A DNA stretch of 64,000 nucleotides from Nitrospirales bacterium (GTDB lineage Bacteria; Nitrospirota; Nitrospiria; Nitrospirales; UBA8639). This document shows positions 1-64,000 of this stretch, in pieces. Below the pieces are notes generated by a model. The model saw only the letters and a program-made list of their open reading frames with translations. It searched no databases and was not told the origin of the DNA. Made by a program: the position numbers and the translations under genes. The stretch covers positions 3,198,001 through 3,262,000 of the forward strand of contig JALDRJ010000002.1 of NCBI GenBank assembly GCA_031315865.1, in the 5' to 3' direction. Positions within the stretch are counted from its first letter, which is position 1. Every line of letters starts with the position of its first letter.

Positions 1-390
1 GCCATTTACGCCATTGTCCTCAACCCTAACGATGTCTGTGATCGTCAGATTTTTAACATCGGATCCCCCAAAAACGAAATTTCCATACAAGAGTTGGCCG
101 TCTCGATGCGAGATTTGTACGCCAATGAATTTTCGGATAAGCCATCAAAGCTCCCCGAAATCGTCACCGTCTCATCAGAAGAATTTTACGGAGTGGGATA
201 CGAGGATTCAGATCGTCGTATTCCCGACATTTCCAAGGCGAAGGTCCTTCTTGGATGGGAACCCAAGTGGGATATTCATAATACACTTCGCGCGACGATG
301 AGCTATTATGTCAAGGAATACCACATGCATTACGCGCTCAAACCATGGAAACATGATCTCATGCAGAAAGCTTTAAGCGTGAAAGATTAG
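1..390 (+). CDS. NAD-dependent epimerase/dehydratase family protein, C-terminal part
   Basis: The reading frame is open from the first base of the window, so the start lies outside it; about 129 residues are visible. The segment FNIGSPKNEISIQELA followed by RRIPDISKAKVLLGWEPKWD is the usual C-terminal substrate-domain pattern of extended short-chain dehydrogenases of the ArnA C-domain/UDP-glucuronate decarboxylase type (the family has 'NIGN...ISI.EL' and 'R.PDI.KA...LGW.P'). Those enzymes modify UDP-sugars in the cytoplasm. The Rossmann fold and the YxxxK motif are off-window, so the exact substrate cannot be judged. The neighbours (glycosyltransferases and flippases) suggest it supplies a nucleotide sugar for surface-polysaccharide assembly. 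The next gene is convergent, 49 bp away. Confidence 0.8.
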   Translation, partial: AIYAIVLNPNDVCDRQIFNIGSPKNEISIQELAVSMRDLYANEFSDKPSKLPEIVTVSSEEFYGVGYEDSDRRIPDISKAKVLLGWEPKWDIHNTLRATMSYYVKEYHMHYALKPWKHDLMQKALSVKD

Positions 391-439
391 ACATCTTTCA
401 ACTAAGAAATCATCATCGTTTCAGGTACAGCATACATGT

Positions 440-1675
440 TTAACCCGACGCATCAACCTCCGAGAACGGAGGCCCTTTGTGTTCGATGGCCTCTTGGCAA
501 AGTCCTTTAACGCGCTGAGCAGTGCTTTCCCAGCTGTATCCTTCTTCTTCAAGAATTTCCTGAGCGGCTATCCCTAGCTGTTCTCGAAGATGAGAATTTT
601 TCGCAAGGATAACCAAGTTATCCGCTAAGACTTGAGCATTGCCAGGTGGGACAAGAATGCCTCCGCGACCATAGTGAAGCATTTCTGCGATACGTTCGAG
701 TCGTGAGGCAATGATGGCCACTCCCGTTGACATGTAATCAAGGATCTTGACGGGATCGAAATAAAATGGCTCGATGTGAAGAAAAGGGGCAACAGCAATA
801 TCTGCAAACCGAACATGGTCAAGCATCTTATGGCGAGGGAGCCAGCCGAGAAAACGCACAATATCCTCGAGGCCGAGGATCCGTGTTAACTGTTTATCAC
901 CGTGAAACGTCTGCCCATCACCGATGAGTTCGAGAGTAAGGTCAGGGATGTGTTGTTTTACTAAGGCAACAGCTTCTAATAATATTCTGACTCCATGCCA
1001 TGAATAGAAACTGCCGACAAACACGATTGTGAGATTTGATGAATGGCATGAAGGGTCTTTCACTCGTTGAGGAAGGATCTCAACACCATATGGGATAAAA
1101 GAAATCCGTTCCGGAGTGATTCCCTCTCTTTCTAATATCTTGACCATGGGTTTAGAAACGACGCGAATCAATGAAGCATATTTCCATTGTAATTGTTCGT
1201 ACTTTTGTAGAATCCTGGATTGCTTCCATCCTCGAAACGTACGTTCAAGGTAGTGAGGGGAGTGGACTTCCAGGATGATTGGCCGACAAAGCGTATGTCC
1301 AATGAGCCATGGAGCCCAATCACAATAGGAGACACGCCCATAGATAACATCTGGCGGATGAGACTTGAATTGTTTTGCCCACAGGCCAAGACGGAAGCTA
1401 TACCACAGCCCACGGGCGATGCTCATAAATTCAATGAAAACATGTTGAAGCCAGTTTGGACTGTAACTTTTGAAGAACCGGGAAAGTTGCCTATTCTGAC
1501 CTGAACGGGAGCACGTCGGTGAAGCCTGATGGATGGAATACTCAGGGTAGGTGGTAACTTCGACCCCGAGTCCTCGAAGTTCATCCACGAACTTTCGCCC
1601 CCAGGTACCCTGTTCACTATTCGGACGAGTCAAATGTGGATTAAGGTAGAGAATATGTAAATGATTACCGTGCAT
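440..1675 (-). CDS. Glycosyltransferase family 4 (GT-B fold)
   Basis: 411 residues. The N-terminal half begins HILYLNPH, a Rossmann-like first strand. The C-terminal half has the GT4 pattern: IVFVGSFYSWHGVRILLEAV (nucleotide-binding domain start), a central RFLGWLPRHKML loop, and a donor-site region FYFDPVKILDYMSTGVAII ending in GGILVPPGN. In GT4 enzymes this region contacts the nucleotide sugar through an acidic EX7E-type motif; here the first Glu of that motif appears replaced (EPFYFDPVK), so the donor site is somewhat divergent. Predicted role: a retaining cytoplasmic sugar transferase building a polysaccharide repeat unit. It lies on the opposite strand to the flanking genes. The acceptor and donor sugars cannot be inferred. 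Confidence 0.85.
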   Translation of the reverse strand: MHGNHLHILYLNPHLTRPNSEQGTWGRKFVDELRGLGVEVTTYPEYSIHQASPTCSRSGQNRQLSRFFKSYSPNWLQHVFIEFMSIARGLWYSFRLGLWAKQFKSHPPDVIYGRVSYCDWAPWLIGHTLCRPIILEVHSPHYLERTFRGWKQSRILQKYEQLQWKYASLIRVVSKPMVKILEREGITPERISFIPYGVEILPQRVKDPSCHSSNLTIVFVGSFYSWHGVRILLEAVALVKQHIPDLTLELIGDGQTFHGDKQLTRILGLEDIVRFLGWLPRHKMLDHVRFADIAVAPFLHIEPFYFDPVKILDYMSTGVAIIASRLERIAEMLHYGRGGILVPPGNAQVLADNLVILAKNSHLREQLGIAAQEILEEEGYSWESTAQRVKGLCQEAIEHKGPPFSEVDASG

Positions 1676-1805
1676 CAGCTCAAAACGCTCGGATTGTCAT
1701 GATGCGAGTAAGAATGGAGTAATTCGGACAATTGATGATAATGGCATGAATTCCGAAGCCGACACATCTTAGAGATTCCAAACTTTTGCAACAATATATA
1801 CCAAC

Positions 1806-3245
1806 ATGATTCTCGTGACAAAACTTCTTATGAAACAATATGCTTCGTTCAATCTATCCTCCCTTACGATAGTCAATGGTCTTGGGAAGATTAAATACTG
1901 GTTCACAAAGATTTCCTGTGGCCTCTTGGACCAAGGATTTTTTGTCCTGTCCAATGTCCTGTTGAATGTGTTTCTTTTGCGTTGGCTCTCGCCATCTGAC
2001 TATGCTTCATTTACCATCGCGTTTGCCGTATTCCTTCTCATTGCCGGTTTTTATAATTCACTCATCCTTGAACCAATGAGTGTGCTTGGACCATCACACT
2101 ATGGATCACACTTGCCTGAATATGTCTTTGTGCTTCTCAGACTCCATGTAACGTTAACACTAACGCTCTCCAGCATACTCGGCTTTTCCGCTCTTGCATT
2201 TTTCATCGTTGGTAGCCAATTGGCCTCTACACTTTTATGGTTAGCGGCAACGACTCCCTTCATCTTATGTGTTTGGTTCACGCGTCGAGTCGGCTACCTG
2301 TTTTTAATGCCTGTTTGGTCACTCATCGCCAGCAGTGTCTATTGTGTCACACTGCTGACCGGAGTCTTGGGGCTCTTTCTTCACACAACGATCATTCCTG
2401 GCGCCGTGCTGTTGACCATGGGATGTGCCAGTATTACGGCTTCCTGCATTGTCGGGGTTTTGATTTTTAATACCTACGCTACCCAACTGAATCATGCTCC
2501 ACATTTGCGACCTCAAGCCGTATGGACACGTCATATCGAATATGGAAGGTGGACAATTGGATCCACGATCGCCTTGTGGATCGGTGCCAATGCCTATATC
2601 CCGGTGATCGCTTTATTTTTGGGAAACCCTCAGGTCGCTGGCTTTCGAGCCATCCAAAGTCTCATTTCGCCGATGAATCAATGTCTGGCAACCTTTAGTC
2701 ACGTTCTTCTTCCTTATATCTCGAGACGGTGTTCCGAGATTGGAAGAAAAGAGGTGAAAGAGGGGGCGAGAGACCTGTTTTTGTTAAATTTCTGCGTTGC
2801 GTCCCTCTTCTTATTGCTACTTTCGAATTACGGTTCATATATCTTGCCACTCCTTAGTGGACAAAGTTTCTATGTCGAGTACCTTTGGCTTCTACCATAT
2901 TTTATCTTAACTGGGTTTTTAGGAATATTTGTACAATCCAGCGTCGTGCTCCTCATGGCCATACAACGGCCTGATCTGATCTTTTTAGGAAGAAGCACTG
3001 GAGCTCTTGTCAGTTTGATCTGTAGTCTTCTCCTAGGTTGGCATTACGGTATGGCAGGGATTGCGATGAGCATGACCATTGGCTCGATCGCTGAAGGGAT
3101 CGTTCTCTATTTGGTGAAGCATCATGAACCTCAATCTTTCAGACCTGTACTGTGGGATAACGTGACTTCGTATTTCAATCGATTCACGATATTGATAAAA
3201 CCGAAAATGCTTTTAGCCGCAATGGTCTGTCGGAGTTGGCCATAA
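1806..3245 (+). CDS. Wzx-like polysaccharide flippase / membrane protein
   Basis: About 479 residues, very hydrophobic, with roughly 12 predicted membrane spans. The first is preceded by GLLDQGFFVLSNVLLN, a pattern typical of the polysaccharide transporter/oligosaccharide flippase families of the MOP superfamily, where 'D.g.f...nf..n' opens the first helix pair. The C-terminal spans contain GALVSLICSLLLGWHYGMAG, resembling the conserved 'n..ln..lip.yG..Ga' segment. Predicted role: translocation of lipid-linked repeat units across the inner membrane. The true start may be internal (for example Met at about residue 9), because no convincing ribosome-binding site precedes 1806. It sits between two glycosyltransferases. 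A second flippase lies at 5010, so two export units may have merged here. Confidence 0.75.
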   Translation: MILVTKLLMKQYASFNLSSLTIVNGLGKIKYWFTKISCGLLDQGFFVLSNVLLNVFLLRWLSPSDYASFTIAFAVFLLIAGFYNSLILEPMSVLGPSHYGSHLPEYVFVLLRLHVTLTLTLSSILGFSALAFFIVGSQLASTLLWLAATTPFILCVWFTRRVGYLFLMPVWSLIASSVYCVTLLTGVLGLFLHTTIIPGAVLLTMGCASITASCIVGVLIFNTYATQLNHAPHLRPQAVWTRHIEYGRWTIGSTIALWIGANAYIPVIALFLGNPQVAGFRAIQSLISPMNQCLATFSHVLLPYISRRCSEIGRKEVKEGARDLFLLNFCVASLFLLLLSNYGSYILPLLSGQSFYVEYLWLLPYFILTGFLGIFVQSSVVLLMAIQRPDLIFLGRSTGALVSLICSLLLGWHYGMAGIAMSMTIGSIAEGIVLYLVKHHEPQSFRPVLWDNVTSYFNRFTILIKPKMLLAAMVCRSWP

Positions 3246-3380
3246 TCTAAAACGATTCTTGACTGTCCTCTCAGAGGTAGCCAAAACTCCTATAGCCGTT
3301 AGAAATTCATGCGTCTAGAAGGTGGTCCAATTAATGTTCCTCCTGTCTTACAAAGTCTGCCGAACTAATGGTGATATGTC

Positions 3381-4598
3381 ATGAATTCGCAAGAAGAAAA
3401 AATACGCGTAGCATGGCAGCATCCTATTATTCCAAACTATCGAGTGCCATATCTGGAAAAGCTCGCCAACGTTCCTGATGTCGAAGTGACATCGTTTCAT
3501 GGACAAGGACTGGATGGGTATACGACGAAATCTGTTGGCTCCATTCCATCCGTCAAGAATATTCTGGTAAAAAACCGGTATTGGGCCTTCGGTCGTGGTC
3601 GAATATTCTGGCAATCCGCCGTGCGCAAAATCATAAAAGGAAAATTTGATGTCATTGTTTGTGAGGAGGTTATTCACAATGCCTCAGTTTGGATGTTATG
3701 GCTCTTTGCTCAAATAACCAATACGCCACTAGTGCTCCATGGTTTTGGATATCGACCGGTATCCGGCATGTCATATCACCGTAAAACACAACCAAGTCTC
3801 CGGCAACATTTTATCGATCGATTGAGATTTTTCATGATTAAACGTGCAAGTGCCATTGCGGTTTATACGGAAAAGGGGAAGGAAGCATGCATCCAAGAAG
3901 GTATTCAATCTCATAAGATCTTTGTCACGAAGAATACCTATGATACAGAATATCTTATGGGTTTGGAGCAGAGTGTCACGTCCCAAGAGCTTGATTCGAT
4001 TACCCAGAAACTGAACCTAACAGATCGCTTTGTTCTTATCTTCGTGGGGCGACTCAACCCCTTGAAACGAGTCTCTCTTCTGATTGACGTCATGCGAAAA
4101 CTTGATAAGAGTTCACTCCAAGCATCTCTCCTGGTTGTTGGAGAAGGCATTGAATATCAACCGTTGGTCAAACAGTCACAGGGATTAGCACATGTCCATT
4201 TTTTGGGTGGAATCCATGAACCGATTGAATTGGCCAAACTGTTCATGATCTCGCACGCATTAGTCATCCCTGGGTTACCCGGCCTGACATGTGTACATGG
4301 ATTTTGTTATGGAGTTCCTACCATCACGACGGCGCCGGTTAATCTTAGGTGGCCGGAATGTCCAGAACTGGATTACATTCGACATGGAGTGAATGGATAC
4401 TTTGTCGCAAAACCGGACTGTCAATTGTTCTGTGATGCCATTATGTACCTCGCCGATGACAAACAACGTTTACAGAAATTTAGTACAGGGGCGAGGGAAA
4501 CCGCTAAATCATTGCCGCTGAGGGAAACGGTGGCACAGTTTCGTAAAGCTGTGAAGTTCGCATTCAATGGAATACAGAACAAGGCTCTCGTTTCATAA
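3381..4598 (+). CDS. Glycosyltransferase family 4
   Basis: 405 residues. It opens with KIRVAWQHPIIPNYRVPYLEKL, a variant of the GT4 N-terminal acceptor domain seen in enzymes whose start reads 'p..y....f..L'. The donor domain starts at FVLIFVGRLNPLKRVSLLID (GT4 'vGRl...K' motif with conserved Arg and Lys) and continues with VHFLGGIHEPIELAKLF. The usual EX7E segment is modified to GLPGLTCVHGFCYGVPTIT, lacking the canonical acidic pair, so catalytic competence should be treated cautiously. Predicted cytoplasmic, membrane-associated sugar transferase for the same polysaccharide as its neighbours. A 411-bp gap separates it from the next gene. Confidence 0.8.
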   Translation: MNSQEEKIRVAWQHPIIPNYRVPYLEKLANVPDVEVTSFHGQGLDGYTTKSVGSIPSVKNILVKNRYWAFGRGRIFWQSAVRKIIKGKFDVIVCEEVIHNASVWMLWLFAQITNTPLVLHGFGYRPVSGMSYHRKTQPSLRQHFIDRLRFFMIKRASAIAVYTEKGKEACIQEGIQSHKIFVTKNTYDTEYLMGLEQSVTSQELDSITQKLNLTDRFVLIFVGRLNPLKRVSLLIDVMRKLDKSSLQASLLVVGEGIEYQPLVKQSQGLAHVHFLGGIHEPIELAKLFMISHALVIPGLPGLTCVHGFCYGVPTITTAPVNLRWPECPELDYIRHGVNGYFVAKPDCQLFCDAIMYLADDKQRLQKFSTGARETAKSLPLRETVAQFRKAVKFAFNGIQNKALVS

Positions 4599-5009
4599 AG
4601 TTTTGCATACCGATCGTTTTATTTTCCCAATGTAGCAGGCAGGAGATCTGGACGGTGTGATGGCATCGGTCAACGATGGCAAAAGCCTATTCGAACGAAT
4701 GACATATTCAATCAAATAGTCTCTACATCTTGTTCTCAGCCTTCATCACTGAATCTATGAGAGTCGCCCAGGATGACCAGAGAAAACTAACACGCATGTT
4801 TTCTCAGCTCTCCCAGCCTGTATAGCAATGGTAGGAGATTCGACTGATCGTCGAATCCAATTCGACGACATCCTATAAGACGCCAGCTCAATGCCCATTC
4901 GCCGGACGTATGCTGATACACGACAGGAAGATGGTGTGATACAAACACGGTATCAGATTTACTGAAGAGGCGTGGATTCATTTCATCACAGCCACGATAT
5001 GCCTTCCGC
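4599..5009. other. Gene-free interval between glycosyltransferase and flippase
   Basis: No convincing gene in 411 bp. A short reverse-strand open frame (about 4787-5011) has no ribosome-binding site and no recognisable family. A small perfect inverted repeat, TTCGAC-TGATC-GTCGAA, lies near 4837-4853. No terminator with a T tract and no clear sigma-70 or sigma-54 promoter was recognised. It may be a gene remnant or the upstream control region of the flippase at 5010. Confidence 0.4.
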
Positions 5010-6389
5010 ATGACGACACTTCATTTTTTTGAACATTCACTCCGGTTTTTCAATGTGAGCAAGACGGTTCCACTCACGAAAGAAATATTTTCAGTGCTGC
5101 GTGCAGGTGGAATTGTCATGGTATTACAAATTATCGGTCTAGGGTTGGCGTTTCTTAGCCAGATTTTCTTTGCTCGCTGGATGGGAGTGCATGAATATGG
5201 TGTCTATACCTATGTGCTGGCATGGGCAATTTTGTTTTCCGTTCCTGCTGCTGCCGGCCTACCGTTAACAAGTATTCGGTACATTGCTGATGGGTTGGTA
5301 CATGCCAATTTTGATGCTGTGACTGGGATTGTCAAGTGGAGTGTCTGGCTCACGATCAGTATCGGAATTGTCATAACGGCAACGGCTACCGGGATTATCT
5401 ATGGGCTGAATATCGGTTACGATTTAGCGTATCCCATTCAACTCAGCATTGCGTTTGCGATCGTCCCCCTACTGGCTCTTCTTCGAGTGCAATCGGGAAT
5501 TTTTCGTGGATTTGGGTGGCCGGCATGGGCTCACCTTCCTGATCCGGTTTTGAGAAACTTTTTTTTAATTTGTATTTTTTTCTTGGTGTGGGCTCAAGGA
5601 ATGACGTTGACAGCGCAACTGGCGTTGGTGATTACCGTGGGAGTTTTTGTGGTCCTGAATGCTCTCCAAATGGTGATCTATAGACAAAATGTGCCTTCAG
5701 CCGTCTTGCACGCGACCCCGTCGTACGAGCCAAGAAAATGGTTAAAAACATCTTTACCCCTTTTACTGGTCGCTGGATTTCAAGTGATTGTAGAACGAAC
5801 CGATCTGATCATGCTTGGGATGTTGCAGGACACACAAGATGTCTCAGTGTACTTTGCATGCTCAAGAGTCGCCAATCTGATTTTAATCGTCTTGACGGCT
5901 TTCAGCGTGCTTTCTGCTTCAAAAATTGCGGCACTCTTCAGTGTCAAAAAGCTTCATGAACTTCAAATATTTGTCATGAGCCTTTTGCGATGGATCTTTT
6001 GGCCATCGCTCGGAGTGGGGATGTTCCTCATCATATTCGGAACGCAGATCCTCTCGCTATTTGGTGATGCTTTTGTGACAGGATACGACATTCTTCTTCT
6101 ATTAATCGCCTGTCAGTTTATTAACGCCATAGTCGGTCCCGTACTTCTCCTCCTGAACATGACCGGTCAGGAGCGACAATCGGCAAAAGTGTTTGCTTGG
6201 AGTTGCCTGCTCAATATCGTGTTGAATGGATTGCTCATACCGAAATTCTCAGCTATCGGTGCTGCTATCGCCACGGGAATAACGATCGTCTTTTGGAACA
6301 TTTGGCTCGTGATCATCGTAAAGAAGCAATTAGGAATAGTGTGTTTTCCCTTCAACCCTTTTGTTAATCCTTTAGGAAAGTCTCAATGA
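5010..6389 (+). CDS. Wzx-like oligosaccharide flippase
   Basis: 459 residues with about 12-14 hydrophobic spans. Residues 30-60 (IVMVLQIIGLGLAFLSQIFF followed by ARWMGVHEYGVYTYVLAW) match the start of the polysaccharide flippase (MOP) superfamily, in which 'f....ar.lg...yG.....' is a signature. The C-terminal part has the conserved NIVLNGLLIPKFSAIGAAIA segment, the standard MOP 'N..ln..lip.fg..GAaia' motif. Predicted role: flipping undecaprenyl-linked oligosaccharide to the periplasm. Its stop overlaps the start of the sulfotransferase in an ATGA arrangement, so the two are translationally coupled. This makes a sulfated repeat unit, or a modification of the flipped product, plausible. Confidence 0.88.
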   Translation: MTTLHFFEHSLRFFNVSKTVPLTKEIFSVLRAGGIVMVLQIIGLGLAFLSQIFFARWMGVHEYGVYTYVLAWAILFSVPAAAGLPLTSIRYIADGLVHANFDAVTGIVKWSVWLTISIGIVITATATGIIYGLNIGYDLAYPIQLSIAFAIVPLLALLRVQSGIFRGFGWPAWAHLPDPVLRNFFLICIFFLVWAQGMTLTAQLALVITVGVFVVLNALQMVIYRQNVPSAVLHATPSYEPRKWLKTSLPLLLVAGFQVIVERTDLIMLGMLQDTQDVSVYFACSRVANLILIVLTAFSVLSASKIAALFSVKKLHELQIFVMSLLRWIFWPSLGVGMFLIIFGTQILSLFGDAFVTGYDILLLLIACQFINAIVGPVLLLLNMTGQERQSAKVFAWSCLLNIVLNGLLIPKFSAIGAAIATGITIVFWNIWLVIIVKKQLGIVCFPFNPFVNPLGKSQ

Positions 6390-7321
6390 TGGGTACTGAT
6401 GCAAAGGTTTTGTATATTGCGGGGTACGGACGTAGCGGGAGCACGTTGCTAGAGAGAATTCTAGGTCAGTTTGAAGGATTTTTTCCGGTCGGAGAATTAG
6501 AGACTATTTGGCACTATGGATTTGTGGATAACCATCTCTGTGCTTGTGGGCAATCCTTCTCTGATTGTGATTTTTGGCAATCTGTCGTGAAAGAAGGATT
6601 GCAGCCGGGGCACGACTTTGATCTTAACGAAATTGCCGCCATCAAAAAGTATTTGCGGTTTCGGCGAGTGCCTCAACTGAGCATGCCGTGCTTAACCACG
6701 ACGAAGATGAGGAACGCTCTATCTCAGTATGCACGCTTACGAAGTAGGCTGTTATCGGCGATTCAAAAGGTTTCAGGAGCAAAAGTCATCATTGATTCAT
6801 CTAAATCTCCCGTTGTGCTCTATGCGTTAAATGAGGTCGATCATATTGATTATCACGTCGTTCATCTCGTGCGAGACAGTCGGGGCGTAGCATTTTCCTG
6901 GCTACGAAAAAAACCAGCCCTCATTTCGAAAAACAAAGCTCACTATCTCAGCCGATTCAATGTCGCATCTTCTTCGTTGATTTGGAGTGAGTATAATCTT
7001 CTGATTGAGGCGTATGGTCAGTCTAAACGATTGCTAGGTCGTGTACGTTATGAAGATTTCATTGCTGATCCAAAAGGAGAGACGTTAAAGATTTTATCAG
7101 GCTTGGGAGAAAAACAAGGCGATTTAGAGTTTCTCGAACAAAGTTCAGTCGAATTTAAGACTTTTCATTCCCTCAACGGGAATCCCATGAGGTTTCAAAA
7201 GGGTAAAGTTCAACTTGCTCCAGATGAGGAATGGAAGCAGAAAATGCCTAAAGTGAAAAAAGCCATGGTAACAGCCATGACGTACCCATTGTTGGCACGT
7301 TACGGCTATCTAAAGCAATAA
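6386..7321 (+). CDS. PAPS-dependent sulfotransferase
   Basis: 311 residues. The PAPS 5'-phosphosulfate loop is GYGRSGST at residues 13-20. The 3'-phosphate-binding segment is HLVRDSRGVAFS at 160-171 with the conserved Arg and Ser. A CxC...C cluster (LCACGQSFSDC, about 51-61) is common in bacterial Sulfotransfer_3-type enzymes. The family moves a sulfonate group from PAPS to hydroxyl or amino groups of carbohydrates. The gene overlaps the upstream flippase by 4 bp (ATGA). An APS kinase that would make PAPS is encoded in the neighbouring export locus (about 15.8-16.4 kb). I infer sulfation of the locus's polysaccharide; the acceptor is unknown. Confidence 0.88.
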   Translation: MMGTDAKVLYIAGYGRSGSTLLERILGQFEGFFPVGELETIWHYGFVDNHLCACGQSFSDCDFWQSVVKEGLQPGHDFDLNEIAAIKKYLRFRRVPQLSMPCLTTTKMRNALSQYARLRSRLLSAIQKVSGAKVIIDSSKSPVVLYALNEVDHIDYHVVHLVRDSRGVAFSWLRKKPALISKNKAHYLSRFNVASSSLIWSEYNLLIEAYGQSKRLLGRVRYEDFIADPKGETLKILSGLGEKQGDLEFLEQSSVEFKTFHSLNGNPMRFQKGKVQLAPDEEWKQKMPKVKKAMVTAMTYPLLARYGYLKQ

Positions 7322-8119
7322 TAGCCAGAGTAAAAGGAATATTCAGCAGAAAAATGACCTAAAACACATACCGGTCTGTTTAAGTTTGACATTCAACTGA
7401 TCAAATTTCCATCGATCGAAGTTAACCAAAATTCTTCACGGTTGGTCGACCAGTATCTAATGTATACATTCTTATCTGCCCAAGGATTGCTGAGCCATTC
7501 ATGATGAAACGAAGTATCAAGTCAGTGTTGGACCCAGTGCTGCCAGCCTTTTGTCTTGACACGATGAAGTATAAGGTTTTTGAAACTTTAAAGCCGCAAC
7601 ATTGGGGAGAGCAAAATGCCATATGGTCTGATCGATCGCTTGAGTCTCATGATCATTTGAAATAGTCAATATACCAATTAATGACCAGACTGAAGTGTAC
7701 TCACAATACAAATCATAGTTTCAGCAACTTCAAGTAGACGTATTTTTAGCTGATGAAAACGGTTCAACGTTTTTCTTAATTAATGGCATTACGTGATTGT
7801 TTTCAGATGGCAAGACGATTATTGAGGCACTGGGACATACTCATTTTTGAAAATGATCATGGCAGCAGTATGAACTCCTTTGTTGCTACGGATCCTGTCG
7901 CTCTCCGTTCACTATCTCATGAGGGTGGCTTAACCCACAATCTTGGCAACCTGCTTTCTTTGACAGCCTATTCTTCACAACACTATGGCACATAGGCGGA
8001 AAGCAATCTGCGTTCTGTTTTCGCACTATGACCATTACTTGACCAGCAAATCCATGAGGAAGAGAGAAGGTCTGTTGGCTATTGGAGAGCCCGACCACTG
8101 ACTTTGAGAATGATAGCTG
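7322..8119. other. 798-bp interval without a recognisable gene
   Basis: Several open frames of 60-70 codons exist on both strands, but none has a family signature, a good ribosome-binding site or conserved-looking composition. The base composition is AT-rich compared with the housekeeping half of the window. A possible but weak sigma-70 promoter is seen near 7960 (TTGACA, 17-18 bp, TATGGC-like), which could serve the O-antigen-ligase gene at 8120. It may be a decayed gene within a region of frequent gene turnover, which is usual for surface-polysaccharide clusters. Confidence 0.4.
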
Positions 8120-9547
8120 ATGTACCTTATCATTATTTTTCCACTAGTAATTAGTCTCATACTCGGTCTTTTGGTGCTTTCCGGTTCTCTTCCCATCATT
8201 GTTGGGGGTGGCATTGTACTCCCAATCATGTTGGGCTTATTGATCTATTGTTTCCCAGCTATTCTGGACAATGTCAAAGCCGTATGGAGACAACTTCAAT
8301 GGTGGCATATTCTATGGCTTTTGGCGTTCTTTAGTGGATTTGTCTTTCGAGTCCGAGAGGCAGGGCTGGCAAGAGAAAATCCTCTAGATATCTGGGCTCT
8401 GTATCGTATCGTTCTCATGGGTCTCGTTGGAGTCATTCTGATTTATCAATTGGTCTTAAAGCGGTCTGAGTGGCTGTCTGGTATGTTCTATGGTTTAGTT
8501 GGGGTATTTGGTATTGCAGCGATATGGAACCTCGCATCAACGGTCTGGTCTGTGTATCCTGCTTGGACTTTTTACAAATCTGCGGAGTATTTTCTTGATG
8601 TCTCCCTATTGGCAGCTATTCTTTCGACTGTGAAAACCCCTGAAGAGTTCAAGAGTTTTTTGGATTGGACATGGATGCTTCTCGCGTTCTTAGCGGGGAC
8701 CATTTTCCTCGGAGTCCTTCTCTGGCCAGAGGAATCAATCAAGAAAGATATTGGAATGTTTGGCGCTCGTCTCATTGGAGTCTTTCCGGCAGTTTCGGCC
8801 AATGGTGTGGGAGATTTAGGCGCAATCCTGGGATGCGTAAGTTTTGCCAGGCTTCTGTTGCGTAAGTCGAGCAGACTTTTCTTTTCCATGTTATTCGTGA
8901 TCTCTATGATCTTGCTTCTTGCTTCTCAAACACGATCTTCATTGGGAGGGTTCATATTAGGTGCATTTTTGATCATGGTGCTGACAAAACGATTAGGGGT
9001 TATTTTCATCATTCCCATAGGTTTTGTCGTAGGTCTCCTGAGTACAGACATTGAGCAAGTCCTACTCCAGTACGTCTTGAGAGGGCAAGACACGGAGTTG
9101 TTGCTTTCGGGAACTGGTCGAGTAGGATGGTGGGAATATGCGTGGGAACGTTTTATCGAACAACCTTTTTCAGGGTATGGTGCCTATGCCGCCGGACGTT
9201 TTGCTGTGTTACAACAAGCTGGTCTTCAAGAAACTTCAACACTGCACAGTAGTTGGTTAGAAACATTGCTTGGCGTAGGAATTTTTGGAGTTATTTTATT
9301 ATTACTAGTGCTAATCAGTACTTGGGTCGTTCTTTTGCAAGTTGTCTTTAGCCTGTCACATCACACGCTAGGATATCATTTAGCCATAGAATCCCTCGGA
9401 GTGCTTTCTGTTCTGTCAGTTCGCTCTTTCTTTGATTCTCTACTTATTTGGCATCCGGCTTTACCTTTTCTGGCAATCGTGGGACTGGCTGAAATGTTGC
9501 GAAGACAACAAAACGGTGTATTTCATGAAAATTTTGCTCGTCCATAA
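8120..9547 (+). CDS. O-antigen ligase / Wzy-like polymerase family membrane protein
   Basis: 475 residues with about 10-12 hydrophobic spans and a large periplasmic loop towards the C terminus. The loop contains LSGTGRVGWWEYAWERFIEQ then FSGYGAYA, and further on STLHSSWLETLLGVGIFG. This is the Wzy_C arrangement ('R...W......f...p..G.G' followed by 'H...l..l...G..G'). Members either polymerise lipid-linked repeat units or ligate the polymer to an acceptor in the periplasm; sequence alone does not distinguish the two. The adjacent flippase, sulfotransferase and glycosyltransferases favour a polymerase role. Its 3' end overlaps the next gene by 23 bp, indicating an operon. Confidence 0.85.
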   Translation: MYLIIIFPLVISLILGLLVLSGSLPIIVGGGIVLPIMLGLLIYCFPAILDNVKAVWRQLQWWHILWLLAFFSGFVFRVREAGLARENPLDIWALYRIVLMGLVGVILIYQLVLKRSEWLSGMFYGLVGVFGIAAIWNLASTVWSVYPAWTFYKSAEYFLDVSLLAAILSTVKTPEEFKSFLDWTWMLLAFLAGTIFLGVLLWPEESIKKDIGMFGARLIGVFPAVSANGVGDLGAILGCVSFARLLLRKSSRLFFSMLFVISMILLLASQTRSSLGGFILGAFLIMVLTKRLGVIFIIPIGFVVGLLSTDIEQVLLQYVLRGQDTELLLSGTGRVGWWEYAWERFIEQPFSGYGAYAAGRFAVLQQAGLQETSTLHSSWLETLLGVGIFGVILLLLVLISTWVVLLQVVFSLSHHTLGYHLAIESLGVLSVLSVRSFFDSLLIWHPALPFLAIVGLAEMLRRQQNGVFHENFARP

Positions 9548-10691
9548 CTTTTATCAGCAAAGAGGAGGTGAGGATCAGGCTTTTGAAGAAGAACGTCGAC
9601 TCCTAAGAAATTATCGTCATCAAGTCATTGATTATACGCTTCACAATAATCAAGTCACGACATACAACAAACGAGAGCTTGTGCATGCTTTAATTTGGAA
9701 TACGCAGTCTTATCGAGCGCTTCGGAATCTCATTTCCAATGAAAAACCTGACATCATGCATGTCCATAATACATTTCCATTGATATCACCGTCTGCCTAC
9801 TATGCAGCTAACGCGGAAAAGGTTCCGGTGATTCAAACCCTTCACAATTTTCGGTTGTTGTGTCTCAATGCTACCTTCTTTCGCGAGAATAGGACTTGTG
9901 AGGATTGTATGGGAAAGTTATGGCCTTGGCCTGGGATACGACATGCCTGTTACCGCGATGGAAGAGGGCCAAGTAGCGGGGTAGCCACTATGTTAATCGT
10001 ACATCGCTTATTACGGACCTGGCAAAGAAATGTGAACCTCTTTATTGCCTTGTCTGAGTTTGCAAAAAAAAGATTCGTTGCTGGCGGACTTGAGGAGAAC
10101 AAAATTGTCGTCAAACCGAACTTCGTTGCCCCTGATCCTGGAACAGGGACAGGGGGCGGTAATTATGCCCTGTATGTTGGGCGCCTATCTCAAGAGAAGG
10201 GCATCGAAATGATGCTAGAGTCTTGGCAAAAATTGCAAGGACAACTCTGCCTCAAAATAGTCGGTGAAGGAACCCTAAGCCCAGTAGTGAAGAAAGCTAC
10301 CGAATGTATTCCTTCCGTAGAGCATCTCGGATACCAATCACACGAAAATGTGCTACATCTTATGAAAGAGGCTCTTTTTTTGGTCTTCCCATCGGAATGC
10401 TACGAGAATTTCCCATTAACGATAGCTGAAGCCTACGCAGTGGGTCTACCAGTTGTCGCATGCAACAATGGAAGCATGTCTTCACTGGTCATAGACGGTC
10501 AGACAGGCTTACATTTTGAACTTGGGAACACAGATGACTTCCTCAAGAAGATAACTTGGATTTTAGAAAACCCGGGTGAATTGAGAAAAATGCGTATCTT
10601 GGCACGAAAAGAATATGTTGAGAAGTATATGGCCGAACAAAATCACGAAATACTCATGAATGTATACAAGCGTGTTGTGATGACAGAATAG
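9525..10691 (+). CDS. Glycosyltransferase family 4
   Basis: 388 residues when started at the ATG inside the end of the preceding gene. That start gives the typical GT4 opening KILLVHNFYQQRGGEDQAF (the glycine-rich GGED is conserved in this subgroup); the frame is open further upstream, but that part overlaps the ligase gene and has no family match. The donor domain begins YALYVGRLSQEKGIEMMLES (Arg and Lys of the GT4 nucleotide site). The catalytic EX7E element is recognisable in SECYENFPLTIAEAYAVGLP. A CEDCMGKLWPWPGIRHACYR cysteine motif of this subgroup is present at about residues 122-141. Predicted cytoplasmic transferase. It converges on the beta-helix gene 21 bp downstream. Confidence 0.9.
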   Translation: MKILLVHNFYQQRGGEDQAFEEERRLLRNYRHQVIDYTLHNNQVTTYNKRELVHALIWNTQSYRALRNLISNEKPDIMHVHNTFPLISPSAYYAANAEKVPVIQTLHNFRLLCLNATFFRENRTCEDCMGKLWPWPGIRHACYRDGRGPSSGVATMLIVHRLLRTWQRNVNLFIALSEFAKKRFVAGGLEENKIVVKPNFVAPDPGTGTGGGNYALYVGRLSQEKGIEMMLESWQKLQGQLCLKIVGEGTLSPVVKKATECIPSVEHLGYQSHENVLHLMKEALFLVFPSECYENFPLTIAEAYAVGLPVVACNNGSMSSLVIDGQTGLHFELGNTDDFLKKITWILENPGELRKMRILARKEYVEKYMAEQNHEILMNVYKRVVMTE

Positions 10692-10712
10692 GGCATACAT
10701 TCTTCCTTCTGC

Positions 10713-13601
10713 CTATGGGAGAATGACAAATTTCCCATCGAGATCCTGCTGTTCGTCTTTCCATTCCGATGCCGTCATAACTTTGTTTAACCAATGAAAC
10801 TTATTCAGTTCATCATGACTGAAGAACATATAGATATTGTGAGAAAATTGGTTATTACGGCTTGTAAAAAATGAAAGATCTGAATCTAATACCCGAAGAC
10901 CGGTTTTCCCAGGGCTTAGAATTTGAATATTATCATGGACAAAGAAGTTCTCTATGTCTCTGGGTCCAAAATGCCCATCACCACGGTTTGTCTGTACAGC
11001 CAGAATTCCATATGCATTTCTCGTTAAAATATTACCAACAATTTCAACATCTGGAGACCCGGTCACTAAAATTCCAGCGCCATTATGCCCCAGGCGTTCG
11101 CCAAATCCGTTCCCTTCTACGATGTTACCTTTGATGACGGCATGATAACTCGCCGAGTGACGAATGCCGGCTCCCTCGTTGAATGCGACACGATTGGCTT
11201 CAATATGAGTTGAACGATTTTCTGGATTGGTATAAAGCCCAGGGCCTGTATTGTGATGGATATCATTGCCGATGATGTTCAGCATATTTGTCCATACGAA
11301 ACGAGCTCCCCCACTTTCCCAATCCCATGCAAATCCTTGAGTATTGTTGTTAGCAATCTCATTACCAATGACTTGAATATTGCGACCACTCCCTCCGACT
11401 CCTAGTTGACCATTGTGATGAATGTTATTCTTGAGGACTTTTGTGAAATTGCCGACTCGAATGCCGATTCCATGGTTCAAGCGGATCTCGTTTTCTTGAA
11501 TCGTCCAGCCATCGGCTAATGGGCCAGAGTGACCGACCCGAGAGTGAACCGCTCCTTCTTGGGCTGGATTGGCGTACTTTTCGATGATGAGCCCTGAGAT
11601 AAAGACATTTTGAGCCATACCCTCAAACGCATGTCGAATTATACTGGCCTCGACTCTTCGGTTTTTGGGATTATCGGCAAGGTAGATCTTGTCAGCGTCA
11701 TAGTCGAAAAACCACTTACCAACTTCAAGGTCGGCAAGCTTACTAACTTGAACCAAAGGAACATTATCCAAGAATAGATCCTCGGGATGACGACAGCTCG
11801 CTCCAGATAGTTCCAATTGCTCATCACAGAGACCAAACGTTGGTCCTTGTTGAATCTGATTGTCGGCAATCCAGTACTGACCTTGCTGAGTAAAATTTTC
11901 GAGCTCTCGTGCCCCAGACAGTATCGAACCAACCTCGCCAATAAACTTATTTCCATTCTTTGGCCGAATGTGCTGTAAACGGTGAATACCGGCTTTCAAA
12001 GTAAAGGCAGTACCTTCCGGCTGACTGTCCACAATAGTCTGAATATTGGATCCCGGCGATATTTCGATACGGGAAGAAGTTGGCAAGGGAACCAACTCCA
12101 TATCAGGAGGATTCCAGAGTGTCGTTGATGAGTCAAGAGAAGGAAAACGGATAAAATTACTCGCGACGTCTTGCCCGAAATTTTGCCATTGCGCTATCGT
12201 GTAATTGATGCTTAACCTTTTAAACACGCCCTGATACTTTCCATAGAGTACATACGTATTATTCTCAAATCTATTATTTCGTTCGTTGACATACGCGGGA
12301 TCTGAATTGGTCACGCCAATTCCAGTCTGGCCTTCTGCCATTAAGATAACATTGTCGTGGACATGAGCATTCTTCAACTCACGAGGACCAAACTTTCCTT
12401 CGATTCTTGTATGATCTTGAATGAGCCCAATCCCATCAGCATTATTAAGGACCTGGTTTCCATAAATCTCGACGTTGGGGGAAGATGAAACGAGGATTCC
12501 TGATCCAACATGCCAGATGCTATCCCCAAAGCCGTTCCCTTCTACAAGATTGTTCCTGATAATTGCATGATAACTGGCTTCGTGAAAGATACCCTGCGTT
12601 TTGTTCGCTAATACGTGATTATCCTCATATAACGTATTGAGGTTATCGACATCACTCCACAGTCCCGGACCAAAATTATGATGAACAAAGTTCTGACGAA
12701 CAACCAGGTCAATAGTCGTCACAAATTTTGTCCCGCCACCAATATGCCAATGAAATCCTTGGATGTTGTTGTGCGCAATTTCATTTCCTTCAATCACCAC
12801 GTTCGAACCTGAACCTCCGATTCCCAATTGTCCATTATGATGGACAACATTATTACGCACGTGCATGTCTTCACCTAATCGTATGCCTATGGCATGATTC
12901 CATCGAATTTCATTGTTTTCGACAATCCAGCCACGACTACGCAAACCGGCATGTCCGGTTTGTCCATGAATGGCCCCTTCTTGTCCTGGTGATGCATATT
13001 TCTCGATGATCAGACCTTGAATCAGAACATTCTGGGCGCTACCTTGAAACGCGTGAGGGAGCACACTCGCCTCAACTTTACGATTCGTCGGGTTATCTGC
13101 CATAAAGATGGTGTCAGTGGCATAATCAAAATACCATGTTCCCGGCGTTACTTCAGAGAGGCTGGTTACTTGTGTCAAAAGGACGTCATCGAAAAAAAGA
13201 TCTTCTGGAAGCATACAGTTGTTGACTGGTGGTTGAATGCGTTGCGTTTCGCACCGCCCAAATCGCTTCCCTTGTTGCTGTTGATTTTCCACGACCCAGT
13301 AAGGTCCTCGCTGGCCAAATACTGTGAGTAATCGTGCTCCAGAAAGAATGGTTCCGGCTTCGCCGATAAACGTATTGTTCGTTTTTGGAGTCACGCTTTG
13401 CAAACGATAGACGCCTTTCGTCAGAATAAACGTCGTGTATGCAGAATGACCGTCGACCAGCGCTTGAATGTCGTCAGTAGGAGTGACGGTGACAGTGGTC
13501 GTGGGCTGAATCTCCTGGCTTAATACAGGTCGCGCAACAAGCAGAGTCAAAGAGATGAAAACACAGAATACGAGTGTGGCACAAACTGTATGAGATCTCA
13601 T
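10713..13601 (-). CDS. Secreted protein with two tandem right-handed beta-helix domains
   Basis: 962 residues with an N-terminal signal sequence (hydrophobic LVFCVFISLTLLVA then SQE). The body is an internal duplication. Domain 1 starts near residue 35 (DIQALVDG, TFIGEAGTILSGARLL) and domain 2 near 514 (NIQTIVDS, KFIGEVGSILSGARELE). Each is followed by parallel beta-helix coils rich in Asn and His, such as VEGNGFGDS, VHHNGQLGIGGSG and HHNFGPGLW. This is the NosD/pectate-lyase-like fold used by polysaccharide lyases, C5-epimerases and some carbohydrate-binding surface proteins. No specific catalytic triad can be assigned. It is the last gene of the - strand export series, so processing or binding of the exported polymer is likely. 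The next gene upstream encodes a single copy of the same domain. Confidence 0.85.
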   Translation of the reverse strand: MRSHTVCATLVFCVFISLTLLVARPVLSQEIQPTTTVTVTPTDDIQALVDGHSAYTTFILTKGVYRLQSVTPKTNNTFIGEAGTILSGARLLTVFGQRGPYWVVENQQQQGKRFGRCETQRIQPPVNNCMLPEDLFFDDVLLTQVTSLSEVTPGTWYFDYATDTIFMADNPTNRKVEASVLPHAFQGSAQNVLIQGLIIEKYASPGQEGAIHGQTGHAGLRSRGWIVENNEIRWNHAIGIRLGEDMHVRNNVVHHNGQLGIGGSGSNVVIEGNEIAHNNIQGFHWHIGGGTKFVTTIDLVVRQNFVHHNFGPGLWSDVDNLNTLYEDNHVLANKTQGIFHEASYHAIIRNNLVEGNGFGDSIWHVGSGILVSSSPNVEIYGNQVLNNADGIGLIQDHTRIEGKFGPRELKNAHVHDNVILMAEGQTGIGVTNSDPAYVNERNNRFENNTYVLYGKYQGVFKRLSINYTIAQWQNFGQDVASNFIRFPSLDSSTTLWNPPDMELVPLPTSSRIEISPGSNIQTIVDSQPEGTAFTLKAGIHRLQHIRPKNGNKFIGEVGSILSGARELENFTQQGQYWIADNQIQQGPTFGLCDEQLELSGASCRHPEDLFLDNVPLVQVSKLADLEVGKWFFDYDADKIYLADNPKNRRVEASIIRHAFEGMAQNVFISGLIIEKYANPAQEGAVHSRVGHSGPLADGWTIQENEIRLNHGIGIRVGNFTKVLKNNIHHNGQLGVGGSGRNIQVIGNEIANNNTQGFAWDWESGGARFVWTNMLNIIGNDIHHNTGPGLYTNPENRSTHIEANRVAFNEGAGIRHSASYHAVIKGNIVEGNGFGERLGHNGAGILVTGSPDVEIVGNILTRNAYGILAVQTNRGDGHFGPRDIENFFVHDNIQILSPGKTGLRVLDSDLSFFTSRNNQFSHNIYMFFSHDELNKFHWLNKVMTASEWKDEQQDLDGKFVILP

Positions 13602-13998
13602 AGAAGAATCCTTTCGGAATGGCTATACATTCACAATTAAAGGAACAGTTATCGCGCGGACGTCAACGTACGCTTCTTGTTTGATTCAACTTCGTTTTTT
13701 CTGAGAGATGCCGTCAACAAGCACGGCCTTGAGCACAGGCATCCCCAACAGGCTCTCAATTAAAATTAAGAGAAGTCAGATGAACGTAACGAGGCCAAAT
13801 GAAGTAGGAAATATGAAATCTGGAATATGGAGAAAAAGGAAGATAGGAAGAATAAAGACATAATTTTTAGCACATCTGGCACACACATTGTGTTTGCGAA
13901 AATTTTCAACTTATGCCATTCGAATACGTCGCGAATCAGGATTCATACTATCGAAATCAATCTGAAAAATGATTAGCCATTGAAGACTAGGAGGTCAG

Positions 13999-14115
13999 AT
14001 GTATGATTCATGGAAATCGTTTATAGCCGTTTTAAATAACTTCCGTATAGTTCAACGTCGTACAGCGCTGAGTTTGTCATATTTATCGATTGGAACGTAT
14101 TTGGATTCGCCATAA
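13999..14115 (+). CDS. Possible 38-aa open reading frame (uncertain)
   Basis: It starts at ATG 13999, 4 nt after AGGAGGT, and would encode a basic peptide beginning MYDSWKSFIAVLNNF and ending YLSIGTYLDSP. The last 21 codons are the 64-bp dispersed repeat. In the second copy (about 29.9 kb) the same frame also ends at a TAA. However, 8 of the 10 codon differences between the copies are non-synonymous, which argues for conservation as DNA or RNA rather than as protein. No family was recognised. Treat this as a candidate only. Confidence 0.25.
   Translation: MYDSWKSFIAVLNNFRIVQRRTALSLSYLSIGTYLDSP
14052..14115 (+). repeat. 64-bp dispersed intergenic repeat, copy 1
   Basis: An ungapped 64-bp block, beginning TCAACGTCGTAC and ending TTTGGATTCGCCATAA, recurs at 29883-29946 with 52 of 64 identical bases by hand alignment. 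Both copies are intergenic and in the same orientation. No target-site duplications or terminal inverted repeats were evident. Confidence 0.7.
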
Positions 14116-14128
14116 ATGCTCGAAGTTG

Positions 14129-15727
14129 TCAATTTACTGGAGAATTGGGCAACTGGACAGGTTCTTTTGTCGTTTTGGTCATCGTTCCGGATACATCTTG
14201 GCCAAAATTCTGCCATTCTTTAAATGTATGGCGCGCATTCATCCATCTGAAACTTTTTGGCTCCTGGCTTTCCACGATGTAGGTGTTGTTCGTAAATCGG
14301 TTATTTTTTTTTGTATAGTACTGAAGATCACGAGTTTTCACGTCAAATCCCGTCTCGCCTTCTTTCATGACGATATTGTTATGATGAACGTGTAAATTCT
14401 TCACTTCGTAGTATCCGTATCGTCCATGACCTCGTTCAGTTTGTATCGCTCCAATTCCGTCGGCATTGTGCCGCACGGTGTTACCATAAACCTCAACTTC
14501 GGAAGAACAGGAAACAAGAATACCAGCGCCATTGAGCCATACCGAATTATCAAAACCATTTTCTTCAACCACATTGTTTCGAATAACAGCAGAGTAGCTG
14601 ATCTCATGAAAAATCCCGGTCGATCGATTGAGCCGTACAGTATTATTTTCGTAAAGCGTGTTAATGTTGTTAATATCAGTCCACAATCCTGGGCCAAAGT
14701 TATGGTGAACATGATTATGACGAACGATTAAATTCTTTGTCCAAACGAACTTCGTGCCTCCTCCGGTATGCCAATGATATCCCATACTATTGTTGTATGA
14801 AATTTCATTATTTGCGATAACAATATCCGTCCCATTTCCCCCAACTCCATACTGTCCATTATGATGAATACGATTATTCATGACTTGACTCCCATCTCCG
14901 ACACGTATCCCCATGGCATGATTGAATCTGATCTCATTATTTTCAATAAGCCAATTCTTCCCTAAAGGTCCGCTGTGACCCATACGGCCATGGATCGCAC
15001 CTTCTTGAGTAGGAGTCGCATACTTTTCAATAACCAGTCCTCGAATGACCACATTCGACGCGTTGCCTTCAAACGCATAAGGAGTCACACTCGTTTCGAC
15101 TTTGTGGCCGTGAGGGTCGTCCATGAGGTAAATTTTGTCTGACTCATAATCAAAATACCATTTTGTTGGGCTGAGGTCAGTCAATTGGCTCACTTGCGTA
15201 AGCGGTATATCATCAATGAACAGATCTTCTGGGAACATGCAGGTATCAACAGGCATCGCAACATGTATGTGCTCACATCGACCTGTTGCCCCTCCTTGTT
15301 GGGTTTGCCCTATTACAGTCCAATATTTTCCTTCTTTGACAAATTCAGTCAACAAGCGTGCGCCTGACAATATAGTTCCATTTTCTCCGACAAAGGTATG
15401 ACGACTTTTAGGGACAATTTGTTGCAGGCGATGTATACCCGTCTTCAACAAAAAAGTCGTGTTGCCACCATACTGGTCAACCAGATATTGAATATTTCCC
15501 CCCGGATGAACCTGGATAACATTGGCATGAGGGGGTTGAGAAGTAGCATCGGCTGTCAAAGAGGCAATATTGGCTCGTTGATTACCCGAAACGGTTATCA
15601 GTTCTTGTCTGGCAGAGTGCCCAAGGACGTGCTCTGCAGCCACAAAGTACGAATAGGCAGCTAAGCAGCCGAGTACGACCGCCGTGTAAATTAACACTCT
15701 TCTCATGAACATGTGCATAGGCCGCAT
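14129..15727 (-). CDS. Secreted/anchored right-handed beta-helix repeat protein
   Basis: 532 residues. The N terminus has a basic segment followed by LIYTAVVLGCLAAYSYFVA (signal peptide or anchor; the exact start among the early Met codons is uncertain). One beta-helix domain follows from about residue 68 (NIQYLVDQ, TFVGENGTILSGARLL). It is closely related to both domains of the 962-residue protein downstream, sharing GLVIEKYATP, RIHHNGQYGVGGNG and HHNFGPGLWTD. The fold is that of lyases, epimerases and carbohydrate-binding proteins. It lies just after the APS kinase (63-bp gap) in the export series, so it probably acts on the exported polymer in the periplasm or at the surface. No catalytic site is assigned. 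Confidence 0.85.
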   Translation of the reverse strand: MRPMHMFMRRVLIYTAVVLGCLAAYSYFVAAEHVLGHSARQELITVSGNQRANIASLTADATSQPPHANVIQVHPGGNIQYLVDQYGGNTTFLLKTGIHRLQQIVPKSRHTFVGENGTILSGARLLTEFVKEGKYWTVIGQTQQGGATGRCEHIHVAMPVDTCMFPEDLFIDDIPLTQVSQLTDLSPTKWYFDYESDKIYLMDDPHGHKVETSVTPYAFEGNASNVVIRGLVIEKYATPTQEGAIHGRMGHSGPLGKNWLIENNEIRFNHAMGIRVGDGSQVMNNRIHHNGQYGVGGNGTDIVIANNEISYNNSMGYHWHTGGGTKFVWTKNLIVRHNHVHHNFGPGLWTDINNINTLYENNTVRLNRSTGIFHEISYSAVIRNNVVEENGFDNSVWLNGAGILVSCSSEVEVYGNTVRHNADGIGAIQTERGHGRYGYYEVKNLHVHHNNIVMKEGETGFDVKTRDLQYYTKKNNRFTNNTYIVESQEPKSFRWMNARHTFKEWQNFGQDVSGTMTKTTKEPVQLPNSPVN

Positions 15728-15790
15728 TGGACACCAGATTTCAGGAACTGCATGATCAACATGCTCCTGCGAAGTATCAACTGAACGACG

Positions 15791-16381
15791 CTAGGAACAA
15801 GAAACAATCCGTTGATTGTCTGCATGGCGTGCGTTTTCGACCTTTCTCATCATTCGAATGTATTGGTTATGCGATAAGTATTCTAGAATCTTGTCGATGC
15901 AGACCTCAGGGGATTCCTTATCTGTCATCACCACAATTTCCGGGTTTTCTGGCGGTTCGTACGGATCGGACACGCCCGTGAAATTCGTAATTTCTCCTCG
16001 CTGAGCTTTCGCGTAATGTCCCTTCACATCACGTTTTATGCAGACGTCAATCGGGCATTGCACATACACTTCGACAAAACGCCCTATTTCGTCTCGCGCT
16101 TCTCGTCTCAGTTTTTGATAGGGTGAAATGGCCGCAGTAATCGTGACACCTCCTATCCTGGTTAAAAGTTTGGCGACATATGCAATGCGCCGGATGTTTT
16201 CATCGCGATCAGGCTTTGAAAATCCCAAACCTTTTGTCAGCCGTCTCCGAACCTCGTCGCCATCTAAAATTTCCGTAGGATACTGTAGATTCACGAATCG
16301 TTGATACAGCATTTGTGCCAATGTGCTCTTTCCAGAACACGGTAATCCCGTAAACCAGACTGTAAACCCTTCCGTGCCCAT
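15791..16381 (-). CDS. cysC: Adenylyl-sulfate (APS) kinase
   Basis: 196 residues using the ATG preceded by GGAGGA (the frame is open 12 codons further upstream, but that start has no good site). The P-loop is GLPCSGKST. It is followed by ILDGDEVRRRL, the APS-binding LGFSKPDRDENIRR, and ISPYQKLRREARDEIG with FVEVYVQCP and GVSDPYEPPENPE, all CysC signatures. The enzyme phosphorylates APS to PAPS in the cytosol. No ATP sulfurylase or PAPS reductase gene is nearby, so an assimilatory role is not supported by the context. The sulfotransferase at 6.4 kb offers a use for the PAPS. It begins 14 nt after the stop of the preceding CpsD-like gene. Confidence 0.93.
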   Translation of the reverse strand: MGTEGFTVWFTGLPCSGKSTLAQMLYQRFVNLQYPTEILDGDEVRRRLTKGLGFSKPDRDENIRRIAYVAKLLTRIGGVTITAAISPYQKLRREARDEIGRFVEVYVQCPIDVCIKRDVKGHYAKAQRGEITNFTGVSDPYEPPENPEIVVMTDKESPEVCIDKILEYLSHNQYIRMMRKVENARHADNQRIVSCS

Positions 16382-16395
16382 AGTTCCTCCATACA

Positions 16396-17208
16396 TTAGA
16401 GCCACCGGTATGCCCAACCGGGAATATAGTGACGTTGCTTGTTAAAAGCGACTCCAAGAACCCGTCCACCTCGCCTGATAATCCGATCCTTGAGCGTAAG
16501 AATAATCGGGGATCGTGTTTTTTCAGCTTCCACAACCATCACAACGCCATCCACCGCAGCACTCAGAGCCAAACTATCCACAGATGAGCCAAGCGGCGGA
16601 GAATCGATGAGTATAAGATCAAACTGTTTTCGAAGGAATTCCCAGATTCGCCGATAGTCCGTATGACTCGTGGAAACATGTAGATTCGACTGTCTGTTGT
16701 CGGCGAAACGAGATAGAGAGATTCGCGTTTGCTCCACTCGTGTGATGACTGAGTCCATTGAACCGCCATTCTGCATGAGACTTTGCAATGGTTCTCTTGG
16801 ATGAACTCCGAATGCTTGATGCTGAGAGGAAGAAGGCTGGAAATCCACATCGATTAATAAGACTGACTTGCCATATTGTTTGGCGATAACTTTGCCATAT
16901 TCCCGAAGAATGCTCGACGTTCCCACACCCGAATGACTGCCGATAAACTGCAGAATATTGCTCTGCGTATCGGGCAGCAGAGATGTAATCGATTGATGAA
17001 GTTGGAGCATTTCCGGCTCCATTGACAGGCCGGCGTTGCCATAATCCAACACCGGTTCCTCCTCAGCAAGAGTCCGGACGACAGGGGGAAGAGTATCCTC
17101 CTTTTTCTCAAGAGGCTTTTCAACGAACAACGGGGGTACTAGTCTCTCTCGACTTTTGGAATCCTGCTCCGTATAGGCATATTGTAAGGCTTCATACATT
17201 TTGCTCAT
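16396..17208 (-). CDS. CpsD/CapB-type ATPase homologue lacking the P-loop lysine
   Basis: 270 residues from the Met giving MSKMYEALQYA, the standard opening of PEP-CTERM/exosortase-associated tyrosine autokinases. The ATPase core is recognisable: Walker A-like SHSGVGTSS (residues 91-99), Walker A' VLLIDVDF and Walker B FDLILIDSPPLG. The invariant Walker A lysine (GEGKT in active bacterial tyrosine kinases) is Thr97 here, and there is no C-terminal tyrosine cluster, only HYIPGWAYRWL. Active relatives control Wzz-dependent polymerisation by autophosphorylation. This one probably acts as a non-catalytic scaffold or has altered nucleotide chemistry. It may belong to a subfamily where the K-to-T change is fixed. 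It lies 181 bp after the AAA ATPase gene and directly before cysC. Confidence 0.85.
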   Translation of the reverse strand: MSKMYEALQYAYTEQDSKSRERLVPPLFVEKPLEKKEDTLPPVVRTLAEEEPVLDYGNAGLSMEPEMLQLHQSITSLLPDTQSNILQFIGSHSGVGTSSILREYGKVIAKQYGKSVLLIDVDFQPSSSQHQAFGVHPREPLQSLMQNGGSMDSVITRVEQTRISLSRFADNRQSNLHVSTSHTDYRRIWEFLRKQFDLILIDSPPLGSSVDSLALSAAVDGVVMVVEAEKTRSPIILTLKDRIIRRGGRVLGVAFNKQRHYIPGWAYRWL

Positions 17209-17389
17209 GTAACAAACCCTTCGTTCACGACAGACTACATACAATACGGACCAATTGGTTCTCGCATTGCTATCGCGTCATCATCCTGACGGCGATGACC
17301 ATTGTACAAACCTTTTTCCTCTCTTTCCTTCAGACTGCCATACATTCCAATACTTGACCAACACCCTGATATTCTCAAAGTCTACCTCA

Positions 17390-19174
17390 TCAGTGTTCGT
17401 CCTTTTGTGATTGAGAAAATGTGGGAAACGCCACCTTTTGACCGGGGAAAATTTTTCTCGCATTTCGGATGTGAGGATTATATTTGAGAACATGTTCGAC
17501 GTATTCAGGACTCGTCGTGCCATAGTGATTTTTCACAAGACTGCTCAAACTCTCTCCTTGTTGAACGACCCGGACAGTCAAGGGCTGTCTCAAGGAGGAG
17601 GCAGTCACATCATGCGTTGTCGTATCCTCAGGAGACTGAGCGAAAATGCCTTGAGACATGGGGCCGTTTCTTTTTTTTCTATCTGATTCAGGAGGTATAA
17701 CAGACTCCCTGACAGATTGGATGTTAGGTTTCCCAAAATCGTGAAGAGCCGGAAAAATAATGCGCTGGCCAGGCTGTATGTTTCGAACATGTGTAATGCC
17801 AGGATTATGCTCCAGGACAAATTGAAGTAATTCAGGGTTGAGGTCTCCATAGACTTCCTTCGTCAATTCAGCCAAGGTTTCACCCCGTCGAATCACTCGT
17901 GTTTGATGGACAGCACCGGAAGACAGATGCCCTGCTGATATGAATGCCAAAGATGGATCAGGTCTTGTCGAGGGCTGTCCTTGACTTTCCTGAACTGTAA
18001 GAACGTCAGAAGCCAGATGTGGATCGAGATTGCCTCGCTCTTCTCCCCGGTACGCGGAAGAAGCCTGGTCAGATGTACCAGAGACAATACCATTCAGATT
18101 TTCTGATTGACCGACTTTCGGTGCAGAGGATGCTGGCTGTTCACTTCTCCCCACAGAAACAGGCTTGTTATCCATGTGTGAAAATTGTTCTTGCCTGTCT
18201 ACCATTCTATCGGCAAGTGACAAAGTCGGCAATTCCATTCGAGAATTTTTGTCAGCGTGGGAGGCATCTGGCTTATCGAGTGACACGAATAAAGCCACGC
18301 CTCCGATCAAGAACAACAGGCTGGCCGTCGCTGGAACCCATCCCCACCAGCGCTTGTGGAGTTGCCTGTCAACATCGGCGATCACTTCCTGAACGATCTT
18401 GGCCGTAATAGGGTTCGCACGGTATCCTAATCCGGTTACCAGCGCATTATCACACAGAATATTCAGTCGTCGAGGAATACCGTTCGCTTGCTTGACGATA
18501 AGCTTCAGGGCGTTGTTGTGGAAAACTGGCTTGCCGGTTAATCCTGCCAAGACAAGACGATGCATGATATAAGCCAGGCTTTCATCCTCTGTTAATGGAC
18601 GGATTGTCGACCATACGGCAATCCGTTGACGCAATTGCCGCAACTCATGCTGCTGTAAGAGAGTTTCCAGTTCCGGCTGCCCGATCAGAATAATCTGAAT
18701 CAACTTATCAGTGGCTGTTTCCAAATTCGAGAGCATTCGAAGATGCTCCAACGTCCGTGGATCCATGTTTTGGGCTTCATCGATCAGGAGCACGACTGTC
18801 CCACCGTGACGATATCGTTCGATCAGGGTGTTCTGCAGCTGCGTCAAGAGCTCAACATTCGTACTGCCGGTGGCTTCTTGATCGAGTTCGAAAAGAATGG
18901 CCAGAAGGAGCTCTTTCACGGAAAGCGTCGGATTATAGAGATAGATCAACTGGGTGTGTTCGGCTTTCCAATCTACCTGTTCCAAAAAAGAACGAATGAC
19001 CGTGGTTTTGCCGACGCCGACTTCACCCGTGATGGCGATAAACCCCTTACGATGATCAATGCCATAGAGCATCGCCCCCATCGCTTCTTTATGACTTGGA
19101 CTTAAAAAAAGGAAATGTGGGTCAGGCGTCGTATGAAATGGTTTTTTCGAGAGACCGTAGAATTTCAGATACAT
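17390..19174 (-). CDS. ExeA/GspA-like AAA ATPase with transmembrane helix and two LysM-like domains (exosortase-associated type)
   Basis: 594 residues. MYLKFYGLSKKPFHTTPDP is the signature opening of the ExeA-like ATPases found beside PEP-CTERM exopolysaccharide genes. Walker A is GEVGVGKT (50-57), Walker B VVLLIDEAQ with a conserved Asn, and IILIGQPEL follows. A single membrane helix lies at about 280-297 (ATASLLFLIGGVALFV). Beyond it a low-complexity linker leads to two LysM-like domains: about 425-475 (VIRRGETLAELTKEVYG, IQPGQRIIFP) and about 538-590 (VVQQGESLSSLVKNHYG, IFPGQKVAFP). The cytoplasmic ATPase is thus tied to a periplasmic peptidoglycan-binding tail. Typical family members are shorter and lack LysM repeats. 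It is likely to help assemble or open the envelope for the exporter. Confidence 0.88.
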   Translation of the reverse strand: MYLKFYGLSKKPFHTTPDPHFLFLSPSHKEAMGAMLYGIDHRKGFIAITGEVGVGKTTVIRSFLEQVDWKAEHTQLIYLYNPTLSVKELLLAILFELDQEATGSTNVELLTQLQNTLIERYRHGGTVVLLIDEAQNMDPRTLEHLRMLSNLETATDKLIQIILIGQPELETLLQQHELRQLRQRIAVWSTIRPLTEDESLAYIMHRLVLAGLTGKPVFHNNALKLIVKQANGIPRRLNILCDNALVTGLGYRANPITAKIVQEVIADVDRQLHKRWWGWVPATASLLFLIGGVALFVSLDKPDASHADKNSRMELPTLSLADRMVDRQEQFSHMDNKPVSVGRSEQPASSAPKVGQSENLNGIVSGTSDQASSAYRGEERGNLDPHLASDVLTVQESQGQPSTRPDPSLAFISAGHLSSGAVHQTRVIRRGETLAELTKEVYGDLNPELLQFVLEHNPGITHVRNIQPGQRIIFPALHDFGKPNIQSVRESVIPPESDRKKRNGPMSQGIFAQSPEDTTTHDVTASSLRQPLTVRVVQQGESLSSLVKNHYGTTSPEYVEHVLKYNPHIRNARKIFPGQKVAFPTFSQSQKDEH

Positions 19175-19189
19175 AAGGGAGTGCAGCCT

Positions 19190-20644
19190 TTAGGTCTTAT
19201 ACGTAATGCTCGTGAGCACCGGTAGCTCCACATCTCGTGTCAAATGTTCAGGCCGGGTATAGCCACCTTGAAGATATTCATTCGCGAAAGCCAGGCTGAC
19301 TCCTGCGGCCCCTCCGATCATGATACCGAGAAGAATATTCAAGAGAAGTTTAGGTTTTACGGGCTTGACTGGTATGGTGGCAGGCTGAATGATACTGATA
19401 TTGGCCATCTTGAGCTGATCCATTTCCTGAGCGACTCTGGCCTCCTCGACTTTCGAGAGATAGATCGCATAGTTGTTTTGATCTGTCTCGACATCACGAT
19501 CCAGTGTTTCATACTCTTTCTTCAACGAGTCCAATTCGGCCAACTTCTCATCGACTTCCGCAATATGTCGTGAGATTTCTTTCGCGCGAGTTTCTAAAGA
19601 CCGATACTCAGATTTTGATTTATGGATCTCAACTTCAAGTTCTTGATAGACCGGATTTTTCCCTTTCGTCACTCGATCAGAAAGCTGAGCTTCCTGTTCT
19701 TTGATGAAGGCTTCCGTCATCTTGATTTCATTTAAGATATTTTTTATGAACCGGCTCGTGTCTTTGTAGCGAGTTGAGAGTTCTTGCTTCTGCAATCGAA
19801 GTTTCAATAAGTTGCTCTTCGCCTCATCGATGACTTTTTGACGTTCAGAGACACTAGTTAGAGAAATAAGTTTGGGAATCTGAGGAATTTGCTGCAACAG
19901 GGAACTCAGCTTGCTTTTCAATCCTTCACGATCATTTTTAACATTTTTCAAGGATGTGTCGAGGTCTTGACGCTGCTGCAGTAAGAGACGCTCTTGCTCG
20001 GTGAGGGAGGATATTCCGTAGCGCTGTTTAAAGTCTTGTAGTTTTGAGCGAGACACGTCTAGTTTTTGAAGATGGGCTGCCACTTGTTTTTCCAGGAAAT
20101 CAGCCTTCGGATTACTAAAGATCTGAAGATGTCGTTCCAGCAAAAAGTCAATGAGTAAGTTCACGGCAGTAGCGGCTATGCTCGGATCGTGATGTTGATA
20201 GGCCACTCGTATTACATTTGAATTTTTAATGTTCGTCGTCGAAAGATCTTCCTGCATTTGCAAGATACTCGCCTCAACCGGGGGGATCTTACTTTGTGCT
20301 TCATCAAATTTTGGATAGATCTTATGAACCCCGATGGTTTCGATCACTCGCCTGAGAAGATCTCGACTGGTCAAGATTTGGATCTCTGATTCCAGGATTC
20401 GTTCTTGATCGAACGCAACGGCGGGACTGGCAGATCCGACTTCGGGTTGATAAATATGCTCGCGTCCCATTTTTACCATAATGGTGGATTCGGCCTCATA
20501 GGTGGGGTCCATGAAAAGAGATCCCAACACGACGACCGTCACAGTGCCAAGGAAGACCGCAAGCATAGTCCACTGGTGTTTAAACAGGATCGTAACGATA
20601 TCTCGAAGACTAACTTGACTGGATCTTTCAGATTCAGTTGACAT
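19190..20644 (-). CDS. Wzz/GNVR-type polysaccharide chain-length determinant
   Basis: 484 residues from the Met giving MSTESERSSQVSLRDIVTI; the frame is open 13 codons further but without support. There are two membrane helices, about 24-44 (WTMLAVFLGTVTVVVLGSLF) and near the C terminus (LLLNILLGIMIGGAAGVSLA), bracketing a long periplasmic coiled coil with GKNPVYQELEVEI and the tail VEEARVAQEMDQLKMANISI. This is the GNVR subgroup linked to PEP-CTERM export loci. Such proteins set polymer length and connect polymerase to outer-membrane exporter. The cytoplasmic kinase domain is absent and is encoded separately at 16.4-17.2 kb. The coiled coil is clearly paralogous to that of the protein at 20702. 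Confidence 0.92.
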   Translation of the reverse strand: MSTESERSSQVSLRDIVTILFKHQWTMLAVFLGTVTVVVLGSLFMDPTYEAESTIMVKMGREHIYQPEVGSASPAVAFDQERILESEIQILTSRDLLRRVIETIGVHKIYPKFDEAQSKIPPVEASILQMQEDLSTTNIKNSNVIRVAYQHHDPSIAATAVNLLIDFLLERHLQIFSNPKADFLEKQVAAHLQKLDVSRSKLQDFKQRYGISSLTEQERLLLQQRQDLDTSLKNVKNDREGLKSKLSSLLQQIPQIPKLISLTSVSERQKVIDEAKSNLLKLRLQKQELSTRYKDTSRFIKNILNEIKMTEAFIKEQEAQLSDRVTKGKNPVYQELEVEIHKSKSEYRSLETRAKEISRHIAEVDEKLAELDSLKKEYETLDRDVETDQNNYAIYLSKVEEARVAQEMDQLKMANISIIQPATIPVKPVKPKLLLNILLGIMIGGAAGVSLAFANEYLQGGYTRPEHLTRDVELPVLTSITYKT

Positions 20645-20701
20645 CATTTTACACGTCACATGTCTTGCCAAAATTTTGGACAAACAGGCTAGACGAGCAC
20701 C

Positions 20702-21853
20702 CTAGCTACTCGGCCGTAATCCAGTTCGACTGCTCGCATCAATCTTCTGGTTAAACGAACGTAAGATCACCGTAATCGAAGGATTTTTCAGCTCTATATC
20801 GTACCGACGTTTAAGCCGCTTTGTTAGCTCCTCCACTGTCAATCCTGATGCCATCACCTCTCCAATCAACTGTAGAGATATTCTTCCGTCCGGCCTCACG
20901 GAAGCTTCTTGATTGAGGTCTGGATTGAAGAAAAACTTCACATCAAGAAGATCGCCAACTTGAATGCGATAGTCCTCAAGCGGTGTCGTGCCAACCATCG
21001 CAAGATACTCTTCAAAATTCCTTTCGTTGGCCGTGACGGTCCGCAGTAATTCACGAAATTCCTTTTCCAGATTATTGAGCCTCAGAAGTTCTTGATCGAT
21101 TTCTGCGATCTGTTGTTGAGTGACCATTCGCCGTGATTTATCTGATACTAACTGCGCCTCAGTTCGAAGTATTTCAATCTCAAGTTCCTGGAATACAGGA
21201 TTTTTACCAGTGGTCACCATGTTTTCTAGCTCAGCAGCCTTTTGCTTTTCCAAAAAGCCCTGAACGAGCTCGATTTCCTTCCGCACACTCATCAATGTAC
21301 GGCTGTTTTCATGAAATTTTGTGAGGATTTCCTGTTCTTTTAATTGCAGATCTAATAGGTTTTTTTGAGCTTCCTGAATAATAGCTTGGCGATTCGTGAC
21401 GCTCGAGAGTGGAACCTTTTCTGGAATTTCCTGTATCTGGTGCTTGAGCCACGATAACTTTGTATCAAGAGCACTAATATTATTGACAGCTCCTTTTAAG
21501 AGCGTATCGAGTTCTTTGCGTTGTTGAAGCAGGAGTTGTTGTTGACTTTCGAGCGATGTCAACGAATGCTTTTGTTTAAATTCTTGGACCTGCGCTTCAG
21601 AACGTGCGAGCGCTTTTTTATACGCCTCTAACTGACGTTTTACGAACGACGTTTTTGATATCAGAGGGGTCGGAGCCTTCCCTGATACAATGTCTCCTCG
21701 TTGAGGTTCTTTGATGTCCTTTTCTTGTCCGAATACATTGTTGGCCTCGTAATGGACAAAAATGAGCATCAGAAAGTACACAACACACAAGGCCTGGGGA
21801 CACGGCAACAACCATGCCTTCTGGGCCGGATAATCTTGACTGTTCCTCATCAA
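20702..21853 (-). CDS. Chimeric periplasmic protein: Wzz-like coiled coil fused to a Wza-type polysaccharide-export domain
   Basis: 383 residues. The N terminus has a hydrophobic signal-like segment (ALCVVYFLMLIFVHY). Residues about 70-290 form a coiled coil that aligns along its length with the Wzz-type protein encoded next downstream: LQQRKELDTLLK against LQQRQDLDTSLK, SSVTNRQAIIQEAQKNLL against TSVSERQKVIDEAKSNLL, and GKNPVFQELEIEI against GKNPVYQELEVEI. Residues about 295-370 are a polysaccharide-export domain (YRIQVGDLLDVKFFFNPDL, VRPDGRISLQLIGEV) nearly matching that of the export lipoprotein upstream. There is no second membrane helix and no SLBB domain. It looks like a gene fusion of its two neighbours' parts and could bridge co-polymerase and outer-membrane channel. 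Confidence 0.85.
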   Translation of the reverse strand: MMRNSQDYPAQKAWLLPCPQALCVVYFLMLIFVHYEANNVFGQEKDIKEPQRGDIVSGKAPTPLISKTSFVKRQLEAYKKALARSEAQVQEFKQKHSLTSLESQQQLLLQQRKELDTLLKGAVNNISALDTKLSWLKHQIQEIPEKVPLSSVTNRQAIIQEAQKNLLDLQLKEQEILTKFHENSRTLMSVRKEIELVQGFLEKQKAAELENMVTTGKNPVFQELEIEILRTEAQLVSDKSRRMVTQQQIAEIDQELLRLNNLEKEFRELLRTVTANERNFEEYLAMVGTTPLEDYRIQVGDLLDVKFFFNPDLNQEASVRPDGRISLQLIGEVMASGLTVEELTKRLKRRYDIELKNPSITVILRSFNQKIDASSRTGLRPSS

Positions 21854-21907
21854 CGCGTACTTTCTGCGAACAGTTGTATGATGTTCACCATAATAGAAAA
21901 AAACGGG

Positions 21908-22603
21908 TTACCTCAATGGGAAAAATAAACCGAAATGAATGGGAATATTCCTCCGGACATACTGATCGACCCATAGATTAACATCAGCGATTGGTGATCG
22001 CGGGACATACACGATATCAAACGGCACAAGACCAATGTCTTGGGTAAAATCTTCACCAGTCAGGACAGCCTCAATATCAACTGGAATCACAAGAGGCTGT
22101 TTACCATAAATCCGCCGAATCACGATGGCCTCCTGCCACGCTTTCTCGGTCGCGCCTTCAGCCCGTGCTATCGCTTGCATGACGGTTAGAGGACCGCTCA
22201 GTTCCAACTCGCCGGGTTTTTCGACTTCACCGTCAACATACACTCTGGCACCGAAGGAACGTACAATCACCGTAATAACGGGTTTTTTGAGTTCCTTATC
22301 ATACTCTTGAGTCAAGAGCTGCGTTAATGCTCGTGGAGTGCGGCCAGCAGCGATCGTTTCTCCGACCAATTGGAGAGAAATCCGTCCATCAGGACGAACG
22401 ATGACCAACTCATTCAGGTCCGGATTATAAAAAAACTTAATATCCAACTCATCGCCAGGCTGAATCACGTACTCCTGCATGAGGGTTGGCCCGACTTTGC
22501 CAATCGTGGTTCCAGGAGCACCTACCGCAGTCGGATCTTTAACAACAACACTCGGATTACAAGCAGCGGAGAGGAGAGCAATGAATAAAATAAGTGCGAC
22601 CAT
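21908..22603 (-). CDS. Outer-membrane polysaccharide export lipoprotein (Wza-like)
   Basis: 231 residues. A short lipoprotein signal ends in the lipobox LSAAC (Cys15). The polysaccharide-export domain covers about 45-125 (YVIQPGDELDIKFFYNPDL, VRPDGRISLQLVGE). An SLBB-like domain follows (VYVDGEVEKPGELEL, LTVMQAIARAEGATEKA) and a C-terminal region with VPFDIVYVPRSPIADVNLWV. This is the usual EpsE/Wza-type exporter accompanying PEP-CTERM loci, forming the outer-membrane conduit. It is the first gene of the - strand export series, with a 568-bp upstream region that probably holds the main promoter. Confidence 0.93.
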   Translation of the reverse strand: MVALILFIALLSAACNPSVVVKDPTAVGAPGTTIGKVGPTLMQEYVIQPGDELDIKFFYNPDLNELVIVRPDGRISLQLVGETIAAGRTPRALTQLLTQEYDKELKKPVITVIVRSFGARVYVDGEVEKPGELELSGPLTVMQAIARAEGATEKAWQEAIVIRRIYGKQPLVIPVDIEAVLTGEDFTQDIGLVPFDIVYVPRSPIADVNLWVDQYVRRNIPIHFGLFFPLR

Positions 22604-23171
22604 CAGACAGCAATATTCCTTTCATGGGTGGATTTTCTTGTAATGACACGACCATGAGGTGTCAGGGGACAGAAAGACGAGTTAGCTCACGAGGGTTGAT
22701 TCCTCATTCGGCCAGCTCAATACCTGGGCTTTGGCTTTCGCGCCATCATTAAGAGATTTCAGATCACTAGTAAGTGTGGTGAAGGGACGCAGGCCCCAGA
22801 TGGAGGTTATACCTGTCACTAAGGCTGTAGAATAAGATGGTACGCATTCCGTACAAGAGACACGGGAATCCCATGCAATGAGTATACCTTAAGGTACAAA
22901 CACTATAGTAAGACTTAGGAACATACTGAATTATAATGAAAAACCTATACTCCGGCTACCGGAACGGTCTTCCAGAGAAGTGCATGCTTTCAAGAACGGG
23001 TAAACTACGTAACATGAGATCATCATACCCTGTTCACAAAATAAATTGTATGAGGATTTTCTATTTCATTCACACCATTAAATAAGATACAGGTGCTTAT
23101 GTAAAGAGAATGGTACAAATTGCCGAAAAACAGACGAGCCGATGGTCATCGATCAATCATGAGGTACCAAA
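22604..23171. other. Upstream control region between export operon (-) and small HEAT-like gene (+)
   Basis: 568 bp without a gene. It should contain the promoter of the - strand export series and possibly one for the + strand gene at 23172. The visible elements are a sigma-54-like match on the - strand and an overlapping 12-bp palindrome TACCTTAAGGTA (22885-22896). Composition is AT-rich near 22900-23110. Confidence 0.5.
22873..22889 (-). promoter_or_regulatory. Weak sigma-54-like promoter candidate for the export operon
   Basis: On the - strand the sequence reads AGGTAT-ACTCA-TTGCAT, giving the invariant GG-N10-GC spacing and a perfect TTGCA -12 element. The -24 element matches TGGCAC only at GG and A. 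The predicted start would be about 255 nt upstream of the export lipoprotein gene. It overlaps the palindrome TACCTTAAGGTA (22885-22896), which could bind a dimeric regulator. The evidence is modest. Confidence 0.3.
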
Positions 23172-23399
23172 ATGAATAGGCACCCGTTCACGCATTCAGT
23201 CCGAGGAAGCATTGAAAACCTGCTGGCACACCGTGCCCCTGAAGCACGTGAGGCCGCAGCGTCGACCCTGGGGGAAACCCTGACAAGAGTCGCAGATGAA
23301 CGTGAGGCCTTGGAAGCCTTGAGCACCGCTCTTCACGATCCCTCGGCGCGAGTACAAGATGCCGTCCTCCAATCACTCGTTCGACTAAGTACCAGATAG
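23172..23399 (+). CDS. Small HEAT-repeat-like protein
   Basis: 75 residues, ATG start preceded by GAGGTACCAAA (a weak GAGG site). Its helical, Ala/Leu/Arg-rich sequence (APEAREAAASTLGETLTRV, then DPSARVQDAVLQSLVRLS) fits roughly two HEAT-type alpha-hairpins ('d....R..Aa..L...'). No signal peptide. It is probably a cytoplasmic protein-interaction module. It stands alone, with the export operon divergent upstream and a secreted HEAT protein 250 bp downstream. The function is unknown. Confidence 0.55.
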   Translation: MNRHPFTHSVRGSIENLLAHRAPEAREAAASTLGETLTRVADEREALEALSTALHDPSARVQDAVLQSLVRLSTR

Positions 23400-23650
23400 C
23401 TGGTCGGTCGAGAGGCGGGGCCCAGCTCTTTCCCGACTCTCTTCCAGCTATGGCATTTTTTCAATAACTCGTCTGTTAGCCTTCGATCTTACCATCCAAC
23501 CCCGCATCGTCATGATATTTCTCTCACACTGGGTCGTATGACGAATCTCCATAAATAGATAGAATCTTGACCCATTTAGCTCTAACCGACTAGACTGAAT
23601 AAAGTACTGGAACTCATGATTAGCCTTCAAGGACAGAGCGGAGATCAGCT

Positions 23651-24469
23651 ATGCAGACAAGGATGATGATGAAAAACTGGCGGGTTCTCACGATTTTCCT
23701 CGCAGTAGGACTGTATGTAGTCGGTTGGCCGATGGCAAGTGCCGAACTGACGGCAAAAGTCGTTTTGGTCCAAAATTATGAACCGCCCCCCCAGGCCGAA
23801 TTTCCTGATATCCAGAAAGCCACACCTGCTCCTGAAACGCTCACTCAGCAGGATCGCGATCGATTGGAATCACTGGTGCCTCTACTCGAAGGCCGTCAAG
23901 AGCTTTGGGCCATGGGCGAATTCGTCCATTATGGCAAACATTCGGTCCCGTTTGTCGTGAAGGCTTTAACGATGCCAGGCGCACGGATTCGTTATAATGC
24001 GATCGAGACCCTTTCGATGATCAAGGACCCTTCGTCTGTTTCCGAGCTCCTGAATGTGGCAAAGGACCCAAATGAAATTTCTCGTGTCAGATCGCATGCC
24101 CTTCGTGTCGCCACGCGATTGGATTCCACCAAAGTGCTCCCTGCGATCAAAGAAATGGCCAAAGACGAGAATTCGACAGTACGGCTAACGGCTGCATTTG
24201 AAGCAAGAAGTGTCAGGCAAAAAGAGATTCTGCCGATTCTCATCGGAATCATCGCAGATCCAGAGGAATTTGTCTCCGTCACGGCACGGGAATCGTTCTG
24301 GCGACTGACGGGGTTCTCCGGTTCCCGCCGGCATAATTGGGAAGCGTCCACATTAAAAGATCGAAAAGAGTGGAGCCAAGAATGGCGGACCTGGCTTAAA
24401 GAAAATGAAAGCCGATTTGGACCGCCGGCCAATCCTCAACCGCAGCAATCTCCTACGCCCTCAAGTTAG
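23651..24469 (+). CDS. Secreted HEAT-repeat protein
   Basis: 272 residues. A cleavable signal is likely (LTIFLAVGLYVVGWPMASA, cleavage near residue 31). A proline-rich linker precedes several HEAT-type repeats at about 95-230 (ARIRYNAIETLSMIKDPSSV, RVRSHALRVATRL, STVRLTAAFEARSV, VSVTARESFWRLTG). HEAT solenoids bind proteins; the periplasmic location suggests envelope scaffolding. The C terminus is WxxWL-rich and then ends in Pro/Gln low complexity. It lies 86 bp before peptide deformylase but no functional tie is evident. Confidence 0.75.
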   Translation: MQTRMMMKNWRVLTIFLAVGLYVVGWPMASAELTAKVVLVQNYEPPPQAEFPDIQKATPAPETLTQQDRDRLESLVPLLEGRQELWAMGEFVHYGKHSVPFVVKALTMPGARIRYNAIETLSMIKDPSSVSELLNVAKDPNEISRVRSHALRVATRLDSTKVLPAIKEMAKDENSTVRLTAAFEARSVRQKEILPILIGIIADPEEFVSVTARESFWRLTGFSGSRRHNWEASTLKDRKEWSQEWRTWLKENESRFGPPANPQPQQSPTPSS

Positions 24470-24555
24470 GACAACTTCAAGACAGCCGTACTATCGTCGC
24501 GGAACGATCACAGGCTACTATCCGTGACGCTGCATACAATATCAAGGAGACGAAG

Positions 24556-25086
24556 ATGGCCTTATTACCGATCGCAAAAGTAGGGAACCCGATCTTACGC
24601 AAAATTGCGGAACCTGTAGATCCAGACCGAATCACTACTCGTGCGTTTCAAGAATTCATCGACGACATGTTTGAAACCATGGTGCAGAATGAAGGCATTG
24701 GATTAGCGGCCCCGCAGGTCTCTCGCTCAGAACAAGTTGTGGTCATGGAGTGTCGAGGAGAAAATGGATTTCCCCGAACAGTCCTCATCAACCCACGAAT
24801 TCTGTTCTATGGTCCGACGCAAACCGAGATGTGGGAGGGGTGTCTGAGTATAGACAACCTGAGGGGGCAGGTGACACGCCCGTCCATGATTCGCGTACAA
24901 GCCCTTGATCAACATGGAACGCCACAAGATTGGGAGGCTCATGGGTTGTATGCCGTGTGCATCCAGCATGAAATGGATCATCTCATCGGAAAGTTGTTTA
25001 TCGATCGCATGACCGACATGTCCACGTTGACGCAATTACAAGAATTCGATACCTATTGGCAAGAAGAACCTGCCACCGTGATTTAA
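24556..25086 (+). CDS. def: Peptide deformylase
   Basis: 176 residues, the normal length. All three metal-site motifs are intact: GIGLAAPQ (47-54), EGCLS (94-98, metal ligand Cys96) and QHEMDH (137-142, His138/Glu139/His142). It removes the formyl group from the initiator Met of nascent proteins in the cytoplasm. A GGAGA ribosome-binding site precedes the ATG. The ABC exporter gene follows after only 7 bp, suggesting co-transcription. Confidence 0.97.
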   Translation: MALLPIAKVGNPILRKIAEPVDPDRITTRAFQEFIDDMFETMVQNEGIGLAAPQVSRSEQVVVMECRGENGFPRTVLINPRILFYGPTQTEMWEGCLSIDNLRGQVTRPSMIRVQALDQHGTPQDWEAHGLYAVCIQHEMDHLIGKLFIDRMTDMSTLTQLQEFDTYWQEEPATVI

Positions 25087-25093
25087 TGTTTGC

Positions 25094-26896
25094 ATGTTCA
25101 CCTCGTTCGAGGTGGGCTGCAGACTGCACCATTATTGGATCGTTTCAAGTAAGAAAAGCCCATACCCCTTCGTGAAATCCCTCGTTCGTATCGTTGCCTA
25201 CCTTGCGCCCCATCGCTCACTCGTCATCATCACATTCCTCTGTGCAGCTCTCGCCACAGGGCTCGATCTGTTGCCTCCGTGGCTGATTAAGATCGTGATC
25301 GACGAGGTCATCCCTCAACATGACCTTTCTCGACTCCCGTTGATACTGCTCGCTCTTCTGCTCGCCTATGCGTCGAAAAATCTCTTTAACGCTCTTCGGA
25401 TCCGGTTCAACAATACGCTTGAGCAACGCGTCGTTTTGGAGTTGCGTGGGCAAGTGTTTGCAGCCTTACAACGGCTTTCGTTGAATTACTTTGAAAATCG
25501 GTCAACCGGAGAAATCATGTCCCGCGTCACAAACGATACTGAACATGTCGAACGCATTTTTATCGATGGTCTCGAAGGCATCTTGACGGCCTCGCTCACC
25601 TTGATCGGAATCACGGTCATCCTATTTACGTTGAATTGGAAACTCGCCTTGCTCGTTCTCTTGCCGATCCCGATTTTGATCTTTGCCGGCGCGAAGTTTA
25701 CTACGCGTGTCCATCGGTATTATCACGATATTCGTCAAGACGCCGCCGATCTCAACGCGTATCTACAAGATGCGTTGTCGGGCATTCGCGAAACCATGGG
25801 GTTCAACAGGCATGACTATGAAAAGCACCGGTTCTCGACACGAAGTCACGCCTATAGTCAATCGAATCTAAAAGCGATGTACCTCTGGTCGGTATACTCT
25901 CCGAGCATGATTTTCATAGGAAGTTTAGGGACGGTTGTCACACTCTGGTATGGCTCCGGTCAGGTGATGGAAGGCAACTTGACGTTGGGTGAACTGGTGA
26001 TGTTTTTGTCCTATCTGGTGTTATTTTATACTCCAGTCAATCAAATCCATTCTGTGAATCATCTGCTCCAACATGCGCTCGCCGCAGGTGAACGGGTCTT
26101 CGAAGTATTAGACTTCAAGCCGGATGTCCTTGATCGGCCACGTGTGCACCCATCAGTTCCTCATTTGGCAGGTGCGGTTGCCTTTCGTGATGTTTCATTC
26201 GCCTACCGGGACGATGTGCCGATCTTGAAGGATATCTCAATGAGCATCGCGGCGGGAGAGCAGGTTGCCCTCGTCGGTCACAGCGGCGCCGGGAAATCCA
26301 CGATCATAAAACTGCTCTTTCGATTGTATGACGTCAACAAGGGAGAAATTCGCATTGATGGGTATGATCTTCGAGATTTGCCGGTACAATACCTGCGAAA
26401 CCAAATCGGATTGGTCCAACAAGAGCCGTTTTTATTCAATGGGACCGTTCGAGAAAATATTGCCTATGGCAATCTCGAAGCCTCTCAAGCCGAAGTCGAG
26501 GCCGCGGCCAAAGCATCGCATGCCCATGAATTTATCATGGAGCTCCCTGACGGATATGAGACATGGATCGGTGAACGAGGAGTCAAACTTTCCGTCGGCC
26601 AGAAGCAACGAGTCTCGATCGCGCGAGTCCTATTAAAAAATCCACCTCTGGTGATTTTTGACGAAGCCACATCCAACATCGACACTGAAACAGAGGTAAA
26701 AATCAGAGAAGCGCTCATGAACCTCATGAAAGGCCGAACGACGATCGTGATCGCCCATCGCTTATCCACGTTACACCAAGTCGATCGTATCGTCGTCTTG
26801 CATCATGGCAAAATCGTTGAGGAAGGATCGCATCATGAACTCATGGAAAAAGGAGGACCGTATTCAAGCCTTTACGAAGCCCAGTTTTACGTGTAA
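25094..26896 (+). CDS. ABC transporter, fused permease/ATPase (MsbA-like exporter)
   Basis: 600 residues: an N-terminal six-helix membrane domain (about 30-330, including RLSLNYFENRSTGEIMSRVT, the conserved first coupling helix) and a C-terminal ATPase. Walker A is GHSGAGKST, Q-loop QQEPFLF, signature LSVGQKQR (canonical LSGGQ with one substitution), Walker B LVIFDEATSNID and switch His in IAHRLST. It functions as a homodimer exporting lipids, lipid A-core or drugs across the inner membrane. The substrate cannot be read from sequence. The annotated start has a 28-residue extension that may be untranslated; an internal start near VKSLVRIVAYLAPHR fits the family better. Confidence 0.93.
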   Translation: MFTSFEVGCRLHHYWIVSSKKSPYPFVKSLVRIVAYLAPHRSLVIITFLCAALATGLDLLPPWLIKIVIDEVIPQHDLSRLPLILLALLLAYASKNLFNALRIRFNNTLEQRVVLELRGQVFAALQRLSLNYFENRSTGEIMSRVTNDTEHVERIFIDGLEGILTASLTLIGITVILFTLNWKLALLVLLPIPILIFAGAKFTTRVHRYYHDIRQDAADLNAYLQDALSGIRETMGFNRHDYEKHRFSTRSHAYSQSNLKAMYLWSVYSPSMIFIGSLGTVVTLWYGSGQVMEGNLTLGELVMFLSYLVLFYTPVNQIHSVNHLLQHALAAGERVFEVLDFKPDVLDRPRVHPSVPHLAGAVAFRDVSFAYRDDVPILKDISMSIAAGEQVALVGHSGAGKSTIIKLLFRLYDVNKGEIRIDGYDLRDLPVQYLRNQIGLVQQEPFLFNGTVRENIAYGNLEASQAEVEAAAKASHAHEFIMELPDGYETWIGERGVKLSVGQKQRVSIARVLLKNPPLVIFDEATSNIDTETEVKIREALMNLMKGRTTIVIAHRLSTLHQVDRIVVLHHGKIVEEGSHHELMEKGGPYSSLYEAQFYV

Positions 26897-26985
26897 GGGG
26901 CTGCATATGTTGTCCTTGAAGGGGAGCAGTATCCTATTCTCGGTTCTCTTCCAGCGACGATTCACGAGACACGGATGATAAATCG

Positions 26986-27195
26986 ATGAACTGTCCGATC
27001 TGTCAACAACCCATACGGTGGGAAGGAAACCGCTTTCGTCCGTTTTGCTCTGAGCGATGCCGGCTCCTGGATCTTGAAGGTTGGCTACGTGAACGGTATC
27101 GAGTCCAGCAAGACGATGATGAGTCGATGGAGCAGGACACATCGGACACCGATCCATCATCCTCATATGACCATTTACATGACGAACGTTCGTGA
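26986..27195 (+). CDS. yacG: DNA gyrase inhibitor YacG (zinc-ribbon protein)
   Basis: 69 residues. The four zinc ligands are Cys3, Cys6, Cys21 and Cys25 (CPIC...FCSERC), followed by the family's RLLDLEGWL segment. Characterised YacG binds GyrB and inhibits DNA gyrase. The acidic, serine-rich tail (about 43-69) is longer than the minimal fold. It stands 89 bp after the ABC exporter in the same direction. Confidence 0.9.
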   Translation: MNCPICQQPIRWEGNRFRPFCSERCRLLDLEGWLRERYRVQQDDDESMEQDTSDTDPSSSYDHLHDERS

Positions 27196-27382
27196 CACGT
27201 CAGTCAGGACCCGTCACTAATCCGTCTGAAAGGCACGCAAACGATCTGCATTCGTTCCAACGTAAATGGTTCAGCCTTAGACTGACGAAAGGCTGGAAGT
27301 TTGAGTGACGGCTTATTATGATAGGGTGGCTAGACAGCTCCGGTTGTTTCGTTTGTCATTATTAATTCAAAGATAAACCGAT

Positions 27383-27934
27383 ATGGCGAAAGTTATCACA
27401 GCTCGTAAGGTCGAAGGGGAAGTCGAAAAGGCTCATGATTATGTGCGTACACATATCCTGTTTCCTGCTGGGATGACCGGCTTGATCACGATGGTGATCG
27501 GAGTGGTTGGTCTCCTTGTTCAACTCTGGAATGACACGTACTCATGGGAAACCTTCACCTCAAGTTCAGCACTTCTGATCATTGGCGTCTTAGTCGGACT
27601 CGCCCAAACTAAATATCATCAATTTCTCTTACGGGAATTCCCATCATTTTTTGCCAGTCGAATGAGGACCGCGACGCAACGCTCCGTGCAAAAGGCCCGG
27701 AAGGCTGCGGCGGAGTCTCCCGTTGAGCATCGAGGAAGGGGGCTCGTTCCGCTCTGGTATCTCCTGGGGATCACGCTCTTTATCGGTCTTTCTATCGTGA
27801 CCATTTTCGCTGGCTACATTCATCCCGTTCCCGCGTTTGCCCTACCATGGGCAGGATACTTCTGGGCCAAGATGTTTTTTTGGAAAGGGATTATCCTGCC
27901 GCCGGCGAAAAAAGGGAAAAAGCAGAAAGCATAA
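27383..27934 (+). CDS. Putative inner-membrane protein, four spans
   Basis: 183 residues with four hydrophobic segments at about 28-48, 61-77, 123-143 and 150-170, and a highly basic C-terminal tail (PPAKKGKKQKA). A charged cytoplasmic loop sits between spans 2 and 3 (RTATQRSVQKARKAAAESP). No family was recognised. It is convergent with lpxD, separated by 107 bp. Confidence 0.7.
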   Translation: MAKVITARKVEGEVEKAHDYVRTHILFPAGMTGLITMVIGVVGLLVQLWNDTYSWETFTSSSALLIIGVLVGLAQTKYHQFLLREFPSFFASRMRTATQRSVQKARKAAAESPVEHRGRGLVPLWYLLGITLFIGLSIVTIFAGYIHPVPAFALPWAGYFWAKMFFWKGIILPPAKKGKKQKA

Positions 27935-28041
27935 TGGAAAGTTATTTCGTCGAAAGGCCAACGCCGACAGGTTGAGTAGGAGAACCTGCTTGACCGCACC
28001 GGACTGCTAACAATGGCAGACAGCAACGATTGTCTAGAACG

Positions 28042-29085
28042 TTAGGCTTTCTTCTCGATCGCCGTCAGCCGGTCGCTCAATCGTTGAATTTCTTTTCGTA
28101 ACTCTGGAAGCCTCTGGTATATCGATTCTGATTTGAGCCATGACCGGTAGTCGAATCCCATGTGACCACCGATGGCTTGACCAGGCTCGATATTCTTCGT
28201 GACCCCCGTGCCTGCGGCGATCTTGGCTCTCTCACCGATCGTGAGGTGATCAACAATGCCCGCTTGTCCCCCAACCATGACATGATCATTGAGTGTCGTG
28301 CTACCAGCTATCCCGGCTTGCGCGACGATAATACAATGTTCCCCAATGTGAACATTGTGGGCGATTTGGACTTGGTTATCGACTTTGGTGCCGCGCTTAA
28401 TCGTCGTCACGCCAAATGTCGCGCGATCAATCGTCACATTCGCGCCAAGCTCGACGTCATCTTCAATATGAACACTTCCCAGTTGTGGAATTTTCTTGTG
28501 TTGTCCTTCATGTTGAACATAGCCAAATCCATCACTTCCAATCACGGTGTTCCCATGAACGATCACTCGAGCTCCAAGATAACATCCTTCCAAGACGATC
28601 ACATTGGGATATAGAATCGAGTCGTCACCGATCACGACATCATCTCCTATATACACACCAGGATAGACGGTAACTCGCGCTCCCACGCGAACACGGTCAC
28701 CGAGAGTCACGAACGAACCGATGAATGTTTCCGGTCCGATATGAACGTCCATGCCCTTGCACACGTGCTCGGATATGCCTTGCCGGGACGATCGCGTGAG
28801 GAAGTAACGCTCCGTGAGACAGGCAAAGGCGTAAAGGGGATTGGGGGTGATGAGTTGAGGCCGGGATTCATCCGCTAATGGCTGAGCAATCACGAACGCT
28901 GAGGCGTGCGAGCGCCGAGCCAGCGAAGACAGATTCGGACTTGTCACAAACGCCAAGTCGCCCACTTGCGCCTGCTCGAGACTCGCCACACCCGTAAGCA
29001 GGGTTTCTCCAGAGCCCTGGACGCGACCGTGCACGAATTGCGCTAGCTCATCTAAACAAACCCCTGGATTCAGTTTGGGCGGCAT
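28042..29085 (-). CDS. lpxD: UDP-3-O-acylglucosamine N-acyltransferase
   Basis: 347 residues, the expected length. The N-terminal uridine-binding domain ([32 protein letters not shown]) precedes a left-handed beta-helix of hexapeptide repeats (from about 110: [19 protein letters not shown] onwards). It carries the LpxD-specific GSDGFGYV segment and [20 protein letters not shown] with the catalytic His. The C-terminal helix [15 protein letters not shown] is typical. It adds the N-linked acyl chain to UDP-acyl-GlcN in lipid A synthesis. It is isolated here from lpxA/fabZ. It shows that the organism makes lipid A. Confidence 0.96.
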
Positions 29086-29268
29086 AGGTCTGAACAGAAT
29101 TTTGACTCAGGAGAGCCGTTCTAAAGAGCACTTCTTGAATGTGAAACCGATTGCATGCTACGTACATGAAACTAGCCAATCCACTTCTTTGAGTCAAGTG
29201 AGACGGATGAGGAATTATCTGATAATAACTCCATGATTTGGAATGCGAGTGACCGTTAAGGAGGACTG

Positions 29269-29757
29269 GTGTTGAGCCGAGTAAAAAAGCACAAAACCAA
29301 ATTCAACACGATGCTCCCTGTAGTTGAGAGGAGTGTCGGTCGGCCATCTTTTTTGAGCCAGCAGCTACCCATGACTCGGATCATGACATACTGGATGCCG
29401 GTAGTACTCTATGCCGGCCTGATCGTCTTCCTGTCATCACTATCATCCACAGGCATGAAAATCCCGTCTCTTTTTTATGGGTACGATGATAAAATCATTC
29501 ATGCCATTGAATACGCGATTCTGGCGATGCTGTGCTATCGCGCCTATCTTGGGACATTCGTCGAAAGACTGGCGATGTATGCGCCGGTGTTGGCGATCGT
29601 GACGGCTGTACTGTTTGGGGTCACGGATGAAATTCATCAGGCGTTCGTCCCCCTTCGACATGCCGATGTGTGGGACCTCGTCGCTGATGCCGTCGGATCT
29701 TTCCTCGGCGTGGCAGCCTGGAAATGGTATATGAAAATTTCAGCATTGGAATCATGA
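29269..29757 (+). CDS. VanZ-like family membrane protein
   Basis: 162 residues from GTG 29269 (a TTG three bases on is equally well placed after AAGGAGG at 29258-29264). Hydrophobic spans with the VanZ signature: PVVLYAGLIVFLSS at the first helix, DDKIIHAIEYAILAML in the second, then FGVTDEIHQAFVPLRHADV and DLVADAVGSFLG ('D..Hq.f.p.R..d..D...n..G'). VanZ-like proteins are small integral membrane proteins, some linked to glycopeptide tolerance; the biochemical role is generally unknown. It is not obviously in an operon. Confidence 0.88.
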   Translation: MLSRVKKHKTKFNTMLPVVERSVGRPSFLSQQLPMTRIMTYWMPVVLYAGLIVFLSSLSSTGMKIPSLFYGYDDKIIHAIEYAILAMLCYRAYLGTFVERLAMYAPVLAIVTAVLFGVTDEIHQAFVPLRHADVWDLVADAVGSFLGVAAWKWYMKISALES

Positions 29758-29882
29758 TCGCATAGCCGTTTCAGTGATACCAAAACCATACCGCGCTTCC
29801 TTGTACGCCTGTGCGCTTCAAGACGCGAAAGAAACATCCCTGTGGGTCAGGACATTCAAGCGGGTATCACCTTCTGCTTGTG

Positions 29883-29946
29883 TCAACGTCGTACCACGCG
29901 GAGTGTGCCGTATTCATTAATTGGAACTCATTTGGATTCGCAATAA
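29883..29946 (+). repeat. 64-bp dispersed intergenic repeat, copy 2
   Basis: Second copy of the block at 14052-14115 (52 of 64 bases identical, no gaps), between the VanZ-like gene and the TPR gene and in the same orientation. The best conserved parts are TCAACGTCGTAC and the 3' section from ATTGGAAC to TTTGGATTCGC-ATAA. Confidence 0.7.
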
Positions 29947-30033
29947 CCTCGCTGTTTTCCTCATTTGCCCCTACCTAACGTCTTTTAGTATCGTAAATTA
30001 TCTGGCTTTACACATCCGAACCGAAAGAGCGCT

Positions 30034-30753
30034 ATGCGTTGTGTGATCAAGACACTCGCTCTTCTCATGATAGTCATGTTGACAGTCATCGACCATCAAC
30101 ATGTACTCGGGAACACGCACGATGAATGGGAAATCAAAAACACGAGTGGCTTACAAGCCTACAAAGCGCAGCAATACGAGCAGGCTATTCAATTATTCAA
30201 AGAAGCGTTACTGACCATCCCCGAAGAAGAGCAACCCAACTCACGTCAAGCGATGACGCTCAACAATGTGGCAGCCGCTCATGAAGCGCTGGGACGGTAC
30301 GACGAAGCCGAGCTGTATTATCAGCAATCGCTCACGGTCGTCGAGCGCATTCAGGGCCCGAATCACCCCGACTTACTCCCTGGGCTGAAAAATCTCGCGA
30401 TTCTTCACCGAGAGCAGCGGAATTTTGACCAAGCCGAACGCCTCTACCAGCGCAGTGTATTCATCATTCAGCACATTTTAGGAAATTCGCATCCACACCT
30501 TATTCCCGGGCTCCTGGACCTCGCCCATGTGAGCCAGGCGCAAGGAGAATATGGGCGGGCAGAAGGATATTATGAACGCGCGTTAGCAATCGGAGAAGCT
30601 GAACTGGCTCCGGCTCATCATCAGACACAAACGATTCGAATGCAATATGCCAATCTTCTCCGTCATCTCAATCGAATAGATGATGCAGAAGAACTGGAAC
30701 GCCGGGCTCGTCGTGGCCTGGAGAACCCTGGCAACTATAGCGAATCCAAATAA
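30034..30753 (+). CDS. Secreted tetratricopeptide-repeat protein
   Basis: 239 residues. The signal peptide is TLALLMIVMLTVIDHQHVLG. About four TPR units follow: QAYKAQQYEQAIQLFKEAL, NVAAAHEALGRYDEAELYY, KNLAILHREQRNFDQAERLY and LDLAHVSQAQGEYGRAEGYY, with GPNHPDLLPG and GNSHPHLIPG inserts typical of the TPR_10/TPR_12 type. It is a periplasmic protein-interaction scaffold. The function is unknown, and it converges on ychF. Confidence 0.85.
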   Translation: MRCVIKTLALLMIVMLTVIDHQHVLGNTHDEWEIKNTSGLQAYKAQQYEQAIQLFKEALLTIPEEEQPNSRQAMTLNNVAAAHEALGRYDEAELYYQQSLTVVERIQGPNHPDLLPGLKNLAILHREQRNFDQAERLYQRSVFIIQHILGNSHPHLIPGLLDLAHVSQAQGEYGRAEGYYERALAIGEAELAPAHHQTQTIRMQYANLLRHLNRIDDAEELERRARRGLENPGNYSESK

Positions 30754-30809
30754 GTTCCAAACGATGATCTTTGAAAGAATGGGGAGAAAGAATGGGATCG
30801 GAAGTTCAA

Positions 30810-31880
30810 CTACACGTTGAATTTGAAATGACAGACGTCTCCGTCCTTGACTTCATACTCCTTTCCCTCTGAACGAATAAGTCCTCGTTCGCGTAAAGCG
30901 GTCTCAGATCCATGCAGATCGATGTCTGAAAAGGCATAGATATCCGCCTTAATGAAGCCCCTTTCAAAATCAGAATGAATGACCCCGGCAGCTTGTGGGG
31001 CTTTTGTGCCTATCGGGATGGTCCAGGCCCGTACCTCCGAGGGACCGCCGGTAAAGTAGGAAGTCAATCCCAACGTCGCGTAGGCGGCCACGATGACTTT
31101 TTCGAGCCCGCTGCATTCCATCCCAAGATCTTTCATGAATAAGGCCCGATCTTCACCAGATAATTCAGCGATCTCGCTCTCTAATTTCCCACAGAGCACG
31201 ACCGATTTGGAACCGCGATTTTCGGTAAAAGCCTGGAAGTCTGAAATCACGGATGCGTCAGGCGATTCATCCGTATTCCCGACGTAGAGCATCGGTTGTG
31301 CTGTTAACAGAAAATAGGGTTTGAGGATCTCAGGAGCCAGGCCTAATGCTCGCGCGGGCCGGCCCGCTTCGAGTCCGCTCTTGAGCGTATCCAGAATTTC
31401 GAGCGTTTCTTTCGATGCCTTATCCCCCGCGCGTGCCTTTCCTGACACTTTGTCATACTGACGCGTGAGACTATCCAAGTCGGCCAGCATGAGTTCTGTT
31501 TCGATGATTTCAATGTCGCGTTGAGGGTCGACTCCTCCCATCGTGTGCACGACTTCGGAATCTTCAAAGAGCCGAACCATATGCAGAATGGCATCGACCT
31601 CGCGAATGTTCGCCAGAAACTTATTCCCTAAACCTTCACCCTGCGCTGCGCCCTTGACCAGCCCCGCGATGTCGACAAACCGGCAGGACGCCGGAATGGT
31701 CTTTTGGGGTTGAAAAATTTCCGTAAGACGAGCAAGGCGAGCATCTGGAACTCCAACGACGCCGACATTGGGTTCGATCGTCGTAAAGGGATAGTTCGAG
31801 GCTGCCGCCGTGCCGGACGTTAATGCATTAAAAATGGTGGACTTGCCCACATTGGGAAGTCCCACGATACCAATTTCCAT
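30810..31880 (-). CDS. ychF: Redox-responsive ribosome-binding ATPase YchF
   Basis: 356 residues. The P-loop is GLPNVGKS (7-14), G2 region [15 protein letters not shown]3 [23 protein letters not shown] sits in place of the NKxD motif, the hallmark by which YchF prefers ATP to GTP. The C-terminal TGS domain ends in [11 protein letters not shown]. It is a conserved obg-family ATPase that binds ribosomes and influences oxidative-stress responses. It is a single gene here. Confidence 0.97.
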
Positions 31881-31962
31881 AGGGAACAGACCTTATCAGA
31901 AACCTCAGGGATGAATCCTTAAGCCAAAAGGCCTATGCACAGGCTTTGACATTCTGTTTGGC

Positions 31963-33243
31963 TCATAGAGGAGCACGGAGAAATGAGGTAAGAGCTTCTA
32001 GGATTTCGTCATTCTTAACCAGCTCGGTATGGCTTACATGATAGGCGGACATGGTCGTATGAAACACCCCTCGAAAAGCGTCTGGAAGGGCTGCGGAGCG
32101 AACCGTGACTGTTTCATCGCCATCTTCATACAGCCGATCGGGATCGATGGATGGAATGACCTGGGCCTGCTTATCATTGTCAAAGTACAAACACAGACAG
32201 TCTTCCGTGTCCTTCTCTATTAAGACTCCATGATCCAAGGTACGGAAACCCTGGCCGTACATGTACAGGAGAGGAGGGGAGGAAGGACTCGAACCAGACT
32301 TGGGGACGTTGAGCAGTTCCAAAAACCGCCGTGAACGATCGAGCCAATGGGTCATGTATTCTGCCCGATGTTCGATAACGGTTGGCGGAAGATTCTTTTG
32401 GTGATTCAGCAATCCCCATCCGTAGGCTTTCCAGTTTGAGGAAACCCTGATCATGTGAGGGAGTCTGTTGAGGTCAGTGGTGAGCAAACGGTCTCCCTTT
32501 AGAATCGGTAAGGTAAAGTAACTCGAAGGGAAGGAAGAATAGGCTTCAGCAGTCAGAAGGGAAGTATTTAGCTTCGCGGTCACCCCATAATTCATGTTGC
32601 GAAACGAATTCATCACGCCTTGAAACGGCACGCCGATCATCACGGCAGAAGAAACTCTTTGCGCTCCTTCCCAGGTCTCGATTGCGGTATTTGGATCCTG
32701 ATTTCCGTATCGAAGATAATAGCTCAGGATCAGCCCCCCCAGGCTATGCGCCACGACCGAGATTTTTTTCGTGCCCTGGGCTTGCAGTTGAAGGATGAGC
32801 GCATCGAGGCTCCGCACGGCATCCATCAAATCTTTCCGCCAGTCATACGCCAACGGGATCACTGAGCCAGGCAGATCCTCGATGCCGCGTAGCCGGTCCA
32901 GGATCGACCGGTAGACATCGACTTCATACAGGAGGGGAATGACCGGAACGGTTTCGAGCACCTCGGTCGCATGTAAGTTGATAGTGTCGGTGAGTTTCAG
33001 ATCGTCAACAGGGAGCGTTAATGGTTGTTGACCGAAGAGCAATTCACTGGCTGACACCCACACAACGGAATCATCCGAATCACGAGCCAACTTCGTACCA
33101 TAGTATCCTGGGATGAAAATAATTGCCGATGGTGGATGAACAGATGGTGCGTCTTTTGAGGTTCTCTGAACGTGACAACCAAACGACAGCACACAGAGGG
33201 CGAGTAACATCGACACGGCCCAGAAGTTTCGAGGAGCACTCAT
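31963..33243 (-). CDS. LCAT-like lipase/acyltransferase lipoprotein
   Basis: 426 residues. The lipoprotein signal ends at LSFGC (lipobox), so it is predicted to be an envelope lipoprotein. The alpha/beta-hydrolase core has AIIFIPGYYGTKL (oxyanion strand), DWRKDLMDAVRSL, and the nucleophile elbow VVAHSLGGLIL with Ser in AHSLGG. A late His (FHTTMSAYH or TELV region) and an Asp complete a plausible triad. The arrangement resembles lecithin:cholesterol acyltransferase-type (PF02450) enzymes that cleave or transfer acyl chains of phospholipids. Bacterial members are poorly characterised. It is followed at 42 bp by an unknown secreted protein upstream on the same strand. Confidence 0.82.
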   Translation of the reverse strand: MSAPRNFWAVSMLLALCVLSFGCHVQRTSKDAPSVHPPSAIIFIPGYYGTKLARDSDDSVVWVSASELLFGQQPLTLPVDDLKLTDTINLHATEVLETVPVIPLLYEVDVYRSILDRLRGIEDLPGSVIPLAYDWRKDLMDAVRSLDALILQLQAQGTKKISVVAHSLGGLILSYYLRYGNQDPNTAIETWEGAQRVSSAVMIGVPFQGVMNSFRNMNYGVTAKLNTSLLTAEAYSSFPSSYFTLPILKGDRLLTTDLNRLPHMIRVSSNWKAYGWGLLNHQKNLPPTVIEHRAEYMTHWLDRSRRFLELLNVPKSGSSPSSPPLLYMYGQGFRTLDHGVLIEKDTEDCLCLYFDNDKQAQVIPSIDPDRLYEDGDETVTVRSAALPDAFRGVFHTTMSAYHVSHTELVKNDEILEALTSFLRAPL

Positions 33244-33284
33244 CGTATAGAAGAAGATACAGACAGAATGTTTAGTCGTTCATG

Positions 33285-33782
33285 TCAAGGCGCGCCGGTA
33301 TAGGGAACATCGAGGTAATCTTTGGTGCGCTTGACCTGTTTGAGGTGGATAGTCCAGGGGCCGGACGCGATGATTTTCAGATAAAATGTCCCCCCTAAAG
33401 GATGAAACGCCGTCCCGGAAGAGTCCGCTGAGTTCGCCAGAATGATCGGTTCATACATTTCAAACGATCGAAGAACCTGTTCTGTTTGACTCAGGTTTCC
33501 TTCATACAAGTCCGCGACGCCATAGGCCGATAGCTGAAATGAAGGAGAGTCGGTCTCCCACCTGACCTCCCACCCATCTTTTAAGGTAAACATCTGCGTG
33601 GTTGTCGAATCGTTCCCGGAAAAATACAGGTCATTCGATGACGGCAGGGAAGATGTTTCCGCCAAGAGTAGCGAATGCCTTTCGAACGCAAAGCATATCC
33701 AAATCACGAGAGATAGGATAACAATCAAAAAACCGGACCGGCGTTTACAGAAAGGGGCACTAGAACCATTGCAATTGGACAT
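33285..33782 (-). CDS. Unknown secreted or anchored protein
   Basis: 165 residues. One hydrophobic segment near the N terminus (FLIVILSLVIWICFAF) acts as signal or anchor. The remainder looks beta-rich (STTTQMFTLKDGWEVRWET ... GTFYLKIIASGPWTIHLKQ), the repeated 'W.v.W' / 'PW.i.l.Q' pattern suggesting a small beta-sandwich. No named family was recognised. It lies between the LCAT-like lipoprotein and a DUF5069 gene, all on the - strand with short gaps (20-41 bp), so they are probably co-transcribed. Confidence 0.65.
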   Translation of the reverse strand: MSNCNGSSAPFCKRRSGFLIVILSLVIWICFAFERHSLLLAETSSLPSSNDLYFSGNDSTTTQMFTLKDGWEVRWETDSPSFQLSAYGVADLYEGNLSQTEQVLRSFEMYEPIILANSADSSGTAFHPLGGTFYLKIIASGPWTIHLKQVKRTKDYLDVPYTGAP

Positions 33783-33802
33783 GGAGAAGTATCGCGTGTT
33801 CG

Positions 33803-34243
33803 TTAATTTCCACGTTCGCTACGGAGAGAAACGGTTCGTCCTTCCTCTAAATCCAGAAGATCCGCCCAGGTGACGACGTCTTGACGCGTCGAATCCACCG
33901 CGTTCCGAATTTCGAGAAAATAGTCCCATTTTTCTGGAGTATCGGGGCCTCGATTGAGCATCCTGGTATTCCATTCATGGATTTCAGGCTCTGATCGTTT
34001 CGTTCCGTGAGTCTGAACCCACTGGAGAACTTCTTGATCTGTTCGTTCTCGAACGGCGTGAAGAAAATCTTCTGCATTGATGCCTATGAACTCGAGCAGA
34101 AAGGCATCGAGAGGACAAGGATAACGATACTCACCTAACACGCCTATCACGTGAGCCCGGCATTTATCGATCATTCGACCCAGATGGACATAGGGCCCTA
34201 ATCGGTCTCTGAGACTACGGGGAAACTGTGTGCGAAGGTCCAT
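33803..34243 (-). CDS. DUF5069 domain protein
   Basis: 146 residues. PRSLRDRLGPYVHLGRMIDK, then CRAHVIGVLGEYRYPCPLD and FLLEFIGINAEDFLHAV followed by TDQEVLQWV reproduce the DUF5069 consensus (a cytoplasmic family of unknown role, common in Nitrospira, Acidobacteria and Verrucomicrobia). No signal peptide. Its neighbours give no firm clue. Confidence 0.85.
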   Translation of the reverse strand: MDLRTQFPRSLRDRLGPYVHLGRMIDKCRAHVIGVLGEYRYPCPLDAFLLEFIGINAEDFLHAVRERTDQEVLQWVQTHGTKRSEPEIHEWNTRMLNRGPDTPEKWDYFLEIRNAVDSTRQDVVTWADLLDLEEGRTVSLRSERGN

Positions 34244-34317
34244 GGAAAGCAGGGGAACGCAAGCATGAGAAGTGGGAGCGGTATCGAGACTCTACACTCC
34301 CACTCCTCAAAAAACGA

Positions 34318-34992
34318 TCACAGCATGTGGTGATTTTCGAACGTTAACGTCTTCGTCACGATGGCATTATTTTCATACGAAATAATGCGCCGTGTGGCGG
34401 GAAGATCAGAGGCTCCCACGCGCACATGAGTATCCGAAAAGCTCTCGACATTCTTCAAGGAACCATCCTTCGGAGAAAAATAGTAGACCGTATACCGAGT
34501 CGTCAGATACTTCTGATCTTCTGTGATGGCACTGTCTTCCACATTGATCGTAAACGCGACATAGGGCATTTTGCGATTGATCTGCGTGATGCGATTATCT
34601 TTGACCCGGTACCACGACCCCATCCCATCTCCATGAATGGTCACCCGTTGCCCCAAAGGATGATGATCATCCCCATCCAGCGTGAGCGCGTATTTCCCGT
34701 CGGATTCCTCAAAGTTACGGGGGCCGCGATGGACGGCAATCATCCCGATCTGATTTTCAGCCCATTTCTTCAGTTCTTCATCATCAATATTGACCGTGAC
34801 GTCTTTGGGCCCTTTCACGGTCACAACCCCTTTGGTCTCGACTCCATCGACATTGATACGTAAATCAGCCTCGAAGCCCGAAAAATCAGGTTGCCATCGC
34901 GCGGTCTTATTAAACGCTCCACGAAGCAGGTCTTTGGCTTTCGGATCATCTTGAACTGTGGTTTCGTTTTCTTCTCGCGTATACATTTCCAT
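34318..34992 (-). CDS. DUF3386 family protein
   Basis: 224 residues from the Met giving MEMYTREEN, chosen because GAAGGGA lies 9 nt upstream; the frame is open six codons more. AKDLLRGAFNKTARWQPDF, then VHRGPRNFEESDGKYALTL, GMGSWYRVKDNRITQINR and LPATRRIISYEN match the DUF3386 consensus, best known from cyanobacteria. No signal peptide. The role is unknown; the fold is expected to be beta-rich. It is divergent from the Pel operon, whose sigma-54 promoter lies about 180 bp away. Confidence 0.85.
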   Translation of the reverse strand: MEMYTREENETTVQDDPKAKDLLRGAFNKTARWQPDFSGFEADLRINVDGVETKGVVTVKGPKDVTVNIDDEELKKWAENQIGMIAVHRGPRNFEESDGKYALTLDGDDHHPLGQRVTIHGDGMGSWYRVKDNRITQINRKMPYVAFTINVEDSAITEDQKYLTTRYTVYYFSPKDGSLKNVESFSDTHVRVGASDLPATRRIISYENNAIVTKTLTFENHHML

Positions 34993-35172
34993 GACGCTCA
35001 TTCCCTTCATTCAATAGGAGATAAATAATGCGTATCGGGATCGTTAGTACTCGTAGCCCATTATAGAGAAACGGCTTTCTCATGAACAACTGACCGGCGC
35101 GGCGTCAATCGGAACACTCAAATCATCCGATTGTGCACGATCGCGTGAAATGACCAGAAACGCACGAACATT

Positions 35173-35187
35173 TGGCACCCCAATTGC
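35173..35187 (+). promoter_or_regulatory. Sigma-54 promoter of the epimerase-pel operon
   Basis: TGGCAC-CCCAA-TTGC, an essentially perfect -24/-12 element with the obligatory GG-N10-GC spacing, preceded by T (TTGGCAC). The predicted start at about 35199 leaves an 18-nt leader whose AGGAGG (about 35200-35205) sits correctly before the ATG at 35217. Expression would therefore need RpoN and an AAA+ enhancer-binding activator. Upstream activator sites could lie in the 35011-35172 region. In Pseudomonas the pel genes are also controlled by an enhancer-binding protein (FleQ). Confidence 0.82.
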
Positions 35188-35216
35188 GAGATCACGCGTA
35201 GGAGGGCAAATGCCAG

Positions 35217-36140
35217 ATGCATGTTCTCGTGACAGGAGGGGCGGGGTTTATCGGTTCGCACTCGGTTGAAGCCTTATTGAATGCTGGAGCCTCAGTGCGA
35301 GTTTTGGACAATTTTTCAACCGGAACCCGGAAAAATTTGCCTAGCAACTCGTCGCTGGAGGTTTGTCACGGAGACATACAGAACTTGGCCGACATTGAAA
35401 ATGCGTTGTCCGATATCACCCATATCTTGCACTTGGCCGCTCAAGTTTCGGTGCAGGATTCCATCAATGATCCGACCAAATCTTGCGGGATCAATATTCA
35501 GGGTTTCGTCAACCTGTTGCAAGCCGCGAAAGCACAAGGAATTCACCGAATCGTCTATGCCTCGAGCGCCGCCGTATACGGACATCCTCATCGTCTGCCA
35601 CTCTCCGAAGACGATCCAGTCGCGCCGATTTCTCCCTATGGCCTTGAAAAGAGTGTTAATGATCAATATGCCGGACTTTTTCATGCGCTGTTTGGTCGCT
35701 CAACGCTTGGGCTTCGATATTTCAATGTGTATGGACCTCGTCAGGATCCCCGGTCTCCCTATGCCGGTGTCATCAGCAAATTTATGGACAACATGCGACA
35801 CCGACGTGCCCTCACCGTGTTTGGAGACGGGAAACAGACTCGTGATTTCGTATTCGTGAAAGATGTCGCTCAGTGCAATGTCCAGGCTCTCCAGGCAGAA
35901 ACAACGGGAGTTTGTCATGTCGCCACAGGGACGAGTCGAAGCCTCCTTGAAATGATTCAAGCGCTGTTCAACGTTATTGGCTATGAAGTCCCGGTTGTTT
36001 ATCAAGATGCGAAGTCCGGAGATATCCCACATTCTGCATCCCATGTCGAGAAGTTAGCTCTGACATTAAAAATGCCGTGTGCAACCCCGTTTGAGACAGG
36101 ACTGAGACTCCTCTGGGATCACGTGAATTCAGCTGAATAA
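35217..36140 (+). CDS. UDP-sugar 4-epimerase of the Pel locus (PelX-like)
   Basis: 307 residues. It is an extended short-chain dehydrogenase: TGGAGFIGS NAD-binding motif at the N terminus, DNFSTG and HLAAQVSV segments, the catalytic Ser in ASSAAVYG and YGLEK (YxxxK). LRYFNVYGPRQDP matches the GalE/WbpP-type C4-epimerase consensus. Pel polymer is rich in N-acetylgalactosamine, and some pel loci carry a UDP-GlcNAc 4-epimerase (PelX) to supply UDP-GalNAc; position as the first gene of the operon, 6 bp before pelA, supports that role. The sugar specificity is inferred from context, not from residues. Confidence 0.85.
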   Translation: MHVLVTGGAGFIGSHSVEALLNAGASVRVLDNFSTGTRKNLPSNSSLEVCHGDIQNLADIENALSDITHILHLAAQVSVQDSINDPTKSCGINIQGFVNLLQAAKAQGIHRIVYASSAAVYGHPHRLPLSEDDPVAPISPYGLEKSVNDQYAGLFHALFGRSTLGLRYFNVYGPRQDPRSPYAGVISKFMDNMRHRRALTVFGDGKQTRDFVFVKDVAQCNVQALQAETTGVCHVATGTSRSLLEMIQALFNVIGYEVPVVYQDAKSGDIPHSASHVEKLALTLKMPCATPFETGLRLLWDHVNSAE

Positions 36141-36146
36141 CGAATC

Positions 36147-38936
36147 ATGGGAATCCGTTCATACGCTCGTACATTGGGTCATGTCTTGTGCCTGCTTGGC
36201 CTGCTGAGTCTTCCCAATCATTTGGCTCTGGGGGCTGATCCAAGCGTCGCCTTCTATTACGGAAATCATGCCCCCCTCGATGAGTTGAAGGCCTTCGATG
36301 TCGTGGTGGTAGAACCTGATCATGGGTATGACCCGCAAGCCTATCGATCATCAAACAGCGAATTGTTTGCCTACGTCAGTTTGGGGGAATTTACGCCTTC
36401 ACGCAGCTACGCCCGGGAAATCCCGGACAGTTGGGTGTTAGGAAGCAATACACAGTGGGATTCTTCGATTATCGATCAACGACAAAACGAATGGGCCTCG
36501 TTTGCGGCAGATCGGATTATCGGGCCTCTGTGGAAACAAGGGTACCGAGGATTTTTTCTGGACACCCTTGATTCGTATCATCTCGTCGCACACACGCCTG
36601 AACAGAAAGCGCAACAGGAACATGGTCTTGCCAAGGTCATTCAATCGATCAAAGGCAGGTATCCAGAAGTCAAACTCATTCTCAATCGAGGGTTTGAAAT
36701 TCTACCTACCGTGGCCGAACACACATTCGCCGTGGCCGCTGAATCATTGTTTCGTGGCTGGGATCAGGGTCGCGCCCGGTACATTGAAGTCTCAGAAGTA
36801 GATCGTCAATGGTTGCTCGAGCAATTGCTGAACGTTCAACGAACCTATCAACTGCCAGTCATCGCCATCGATTATCTCCCGCCGCATCAGCGGCAGGCCG
36901 CCAGAAACGTTGCCCGACACATTCAACATCTTGGGATTATCCCTTGGGTGAGTACGCCTCAACTGGACATGATGGGTATCGGAGCCCTGGAGGTCATGCC
37001 AAGAAAAGTCCTGACCTTGTTCGATGGCGCGCACGATCCCGATCCGGAGCACAGCGACCTTCACCGGTTTCTGGATTTTCCGTTAAACCATCTGGGATAT
37101 ATCCCAGAACATCGAGACGTACGATCGTCCTTACCCGATTCGCCACTCATCGGTCGATACGCAGGGATTGTCCTGTGGGTTTCAGGAGACCGACATCCAT
37201 GGAGCCAAAGACTCTATCACTGGCTGTTGCGTCAGAAAGAGCAGGGTCTTCCAATCGTGATGTTTGATTCATTTGGCCTTCCTCTGGAGGAGCGATTCCT
37301 TTCAGCATTTCAACTTCAGCTCGGAACGACACGGCAGCCGACGGGGAACGTACGATTTTCGATCAAAGATCCACGCATCGGGTACGAGATTCAACCGATA
37401 CCGAAGCGACGAGAGTTTGTCCCGATCACGACCAAAGAAGGAATGACAATCCTTCAAGTGGAAACCGAAAGCGGGCAACAGCAAGACGTCATCTCCATCA
37501 CGCCATGGGGTGGATATGCTCTGTCCCCCTATACCGTGATTCAACTTCCAGGCCTCGAGCATTCTCGCTGGGTCTTTGATCCCATACAGTTTCTGCAAGA
37601 CACGTTACGCTTGCCGTCAATGCCCGTACCCGACACCACCACGCATAACGGTCGCCGGATATTATTGACTCACATCGATGGCGATGGATTTCCTAGCCTC
37701 GCGGAATTTCCGGGAAACTTCTATGCCGGAGAAGTGCTCTACCGGGAAATATTGCAGAAGTATCGTATTCCGACGACGGTTTCAGTGATCGAAGGCGAAG
37801 TCGGATCGACCGGTCTCTATCCAAACATCAGCAAACGGTTTGAAAAGACGGTCCGGGCGATGTTTGCCTTGGATCATGTGGAAATAGCCAGCCATTCATA
37901 TTCTCACCCTCTGAATTGGAGGGAATTTGTGATATCCGGGCCAAACCGACCGGGAGATTACAATCTCAACATTCCGAACTACGTGTACGGACCGGAAAGT
38001 TTGAGTCGTGAAATTCAAGGGTCTATCGAGTACATCAATGCCCATCTGGCCCCCCCAAACAAACGTGTTCAGGTGTTTTTATGGACCGGGGATTGTGACC
38101 CGGACGAAGAAGCCGTAGGCCTCACTTACGAGATGCAGGTTGGCAATATGAATGGCGGGGACACGATCATGACGAAGGAGAATAAGTCACTCACCGCGGT
38201 CACCGCATTCGGAATCAAGAAAGGGGAGCATTTTCAGATCTATGCTCCGAATCAGAATGAAAATTTGTATACCCATAGATGGACGGGGCCTTTCTACGGT
38301 TTTGAACGCGTGATCGAAACCTTTGAACTCACCGACCGCCCCAGGAGATTGAAACCCATTAACATCTATTTTCACACCTATTCAGGGAGTAAAAAGGCTT
38401 CACTCAACGCCTTGCACCGTGTCTATCGTTGGGCGTTGTCTCAAAAGATTAATCCCATTTACGCGTCCGACTATATCCAACGAATCCATGATTTCAACCG
38501 TGTCGTCGTCGCAAAGGCCGGTGAGACTTGGAACATTCGAGGAGCACAGCAGTTGCGCGAGCTACGCGTGCCCATATCCGCCGGATACCCGGACCTGTCA
38601 AAAAGCGTAGGAGTAACTGGATATTCTGATCATGAATCTCATCGATATATTCATCTCAACGATCCGAATGAGAGCATTATTCAATTCAGCCCCAAGCCAG
38701 CTGCGCTACCATATCTTCGCGAAACCAATGGGGAAATATTGGCATGGGCGAGAACCAATGAAAGCATTCACCTCACGATCAAGTCCTATCTCCCCCTGGT
38801 GGTCTCACTCGGGAATACCAAACATTGTCAGGTATTGACTAAGGGAACACGCGTAAAAAACCGACAAGAAGGGAAAGTATTCAACCTTTTTGTTGAACAA
38901 CGACGTGAAAAACCCATCAGCCTTACATGTTCTTAG
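36147..38936 (+). CDS. pelA: PelA: bifunctional Pel polysaccharide hydrolase/deacetylase
   Basis: 929 residues (Pseudomonas PelA is about 950). A signal peptide is followed by the GH114/GH166-like TIM-barrel domain (about 30-275: VAFYYGNHAPLDELKAFDVV, GYRGFFLDTLDSY), with Glu199 in AAESLF the candidate acid. A middle Rossmann-like region follows. The deacetylase domain has THIDGDGF (Asp511, Asp513) and SHSYSHP (His583, His587), matching the metal/catalytic Asp and two His of PelA. Periplasmic PelA trims and partly deacetylates the polymer, giving it positive charge. It overlaps the pelB frame by 47 bp. Confidence 0.93.
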   Translation: MGIRSYARTLGHVLCLLGLLSLPNHLALGADPSVAFYYGNHAPLDELKAFDVVVVEPDHGYDPQAYRSSNSELFAYVSLGEFTPSRSYAREIPDSWVLGSNTQWDSSIIDQRQNEWASFAADRIIGPLWKQGYRGFFLDTLDSYHLVAHTPEQKAQQEHGLAKVIQSIKGRYPEVKLILNRGFEILPTVAEHTFAVAAESLFRGWDQGRARYIEVSEVDRQWLLEQLLNVQRTYQLPVIAIDYLPPHQRQAARNVARHIQHLGIIPWVSTPQLDMMGIGALEVMPRKVLTLFDGAHDPDPEHSDLHRFLDFPLNHLGYIPEHRDVRSSLPDSPLIGRYAGIVLWVSGDRHPWSQRLYHWLLRQKEQGLPIVMFDSFGLPLEERFLSAFQLQLGTTRQPTGNVRFSIKDPRIGYEIQPIPKRREFVPITTKEGMTILQVETESGQQQDVISITPWGGYALSPYTVIQLPGLEHSRWVFDPIQFLQDTLRLPSMPVPDTTTHNGRRILLTHIDGDGFPSLAEFPGNFYAGEVLYREILQKYRIPTTVSVIEGEVGSTGLYPNISKRFEKTVRAMFALDHVEIASHSYSHPLNWREFVISGPNRPGDYNLNIPNYVYGPESLSREIQGSIEYINAHLAPPNKRVQVFLWTGDCDPDEEAVGLTYEMQVGNMNGGDTIMTKENKSLTAVTAFGIKKGEHFQIYAPNQNENLYTHRWTGPFYGFERVIETFELTDRPRRLKPINIYFHTYSGSKKASLNALHRVYRWALSQKINPIYASDYIQRIHDFNRVVVAKAGETWNIRGAQQLRELRVPISAGYPDLSKSVGVTGYSDHESHRYIHLNDPNESIIQFSPKPAALPYLRETNGEILAWARTNESIHLTIKSYLPLVVSLGNTKHCQVLTKGTRVKNRQEGKVFNLFVEQRREKPISLTCS

Positions 38937-41900
38937 GCAATCGGATCGCCAATCCAAGGAACGGTTGTTTTCACTATGGTCTATCTTGTTATTCGCTGTT
39001 GGAATCGTCTTCGTCCTCATGACGTTATTCCCGAAGCAACGGATTTTCAATCAGGTCGCCCAGGCAAACCAGGCTTCTACTGTGAGCACGTTTTTTTTGG
39101 AGAACCTACTTCGGGCCAGGCCGGATGATGCCGATCTTCGTTTGCTTCTTGCGCATCATTATTTGGAAGTCGGACAGATCACTCAGGCGCAGACAACATT
39201 GACGCAACTTTTGGACAGTACTCAGGATGATGTATGGCTCAAGGCACGATTGCTTGCACTACGCCTGCAAAAGATTCGAACTCTGGCGCTTCCGGAAGGA
39301 TCTCTCCAACGCCAGAATGGTATGGGACAACTTCGGGACCAGATTCACGTGATGATCTCTTCCGGGCATTCACTCCAGACAAAAGTCCTGACTCAACTTG
39401 CGCAGTCGGCGCAATTAATCGGAGAGCCTGAGCTTGCGCAAATGCTGTATGAACGGCTGGGGACGCAATCTGAGCCTCAATCGTCGGCGTGGTTTGCTAA
39501 GGCAGCCGGACTGGCATTGGAACGAAGTGCCTATAAACAGGCTGCATCCTTGTATTTTTCCGCACTGCGTTATGCACAAACCCAGCAAGAGAAAAAAGCC
39601 TATTACATGGCAGCACTTAAAGTCCTGCAAGCGGGAAATTTTTTGGCAGAGGCCATTCAGCAAGCTCAAACGCATCTGGAAGACGTGAACCAGGATGAAG
39701 AAATATTGTTGTTTTTAATCGCGCTTGGTCGAGCGGCTGGGAATGGTGCGTTTGCTCAAAAATACGTAAAAGACCTCCTGCGGATTGCATTCGTCCCTAC
39801 TACTGGACATGTGATCCCCACAAGATATGAACCCAAAAGTCAGGAAGCAACGCATTCATGGATCTTCGCTCCAACCGCTTCAAATATGCACATGGACTCC
39901 CGAACAGAACGTTGGAGGACAACATACGGACGCCGTGAGTATCGATGGCTTACGAACAGCCAGCCATCCCATCAACATCCCGCGCTGCGTCCATTCGATG
40001 ATCGAATTTATTCGCTGGCCTATACCGTTTTCCTCGAGAATCAGAACCTTCAGGATGCCTTTGCTCTCGCGCAGGCGGCTGTCCAGCAAGCCCCTCAACG
40101 ATTGACGTGGAGAAAACGGTTGGCACAGGTCGCGGAATGGACTGGTCGGCAGGATGTCGCACTTGCACAATGGCGATTCATGGCCGAGCGAAACCCAAGT
40201 ATCGCATCGTTTGAGCAAATTCTTCGTTTAGCCCCCGGTGCGTGGAATGACGCGCAGGTAATTTTTTCATTGTTGGGGCTAGGGAAAATTCGCTCCTTGT
40301 CTGATGAAGAATGGCATAGGCTAATCGATGCATTTGAACGAGAGGGACAACCAAAGCAGGCCATCGCGTATCTCACTCACCTCAACCAACAATCACCCGC
40401 TCGCCCCCTCCTTGAGGCCATCGCCGTCCTGTACCGGCGGATGGGGAAAAACGATCAGGCTTACGAGTCCTATCGCATCTTGGAAAACCTGTACGGGAAA
40501 AATATCCGGTGGGCAATGGAGCAGGCTAACCTGCTCGTCCGTCGTGGTGACTTGCGTGGCGCCTACGACGTGTTGCGACAGGACATGAGCCTGGCTCAGC
40601 CGAATGATCTGGACTTTTGGAAACTATTAGGGCATGTGGCCTGGACGCTGGAAGAAGATCAACAGGCGGAAGATGCGTATCGCCAGTTGTGGACTCACCG
40701 GGAATTATCAGCGACAGGCCAAGAGCGGTTGATTCTGTTAGCCCGGCAAAGCAGACCGTTTGAAGCGATCGATATCGGCTTGGCGGGATGGAGGAATACC
40801 CATAGTCCCAGGTTTTTACTTCAAGCCTTGGATTTGTTGTTACAAGAGAAAAAGCACCAAGAAATTCAAGCGATCTTGAACGGATTACTGCCCTGGGAGG
40901 AAAAACTGGTCGCTCAGAACGAACGGTATTGGGTCATCCGCGCTGAAGTCATGGCTAAAATGGGGCAGCCAGAGGAAGGTCTTCACGCCTATCAACGAGC
41001 CTTAGCGCTCAATCCTGAATCCAGTGAGATCAAAGAAGCCTTTTTATGGTTCCTTATCGATCAGAACGACCGGGTGGAGCTGGAATTATCTGTCAACGAT
41101 TGGCGGGACATGGCCGAACAGGACCCACGCCTCTGGGGAGCGATGGCGGCTGCCTACATGGTCCTTGATCGTCCCAAACCGGCGCTTCCCTATTTCGTCC
41201 GTCAACTGAAACACAACCAGCATGATTACCTCTGGCTCCTCAATTATGCCAGCGCGTTGGAAGCCTCATCCTACACGGCATTAGCGTGGAAGGTTCGTCA
41301 ACATGCATGGCTTGGCGTGCGTCAACGCCTGCTCACGACTCCACCGGAAGAACATGCACCTCACATGCGAGAAGCCTACGCCATGCTCGCGAATGTCAAA
41401 GACCCGGGTGACGCGCTTCTTGAACTTTTTCGTCAAGAAGACATCCATCGCACGTCGCGCACATCGCCCGTCATGAAAGAGTTAGTCCTGTCATGGCTGC
41501 TCTCACAAGAAGCCTTCGACGCGGCCAAGATGTGGCTTTGGAAAAACTATGCACGCCGTATGACGGCCCCCGGATGGGCGGAACTCGCCATCGCGCTCGA
41601 GGACAACGATTGGGAATCGATCCATGCCATCGTCACCCGCCACACCAAGACATTATCACGATCTGACAACATTGAGGCGGCCAGCCGTCTCGACCGTCTG
41701 ACACTCGCACAAACCCTGGCCTTCGACTCCATGAGTCGCGACCCAGACAATACCGTGGCCCATGTTCAATATCAGGAAGCTATCAAATTCGCCGTCGATC
41801 AAATCACCTCTCGCATCATGTTTGAAGATCGTCGTCCACTATCGAGTTATGCGTGGAAGACAGCCATTCCCATTCAGCTTGGCAGAATGGAGGTTCGTCC

Positions 41901-42711
41901 GGAAGCCTCGGTTACCTGGCAAACGAGTACTGACGCCTCGGCGTTTTCCGGCGTCCCCCATGTCGATCGTCAAATCGGCGCATCCGTTGGATACCGGCGT
42001 CCTTCCATGTTTCTCCGGCTTACAGGATTTCAACGAAGCGCAGTATCGAACTTTTGGGGTGTAGGAATGATGTATGAACAAGCGTGGAACGACCATTTTT
42101 CATCAATCCTCACGCTTGGGCGCAATTACAAAGCTGATGACTCGATTGCGTTGCAAGTCGGAGGCGTCAAGGATTTCATCAGGGGACAGGGCCTGTATTA
42201 TTTTTCTAAACGACAGTTTGTGTCGCTTCAGTTGGATGCGCCATGGTTTTTCACGCAATCCCGTGACGCCCTCGGGCACGCTCTAGGCGTCGAAGGCGCG
42301 CTTGGCCATCACCTTCGACGAGAATACCCAGACGTAACCGTACGAGTCACCGGGAATGTCCGGCGATATTGGCGAGTCAACACTCTTCCCGCGAGCATTC
42401 GCCCCATATTCCCTGGCAACCAACCTCTGACATCCGATCTCGTCGTTCCAAGAGAATTTTCCCAGTTGGGCATAAATCTCAGCTTCGGCGATTCCATTCG
42501 AGATGTGTATACCAAAGGAATCCGGCCGTTCGGATTACTCGGAGCGAACCATAACAGTACAAACGGATTTGGCTATAGCGTGGAAGCTGGAATGGCAGCC
42601 CGGTTACTGGGACAAGACCGATTGGTGCTGTTCGGTAGTCATATCCGCGGTGGGTTTGGGCAGAATGCGAAGACCACCCAAATGAACCTGGAATATCAAC
42701 GTTGGTTTTAA
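38890..42711 (+). CDS. pelB: PelB-like outer-membrane exporter with TPR scaffold
   Basis: 1273 residues (Pseudomonas PelB about 1190). One inner-membrane helix (LWSILLFAVGIVFVLMTLF, about 28-46), a long periplasmic alpha-helical region of many TPR-type repeats (about 70-920), and a C-terminal beta-barrel (about 960-1273) ending in the aromatic YQRWF that outer-membrane proteins use for BAM recognition. The barrel part has alternating strands such as ASVTWQTSTDASAF and ASVGYRRPSMFLRLTGF. The start is uncertain: TTG 38890 or GTG 38905, both inside pelA. PelB guides the polymer, localises PelA and forms the exit pore with PelC. Confidence 0.9.
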   Translation: MLNNDVKNPSALHVLRQSDRQSKERLFSLWSILLFAVGIVFVLMTLFPKQRIFNQVAQANQASTVSTFFLENLLRARPDDADLRLLLAHHYLEVGQITQAQTTLTQLLDSTQDDVWLKARLLALRLQKIRTLALPEGSLQRQNGMGQLRDQIHVMISSGHSLQTKVLTQLAQSAQLIGEPELAQMLYERLGTQSEPQSSAWFAKAAGLALERSAYKQAASLYFSALRYAQTQQEKKAYYMAALKVLQAGNFLAEAIQQAQTHLEDVNQDEEILLFLIALGRAAGNGAFAQKYVKDLLRIAFVPTTGHVIPTRYEPKSQEATHSWIFAPTASNMHMDSRTERWRTTYGRREYRWLTNSQPSHQHPALRPFDDRIYSLAYTVFLENQNLQDAFALAQAAVQQAPQRLTWRKRLAQVAEWTGRQDVALAQWRFMAERNPSIASFEQILRLAPGAWNDAQVIFSLLGLGKIRSLSDEEWHRLIDAFEREGQPKQAIAYLTHLNQQSPARPLLEAIAVLYRRMGKNDQAYESYRILENLYGKNIRWAMEQANLLVRRGDLRGAYDVLRQDMSLAQPNDLDFWKLLGHVAWTLEEDQQAEDAYRQLWTHRELSATGQERLILLARQSRPFEAIDIGLAGWRNTHSPRFLLQALDLLLQEKKHQEIQAILNGLLPWEEKLVAQNERYWVIRAEVMAKMGQPEEGLHAYQRALALNPESSEIKEAFLWFLIDQNDRVELELSVNDWRDMAEQDPRLWGAMAAAYMVLDRPKPALPYFVRQLKHNQHDYLWLLNYASALEASSYTALAWKVRQHAWLGVRQRLLTTPPEEHAPHMREAYAMLANVKDPGDALLELFRQEDIHRTSRTSPVMKELVLSWLLSQEAFDAAKMWLWKNYARRMTAPGWAELAIALEDNDWESIHAIVTRHTKTLSRSDNIEAASRLDRLTLAQTLAFDSMSRDPDNTVAHVQYQEAIKFAVDQITSRIMFEDRRPLSSYAWKTAIPIQLGRMEVRPEASVTWQTSTDASAFSGVPHVDRQIGASVGYRRPSMFLRLTGFQRSAVSNFWGVGMMYEQAWNDHFSSILTLGRNYKADDSIALQVGGVKDFIRGQGLYYFSKRQFVSLQLDAPWFFTQSRDALGHALGVEGALGHHLRREYPDVTVRVTGNVRRYWRVNTLPASIRPIFPGNQPLTSDLVVPREFSQLGINLSFGDSIRDVYTKGIRPFGLLGANHNSTNGFGYSVEAGMAARLLGQDRLVLFGSHIRGGFGQNAKTTQMNLEYQRWF

Positions 42712-42727
42712 CGACAAGGGTGACAAG

Positions 42728-43252
42728 ATGAAAAACACAGGATGCTTCATGATGAGTCTAGCGTGTCTGTTTGTGGTGAGCTGTACGGCCATCGATCATT
42801 CCCAGAGTCCTATACTTGATCAACAGGCATCATGGGCTCTCCTTCCCATCCTGAACTACACCGAAACGCCACAAGCCGGCCGGCGCGCCGAATCGATCAC
42901 CTCGGCGCTCCTTCATAGCCGGGGGCTGCAACAAGTTCAGCAGTATCCATCGAATCTTCAGGATGGGGCGTCGGTTCTGGGATCCGATCATCAACTGTAT
43001 GACTCGGCCCTCGCTTGGGCCAAGAAACAAAACATTCGGTATGGGATAACCGGGACCGTCGATGAATGGCGGTACAAAGTCGGCATTGACGGCGAACCGG
43101 CAGTCGGCGTCAGCCTGCGATTGATCGACTTGAAGACCGATCAAGTCGTGTGGAGCGCTGTCGGCGGTCAAACCGGTTGGAGTCGAGAGGCCGTCAGTGC
43201 CGTGGCTCAAAAGCTGATCAAGCGTCTTCTTGATGAAGTCACGTTGAGCTAA
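42728..43252 (+). CDS. pelC: PelC-like outer-membrane lipoprotein
   Basis: 174 residues (Pseudomonas PelC 172). The lipobox VVSC gives Cys19 after a hydrophobic signal. The mature part has an N-terminal strand WALLPILNYTETPQAGRRA (the 'lP..n.s....g...' start of the PelC/TolB-N-like fold) and ends with SLRLIDLKTDQVVWSAVGGQ. PelC forms a dodecameric ring that funnels polymer into PelB. It begins 16 bp after pelB, and its stop overlaps pelD by one base (TAATG). Confidence 0.88.
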   Translation: MKNTGCFMMSLACLFVVSCTAIDHSQSPILDQQASWALLPILNYTETPQAGRRAESITSALLHSRGLQQVQQYPSNLQDGASVLGSDHQLYDSALAWAKKQNIRYGITGTVDEWRYKVGIDGEPAVGVSLRLIDLKTDQVVWSAVGGQTGWSREAVSAVAQKLIKRLLDEVTLS

Positions 43253-44601
43253 TGCGCCTTCCTTTTCATTTACGAGCCGTCCCGAAACCATGGCAATGGG
43301 TGGAAACCTGTGTCTTAACCGGTGTCGTCTTGGCAGCCAATCATTGGTTCTCGCCGGGTGATCCGTTTCTCATCACGACCGCATTTCCTTGGATTTGGCT
43401 CATTACCCTGCTTTTGGCGCTGCGGTATGGAACGTGGGCGGGCTTGTTGTCTTCAGGCATAATTTTGAGCGCCCTATTTCTTGAAATGCGACTCGGCCAT
43501 CTTGCCGATGCTGCCATCCCCAAAGTCTACATCATTGGAGGCGTCCTGTTTATCGCGATTAGCGGAGAATTCGGGAGTCGGTGGAACATGTACCTCAAAC
43601 AGATGGAAGAACGGAACGATTATCTGGATCAACGTTTACAGGAAACTGCCCGTGCGTACCATTTACTCGGGGTTTCTCATCATCGTCTCGAAGAACATTT
43701 AGTCAGTCAACCCTTGACGCTTCGCGATGCCTTGAAACGTTTGCGTGGCATGTTACGGGAAGGCGACGAGGAAGTTCCTGTGGCGGCGGCGGAACGCCTC
43801 ATCCAACTGTTGACGCAATTTTTCCAATTGGAAATGGCCGGGCTCTTTCGATCGATCGAACCGAACCTCGAAGGCAGACCGATGGCTACGGTCGGAGCGA
43901 TGGGACCGCTCGCCAGCGATGATCCATTAGTCCATCATGCCAGAACCAGCAAAGCATTTTCTCATGTCATGATGGACGGATCGGTCTCCGTCTTGAACAC
44001 CCAGTACCTGATCGCCGCTCCGGCGATGGCGAGCACAGGATTGATCGTTGGCTGGTTGGTGGTCGAGCGCATGCGTTTCTTAAACCTCCACGAAGAGAGT
44101 TTGCGCATGTTAAAGATTTTCTTGAATTACTTCGCCGACGGGTTTCAAACGGCTGTGCTTGCACGCCCCATCCTTGAAGCATTTCCCGACTGTCCCGTCA
44201 CGTTCGCCCGCGAATTGCCACGATTAGTCCATTTGCAATATGAACTGGGCCTCGATAGCCGGGTCGTCGTGTTTGACGTGAATGGCCCGACGATGCGGGA
44301 AGAAATCGTCTTTCATATTCTTCACCATACGCGAGGCTTAGATGTCGCCTGGGACATGCGCCATGAAGAAACTCGTCGTCTTTGTATCCTGCTTCCCTTC
44401 TCTGATGATGCGGCGATTGAAGGCTACCTCGCCCGTATTCAACAGCTCCTGCGTGAACGTTTCGGCAAAGGGTTTGAGGAGGCAGAGATCCAGGTCAGTG
44501 TTCGAAGTTTACACGAACCGAATCCTTCCACCATTGTTCAAGATTTGATCGTCGGAAATTATGATCGCAAGAATGTTTCTGTGCTTAGCGGTGTTGCTTG
44601 A
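43252..44601 (+). CDS. pelD: PelD: inner-membrane c-di-GMP receptor (GAF plus degenerate GGDEF)
   Basis: 449 residues (Pseudomonas 455). Four N-terminal membrane helices (about 17-115), a short coiled coil (WNMYLKQMEERNDYLDQRLQ), a GAF domain (about 160-320) and a C-terminal GGDEF-like domain. The inhibitory-site motif RGLD (Arg361, Asp364) is intact and stands exactly five residues before RHEET (370-374), which replaces the GGDEF active site. This is the arrangement by which PelD binds c-di-GMP without making it. It is therefore predicted to activate the PelF/PelG synthase when c-di-GMP is high. Confidence 0.92.
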   Translation: MRLPFHLRAVPKPWQWVETCVLTGVVLAANHWFSPGDPFLITTAFPWIWLITLLLALRYGTWAGLLSSGIILSALFLEMRLGHLADAAIPKVYIIGGVLFIAISGEFGSRWNMYLKQMEERNDYLDQRLQETARAYHLLGVSHHRLEEHLVSQPLTLRDALKRLRGMLREGDEEVPVAAAERLIQLLTQFFQLEMAGLFRSIEPNLEGRPMATVGAMGPLASDDPLVHHARTSKAFSHVMMDGSVSVLNTQYLIAAPAMASTGLIVGWLVVERMRFLNLHEESLRMLKIFLNYFADGFQTAVLARPILEAFPDCPVTFARELPRLVHLQYELGLDSRVVVFDVNGPTMREEIVFHILHHTRGLDVAWDMRHEETRRLCILLPFSDDAAIEGYLARIQQLLRERFGKGFEEAEIQVSVRSLHEPNPSTIVQDLIVGNYDRKNVSVLSGVA

Positions 44602-45619
44602 AGGCGGCGTCCTTCCCCTCCTTCTCTTCCACGAGCAATACCACGGAGATTGGAAAGGACTGCTCCTTCTCCATGGCCTGACAAGTATCGCCGTGGGGCT
44701 GTTGGGATGGGACAGTCTTCCGCGGACGTACCGGCGCAATCCAATAGTCGTCATCCTGTTTTTCACGGTCCTGTCGTTGTTTATTCCGATGCTCGGAGCG
44801 ATTGGCGTTCTCGCGCTCGTGCTTCTGACACATTTCACCACCGTGAAAAAAGACCACGCCCAGATTCAAGAACTGCCTGACTCTTATTTTTCCGGAACGG
44901 GCAATTTGGATTTCAGTCAATATGGGCGAGGAGATCTTCATTCACGATTTCAAACGGCAGCTCTTCGCACGGAAGCGCGATTAGATGCATTGGGGAAACT
45001 TCAAGGGTTTGAGACGCATCAGATTCGCTCCACGGTACGTCAAGCCTTACAGGATCAAACCGATGATGTTCGACTCGTGGCGTTTGGCATTCTCGACAAG
45101 AAAGAAAAGTCGATCAATGAACGGATCAACCGCGAACTAGAATGGTATCAACAGTGCAGGGAGAACCAGGAGAAGCTAACCCATGCACGCGAATTGGCCT
45201 ATGCATACTGGGAACTGGTCTACAAAGATGTCGTTGAAGGCGATATCTTACTGTATGCCCTGGGCAAGGCCGAATATTACAATACGGTGGTCCTAACCGC
45301 ACGTCCATCCGATGCAGGCATGTGGGCCTTGAAGGGACAGATTTTACTTCGTGCGCATAGGAGTGAGGAAGCGCACACGGCATTCACCAACGCCCGTGAC
45401 CACGGTATTCCAGATACGCGCGTGCTTCCCTATTTAGCCGAGCTCGCTTTTTTGCGCAAGGATTTCTCAGAATTGTCCGGACTGTTTCAGCGGGGACAGA
45501 GGTTGTCAGAAGTCCCGGTATTAAAACCCGTGATACGATACTGGACTTCGATGCCAACGCCTGCTCCTGAGACCATGGTCCTCTCGTCACATCCCGACAG
45601 CCACTCGGCAAGGGTTTAA
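44561..45619 (+). CDS. pelE: PelE-like inner-membrane TPR protein
   Basis: 352 residues (Pseudomonas 329). Three hydrophobic segments at the N terminus (about 4-23, 36-53, 62-84) and a cytoplasmic helical TPR-like part (about 130-340, for example LREL-type AYAYWELVYKDVVEGD and WALKGQILLRAHRSEEAHTA). It overlaps the 3' end of pelD by 41 bp. PelE associates with PelD and PelG in the synthase complex. Sequence similarity to characterised PelE is low; identity rests mainly on topology, size and locus position. Confidence 0.85.
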   Translation: MIARMFLCLAVLLEGGVLPLLLFHEQYHGDWKGLLLLHGLTSIAVGLLGWDSLPRTYRRNPIVVILFFTVLSLFIPMLGAIGVLALVLLTHFTTVKKDHAQIQELPDSYFSGTGNLDFSQYGRGDLHSRFQTAALRTEARLDALGKLQGFETHQIRSTVRQALQDQTDDVRLVAFGILDKKEKSINERINRELEWYQQCRENQEKLTHARELAYAYWELVYKDVVEGDILLYALGKAEYYNTVVLTARPSDAGMWALKGQILLRAHRSEEAHTAFTNARDHGIPDTRVLPYLAELAFLRKDFSELSGLFQRGQRLSEVPVLKPVIRYWTSMPTPAPETMVLSSHPDSHSARV

Positions 45620-45676
45620 CTATGTTCATGTCGCAAGAGTTTTCCACCGACCGCTTATTGGCCAGGATATCCGTGC

Positions 45677-47239
45677 TTGATTGATAAGAAGATGACCTCG
45701 CCGCAAGCCGATGAAGTCGACATCGCCCTCCTGCTCGAAGGGACTTATCCCTACGTGAGTGGCGGCGTATCGAGTTGGGTTCACCAAATCATTCAAGCAT
45801 TTCCGGAATTCCGGTTTGGGCTGGTGTTCATCGGCGGTCATCCGGGTGAATATGGCGACATGCGCTACGTCTTACCCGAGCACGTGGTACATCTCGAAGC
45901 TCATTATGTCCACGCGAATCATGATCAACCCCCAATCAAACCGGTTGAAGGGGACACGCACGTATTCCGTTTTATCGATGAACTTCATACAGCGATGAGA
46001 GCGCCAGAATCATGCCCTCATGCCGTCGATCTCACGCAACAGATGCTGGCATTGCTGACCACATGCCCTGAAGCATTGCAGGAGCAATTTTTGTATAGCG
46101 AACCTGCCTGGGATTTCCTGTGCCAGACCTATCGCAGACATTGCACCGACCCATCCTTTGTCGATTTTTTCTGGACAGTCCGAAAGATGCATGAACCGAT
46201 CTGGATGTTAGGGAAGGTGGCGGCCAGTCTGATACCAGCCAAAGTCTATCATACGGTCTCCACAGGCTATGCGGGATTTCTTGGAGCCTTACTGCATCAT
46301 CGAACCGGACGCCCACTTATCCTCTCTGAACATGGAATTTATACAAAGGAACGTCGAATCGATCTCTTTCAAATGACGTCCTTTCGCGATAACCGGTCAT
46401 TGATTGAAAAACGCGCCGATCATCTTGGCTATTTTCAACAGCTCTGGATTCGGTTTTTTGAGATTCTGGGGACGCTCTGCTACGACGCAGCCAATCCCAT
46501 CATTTCCCTGTATGAAGTGAATCGCCAACGTCAGATTCATGATGGTGCGGATGAACGGCGCACACTGACCATCCCGAACGGGATTCCGGTGGAACGATTC
46601 GAACCGCTTCGAGCTTCTCGCCCATCACATCCCCCTCCCATTCTTTGTCTCATCGGTCGCGTGGTTCCCATCAAAGACGTCAAGACATTTATCCGGGCCA
46701 TGCGAACGGTGGTCAACCGTATGCCCGAAGCTCAAGGCTGGATCGCCGGTCCTGAGGATGAAGACAAGGACTATGTCCAGGATTGTAAACATCTCACGGA
46801 AAGCTTGGGACTCACTCAACATGTCAGGTTTATGGGATTCCAGAACGTTCATGAACTGTTACCACAGATCGGCCTACTGATCCTGAGCTCCATCAGTGAA
46901 GCCCTTCCCTTAGTTGTACTCGAAGGATTTGCGGCTGGCGTACCCGCCGTCACGACGGATGTCGGCGCTTGTCGCCAGCTGATCGAAGGGGAAGGCATCT
47001 TGAAAGATCAAGCCGGCCGCGCCGGAGCCGTCGTCAGCATGGCAAATCCGACCGCCTTAGCCGAAGCGGCGTTATCTCTTTTAACGGATACGGATGCCTG
47101 GCGCGCCGCGCAGAAAGCCGGCATCACACGGGTCGAATCTTTCTACACACAAAGACAGATGATCGATCACTACCGTTCTATTTACGCAAAGGCCCTCGAA
47201 ACATGGCAGGCATTGGCTTTGAGCTCCGCAAGATCTTAA
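45677..47239 (+). CDS. pelF: PelF glycosyltransferase (GT4)
   Basis: 520 residues from TTG 45677, or 515 from ATG 45692 (MTSPQADEVDIALLLEG), which fits the family start better. The PelF signature EGTYPYVSGGVSSWVHQII is present. The donor site has ILCLIGRVVPIKDVKTFI (Arg, Lys), and the EX7E motif lies in SEALPLVVLEGFAAGVP. LSEHGIYTKERRID is another family segment. It is a cytosolic transferase using UDP-linked N-acetylhexosamine to build the polymer, acting with PelD, PelE and PelG. It overlaps pelG by 37 bp. Confidence 0.96.
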   Translation: MIDKKMTSPQADEVDIALLLEGTYPYVSGGVSSWVHQIIQAFPEFRFGLVFIGGHPGEYGDMRYVLPEHVVHLEAHYVHANHDQPPIKPVEGDTHVFRFIDELHTAMRAPESCPHAVDLTQQMLALLTTCPEALQEQFLYSEPAWDFLCQTYRRHCTDPSFVDFFWTVRKMHEPIWMLGKVAASLIPAKVYHTVSTGYAGFLGALLHHRTGRPLILSEHGIYTKERRIDLFQMTSFRDNRSLIEKRADHLGYFQQLWIRFFEILGTLCYDAANPIISLYEVNRQRQIHDGADERRTLTIPNGIPVERFEPLRASRPSHPPPILCLIGRVVPIKDVKTFIRAMRTVVNRMPEAQGWIAGPEDEDKDYVQDCKHLTESLGLTQHVRFMGFQNVHELLPQIGLLILSSISEALPLVVLEGFAAGVPAVTTDVGACRQLIEGEGILKDQAGRAGAVVSMANPTALAEAALSLLTDTDAWRAAQKAGITRVESFYTQRQMIDHYRSIYAKALETWQALALSSARS

Positions 47240-48573
47240 AAAAAGATAGTTACTGGTCGCTACTCAAAGCCTATGCGTATGCGGGTGTGATCAGTTCCGG
47301 GCCATGGATTCTCTCTATCATCGGCATCCTGGTGATTGGTGTCATGAGCCTATCGGTCGTGGCGCCGGAAACGCTGATTATCCAGTTTCAACTCTCGGTC
47401 ACGTACCTCATCGCTTTGAGTCTCATCTTGACTGGATGTTTGCAAACATCGTTCACACGATATGTCGCCGATCGTCTATATGAAAAGCGAGACGATTTAG
47501 TCTTAAGCAACTTTCACGGGGTCCTCTGCCTGGTCACGATCGTGTGCGGAGTCGGAGCCACGGGACTGATCATCTGGCTGTTTCCAGAACAGAGTCTCTT
47601 GTACAAGGTGCTCATGATCGGCAGTTTTGTCGTGTTAGGAAATATCTGGATCGCGACGATCTTCTTGTCAAGCATGAAGGAATACAAGGCAGTATTGCTG
47701 TTATATGCCTCGGGCTATGGACTAACGGTCGGAGCGGCATTGGCCTTCCGGTCATTCGGACTGGAGGGGCTGTTATTCGGGTTCTTTATAGGGCAATTTT
47801 TTATTTTGGTGGGCATGCTCGCCCTCACGGTACGCAATTATGCATCGGAAACCTTATTAGCCTGGGACTTTTTGAAAAGAGGACGGATGTATACGAGCTT
47901 GATCTGGCTTGGATTGGTGTATAACTTGGCCATCTGGGTCGACAAATTCTTATTTTGGTACTATCCGGAAACCAGTCAGATCGTGATTGGACCGATTCGA
48001 AACTCTCCAATCTATGATTTGCCGATTTTTTTAGCCTATTTATCGATTTTACCGGGAATGGCCAGTTTTCTGGTCCGCATGGAAACCGATTTCGTCGAGC
48101 GGTACCAGGAATTTTATGACGCGATCCGGGGAGGGGCGACATTAGGTCATATCCAACATGCCAAAAATGAAATGGTCCGCACGATCCGGCTGGGACTCTT
48201 TGAAATCATGAAAATTCAGTTTGTCGTCTCGTTACTCATATGGGCAATCGGCCCACCGATTCTTCGCTGGCTCGAAATTTCTGAACTGTATGAATCGCTA
48301 CTCTACGTGGATATCGTGGCGGCGGGTTTGCAAGTGTTATTTTTAGGCATCATGAATGTGTTTTTCTATCTTGATAAACGGTTGATTGCATTGGGACTTT
48401 CTAGCTTATTTCTTGTCACGAACGTGACACTGTCAGCCTGGTCACTGTACATGGGCTTACCCTATTATGGGTATGGGTTTGCCATTTCCTTGCTCGTAGT
48501 CGTGATGTTTGGCATGTATCTTCTGGACAAGAAACTTCAGAAATTGGAGTATGAAACGTTCATGCTTCAATAG
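47203..48573 (+). CDS. pelG: PelG: inner-membrane transporter of the Pel synthase
   Basis: 456 residues from the ATG giving MAGIGFELRKILKKDSYWSL, exactly the length of Pseudomonas PelG. A longer open frame exists, but its N-terminal part is antisense-like noise inside pelF. About 12 membrane helices in the MOP/flippase style (for example SSGPWILSIIGILVIGVMSL). The conserved opening GFELRK and the DLPIFLAYLSILPGMASFLV segment are characteristic. It is thought to move the growing chain across the inner membrane. It is the last gene of the operon, followed by a hairpin terminator. Confidence 0.96.
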   Translation: MAGIGFELRKILKKDSYWSLLKAYAYAGVISSGPWILSIIGILVIGVMSLSVVAPETLIIQFQLSVTYLIALSLILTGCLQTSFTRYVADRLYEKRDDLVLSNFHGVLCLVTIVCGVGATGLIIWLFPEQSLLYKVLMIGSFVVLGNIWIATIFLSSMKEYKAVLLLYASGYGLTVGAALAFRSFGLEGLLFGFFIGQFFILVGMLALTVRNYASETLLAWDFLKRGRMYTSLIWLGLVYNLAIWVDKFLFWYYPETSQIVIGPIRNSPIYDLPIFLAYLSILPGMASFLVRMETDFVERYQEFYDAIRGGATLGHIQHAKNEMVRTIRLGLFEIMKIQFVVSLLIWAIGPPILRWLEISELYESLLYVDIVAAGLQVLFLGIMNVFFYLDKRLIALGLSSLFLVTNVTLSAWSLYMGLPYYGYGFAISLLVVVMFGMYLLDKKLQKLEYETFMLQ

Positions 48574-48691
48574 TTTCCTCCACACGTTCAGGCTTTTTAC
48601 CGGCCAAATCCCGCTCTCGTTTCCATCTACATAAGGATGAAAATTTGCACCTGCGTTGGAAAAATTTTCCCTCAGAGGAAATCGTTTCCAT

Positions 48692-48724
48692 GAATGTTCG
48701 TTGAGGAACATTCCTATTTTTTTT
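48692..48724 (+). terminator. Rho-independent terminator of the pel operon
   Basis: An 8-bp perfect stem GAATGTTC / GAACATTC with a GTTGAG loop, then CTA and eight T residues (48717-48724). It lies 119 bp after pelG. Confidence 0.8.
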
Positions 48725-48857
48725 GATTAGGTCGAGTGGTCCTTGTGCCCGATGCAGATATGTGGGACGATAAAAGAGTAGAAACTGCCCTGAGTAGTCA
48801 GGTACAATACAGCCCCCGCAATTGAATCGACTCAACGTTTTTATTGGGCTACCACTC

Positions 48858-49610
48858 ATGTACGAACGTCAAGCTGTCGTCACAGCGGCCAGACAGTTGG
48901 TGAAGGTTTTTGGATCGGTTGTAATCCTGGCCATCGGGCTTGTTTTGCTGTGGCAAACACAAACCTGGGAACGACAATCACTTTCGCACGAACATGTGCC
49001 CAAGCGATTATCGACCGAATTACCCCAATTCGATGAACAGAAGTTCATGCGGCATGTTAAGACCCGTCTCCCTATGTACCGGGAAGTATTCAAAGAAGCC
49101 GGCGGAAAATACGGCCTATCCTGGATCCTTCTTGCGGCTCAAGCTTATCAAGAATCGCACTGGAACCGGAATGCGAAGAGCCCGACTGGAGTTCGTGGCC
49201 TCATGATGTTGACTCGAGATACCGCTTCGGACATGGGAATAGAAAACCGGTTAGATCCTCGAAATAGCATTACAGGTGGAGCAAGATACCTGGCCCGTCT
49301 TTACGAACAGGTCCCTGAAAATGTTCACTCGGAAGATCGGATGTTGTTCGCCCTCGCGGCTTATAATGTCGGTATGGGGCATGTGAAAGATGCACAAATT
49401 TTAGCAAAGCGTTTGAACAAAGATCACAGGAAATGGGATTCGATCAAAACCGTCTTACCGCTTCTGGCGAAAAAGAAGTATTACAAAACACTCCCCAATC
49501 GATACGCACGGGGTTGGGAGCCTGTCCAATATGTCAAACGCATCAGAGCGTACCGGAAGATCCTTGAGTACATGGACCAACAACACACCCGCCAAGTCGC
49601 TGAACTGTAA
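48858..49610 (+). CDS. Lytic transglycosylase (SLT/GH23 type), membrane-anchored
   Basis: 250 residues from ATG 48858; the frame is open 12 codons more from TTG 48822. The N-terminal anchor is VFGSVVILAIGLVLLW. The SLT domain at about 85-230 has the catalytic Glu in AAQAYQESHW, SPTGVRGLMMLT, NSITGGARYLARL and FALAAYNVGMGH. The enzyme cleaves peptidoglycan glycan strands with 1,6-anhydro ends. Its gene directly follows the pel terminator, so local wall opening for envelope machinery is conceivable but not shown. Confidence 0.9.
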   Translation: MYERQAVVTAARQLVKVFGSVVILAIGLVLLWQTQTWERQSLSHEHVPKRLSTELPQFDEQKFMRHVKTRLPMYREVFKEAGGKYGLSWILLAAQAYQESHWNRNAKSPTGVRGLMMLTRDTASDMGIENRLDPRNSITGGARYLARLYEQVPENVHSEDRMLFALAAYNVGMGHVKDAQILAKRLNKDHRKWDSIKTVLPLLAKKKYYKTLPNRYARGWEPVQYVKRIRAYRKILEYMDQQHTRQVAEL

Positions 49611-50100
49611 TCGACGTTTTTTCTTCTTTCCAGTTCCTATTCATCTCTCATCGACAATCCACCAGCCCTTGTCAGTCGTTATTCGATATTGATCGTTACC
49701 TTATTCTGCAAACATTTGGCATTATCATGTTCTGCATAGTCATGATGTTATAGTCGAGAAACATCTCTAACAAAAATAAATAACACAAAAGTCTTGACAA
49801 ACTCAGACATCTGAGGTTAACCTCCATGCGGTTGTCTGTCCTAGATATAAAGAAAGTTTGAAGTTGCCCGACTTCAAGTAGCCACCGGGGTCCCCCTCAC
49901 CCCATAAATGGCCATAATCACACAGGGTGGAACAACTCAGGGAAAAGAAAAGGGATTACATCCCTAGATTTTGGTCGAGATGGTTTTGATGATCAACGCC
50001 TTACGATAAAAATGACATTTTAACAGTCAGAGAGCCCCATAATGCAGTCCGTTTTTTATTTGTTTTCATTCATTTTTATCATTCAAGGAGGTGCGGTGTT
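49611..50100. other. 490-bp leader/upstream region of PEP-CTERM gene
   Basis: No gene is seen. The elements present are TTGACA at 49794-49799 followed by a perfect inverted repeat CTCAGA-CA-TCTGAG (49802-49815); a TATAAA at 49846-49851; a hairpin TTGAAGT-TGCCCG-ACTTCAA (49858-49877) that would be at the 5' end of a transcript starting from it; the GC-rich ACCGGGGTCCCC near 49884; and an AAGGAGGTG ribosome-binding site just before 50101. This suggests an operator plus a structured 5' leader of about 240 nt. Confidence 0.45.
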
Positions 50101-50805
50101 ATGAAACTATCTCGTATGGTGCTCACATTCATGACGAGTTTATGTATTGGTGTAGGAGGGTTCACGCAATTAGTGTCAGCGGCTCCTGTGTCGCCCATGA
50201 TGCAGTATTTAACCACTGACTCCTTAAAGAATAACGTACGGCTGACATTCACCCTCAAACTAAGCAATGGCAATACCAATACATATGTGACTGGGGATGA
50301 TCCTGGCATGTTAATGGTGAATGAGGCTGCTGGAACCATGAGCTTTGTTGATAGGATTCAAAATTCTGCCGGCGATTCAGGGTTTGATCTGGAGTTTCAT
50401 TGGAAAATCGTAGATTTTTCAAGCCTTGGATTATCTGCTCCTAGATGTTGGAACGATAATTGTAGTGCTCTATATTATACAAACAATGGAATTAACCCCA
50501 AAGACGATTGGATCTTTTTTGAGAGTGACACAACGATGAACAATGGGCTAACTGGATGGGGAAAAAATCTAGGAGACAATAGAGCTCTTACGACTAAATG
50601 GGGACAATTTGGTGACGGCGCCGGAGGAATACATGTGAAACCGGAAGGCCTGGCTTTGGGTGCCTGGTTAAACGATTACAAGGGTGATCTCAATGTAAAT
50701 GTTCAACCGGTTCCTACTCCAACGTCCTGGCTATTATTCGGGTCTGGATTGGTCGCCTTAGTTGGATGGCAACGTTTCAAGCGGTTTTCTTACGGAAAGA
50801 TCTAA
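50101..50805 (+). CDS. PEP-CTERM protein (exosortase substrate), function unknown
   Basis: 234 residues. The signal peptide is LTFMTSLCIGVGGFTQLVSA. The C terminus is a canonical sorting tail: VPTPTSWLLFGSGLVALVGW followed by basic QRFKR. This is the Pro-x-Pro plus hydrophobic helix plus Arg cluster recognised by exosortase. The mature domain is beta-rich (LTFTLKLSNGNTNTYVTG, FDLEFHWKIVD) with two Cys (RCWNDNCS); no family was recognised. Predicted to be cut and delivered to the surface or matrix with exopolysaccharide. It has a strong AAGGAGGTG site 5 nt before the ATG. It converges with htrA. Confidence 0.88.
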   Translation: MKLSRMVLTFMTSLCIGVGGFTQLVSAAPVSPMMQYLTTDSLKNNVRLTFTLKLSNGNTNTYVTGDDPGMLMVNEAAGTMSFVDRIQNSAGDSGFDLEFHWKIVDFSSLGLSAPRCWNDNCSALYYTNNGINPKDDWIFFESDTTMNNGLTGWGKNLGDNRALTTKWGQFGDGAGGIHVKPEGLALGAWLNDYKGDLNVNVQPVPTPTSWLLFGSGLVALVGWQRFKRFSYGKI

Positions 50806-50837
50806 ATCTTCTGTCACATACAAACTATCAACCGTCA

Positions 50838-50877
50838 TTGCCCTTACCCTTTCAACGAACTGAATGGGTAAGGGCAA
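50838..50877. terminator. Shared hairpin between convergent PEP-CTERM and htrA genes
   Basis: A perfect 12-bp inverted repeat TTGCCCTTACCC / GGGTAAGGGCAA with a 16-nt loop that can pair internally by three more bases. T tracts are short on both sides (AATTTC / poor), so it is a plausible bidirectional terminator or 3'-end stabiliser rather than a textbook one. Confidence 0.6.
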
Positions 50878-50942
50878 AATTTCGCCAAACGGAAAACAAT
50901 AGGATTGAAATTTCCAACTCAATGATGGCCCCATTGATAAAG

Positions 50943-52433
50943 CTATTGTTTATCAAGACCGGAGATCGTTTTTTGATGAGGCGTTGGCCCAACGATAAGG
51001 AACATGTTGGTATCTTCACGACGAATCAGCATTAAAACCTGTTCAAGATTTTTGTGCGCACGCCGGACTTTATCGAAATCCTCCACGGATTCAATCGCTC
51101 CTTGATTCACCTCCACAACAATGTCGCCTTCTTCAAGCCCGGAAATATCGGCAGGGCTTCCGAGAGGAATTTCACTAACGAGCACCCCCTTTCTGTCTTT
51201 TGCTAAATCCGACGGTAAGGGCTCGACTTCTATGTCCGACAAGATGTTCTGGTGCGGGAGTATCTTCTGAATTTCGACCGTTTCAGGCGAAGACGATTGT
51301 CGTTCAATCATCTTAACCCGTACTTCACGGAGTTCCCCGTTTCGAATTCGAGAGATGAAAATGGTAGTCCCTGGAGGACTTTGAGCAACAAGCGCATGTA
51401 ATTGATGCGGGGAAGAAATCTTGATTCCATTCAATCCCTGTATGATGTCGCCTTTCTTCAGATTGGCCTGCTCGGCAGGGCCATCAGCGGCTAAATCCGT
51501 GACGATCACGCCATGATGGTCAGAAACCTTGAACCAGCGTGCAAGGTCCGGCGATAGCTTTTGTACGGCGATCCCCATCCAACCGCGAATGACTTTGCCC
51601 TGTTGGCGCAACAAGATGGAAATCGTCTTAGCAATCTGACTTGGCACGGCAAATCCAATGCCGGCGGCTCCACCATTTTCTGTGAAAATTGCCGTATTAA
51701 TCCCGACGAGTTCCCCTCTGAGATTCAGCAAAGCTCCACCCGAATTACCCGGATTAATGGCTGCATCAGTCTGGATAAAGTCTTCATAATCGGAAACACC
51801 AATCGTGTCACGGCCAATCGCGCTGACAATGCCCATCGTCACCGTTTGGGTTAAGCCAAATGGATTACCGATGGCAACAACGATCTCTCCAACTTGGAGG
51901 CGTGTCGAGTCTCCCCATCTGAGAGCCGGCAATTTTCTCATCGAGGTTTTCAAAAGAGCTAAGTCGGTTGTGGGATCGCTTCCAACGATGGTGGCGGGAA
52001 TGATTTCTTGTGAGTCAAGCTGAATCCGAATATCATATGCACCGTCTACCACGTGATTGTTCGTAATGATGTACCCTTCAGGATCAATAATGACACCCGC
52101 TCCGTTACCCCTTTCTTCTTCATCAGGAGACAATTCCTCTTCGTCCTGCGCTGCCGACGTCGAATTTTGCAAAAAGAACGGGAACATGGACGGTTTCGTC
52201 ATATGTTGGGGCTTAATCTTCACGAGAACACCGACCACAGAGGGTTTCGCTTGTGCCGCGACACGAATCAATTCCTGTGAGAGAGCGGAGGCTTTCGTAT
52301 CGTGTTGAGCAGAGGGCAGGGGGTGGACAGGCTGAAGATTTTCCGATGCAAAAGCCCGGTCTCTCAAGCCAAACATGGAGATGAAAATTACTATGAAGAC
52401 TGAAAGAGTAAAAATTTCGATTTGATGTTTCAT
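50943..52433 (-). CDS. Periplasmic serine protease, Do/DegP (HtrA) family
   Basis: 496 residues. The signal sequence (about 8-30) is followed by a trypsin-like domain with an intact triad: His127 (TNNHVVDG), Asp157 (PTTDLAL) and Ser231 (NPGNSGGALL). Two PDZ domains follow: about 280-380 (VIRGWMGIAVQKLSPDLARW, LKKGDIIQGLNG) and about 400-490 (GVLVSEIPLGSPADISGLEE). An unusual acidic loop (AAQDEEELSPDEEERGN, about 95-110) sits before the catalytic His. It acts as periplasmic protein quality control. A 667-bp region lies upstream. Confidence 0.95.
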   Translation of the reverse strand: MKHQIEIFTLSVFIVIFISMFGLRDRAFASENLQPVHPLPSAQHDTKASALSQELIRVAAQAKPSVVGVLVKIKPQHMTKPSMFPFFLQNSTSAAQDEEELSPDEEERGNGAGVIIDPEGYIITNNHVVDGAYDIRIQLDSQEIIPATIVGSDPTTDLALLKTSMRKLPALRWGDSTRLQVGEIVVAIGNPFGLTQTVTMGIVSAIGRDTIGVSDYEDFIQTDAAINPGNSGGALLNLRGELVGINTAIFTENGGAAGIGFAVPSQIAKTISILLRQQGKVIRGWMGIAVQKLSPDLARWFKVSDHHGVIVTDLAADGPAEQANLKKGDIIQGLNGIKISSPHQLHALVAQSPPGTTIFISRIRNGELREVRVKMIERQSSSPETVEIQKILPHQNILSDIEVEPLPSDLAKDRKGVLVSEIPLGSPADISGLEEGDIVVEVNQGAIESVEDFDKVRRAHKNLEQVLMLIRREDTNMFLIVGPTPHQKTISGLDKQ

Positions 52434-53100
52434 GCTACTGCACCTCTCTTTTGTGTCTATACCCTCGGTTAAACTCTTTTTTCATCTGAAAAGCCGAGAG
52501 GGGAACCTGAATTTAGAGTAAATCTCGGACAGACGAGATTTCCAGAATAGTTAAGAGGTGATTTTTTTAAGTAGAGAGGGGACAGCCTTGGTCAGCCAAT
52601 CTTTCCTATACACGTCATACACGCCATGGCGTCGCAGATACAGTGAAGTCGTCTCGTTGCTCAAGCAATTCAGGTATTATTTCACTGGAGAATAAACCGG
52701 AAAATTTACTCGTCATGGATGCAATTATGCTATGGGGTCCTCTATGGACAAGCAAAACCATTATAACTGGAATTAACTGCAACATATATACCGGTCGATT
52801 TGCTTGACGTTTTCATTGTCTCATAGATCTTCTTTTTATTCGAAACCTTTAAATGAGTCACATCGCTTCTACCGAACTGCCAAAATACAAGACAAACTGT
52901 CTCGACAACAGACACTCTGTCCAGAGGCATAAGCTCTAGAGAGTCGGTGCTGTGAAGAGAGCCGATAAAATGACGAAGATCACGGATTAAAATGTCCAGA
53001 AGCACTGAGTAATACTGGTATACCCTTTGCATTGAATCATGTACTCTACGATCGGTTTTGTCATTATTCGTCAATCGGGATCTTCATCGTGAGGGATGAC
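52434..53100. other. 667-bp upstream region of htrA
   Basis: No supported gene. A reverse open frame of 109 codons (52742-53074) lacks a ribosome-binding site and any recognisable motif. A perfect 8-bp hairpin AAATCTCG-GACAGA-CGAGATTT lies at 52520-52541, and CTCGG/CCGAG arms flank a T-rich stretch near 52464-52495, so this is probably the control region of htrA. Confidence 0.4.
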
Positions 53101-53268
53101 ATGCTTGGCCTATGTGAATCATGTGGCTATCGTGGCTCACAAGTCGTTTATGAACCTGTGACGCAATCTGAACTTTGCCTTCGTTGCTATGCTGAACAAA
53201 CCTCCGAACAAACTTTTCAGAATGCCTGGACTCGCCTGACAGTCTCATCTTCTCCTCAGGCAGCGTAA
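53101..53268 (+). CDS. Small zinc-ribbon-like protein
   Basis: 55 residues from ATG 53101 (after GAGGGA). The frame is open 23 codons earlier, but that part shows no family features. Two CxxC pairs, CESCGYRG and LCLRCYAE, separated by 17 residues, suggest one zinc ribbon. The rest is short and unremarkable (EQTSEQTFQNAWTRL). It precedes the amidoligase-like gene by 241 bp. The function is unknown. Confidence 0.6.
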   Translation: MLGLCESCGYRGSQVVYEPVTQSELCLRCYAEQTSEQTFQNAWTRLTVSSSPQAA

Positions 53269-53509
53269 CTGAGCTCTAGCTGCTTAGGCTATTGCAACCG
53301 GGGAAAGGCTTGCCCTAACAGAATGCAGCTTTTCGACTTAAGCCTTTCTTCATCGCCAACGGATCTAATTCCACCATCTATCCTACGTAAAACAGCTTCA
53401 GAGACGGTACTTTTTCGATGTGAATCCCTGCAATTTGAAGATGAGTTACCATATGGCAGAACAGCAAAAACTTTTGGCACTGCTATTGCTTTCATCATGG
53501 AATTTGTAG

Positions 53510-54616
53510 ATGGAGTTTCCCCGACATAAGCGAATCATCATCGGCGTTGAGATCGAAGCCTACAGTATTAATGTAGCGGATCATAAGATCGGGCGCCGGC
53601 TCTCACGACCCAGACGTGGCATGTCAGAGGACGGCGAACGCTTTACTCGCGATGCCTCGATCGGTAGCGAGTACAACAGTCGTCCGTTTCAAACCGTGCG
53701 GGAAGCATTGTTCCTGCTCAAGGCTGGCCTAAGAAAATATCTTCGAGATCTTTATCGTAGCCGAGATGAGGAACGAGACTACCGGATTCCCTTGCTGGTA
53801 GGCGGTTGGACCAATCGGTTTGCCGGCACCCACCTTCATATTTCGCTTCATCAAAAAAACCTGACGAAATCCTTGGCTTCATCACTGGCTTGGCATATCC
53901 ATGATCAGATTCCGTTCTTGATTGCCTTAGGGGCCAATTCACCCATCTGGAACCGGCAACTGACCGATCATGCTTCCAATCGCATTCTGCGTGGGAGCGA
54001 GATTCATTTTACTACTATAAAAAAAGGCCGGATTGCGTCCATTCCAACTCAGGAACTTGTCTATAGTCCAGGACGCAAGACCAAACCACCCACCTTGGAG
54101 TTACGCGTTCTTGATTCAAATATTCCAGAATATGTGGTGACAGCTCTCTGTTGTTTAAAGGCAATCTGCCTACGCTGGTTACGAGGAGTCCGGGCCGCGA
54201 ATACCCTCAAGCATGCTGATTACCTGAAAGCCCGTCTCGAAGCCGCTTCAACCGGAGTTCGTTGCCGTCTTCCCTGGCGGGGAGACTGGATGGCTTTTCC
54301 CGAATATTTTGATCACTTTCTTTGGGAACATCGGGAGGAGTTTGAGGTGATGGACGTTCCCGAGGAAATTTTTGAGGTCTTACGGCTTCTCAAACGTGGA
54401 TACAATGGCTCACGCTTACTTCATGATGCGGCTCTCCTTGCACGAACCGAACATCCTCAAACCTGGCAAAGGCGATTTGCAAAACGATACCGGACAGGCC
54501 TGATGCATTTATTGAGCGGGAATACCTTTCGCGACTTTGCCGAGGAGCTACAGGTGGCTCTTCCAAACACGGATCGTGTGTGGCTAGGCCGAAAACGAGG
54601 TTCCATCGATGAGTAA
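53510..54616 (+). CDS. Amidoligase-like (glutamine-synthetase-fold carboxylate-amine ligase) protein
   Basis: 368 residues, no signal. IIIGVEIEAYSI (GxExE metal site of the glutamine synthetase/GCS fold), then RDASIGSEYNSRPFQTVREA and GTHLHISLH. These are the elements seen in putative amidoligase families, in which an acidic 'D.S....E..S.pf' strand and 'G.H.Hi' carry the catalytic residues. Such enzymes join a carboxylate and an amine using ATP. The downstream gene overlaps by 8 bp and encodes a C26-type peptidase, a partner known for amidoligases. The substrate (peptide, polyamine or protein tail) is unknown. The family assignment is from pattern recognition only. Confidence 0.65.
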   Translation: MEFPRHKRIIIGVEIEAYSINVADHKIGRRLSRPRRGMSEDGERFTRDASIGSEYNSRPFQTVREALFLLKAGLRKYLRDLYRSRDEERDYRIPLLVGGWTNRFAGTHLHISLHQKNLTKSLASSLAWHIHDQIPFLIALGANSPIWNRQLTDHASNRILRGSEIHFTTIKKGRIASIPTQELVYSPGRKTKPPTLELRVLDSNIPEYVVTALCCLKAICLRWLRGVRAANTLKHADYLKARLEAASTGVRCRLPWRGDWMAFPEYFDHFLWEHREEFEVMDVPEEIFEVLRLLKRGYNGSRLLHDAALLARTEHPQTWQRRFAKRYRTGLMHLLSGNTFRDFAEELQVALPNTDRVWLGRKRGSIDE

Positions 54617-55361
54617 ACGAGGACCGGCCCCATTAATCGGTATCACCTGTGAGGCCGTGTCTAAGCGGAAAGATTTTGCCGATTATGACTTACTCTGTGA
54701 CCATCGGTACAGTTTGATGGTCACACAAGCGGGTGGACATCCCGTCCTCCTCCCCATCGCACACAGGCGGTCTTTGCTACATCGGTATATGGAAGGGATT
54801 GACGGGCTCGTCATCGTGGGAGGAGACGATCTTGACCCGCGCTGGTATGGCGAACGTCCCAAACGTGCCACGAAAATTGCTTTCCCCAAGCGTTCGGAAT
54901 TTGAAGCGTGGCTCTACCGTGCAGGACGACAACGAAAATTACCGATGTTGGGAATTTGCTACGGCATGCAGTTGATCAATGTGCTGGAGGGCGGCACGCT
55001 GTATCAACATCTCAGTTCATCCCGCATGGGACACCGGGTCGATCATCAAGGACTTCGTCATGGCACTCATGATGTGAGTATCCTGCCCAGAACGCGCTTG
55101 GCCAACATACTCGGAGAAGGCCCCGTACGGGTGGCAACAGAACACCACCAGGGAATCCGCTCCCTTGCCGAAGGGTTTATTCCGTCAGCCGAAGCCGCGG
55201 ATGGAATCATCGAAGCGATGGAAACGCCTGCCGCGTCTGAATTGTTTGCTGTGCAATGGCACCCCGAACGCCTCCCGGAGAGTCAAGCCACCCGACGGTT
55301 GCTTCACGCATTTATTCGTGCATGCTCCCGCTACCAACGAGCCAGATCCCAACAGAGCTGA
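54609..55361 (+). CDS. Gamma-glutamyl hydrolase-like protein (peptidase C26, class I GATase fold)
   Basis: 250 residues, starting ATGAGTAA inside the preceding gene's end (8-bp overlap). The fold motifs are present: PLIGITCEA at the start, GIDGLVIVGGDDLDPRWYG, nucleophile Cys in LGICYGMQL, then ATEHHQGI and the catalytic AVQWHPER. This is the PuuD/gamma-glutamyl-GABA hydrolase type, which cuts gamma-glutamyl amide bonds. Coupled to an amidoligase-like protein, it probably removes or edits the amide that the ligase makes. It converges on the glucosidase gene. Confidence 0.88.
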   Translation: MSKRGPAPLIGITCEAVSKRKDFADYDLLCDHRYSLMVTQAGGHPVLLPIAHRRSLLHRYMEGIDGLVIVGGDDLDPRWYGERPKRATKIAFPKRSEFEAWLYRAGRQRKLPMLGICYGMQLINVLEGGTLYQHLSSSRMGHRVDHQGLRHGTHDVSILPRTRLANILGEGPVRVATEHHQGIRSLAEGFIPSAEAADGIIEAMETPAASELFAVQWHPERLPESQATRRLLHAFIRACSRYQRARSQQS

Positions 55362-55422
55362 GCAGGCAGCGCGTCATCTTGCGGGGAGCCTAAGGAAACG
55401 GGCAGGTACGGTCTCGCATCCT

Positions 55423-58128
55423 TTACATCTTCAAAGGATATTGCTCAATCAATTTTGCGATCAACGCGGTCCATCCGGTTTGATGACTGGCTCCAAGACC
55501 CGATCCGTTTTCTCCATGAAAATATTCATAAAATTGGATCAGCTCCTGCCAATTCGGGTCGTGCTGAAATTCTGGTATGTTGCCGTATACCGGTCTATGA
55601 TGGAATTCGTCTTTGAGGAAAATCTTCATGAGTCGGTACGATAACTCTCCCGCGACCTCCCAAAGCGAGCGATAGTGTCCTGATCCCGATGGACAGTCAA
55701 CACGATACGAATCACCGAAAAAATGATGGAATTTTTGAAGGGATTCGACCAACAGAAAATTTACGGGAAACCAAATCGGGCCACGCCAGTTGGAATTACC
55801 GCCAAAGTCCGGCACAGTCGATTCAGCCGGTTCGTAATCGACTTGATACGTATCGCCATTGAAGGGAAAAACAAAGGGAACCTTCTGATGATACTTGGAC
55901 AACGAGCGAATACCGTATGGCGAGAAGAATTCCTGCTCATCCAACATCACCTTGAGTATCCGAGTCAGCCGATCTTTCCCCACAATCGAGAGCATACGAC
56001 GGATCTCGCCATCCGACCGGATTGATGTTTCGACATGCCTGGCAAATTCAGGGCGGTTGTCCAAGAACCAGTTCATTCGTCGTTTGAACCCCGGTAAGAC
56101 CTCAATCATTTCAGGTTCGAGGGTCTCGACCGCGAACAGTGAGATCAATCCGACGATGGACCGGATTTTTATTTTATGAGGGTCTCCATTGGGGAGATGA
56201 AGCACATCGTAATAAAACCCGTCTTGCTCATCCCAGAGGTCCAGACAATCATCACCTTTACCGTTAATCGCATCGGTAATATACACGAAGTGTTCAAAAA
56301 ATTTACTCGCAACGCCTTCATAGGCCAGATTGAATTTTGCGAGTTCTAACGCCATAGCCAGCATGTTCAGACAATACATGGCCATCCAGCTCGTTCCGTC
56401 CGATTGATCGAAATGTCCACCAGTTGGGAGCTGTTTGGAGCGATCGAAGATACCGATATTGTCTAATCCAAGAAACCCGCCCTGAAAAAGATTTTTGCCA
56501 TCAGGGTCTTTTCGATTCACCCACCAGGTAAAATTGAGGAGCAGTTTATGAAAGACCTGCTCCAAAAAGTAACGGTCGGCCTTCCCGGTTATCCGCCGGT
56601 CAATTTTATACACTCGCCAGGCTGCCCAAGCATGGACTGGAGGGTTAACATCGTCTAACGACCATTCATAAGCCGGAAGCTGTCCATTGGGATGCATGTA
56701 CCATTCGCGAAGAAACAACAGGAGTTGTTCTTTGGCAAAGTCGGGATCGATCTGCGCGAGCGGTATGCAGTGAAAGGCCAGATCCCATGTGGCATACCAC
56801 GGGTACTCCCATTTATCGGGCATCGAGATCACATCGGCATTGTAGAGATGTCCCCAATTTCCGTTGCGGATTTCGTCTCGTCCAGCCGGGACCGGCGGAC
56901 CGGAAGGATCTCCTTGACTCCAGGTCCGTACATCATAATAGTAGAACTGTTTTGACCAGAGAAGCCCGGCAAAGGCCTGGCGCTGGATGCATTGTTGCTC
57001 GAACGATAGGCCTTCAGATCGCATGGCATAAAATTCATATGCCTCTGTTTTTCGTTTAATAAAAATGGAATCGAACTGGCTGCCAAATTCCGCTCCCGAA
57101 GGCCGTTGATCAGTTAAGCGAAGTTTGACGGTTTGGCTTGTATTGGGGGAAATCCGTAGTTGGTAGCAGGCCGCAGTTTTCGTCCCAATGCGGTCTGGAT
57201 TGACAGCATGAGGGTCGTCATGAATGAGATACCGATGAAACGCATCTTTGACGTATGGGGTCCTATTAGGGGTGCCCCAGATTTGTTCAGTATTCGACTC
57301 ATTTTCCGTGAACAGAAGCTCTGGATTACCGTCACAGATCAGCCAGCGTTTTCCGTAATAGACATGCTCGGCTTCTACGGTCCTCACGCCTTTGGCGGAG
57401 GGTATGTGCCGGAGAATAGGTTTATCCCTCTCTGTTCCCCATGACCATGTGTTGCGAAACCACAATGTTGGACACAGCGTAAGAGAAGCAGGGTCCGGAC
57501 CACGATTAAAAGCCGTAATTTTAATGGCTATGTCGTCGGGAGTCGCCTTCGCATATTCGACAAACACATCGAAATACCGGTTTTCCTGAAAAATCCCGGT
57601 ATCGAGCAATTCAAACTCACCGGTCTGGCGATCCCGTTGCTGACTTTGCTCAAGCAGTTGCGCATACGGAAAAGCTTGATGCGGATATTTATACAGAAAC
57701 TTCATGTACGAATGGGTTGGCGTTGAATCCAGGTAAAAATAATACTCTTTGACATCTTCACCATGATTCCCTTCCAGATTGGTGAGGCCGAACAGCCGCT
57801 CCTTGAGGATCGGGTCCTGACCATTCCAGAGCGCCAAGGCAAAACAGATGTATTGATGACGATCACAGATTCCACCAAGACCATCTTCTCCCCAGCGGTA
57901 GGTACGAGACCGAGCATGGTCATGCGGAAAATACTCCCACGCTGAGCCGTCGGCGCTGTAATCTTCACGCACGGTTCCCCATTGTCGCTCACTTAAATAG
58001 GGGCCCCAGCGCTTCCAATGTTTCATGCGTCGATTGGATTCATCCAATCGACGATGTTCTGCCGTCTTTGGAGTCTGTCTGCTGCCCCTTGTTGGAGCCT
58101 TGGTTTTACGCCGTTGCGCTGACTTCAT
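55423..58128 (-). CDS. MGH1/GH63-like glucosidase
   Basis: 901 residues, no signal peptide, with a basic, disordered N terminus (about 1-28). [20 protein letters not shown], then [20 protein letters not shown] and [20 protein letters not shown] are segments of large bacterial glucosidases related to GH63 (alpha,alpha-6 barrel). [20 protein letters not shown] and [20 protein letters not shown] lie in the catalytic barrel. Related enzymes hydrolyse alpha-glucosides such as glucosylglycerate. The cytoplasmic location suggests turnover of compatible solutes or glycogen-type glucans, but the substrate is unproven. Single gene. Confidence 0.85.
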
Positions 58129-58591
58129 CGCTGAAAAATTCTTTGGAAATATTTATTTCGAGAAGGGTGAGTGTCTCAACTGGCATCCCGGAGGAGATTG
58201 TCTTCAGAGACTGACCAGAGCCATGGTTGGTATGTATCTCTTATGCCATGAACAGGGTAACAAGATGAAATAATTATAACAGCCAATTCGATGCTTTCTA
58301 CCGAAAAAGGCAAGCGCCTGGGTCCTCACAAGACTTCAGTCGAATCCTCAGGATCGCTATACCATACTGGATAAGAAATGGGAAAGCCCTTTGCGTGACC
58401 GACAATTTGTCGTACTGAAGGACAGTTTGTTTTATTTATGGAGTAAATAAGGGAAATATCAGAAAAACAGTGATGAAAACACTCAGGAATTTGAAAATTT
58501 TTCGACCGAATCCTCTGGCATGCGGGTTGCCTTTCAATAGGTGGTGTTGGAAGCGCAAGACAGCGCATTACAGGGAGGGAGGTGAGGGGTA
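58129..58591. other. 463-bp intergenic region upstream of the small-protein/YtxH operon
   Basis: No supported gene; reverse open frames here lack signatures. It contains the sigma-54-type promoter at 58516-58530 and the strong ribosome-binding region GAGGGAGGTGAGGGG just before the 38-aa gene. The promoter of the divergent glucosidase gene must lie near 58130-58260 but was not recognised. Confidence 0.5.
58516..58530 (+). promoter_or_regulatory. Sigma-54 promoter of the 38-aa/YtxH operon
   Basis: TGGCAT-GCGGG-TTGC followed by C: GG-N10-GC spacing, one mismatch from TGGCAC/TTGC. The predicted start near 58542 lies 50 nt upstream of the GTG at 58592. Confidence 0.72.
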
Positions 58592-58708
58592 GTGAAAAAC
58601 AATCAACAAAAATCCAACAAAGGTGCTCAGATTAAACCGGCGGTCTCTCATGATCAGAAAGTCGGACAATCCAAAGCTGATCCCAAGAAGCCCGTTGGAA
58701 AACATTAA
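58592..58708 (+). CDS. Small basic protein, 38 aa, unknown
   Basis: GTG start after an unusually strong GAGGGAGGTGAGGGG site. The product is hydrophilic and Lys/Gln/Ser-rich (VKNNQQKSNKGAQIKP...KKPVGKH), with no hydrophobic segment, likely disordered. Such short Lys/Pro/Gly peptides often accompany stress-response operons, but no family was recognised. The distance to the next gene (106 bp) holds a 10-bp perfect stem-loop (58723-58751). Translation is inferred from the site and promoter only. Confidence 0.6.
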   Translation: MKNNQQKSNKGAQIKPAVSHDQKVGQSKADPKKPVGKH

Positions 58709-58722
58709 TGTGTTTGAGATTC

Positions 58723-58751
58723 CTCGAGGTCGGGTTCCTCTCGACCTCGAG
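58723..58751 (+). other. Stem-loop between the 38-aa gene and the YtxH gene
   Basis: A perfect 10-bp inverted repeat CTCGAGGTCG / CGACCTCGAG with a 9-nt loop. No T tract follows, so it is more likely an RNA stabiliser, attenuator or processing signal within the operon than a terminator. Confidence 0.55.
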
Positions 58752-58813
58752 TGAGTCTGAACGAGAATTTCTTGCGAACACATGCGTTGTAGAGGAAAAA
58801 CAAGAGGCGGACT

Positions 58814-59065
58814 ATGGAACATAAAGAAATCGGCGTGCAGAATCATTTACCGTTGAGTGTCATCGCGTTAATGACGGCTGGAGTGCTTGGCCTAGTTTGC
58901 GGTCTACTTCTTGCTCCACAGTCGGGCCCTCGGACGCGCCGTCAGCTTCATGATCTGGCGCTTGACGCCAAAGAACAAGTGGATGAATGGGCCGAAGAGG
59001 TCAAAGACTCCGTCGAGGATCTGCTCAAACAGAAGAAAAAATTTTCGGGGTTTCAACAGAAATAG
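58814..59065 (+). CDS. YtxH domain protein (gas-vesicle/stress-type membrane protein)
   Basis: 83 residues. One membrane helix (LSVIALMTAGVLGLVCGLLL, about 14-33) is followed directly by the YtxH motif APQSGPRTRRQL and an amphipathic acidic helix (KEQVDEWAEEVKDSVEDLL). YtxH proteins are general-stress proteins in Bacillus and are widespread in bacteria; their molecular role is unknown. It sits between two small proteins in a sigma-54-driven unit. Confidence 0.88.
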   Translation: MEHKEIGVQNHLPLSVIALMTAGVLGLVCGLLLAPQSGPRTRRQLHDLALDAKEQVDEWAEEVKDSVEDLLKQKKKFSGFQQK

Positions 59066-59140
59066 TATGCCCTGCGTGAATGACGTAATAAGCCAATGCG
59101 ACTCGACACGGCAATCGGACAGGGAAAGGGAACATGCAGT

Positions 59141-59323
59141 ATGAGTGGAGTTCAAGAATTAGAGAGAGGCATTCCTCAATTCGTCCTGGAAGCTATTCGA
59201 CGATGGCAATACGAAAAGCGAACGGATCAGTTAATTCTTAATTTTCACCAGGGTACAATCGGGTCAATTCAGTTTTTCAAGATGAAGGTTACTAAAACAG
59301 AAGAATTGGGAAAATGTTTCTAA
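59141..59323 (+). CDS. Small conserved-looking protein, 60 aa, unknown
   Basis: 60 residues from the ATG giving MSGVQELERG. An AGGGAAAGGGAA purine-rich site lies about 10-20 nt upstream; the frame is open 15 codons more. The segment TDQLILNFHQGTIGSIQFFK suggests a short beta-hairpin of the kind found in small single-domain proteins. No signal or membrane segment. It is the last gene of the unit before the terminator at 59373. The function is unknown. Confidence 0.6.
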   Translation: MSGVQELERGIPQFVLEAIRRWQYEKRTDQLILNFHQGTIGSIQFFKMKVTKTEELGKCF

Positions 59324-59372
59324 CGTCGAAATTCCTATATTAAAGACTTAAGGGACCACCTGTTAAACAGAT

Positions 59373-59406
59373 GCCTATCTTCCCAAACGGGAAGGTGGGC
59401 TTTTTT
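59373..59406 (+). terminator. Rho-independent terminator of the YtxH unit
   Basis: A 12-bp stem, GCCTATCTTCCC pairing with GGGAAGGTGGGC (two G-U pairs), AAAC tetraloop, followed by six T residues. It lies 50 bp after the 60-aa gene. An ATG at 59371 within this hairpin is therefore not the start of the downstream gene. Confidence 0.88.
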
Positions 59407-59471
59407 GTGCAAAAAATCAAGATTCCGATGTTCAATTTGGCGTGCTCATTAACAATCAATCATAACAAGGA

Positions 59472-59486
59472 GGTAAACAGTTTACC
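59472..59486 (+). promoter_or_regulatory. Dyad overlapping the ribosome-binding site of the PEP-CTERM gene
   Basis: GGTAAAC-A-GTTTACC is a perfect 7-bp inverted repeat. Its first GG is the end of the AAGGAGG site (59467-59473) and its last C is 1 nt before the ATG region (59488). As RNA it can form a 5-bp hairpin that shortens or masks the spacing; as DNA it resembles a dimer operator. Confidence 0.45.
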
Positions 59487-59487
59487 A

Positions 59488-60234
59488 ATGGGTATTATCA
59501 GTCAAAGCAGACGTTCCCTTTGGGGATGCGTGTCAGTCGCAGTTATCAGTATGTTTGTTCTGGTGGACAATGCACAGGCTGTGTCGATGCTTCGATTATC
59601 GAGCTCACAGGGTGGCTCGGTAACCGTGACCGATCAAGGTGCGAACGATGATAATAGCAATGTGGGCGTGACGGAATTCGATGGATCGCTCACAGGATGG
59701 AACGTGAACATCACGACCGGCATCACGCATCCAGTATTAGGGTCAAGTCTCTCACCAGAGTTTGACTTGAATAGTGTCAATGTTTCGCAATCGGCGGGAA
59801 CGCTGACGATTGCGTTTACTGAGACAGATTTCGGGAATAGTTCGGCGTTTGCTGGCGGCGGTGGATTTTTCGCTGCCATTGGTGGGACGACGGTCGGGAC
59901 CGTGTCCTATCAAACCTACCTGGATAGTGCCAATACGCCTTTTGCTCAAACGACGCTGTTAGGAAACGTTGGGCCATTCGGGACCAACGCCTTTTCCGGG
60001 ACAGATTCAGGCTCGTTTGCAGGATTGAACGCGCCCTTTTCCCTGACCTCAGTGGTGACCATTACGCATAGTGGGGCTGGGATTTCGTCGTTCGATGCCA
60101 ATCGGTCTTTGACCGGAACACCCGGAGGAGCTCCTGTTCCAGAGCCATCGAGCATGTTGTTGCTTGGGTCTGGTCTCCTGGGGTTAGGTTATTGGCGTTG
60201 GAATAAGAAAAAAGAAACAGCGACAAAAGAGTAA
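59488..60234 (+). CDS. PEP-CTERM protein, function unknown
   Basis: 248 residues from ATG 59488 (AAGGAGG 14 nt upstream); the upstream ATG 59371 lies in the terminator hairpin of the preceding unit and is rejected. Signal peptide CVSVAVISMFVLVDNAQA. The mature part is Gly/Ser/Thr-rich and beta-type with no Cys (SQGGSVTVTDQGANDDNSNV, GGGGFFAAIGGTTVGTVSYQ), and carries no recognised enzyme domain. C-terminal tail PVPEPSSMLLLGSGLLGLGY, then RWNKKK, a textbook PEP-CTERM signal. It is a likely matrix or surface protein. Similar extracellular-appearing PEP-CTERM proteins are usual partners of exopolysaccharide. A strong terminator follows. Confidence 0.92.
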   Translation: MGIISQSRRSLWGCVSVAVISMFVLVDNAQAVSMLRLSSSQGGSVTVTDQGANDDNSNVGVTEFDGSLTGWNVNITTGITHPVLGSSLSPEFDLNSVNVSQSAGTLTIAFTETDFGNSSAFAGGGGFFAAIGGTTVGTVSYQTYLDSANTPFAQTTLLGNVGPFGTNAFSGTDSGSFAGLNAPFSLTSVVTITHSGAGISSFDANRSLTGTPGGAPVPEPSSMLLLGSGLLGLGYWRWNKKKETATKE

Positions 60235-60262
60235 TCATTCCATACCATGACCGCTTCACGAA

Positions 60263-60305
60263 GGAGCTTGAGGTGAGCCGATTCCCTCAAGCTCCTTTGT
60301 TTTAT
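60263..60305 (+). terminator. Rho-independent terminator of the PEP-CTERM gene
   Basis: An 11-bp perfect stem GGAGCTTGAGG / CCTCAAGCTCC, loop of 11 nt, followed by TTTGTTTTAT. It lies 28 bp after the stop. Confidence 0.85.
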
Positions 60306-60329
60306 GTATGTTGGGGCCGGCTCGGAACC

Positions 60330-60346
60330 AGGCACGTTTGATGCAT
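60330..60346 (+). promoter_or_regulatory. Sigma-54 promoter of the 50-aa membrane protein gene
   Basis: AGGCACG-TTTG-ATGCAT: the -24 element matches GGCACG completely (T-to-A at the first base) and the -12 keeps GC with exact GG-N10-GC spacing. The predicted start near 60356 leaves a leader of about 21 nt with the TAGGAG site before ATG 60377. Confidence 0.65.
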
Positions 60347-60376
60347 TTTATCTCATAGAGAAAACTAGGAGATGTC

Positions 60377-60529
60377 ATGAAACAACTTGCTGAAACGTGG
60401 TCGATCGATGAACAGCTCAAGCACCGAGGGCATTGCAGCATGCAAAAATTTTATGAACACGTGGTCTATGTCTGGATGACTGTCGTTATGACCCTCCTGT
60501 GCACCTTGGTCTACCTCGCCGTGAGATAA
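60377..60529 (+). CDS. Small membrane protein, 50 aa
   Basis: ATG 60377 with TAGGAG 8 nt upstream; 50 residues. A hydrophilic N-terminal half (MKQLAETWSIDEQLKHRGHC) and one membrane helix at about 29-48 (VVYVWMTVVMTLLCTLVYLA). Below usual annotation length but supported by a good start site and its own sigma-54-type promoter. The function is unknown. Such single-span proteins often regulate membrane complexes. Confidence 0.6.
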   Translation: MKQLAETWSIDEQLKHRGHCSMQKFYEHVVYVWMTVVMTLLCTLVYLAVR

Positions 60530-60866
60530 TGCAAAAAGGTCTGGAATGACTTGAAACATACGGTTAGTTGGCCTACATCCATAGGGCAAAGGTTGAAGAA
60601 AAAAGAGGTAGACCTCCTCAACTGGAGACACACTTATGATAGACTATAGCAGATCAAAATAACTCATGCGGCAAATACAGTGCGGTACGATGTTGAACCA
60701 TACGGAAAGTAATACCTGCTTGGCTGTCCAAACAAACATTGATCTTTCTATCACGTCTTGAAGAGCACGGGCATACAAGGGAGCGCTGTATCGTTCCGGC
60801 ATCACTGACACGGCTATAGGCACAGACCATTACATCCAATCACCAACAGTTTCTTCTTACGATGAG
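60530..60866. other. 337-bp interval without a gene
   Basis: Nothing beyond a small GAGG-TAGA-CCTC hairpin near 60605 and purine-rich stretches. No promoter with confidence; the gene at 60867 must be transcribed from here or by readthrough. Confidence 0.4.
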
Positions 60867-61436
60867 ATGACTATGAAGATACGATTATCGAGGGTTGTCG
60901 CGGGTCTACTTATCTTGTTCGTCCATGCCAGCGGGTTACCGAATGGCGCAGAAGGAATGAATTTTCCGGATGTCCAATCCTATAAAGGTGTTGCCGGAGT
61001 GCAGGTGGCGGTTATTTCGTATGAAAACATGAACGACATCTCACTGACCGCCGCAGATATTATCAAGCATGTCAAGAACAGTCTGGAAAAATCCGGAGTG
61101 AGCCTGCATCATGGCAGCCAATTGGTTGCGGCGAATGCGTCGCCTCGAGAAGCACAAAAGGGCAACCAGAGTCATGATGCACTGTTAGGAATCCGCATGA
61201 GACGAACGGAAGATTCCGCTCTGTTCGGTGCATCAAAAATCGGTGTCGTGACACTGACAATGTCTCTCTTTCAACCTGTCACGGTCAAAGAGAATCAACA
61301 CGTAACCCATGCGATTACGTGGAATGACAGTCGCAGCATCTCTGGCGCGTCGAGGCGCCCACGGAAAATCCTTGAAGCGTTGGATGAATTGCTCGCGGCA
61401 TTTGTGAAAGATTTTGCACCTGCCGCTTCAAAGTAA
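60867..61436 (+). CDS. Unknown secreted protein
   Basis: 189 residues, an alternative start two codons later. Signal peptide VVAGLLILFVHASGLPNGAEG. The mature part begins MNFPDVQSYKGVAGVQVAVI and has LTAADIIKHVKNSLEKSG then ALLGIRMRRTEDSALFGASK. Spacing and the SRPRKILEALDELLAAFVKDF end resemble small TolB-N/PelC-like or DUF4136-type alpha/beta periplasmic proteins (an N-terminal strand, a helix with 'i...l...L...g', then strands), but I cannot assign a family. Periplasmic. No operon partner. Confidence 0.6.
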   Translation: MTMKIRLSRVVAGLLILFVHASGLPNGAEGMNFPDVQSYKGVAGVQVAVISYENMNDISLTAADIIKHVKNSLEKSGVSLHHGSQLVAANASPREAQKGNQSHDALLGIRMRRTEDSALFGASKIGVVTLTMSLFQPVTVKENQHVTHAITWNDSRSISGASRRPRKILEALDELLAAFVKDFAPAASK

Positions 61437-61550
61437 GACGAACATGACGTGATGCTCTCTCACGCCATTATCCTTATATGAGTACCCGTCTTTCGACCCA
61501 TTGCCAAACCACACATTGACGTCAAGACACGATTGTGATCAGTGTCGTTG

Positions 61551-62513
61551 TCAGTCTTCTACCATGCCGATCGGATCTTCTGGCTTGGCGCGTTCAACCG
61601 ATAACGCTCGATTATTGGGGAGAACGATGGCTTTAATTTTATCCCCAAACTTAAAGTCTTCCGTGTGTTTCGTGTCGGGAGCGACTTCAATCTGAATCTC
61701 CCCTCTTTCCCCCCTGACAATGATAAAGTCTCCATCGATCATTAAGACATCGGCAGTAATGGTTTTTGTCTTTTGTTCAGGATTGGGATCAACAGTATCA
61801 GTATCGGCAATCGTCGACTTGTCCTGTTGTTGAGGGGCCGTGGATGCGGCAGAAGGGGGAGGCGTTGGCGTCGCCGGTTCGAGGGATTGGACCCCAACGA
61901 CATCCGAAGGCTTCGCGCGTTCGATAAAGATCGCTCTATCATTCGGTAGCACTTTGGCTTTGATTCGATCACCAAACTTGAACGTCTCTGTCACCTTCGT
62001 GTCTGGCGTGGCCTCTATCCGTATCTCTCCACGTTCCCCCCTCACCACATAAAAATCACCATCGACCATCAAGAGGTCAGCCACAATCATTCTGGTCGTC
62101 GGACCGAGAATCGGTGGAGGAGCGGGGGGGTCAGATTGAGTCGAAGATGTATTGGGAGTGGGGTCGGACGAGGCGGTTGGAGGTGCTGACGGCGAGGCAT
62201 CGACCGCGATCCCAGTTGGCTCGTCTTTGGCCGCGCGCTCAACCGAAATCGCCGTGTCATTCGGGCGAATGACCGCTTTGATGCGATCACCGAATGTAAA
62301 CGCCTCTGAGATTTTTGTATCATCCCTGACTTCAATGCGTATTTCACCCAACTCTCCTCGAACGATGATAAATTCACCTTCCACGACGAGTACGTCTGCA
62401 ACAACGGTGCGTGTGGCAGGTGGTGGAAATTCGGGTTCTTGAGCTGAAAGAGGCACAACGGCGCAATGGACGAACAAGAAGACACCTAGGAAGCAGCCAA
62501 GGTATTTTTCCAT
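61551..62513 (-). CDS. Secreted protein with three tandem beta-domains
   Basis: 320 residues; signal peptide FLGVFLFVHCAVVPLSAQ. Three homologous units of 67 residues: 35-101 (TRTVVADVLVVEGEFIIVRG), 141-207 (RMIVADLLMVDGDFYVVRG) and 250-316 (TITADVLMIDGDFIIVRG). Each ends FGDRIKA-(V/I)-x-PN-x-A-(I/L)-x-(V/I)ER-A and is separated from the next by Pro/Ser/Thr linkers. The unit looks like a small OB-like beta-barrel, reminiscent of the DUF5666-type periplasmic modules. It has no catalytic residues. It may be a structural or ligand-binding array of the envelope. Confidence 0.75.
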   Translation of the reverse strand: MEKYLGCFLGVFLFVHCAVVPLSAQEPEFPPPATRTVVADVLVVEGEFIIVRGELGEIRIEVRDDTKISEAFTFGDRIKAVIRPNDTAISVERAAKDEPTGIAVDASPSAPPTASSDPTPNTSSTQSDPPAPPPILGPTTRMIVADLLMVDGDFYVVRGERGEIRIEATPDTKVTETFKFGDRIKAKVLPNDRAIFIERAKPSDVVGVQSLEPATPTPPPSAASTAPQQQDKSTIADTDTVDPNPEQKTKTITADVLMIDGDFIIVRGERGEIQIEVAPDTKHTEDFKFGDKIKAIVLPNNRALSVERAKPEDPIGMVED

Positions 62514-62642
62514 GTAAGACTCCGTGATGAGAGAGTATGATCAATGAGGATTATGCACACTCCAGGGATTCATGAAGCGCTGGGTTATGTTACCTGGGTG
62601 GACCTGACAGGTAAATACCGGAATGAGCCGGATTAATGGACA

Positions 62643-63311
62643 CTAGGCGACTTCCGCCATGCATTCCTCACAATCCTGTCGCGGATTATTGACGAGGGTA
62701 CTGACTGGATACGCTTTCATTTCGTCAGATGAACAAGAGCTGAGGAGGGGAGAGAGGGAAGCGGGCTCATGGACGGCTGGATCGAGCCACGTATTAAAGT
62801 CCCTCGGGTTGAGGATGACCGGCATCCGTGGATGAATTGCCTCCATGAGCGTGTTCGAACCCGTCGTGATGATCGCGCAGGAATCGATCCTATCCTCAAA
62901 TTGCTGCCATCGTTCCCACAGTCCGGCAAACGCAAATGGACGATGATCCTTAAAGCAAATGTAGTAAGGCTGTTTAGCCTTGCCTTCGCGCTTCCATTCA
63001 TAAAATCCATCAGCCAGTACCAGACAACGTCGCGTCCGGAAGGCGTTTCTGAATGAAGGTTTTTCGGTGATGGTTTCACATCGTGCGTTGATCATCTTGC
63101 TGCCGGTGCGGACATCTTTAGCCCATGAGGGGACCAGCCCCCATCTCAGCATCACACATTCTCGAGAACCATTCTCTGATGAATGGCGCGCACAGGCAAC
63201 CATTTGATTCGGGGCAATGTTGTACCGTGGCTTCAACGTCGGCATGTGAGCCACCTGAAGCATCTTCAGCAGCGTGTCAACATTTTCTTTTTGGGTATAG
63301 CGGCCACACAT
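62643..63311 (-). CDS. SRAP family protein (YedK/HMCES)
   Basis: 222 residues. Invariant Cys2 (MCGRYT), the cross-linking nucleophile; Asn75 in SKMINARCET; Glu105 in DGFYEWK; His160 in AIHPRMPV: the full HMCES/YedK active set. These proteins bind abasic sites in single-stranded DNA, forming a stable thiazolidine cross-link that shields the lesion. No membrane or signal segment; cytoplasmic. It lies just downstream (15 bp) of the SNase-like gene on the same strand, possibly co-transcribed. Confidence 0.95.
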   Translation of the reverse strand: MCGRYTQKENVDTLLKMLQVAHMPTLKPRYNIAPNQMVACARHSSENGSRECVMLRWGLVPSWAKDVRTGSKMINARCETITEKPSFRNAFRTRRCLVLADGFYEWKREGKAKQPYYICFKDHRPFAFAGLWERWQQFEDRIDSCAIITTGSNTLMEAIHPRMPVILNPRDFNTWLDPAVHEPASLSPLLSSCSSDEMKAYPVSTLVNNPRQDCEECMAEVA

Positions 63312-63326
63312 GAAACAAGAACTGGT

Positions 63327-63689
63327 TTATGGCGACATGCCCTGAGGGCACCACACGAGGGGATCATGGTTTTCGGTCGAGGAAACCGCAAATTCATAGT
63401 CAACCAGGAGTTGGTTCACACTTTTCCCATCGGCATAGACGATAGCCAATGAATCCTGGTGACGATCGGTCCCTTGAATGTCGAGCTCAATACGTTCTGC
63501 CCGTGCCAGAGCATCGGAGACAAACGCCAGCGCAGATCGAGCCAAATGATGTTCGCGGTCACAATGAGCCTGCATCTCAGGCGCATGAATGTTCGCAAGG
63601 TGGACGGTGATCGGTTTGTCCCCGACTTGAAACATACACGTATCTCCATCGAGACATGAAAGGAAGATGGCGAGGATTAACGAAGACAT
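63327..63689 (-). CDS. Staphylococcal-nuclease-fold protein lacking catalytic arginines
   Basis: 120 residues. The SNase fold is recognisable: DGDT (14-17), HLANIHAPE (30-38, where active nucleases have R-x5-x-x-P-E), a central helix, and YADGKSVNQLLV (about 85-96). Aligned to staphylococcal nuclease, Arg35 becomes His30 and Arg87 becomes Asp79; Asp40 becomes His35; only Glu43 (Glu38) and the first Asp pair persist. It is probably not an active nuclease and may bind nucleic acid or a protein. The first 12 residues are hydrophobic, so it may be exported. It lies next to the SRAP gene. Confidence 0.7.
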   Translation of the reverse strand: MSSLILAIFLSCLDGDTCMFQVGDKPITVHLANIHAPEMQAHCDREHHLARSALAFVSDALARAERIELDIQGTDRHQDSLAIVYADGKSVNQLLVDYEFAVSSTENHDPLVWCPQGMSP

Positions 63690-64000
63690 GCTTGAAAATA
63701 CTAGAATTCGTTCGCTGGTTCAAGAAGTGAGAACAGATCTATTTGGGGCAGGATCATGAGGAACGCCTCAGAGATCGCTAGTCACAATGCCATGGAAAAC
63801 TATAGGAACAATACTGATAAAAAAATAAGCTTATTCGCTATTGAGTTCTCAGTTCTACATGGTAACTTTTGAGCATGGCAGCGTGGAAAAAATTTCCAAA
63901 AATTTCAAGCCTTATGATTCTTCGAACGCGAAGAAGTCCAGACTTGCATCTTCATAATTGTCTTCATCCTTGCATGATTCTATGGTGGCATTAATTGTGC
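63690..64000. other. 311-bp right-edge region with possible partial gene
   Basis: No whole gene. A reverse frame open from the window edge to a stop at 63912-63914 would give a plausible acidic C terminus (CKDEDNYEDASLDFFAFEES). A T-rich stretch and a GGAAATTTTTGGAAATTTTTTCC-like run near 63884-63905, beyond that stop, could end its transcript. Confidence 0.3.
63912..63998 (-). CDS. Possible C-terminal fragment of an off-window gene
   Basis: 28 codons open to the window edge with an acidic end ...DEDNYEDASLDFFAFEES, whose composition looks protein-like. The chance of a stop-free frame this short is high, so support is weak. If real, the body lies to the right of the window. Confidence 0.25.
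   Translation of the reverse strand, partial: TINATIESCKDEDNYEDASLDFFAFEES

Follow-up and report, generated by a model that had tools for sequence, protein, structure and literature searches.

The contact between an inner-membrane co-polymerase and an outer-membrane exporter has been resolved by cryo-EM for E. coli Wzc and Wza, where D99, E102 and Y155 of the Wza D1 domain contact K332, Y334, T335 and H338 of Wzc, and where mutation of the interface abolishes export and colanic acid production (PMC12881504). How short OPX proteins (class 3), together with their co-polymerases, cross the whole periplasm is a stated open question: about 100 Å of the periplasm is left unexplained in these systems, and extra-long co-polymerases or stacked OPX proteins have been proposed for the missing span (PMC9603273). 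A large periplasmic space has been described in a North Sea Nitrospira and in N. marina (PMC3600790).

Here we describe a gene from a window of 64,000 nucleotides of a Nitrospirales genome, the whole stretch of DNA that was analysed, whose product joins a Wzz-type coil to a Poly_export (D1) domain. This chimera is real, conserved, of single origin and undescribed in the sources that we searched, and we regard it as a variant of the Wzz/OPX export machinery. For one lineage it is a candidate for the missing piece, and it comes with a precise and falsifiable docking prediction.

Domain architecture and genomic setting

The chimera is encoded by the second gene of an operon with the order wza, chimera, wzz, ATPase and Tyr kinase (Table 1), and the gaps on its two sides are 54 and 18 bp. 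The open reading frame starts at a TTG (21853), which is immediately followed by an ATG (21850). Downstream of the operon are genes for an APS kinase and two beta-helix proteins, and then the Wzx/Wzy cluster. The presence of a sulfotransferase (6386-7321) and the APS kinase (15791-16417) within this EPS cluster suggests that the polymer is sulfated. The beta-helix proteins are right-handed (10713-13601 and 14129-15727), and each half of the larger one (962 aa) matches relatives of the smaller one (532 aa), as in a duplication. The same window also holds a Pel polysaccharide cluster (35217-48573) with a GH114 PelA-like protein, a TPR plus PelB barrel, a PelD GGDEF protein and a PelF-like glycosyltransferase. 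A search of the genome itself for a BBP2_2 beta-barrel partner gave one sub-threshold match, distant from the locus.

Table 1. Features of the chimera and of the surrounding export locus (positions within the window)
Feature	Position	Strand	Basis
Chimera gene: signal sequence, Wzz-type coil and Poly_export (D1) domain, 383 aa	20702..21853	-	
N-terminal hydrophobic helix of the chimera, residues 19-39, likely Sec signal sequence	21737..21799	-	Hydropathy, AF2 model
Coil of the chimera, residues 67-287, homologous to Wzz 193-412	20993..21655	-	Alignment; pLDDT mostly 85-98
Tip turn G216-K217-N218-P219, homologous to the V/T-K-V-H338-P339 docking turn of E. coli Wzc (PMC12881504)	21197..21208	-	
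Poly_export / D1 domain of the chimera, residues 293-369	20747..20977	-	Pfam, AF2 model, fold matches
OPX (Wza-like) lipoprotein, Poly_export + SLBB, 231 aa	21908..22603	-	Pfam, NCBIfam
Wzz-type polysaccharide co-polymerase, two TM helices, Wzz + GNVR	19190..20683	-	Pfam, NCBIfam, hydropathy
XrtA-system-type ATPase (TIGR03015-like), C-terminal LysM-like repeats	17390..19174	-	Pfam, NCBIfam
Tyrosine autokinase-like (BY-kinase) protein	16396..17244	-	Pfam, NCBIfam
Polymer-making part: Wzx-like flippases, Wzy-type ligase/polymerase, glycosyltransferases, sulfotransferase	1806..10691	+	

Local alignment (BLOSUM62) of the coil with the adjacent Wzz has a single 1-residue gap and a score of 445, compared with a top score of 87 in 200 shuffles, while residues 284-371 align without gaps to residues 34-121 of the adjacent OPX lipoprotein (score 255; top shuffle 52). 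An independent search gave 40% identity between the coil (about 66-287) and the neighbouring Wzz (E 9e-46), and 57% identity between the C-terminal part (about 283-371) and the D1 domain of the neighbouring OPX (E 3e-26). The original prediction, which had drawn the coil at 70-290 and the export domain at 295-370, was accurate to within a few residues at both borders.

The only Pfam match in the chimera is Poly_export (PF02563, residues 293-364, E 9e-21). Neither the Wzz base domain (PF02706) nor GNVR (PF13807), which are both detected in the neighbouring co-polymerase, was found at E<1, and Pfam likewise found no lipoyl or beta-barrel domains of membrane fusion adaptors (HlyD, EmrA). The SLBB (D2) domain that accompanies Poly_export in the OPX lipoprotein is absent from the 15 chimera members analyzed with Pfam, about 15 residues remaining after D1. 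According to hydropathy, the single hydrophobic segment is N-terminal and none occurs past residue 60, hence there is no C-terminal TM helix and the two flanking TM helices of the Wzz/PCP type are not found. Both analyses agree with the earlier statement that neither an SLBB domain nor a C-terminal membrane helix has been kept. Two NCBIfam models, TIGR03027 for the XrtA export protein and TIGR03007 for the XrtA chain-length determinant, matched partially and below the cut-off. With these and Poly_export as the only matches, neither library contains a model specific to the chimera, and a described fusion of a Wzz coil or GNVR with Poly_export was not found in the open-access literature. For these sources, the suggestion that this architecture is not a standard family holds. 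A lipobox-type Cys at the cleavage region is absent across the chimera family, whereas several relatives carry A-x-A before an Asp, and a cleaved Sec signal is therefore likely. The chimera is thus likely to be a secreted, soluble periplasmic protein.

An AlphaFold2 model built with 96 related sequences (mean pLDDT 83.6, pTM 0.57, carrying no inter-domain confidence) has helices at residues 67-96, 101-142, 153-179, 185-208 and 219-287, short strands at 146-148 and 215-217, and an alpha/beta D1 domain after the coil. The DSSP assignment suggests that the turns at 146-148 and 215-217 are paired strands, which is what one would expect of a single tip. The helix order, which was read from secondary structure and not from coordinates, implies that the shaft has two helices and the upper part four; the two turns would lie together at the tip and the coil ends opposite. 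The D1 domain superimposes with an rmsd of about 1.1 Å on the class-3 OPX WzaB (9n9a; Z 14.0, 75 residues) and on residues 84-170 of Wza (2j58; Z 13.4, 76 residues), and fold searches with the coil returned generic coiled coils only.

Distribution and origin

The chimera was identified at 19 distinct loci, all in Nitrospirales of the family UBA8639, which is equated with lineage IV (PMC12342949), and mostly in marine nitrite-oxidizing bacteria. Fifteen of these loci, the window counted in, belong to 12 genomes from a set of 60 examined relatives, and another four (L084, L086, L088 and L096) came from a species scan. A contig scan with a single chimera sequence gave nothing, and these four loci were found by the alignment-based scan. 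Between genome G012 and isolate UBA8639 the operon is 99.8% identical, and the window belongs to the same family. The genes keep one order at all loci that contig ends leave whole, and the chimera lies between wza and wzz at every locus showing both. Two of the genomes are single contigs (G019 and G021), and this set of loci rules out a frameshift or an assembly artefact, the risk attached to the original prediction. Two tandem wza copies precede the chimera in NPIRA01 and NPIRA04 (L036:5593-7559 and L038:1305-3258). Three genomes, G002, G003 and G004, have two chimera operons each, one per type (L036/L040, L037/L041 and L038/L039).

Across the phylum (396 genomes), matches spanning both domains were not found outside family UBA8639. 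Other phyla were covered by a pattern scan and plasmids only, and tblastn against plasmids gave matches to Poly_export alone, all of them below 80% query coverage. One match in Syntrophaceae (L097, 68-339) turned out to be an ordinary Wzz beside a separate OPX. In G001, a genome of the same genus, wza and wzz are adjacent and 162 bp apart, and a search of this gap revealed no remnant of the chimera, which must thus be dispensable in at least one relative. It was also not found in Nitrospira outside UBA8639, though periplasms are wide there too. Taken together, these two absences indicate that the chimera does not serve a general need. Genome G001 offers a ready comparison.

In the tree of coils, a branch with support 99/92 separates the 19 chimera coils from 30 Wzz coils, and in the Poly_export tree (77 columns only) the 19 chimera domains are set apart from 64 OPX domains with support 94/94. 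The two operon types split inside the chimera group in the same way as in Wzz and OPX. Each half groups as a clade of its own, which makes a single fusion event the most likely origin, and since these clades stand apart from every Wzz and every OPX domain, the fusion appears to predate the split of the operon types. The simplest reading would be one fusion before this split, after which the genes were inherited together and the chimera was lost at least once. The earlier proposal that the gene was built from parts of its two neighbours is therefore right in that each half is homologous to one of them, but recent assembly from the present-day neighbours is ruled out by the separate clades.

Pairs with unsaturated dS gave dN/dS values of 0.14-0.17, indicating that the chimera evolves under purifying selection and ruling out a decayed gene. 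The loss in G001 could be taken as a sign of a decaying duplicate, and Model 4 of PMC9603273, which proposes periplasmic OPX-type chaperones, would accommodate a polymer-binding protein that does not assemble into a ring and leads the growing chain along its D1 and coil. Against the background of this selection, an intact gene at 19 loci and an invariant tip, we hold a chaperone or a remnant to be very improbable.

Docking surfaces and possible role in export

The interface residues of Wza and Wzc were checked against the K-12 MG1655 sequences. In a MAFFT L-INS-i alignment, Wzc H338-P-A-Y falls on N-P-[VL]-[YF] of the GKNP tip turn in Wzz and the chimera, and hhalign profile-profile alignment independently placed HPAY on GKNP[VL][YF] in the same way. 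The GKNP motif is invariant (19 of 19 chimeras), and residues 216-223 are the most conserved 8-mer among 211 coil windows, also after sequence weighting. On the D1 side, the position of Wza E102 is D or E in every chimera and in 20 of 21 operon-type OPX, while D99 and Y155 correspond to F309 and E/Q354 in the chimera and are not kept in the neighbouring OPX either. With a conserved tip turn and an intact D1 fold, the chimera carries both plug and socket: judged by these homologies, its tip could be recognised by the OPX D1, and the co-polymerase tip could enter its own D1. In chimera operons the Wzz tip ranks 53 of 211 in conservation, compared with 2 of 211 in Wzz without a chimera; after 70% sequence weighting the ranks are 9 and 2, respectively. 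This weaker conservation derives mostly from one clade, in which GKKAM replaces GKNP (L043, L044, L046, L047, L086 and L088). The pattern looks as if the OPX-docking constraint had shifted from the Wzz tip to the chimera, but it is suggestive only.

Since both docking surfaces are kept, the chimera may lengthen the sugar-export tube across the envelope, and we give an even chance to its being a spacer, soluble in the periplasm, within a Wzx/Wzy-type tube, where it would plausibly bridge the co-polymerase of the inner membrane and the exporter of the outer membrane. Exported to the periplasm by its likely Sec signal, it would assemble into a ring and rest with its D1 domains on the Wzz octamer tips, in the way that Wza D1 rests on Wzc. 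The four-helix coil would then face the outer membrane, and the D1 ring of the OPX lipoprotein would receive the GKNP tip. Every copy would present a socket below and a plug above, and stacking would be the simplest use of both surfaces. We infer, as parts of the same model, the stoichiometry of the ring, its orientation, the docking order and the linker at 288-294. A layer would add about 130 Å, composed of a coil of about 100 Å (a helix of 69 residues at 1.5 Å each) and a ring of about 30 Å (PMC9601211), which is close to the 100 Å missing in short-OPX systems. The fuller version, in which the chimera is a third stackable ring component, a soluble plug-and-socket module fitting the tube between co-polymerase and OPX to a wide periplasm, falls slightly short of an even chance. 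Counting against the spacer are its dispensability in G001, the lack of conservation of Wza D99 and Y155, and the wide-periplasm Nitrospira that have no chimera.

Similarity to Wzz along the full coil, with one gap, is also what would be expected of a mixed-ring or sleeve subunit, since lateral packing surfaces may then be shared with Wzz. Control of chain length by Wzz depends on oligomer packing, and a chimera coil beside Wzz coils could tune chain length in a hetero-oligomer whose D1 domains strengthen the Wza junction while the tube is not extended. We consider such a subunit rather unlikely, given that the two kinds of coil are separate clades and that D1 sits at the base end of the coil, far from the tip where Wza docks; a chimera lying side by side with Wzz in the same orientation would have its D1 near the inner membrane. 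A protein that has both contact surfaces and no pore-forming SLBB domain could also act as a regulator or competitor, capping Wzz tips or blocking Wza D1 and so switching off or selecting an export system, and several genomes do have two Wzz systems. However, the chimera gene always sits close to one wza and one wzz within a single operon and is co-inherited with them, and an inhibitor would need no second conserved surface, so that regulation seems decidedly unlikely.

Comparison with known systems

Class-3 OPX proteins (D1D2; WzaB/EpsY of Myxococcus) have the Poly_export/D1 fold and the operon context in common with the chimera, which differs in the long co-polymerase coil preceding D1 and in lacking SLBB/D2, the lipobox Cys and any outer-membrane lipid anchor or spanning segment. 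With the Wzz/Wzc co-polymerases (PF02706/PF13807; PslE, Wzc) it shares the entire coil, including the Wza-docking tip turn, but it is soluble and has neither the membrane base domain and GNVR match nor the two TM helices, the C-terminal one included. Of the proteins with solved structures, PslE is the closest to the neighbouring Wzz (E 5e-43); its entry, the PslD-PslE complex (PDB 9v6l/9v75), also contains the OPX PslD and is a two-component structure with no spacer protein listed. Membrane fusion adaptors (HlyD, EmrA) differ by their lipoyl and beta-barrel domains, and the coil-only fold matches are generic. A precedent for an OPX protein gaining long helices of an envelope-spanning family is provided by the alpha-proteobacterial OMA/OPX proteins with a membrane-fusion-protein helical region (PMC2850547). 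Their coil is of the HlyD type and central in a full-length OPX, whereas in the chimera a Wzz coil precedes a D1 that stands alone, and the gene adjoins an intact OPX.

Follow-up and report, generated by a model that had tools for sequence, protein, structure and literature searches.

The epimerase-pel operon of a marine member of the order Nitrospirales is very likely headed by a real and conserved sigma-54 (-24/-12) promoter, as judged from comparison with related genomes. The host genome is 3.78 Mb in two contigs; the operon lies in a 64-kb stretch which was analysed as a whole and is referred to here as the window. The promoter element, TGGCACCCCAATTGC, matches TGGCA[C/T]-N5-TTGC exactly. 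Its GG is at 35174-35175 and its GC at 35186-35187, with exactly N10 between them; the sigma-54 element with exact GG-N10-GC spacing claimed in an earlier note on this DNA can thus be read directly from the sequence. The end of the element is 29 nt from the ATG of the epimerase gene. The earlier note had also placed the element 18 nt before the ribosome-binding site. This distance is in fact 12 nt (from the end of the -12 GC to AGGAGG), and 18 nt is the length of the leader between the predicted transcription start and the ATG. Features of the region are listed in Table 1.

Table 1. Features of the epimerase-pel region, by position in the window
Feature	Position	Strand	Evidence
Divergent sigma-70 promoter of DUF3386 gene, TTGTTC-N18-TATAAT	35060..35090	-	Retained in several genera within the family
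AGAA-N6-TTCT dyad, conceivable activator site some 125 nt before the predicted start	35067..35080	.	Kept in five g1 genomes
Sigma-54 (-24/-12) promoter element	35173..35187	+	Matches the consensus exactly; G041 and five g1 genomes keep its position and defining bases
Predicted transcription start, 12 nt past the -12 GC	35199	+	Inferred from standard sigma-54 promoter geometry
AGGAGG ribosome-binding site	35200..35205	+	Read directly; SD-like stretch in relatives too
NAD-dependent epimerase, PelX-like (probable UDP-GlcNAc C4-epimerase), 307 residues	35217..36140	+	PF01370 1.2e-59; best solved relatives 6wjb/6wj9
pelA	36147..38936	+	GH114 and weak polysaccharide deacetylase matches; collinear orthologues
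pelB, coordinates from the earliest possible start codon (actual start may lie further in)	38890..42711	+	TPR; PelB C-terminal barrel PF24604 1.5e-48
pelC, named by position/orthology	42728..43252	+	No Pfam match; adjoins pelB in relatives too
pelD, intact c-di-GMP motifs	43252..44601	+	PF16963 3.8e-31; alignment to solved PelD
pelE, named by position/orthology	44561..45619	+	No Pfam match; matches in distant pel operons
pelF glycosyltransferase	45677..47239	+	DUF3492 and glycosyl transferase group 1
pelG (listed ORF from 46969; ATG 47203 more likely)	47203..48573	+	PF16933 4e-157 from residue 79 of long ORF
Intrinsic terminator after pelG	48692..48713	+	Stem-loop and T run

Pattern matching alone is weak evidence for the pel element. 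The strict pattern has two exact matches on both strands of the window, and matches with up to two mismatches number 59 against 51.9 (sd 7.1) in shuffled sequence; one exact match therefore proves little. Across the whole genome the picture is stronger. TGGCAY-N5-TTGC occurs 37 times, 3.4 times as often as a reversed control pattern (11 matches), and the strict pattern occurs 221 times over five genomes of the same genus, against 70 for the reversed control. Most of the inspected genomic sites (21 of 30) fall outside ORFs of at least 100 aa. Genes behind such sites encode FliL, a flagellar rod/hook-family protein, two PEP-CTERM proteins, a TadE-type protein, an RpoD-like sigma factor, OmpA, a universal stress protein and response regulators. 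Flagellar genes such as fliL and rod/hook genes, PEP-CTERM genes and pilin-type genes are frequent sigma-54 targets. The genome has one rpoN gene (PF04552, 1.6e-59). It also has NtrC-family regulators, a search for which had been proposed in the earlier note: there are 28 matches to the sigma-54 activator domain, 23 of them with a GAFTGA-type loop. Given the sigma factor, the activators, the excess of sites, their intergenic placement and the genes downstream, the genome very probably does use RpoN promoters of exactly this form.

The second exact match in the window (53475-53489) lies 20 nt before a GCS2-like ORF (53510). It is absent in two relatives which have the GCS2-like gene, G001 and G003, and by this comparison is probably a chance or lineage-specific match. 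Elsewhere in the genome, identical sigma-54-like elements with near-identical leaders precede two 71-aa ORFs about 1.2 kb apart (L069 and L070, G000:C2:2190479 and 2191643), with a TadE gene nearby; these are probable duplicated pilin genes under RpoN. An exact -24/-12 match is also found 24 nt upstream of the gene for the RpoD-like sigma factor (L057, G000:C2:1128944).

Conservation carries the case for the pel element. Five genomes of the host's genus (g1) were compared: that of the window itself (G000) and G001, G002, G003 and G004. TGGCAT-N5-TTGC precedes the epimerase-pel operon in all four of the others (4/4), although G001 and G003 are so closely related that they amount to almost a single case in this comparison. 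The distance from the element to the start of the orthologous epimerase gene is 29, 29, 27, 28 and 28 nt in G000 to G004 respectively, and in G041, a genome from another genus, the same pattern lies 26 nt before the epimerase start. When four g1 genomes are aligned on the element, pairwise identity is 0.95 for the ten defining bases, 0.53 for the spacer and 0.30-0.33 for the flanks. Selection, by this alignment, has preserved just those bases which sigma-54 recognises, and its footprint is clean. The element is thus more than a chance match, since its defining bases and its distance have been conserved while spacer and flanks drifted. Conservation, the rpoN gene and the genome-wide excess of sites strongly support a functional sigma-54 promoter, as the earlier note had proposed; its description as driving the Pel operon covers only part of the element's history, as the lone epimerase of G041 (see below) indicates.

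The gene order behind the element is epimerase-pelABCDEFG. The intergenic gaps are 6, -47, 16, -1, -41 and 57 nt, and pelF and pelG overlap with the listed pelG start. The set pelA-pelG is complete and collinear; profiles identify A, B, D, F and G, and C and E are named from position and orthology. Terminator-like sites inside the operon number 19 against 15.7 expected, which is a background level. The claim that the epimerase gene is followed by pelA-G without internal terminators agrees with this count, with gaps of at most 57 nt and with the terminator which follows pelG. The closest PDB matches of the epimerase are 6wjb and 6wj9, which we take to be PelX of Pseudomonas protegens. PelX is a UDP-GlcNAc C4-epimerase required for Pel (PMC9135694). 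In PelD, the RGLD motif (residue 361) and a second arginine, in GYLAR, align with the c-di-GMP-binding residues of the solved PelD (R367xxD370 and R402 in P. aeruginosa), and these motifs are kept in three relatives. Retention of both motifs agrees with the role of c-di-GMP receptor which the earlier note gave to PelD, and a post-translational c-di-GMP input through PelD is supported at this level.

A mechanism can be proposed on this basis. RNA polymerase carrying RpoN would bind the element as a closed complex which stays silent until it is opened. An NtrC-family enhancer-binding ATPase would open it; RpoN dependence is presumed here, as are the existence and place of an enhancer. The transcript would start near the predicted position and presumably run as one message through the PelX-like epimerase gene and pelABCDEFG as far as the terminator. 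UDP-GalNAc would come from the epimerase, and PelD, presumably by binding c-di-GMP, would gate polymerisation. Two-layer control of this kind, by enhancer-dependent transcription and by PelD, is plausible and is consistent with cases such as BerB/Bep in Burkholderia.

It should be considered whether the element is a promoter at all. Near matches would be plentiful in any 64 kb and one could stand before a gene by luck; their number in the window is at the shuffle level, and the second exact match is not conserved in G001 or G003. The pel element, however, is conserved base by base at a fixed distance among relatives whose flanks are only about 30% identical. A chance match is very improbable and was rejected because of this conservation. 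Accepting a sigma-54 promoter, it may be active in one condition only, with basal pel expression coming from an undetected sigma-70 or ECF promoter. Such arrangements are known from other sigma-54 operons: in Burkholderia cenocepacia, putative -35/-10 elements lie before the RpoN site of berA (PMC5552954). No sigma-70-like match was found upstream of the epimerase gene on the + strand, which speaks against a dual promoter, but this search would miss non-consensus promoters; on balance a second promoter is unlikely.

The distribution of the element outside the genus raises another possibility. In G041 the element stands before a lone epimerase gene (L109:16976-17896). The DUF3386 gene is its neighbour there as well, and no pel genes follow. 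G038 and G039 have a lone epimerase gene at the same place without the element, and G020 has epimerase-pel elsewhere in its genome, also without it. In G094 and G132, which belong to a more distant family, the pel operons have another gene order and no epimerase, and there is no exact element in the stretch just upstream. RpoN control of epimerase-pel is thus not universal, as judged from G020, G038 and G039. By the same comparison the element goes with the epimerase no less than with pel: counting G041, it precedes epimerase genes in two genera, and in one of these pel follows. The promoter could therefore have been conserved for the epimerase, as sugar-nucleotide supply, with pel having joined later or been lost elsewhere, and being transcribed from it only in g1 or partly from other promoters. 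The lone epimerases of G041, G038 and G039 favour this. Against it, pelA starts 6 nt past the epimerase stop, so that read-through is expected, and there is no good + strand sigma-70 site before pelA. Such a purpose is rather doubtful, and it modifies the reading of a sigma-54 promoter heading epimerase-pel without contradicting it. A further idea, tentative and less likely than not, is that the whole pel operon was added behind an epimerase gene which was already under RpoN control, the element before the lone epimerase of G041 being the ancestral state. In that case a single enhancer-dependent sigma-54 promoter would now couple the supply of the precursor to the synthesis of the polymer, and c-di-GMP would act as a gate of its own.

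The activator that would serve the epimerase-pel promoter was sought in several ways. There is no activator gene within the 64-kb window; the nearest candidate (L016) is about 30 kb past its right end. The LFRS motif of FleQ-type c-di-GMP-binding regulators is absent from all activators in the genome, and a c-di-GMP-binding activator like FleQ or BerB was rejected for this reason. PrsR is present (TIGR02915, 613 bits; cut-off 503). Its motif 1, which ends in TTTACA and lies some 60 nt upstream of -24/-12, is absent before pel and before two PEP-CTERM genes; PrsR was therefore rejected as the pel activator acting through this published motif. PEP-CTERM genes were noted at L054, at L060 and in the window at 59371-60234; two are behind sigma-54-like sites, and the TTTACA motif, which is proteobacterial, is absent there.

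Comparison of activator profiles across genomes gave no usable candidate. L005 was considered by phylogenetic profile, being present in G002, G004 (sampled partly) and G041 and absent in G039. It was set aside as not discriminating: the gene is near-universal in the family, and none was found in G001 although the element is present there. L005 (G000:C2:3041764-3043215) is a family-wide NtrC-type regulator with GAFTDA instead of GAFTGA; it is divergent from a universal stress protein gene which has an exact -24/-12 site.

Binding sites upstream of the element were looked for as well, as the earlier note had proposed. No inverted repeat upstream of pel is common to all species, and no conserved activator-binding site was found between the divergent DUF3386 promoter and the element. 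The only upstream block that is conserved is the DUF3386 promoter, with the AGAA-N6-TTCT dyad in its spacer. The dyad is shared within g1, but it occurs in g1 only and does not recur before the other sigma-54-like sites that were inspected. The DUF3386 promoter is itself conserved in genera which do not have pel beside it. It is conceivable that the dyad is an activator site.

Regulation of pel is known mainly from Pseudomonas, where FleQ works with sigma-70. FleQ at pel is a sigma-70-dependent repressor/activator and is not known to act through a -24/-12 promoter. The Nitrospirales operon would share with it NtrC-family control of pel transcription, as proposed here, and PelD as c-di-GMP receptor. 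The open-access literature searched, coverage of which was incomplete, yielded no description of a -24/-12 promoter at pel.

Sigma-54 is associated with other matrix systems. In B. cenocepacia, BerB, RpoN and BerA control the Bep exopolysaccharide, and an RpoN site (TGGCACGTAAATCGCT) precedes berA (PMC5552954). On the reading proposed here, both cases bring RpoN and c-di-GMP together at a biofilm polysaccharide. In Burkholderia, however, the RpoN promoter drives the regulator gene berA and the activator BerB binds c-di-GMP, whereas here the element directly heads the synthesis operon and the genome has no FleQ-type LFRS activator. The PEP-CTERM/PrsK-PrsR regulon has -24/-12 promoters for matrix-associated genes (PMC1569441, PMC9850573). 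The present genome resembles it in having PrsR and two PEP-CTERM genes behind sigma-54-like sites, and differs in the missing motif 1. The fap amyloid operon of Pseudomonas fluorescens has an RpoN -24/-12 promoter, and its activator BrfA is encoded beside it (PMC9207406). There RpoN directly drives a biofilm-matrix operon, as it would here, but the product is an amyloid and the activator gene is adjacent, whereas here the product is a polysaccharide and the window holds no activator gene.

The pel promoter is a solid but fairly ordinary regulatory case. It fits a general proposal by which sigma-54 controls the exterior of the cell (PMC3162934). If the reading is true, biofilm formation in this Nitrospirales group would answer to the signal of a sigma-54 activator as well as to c-di-GMP.
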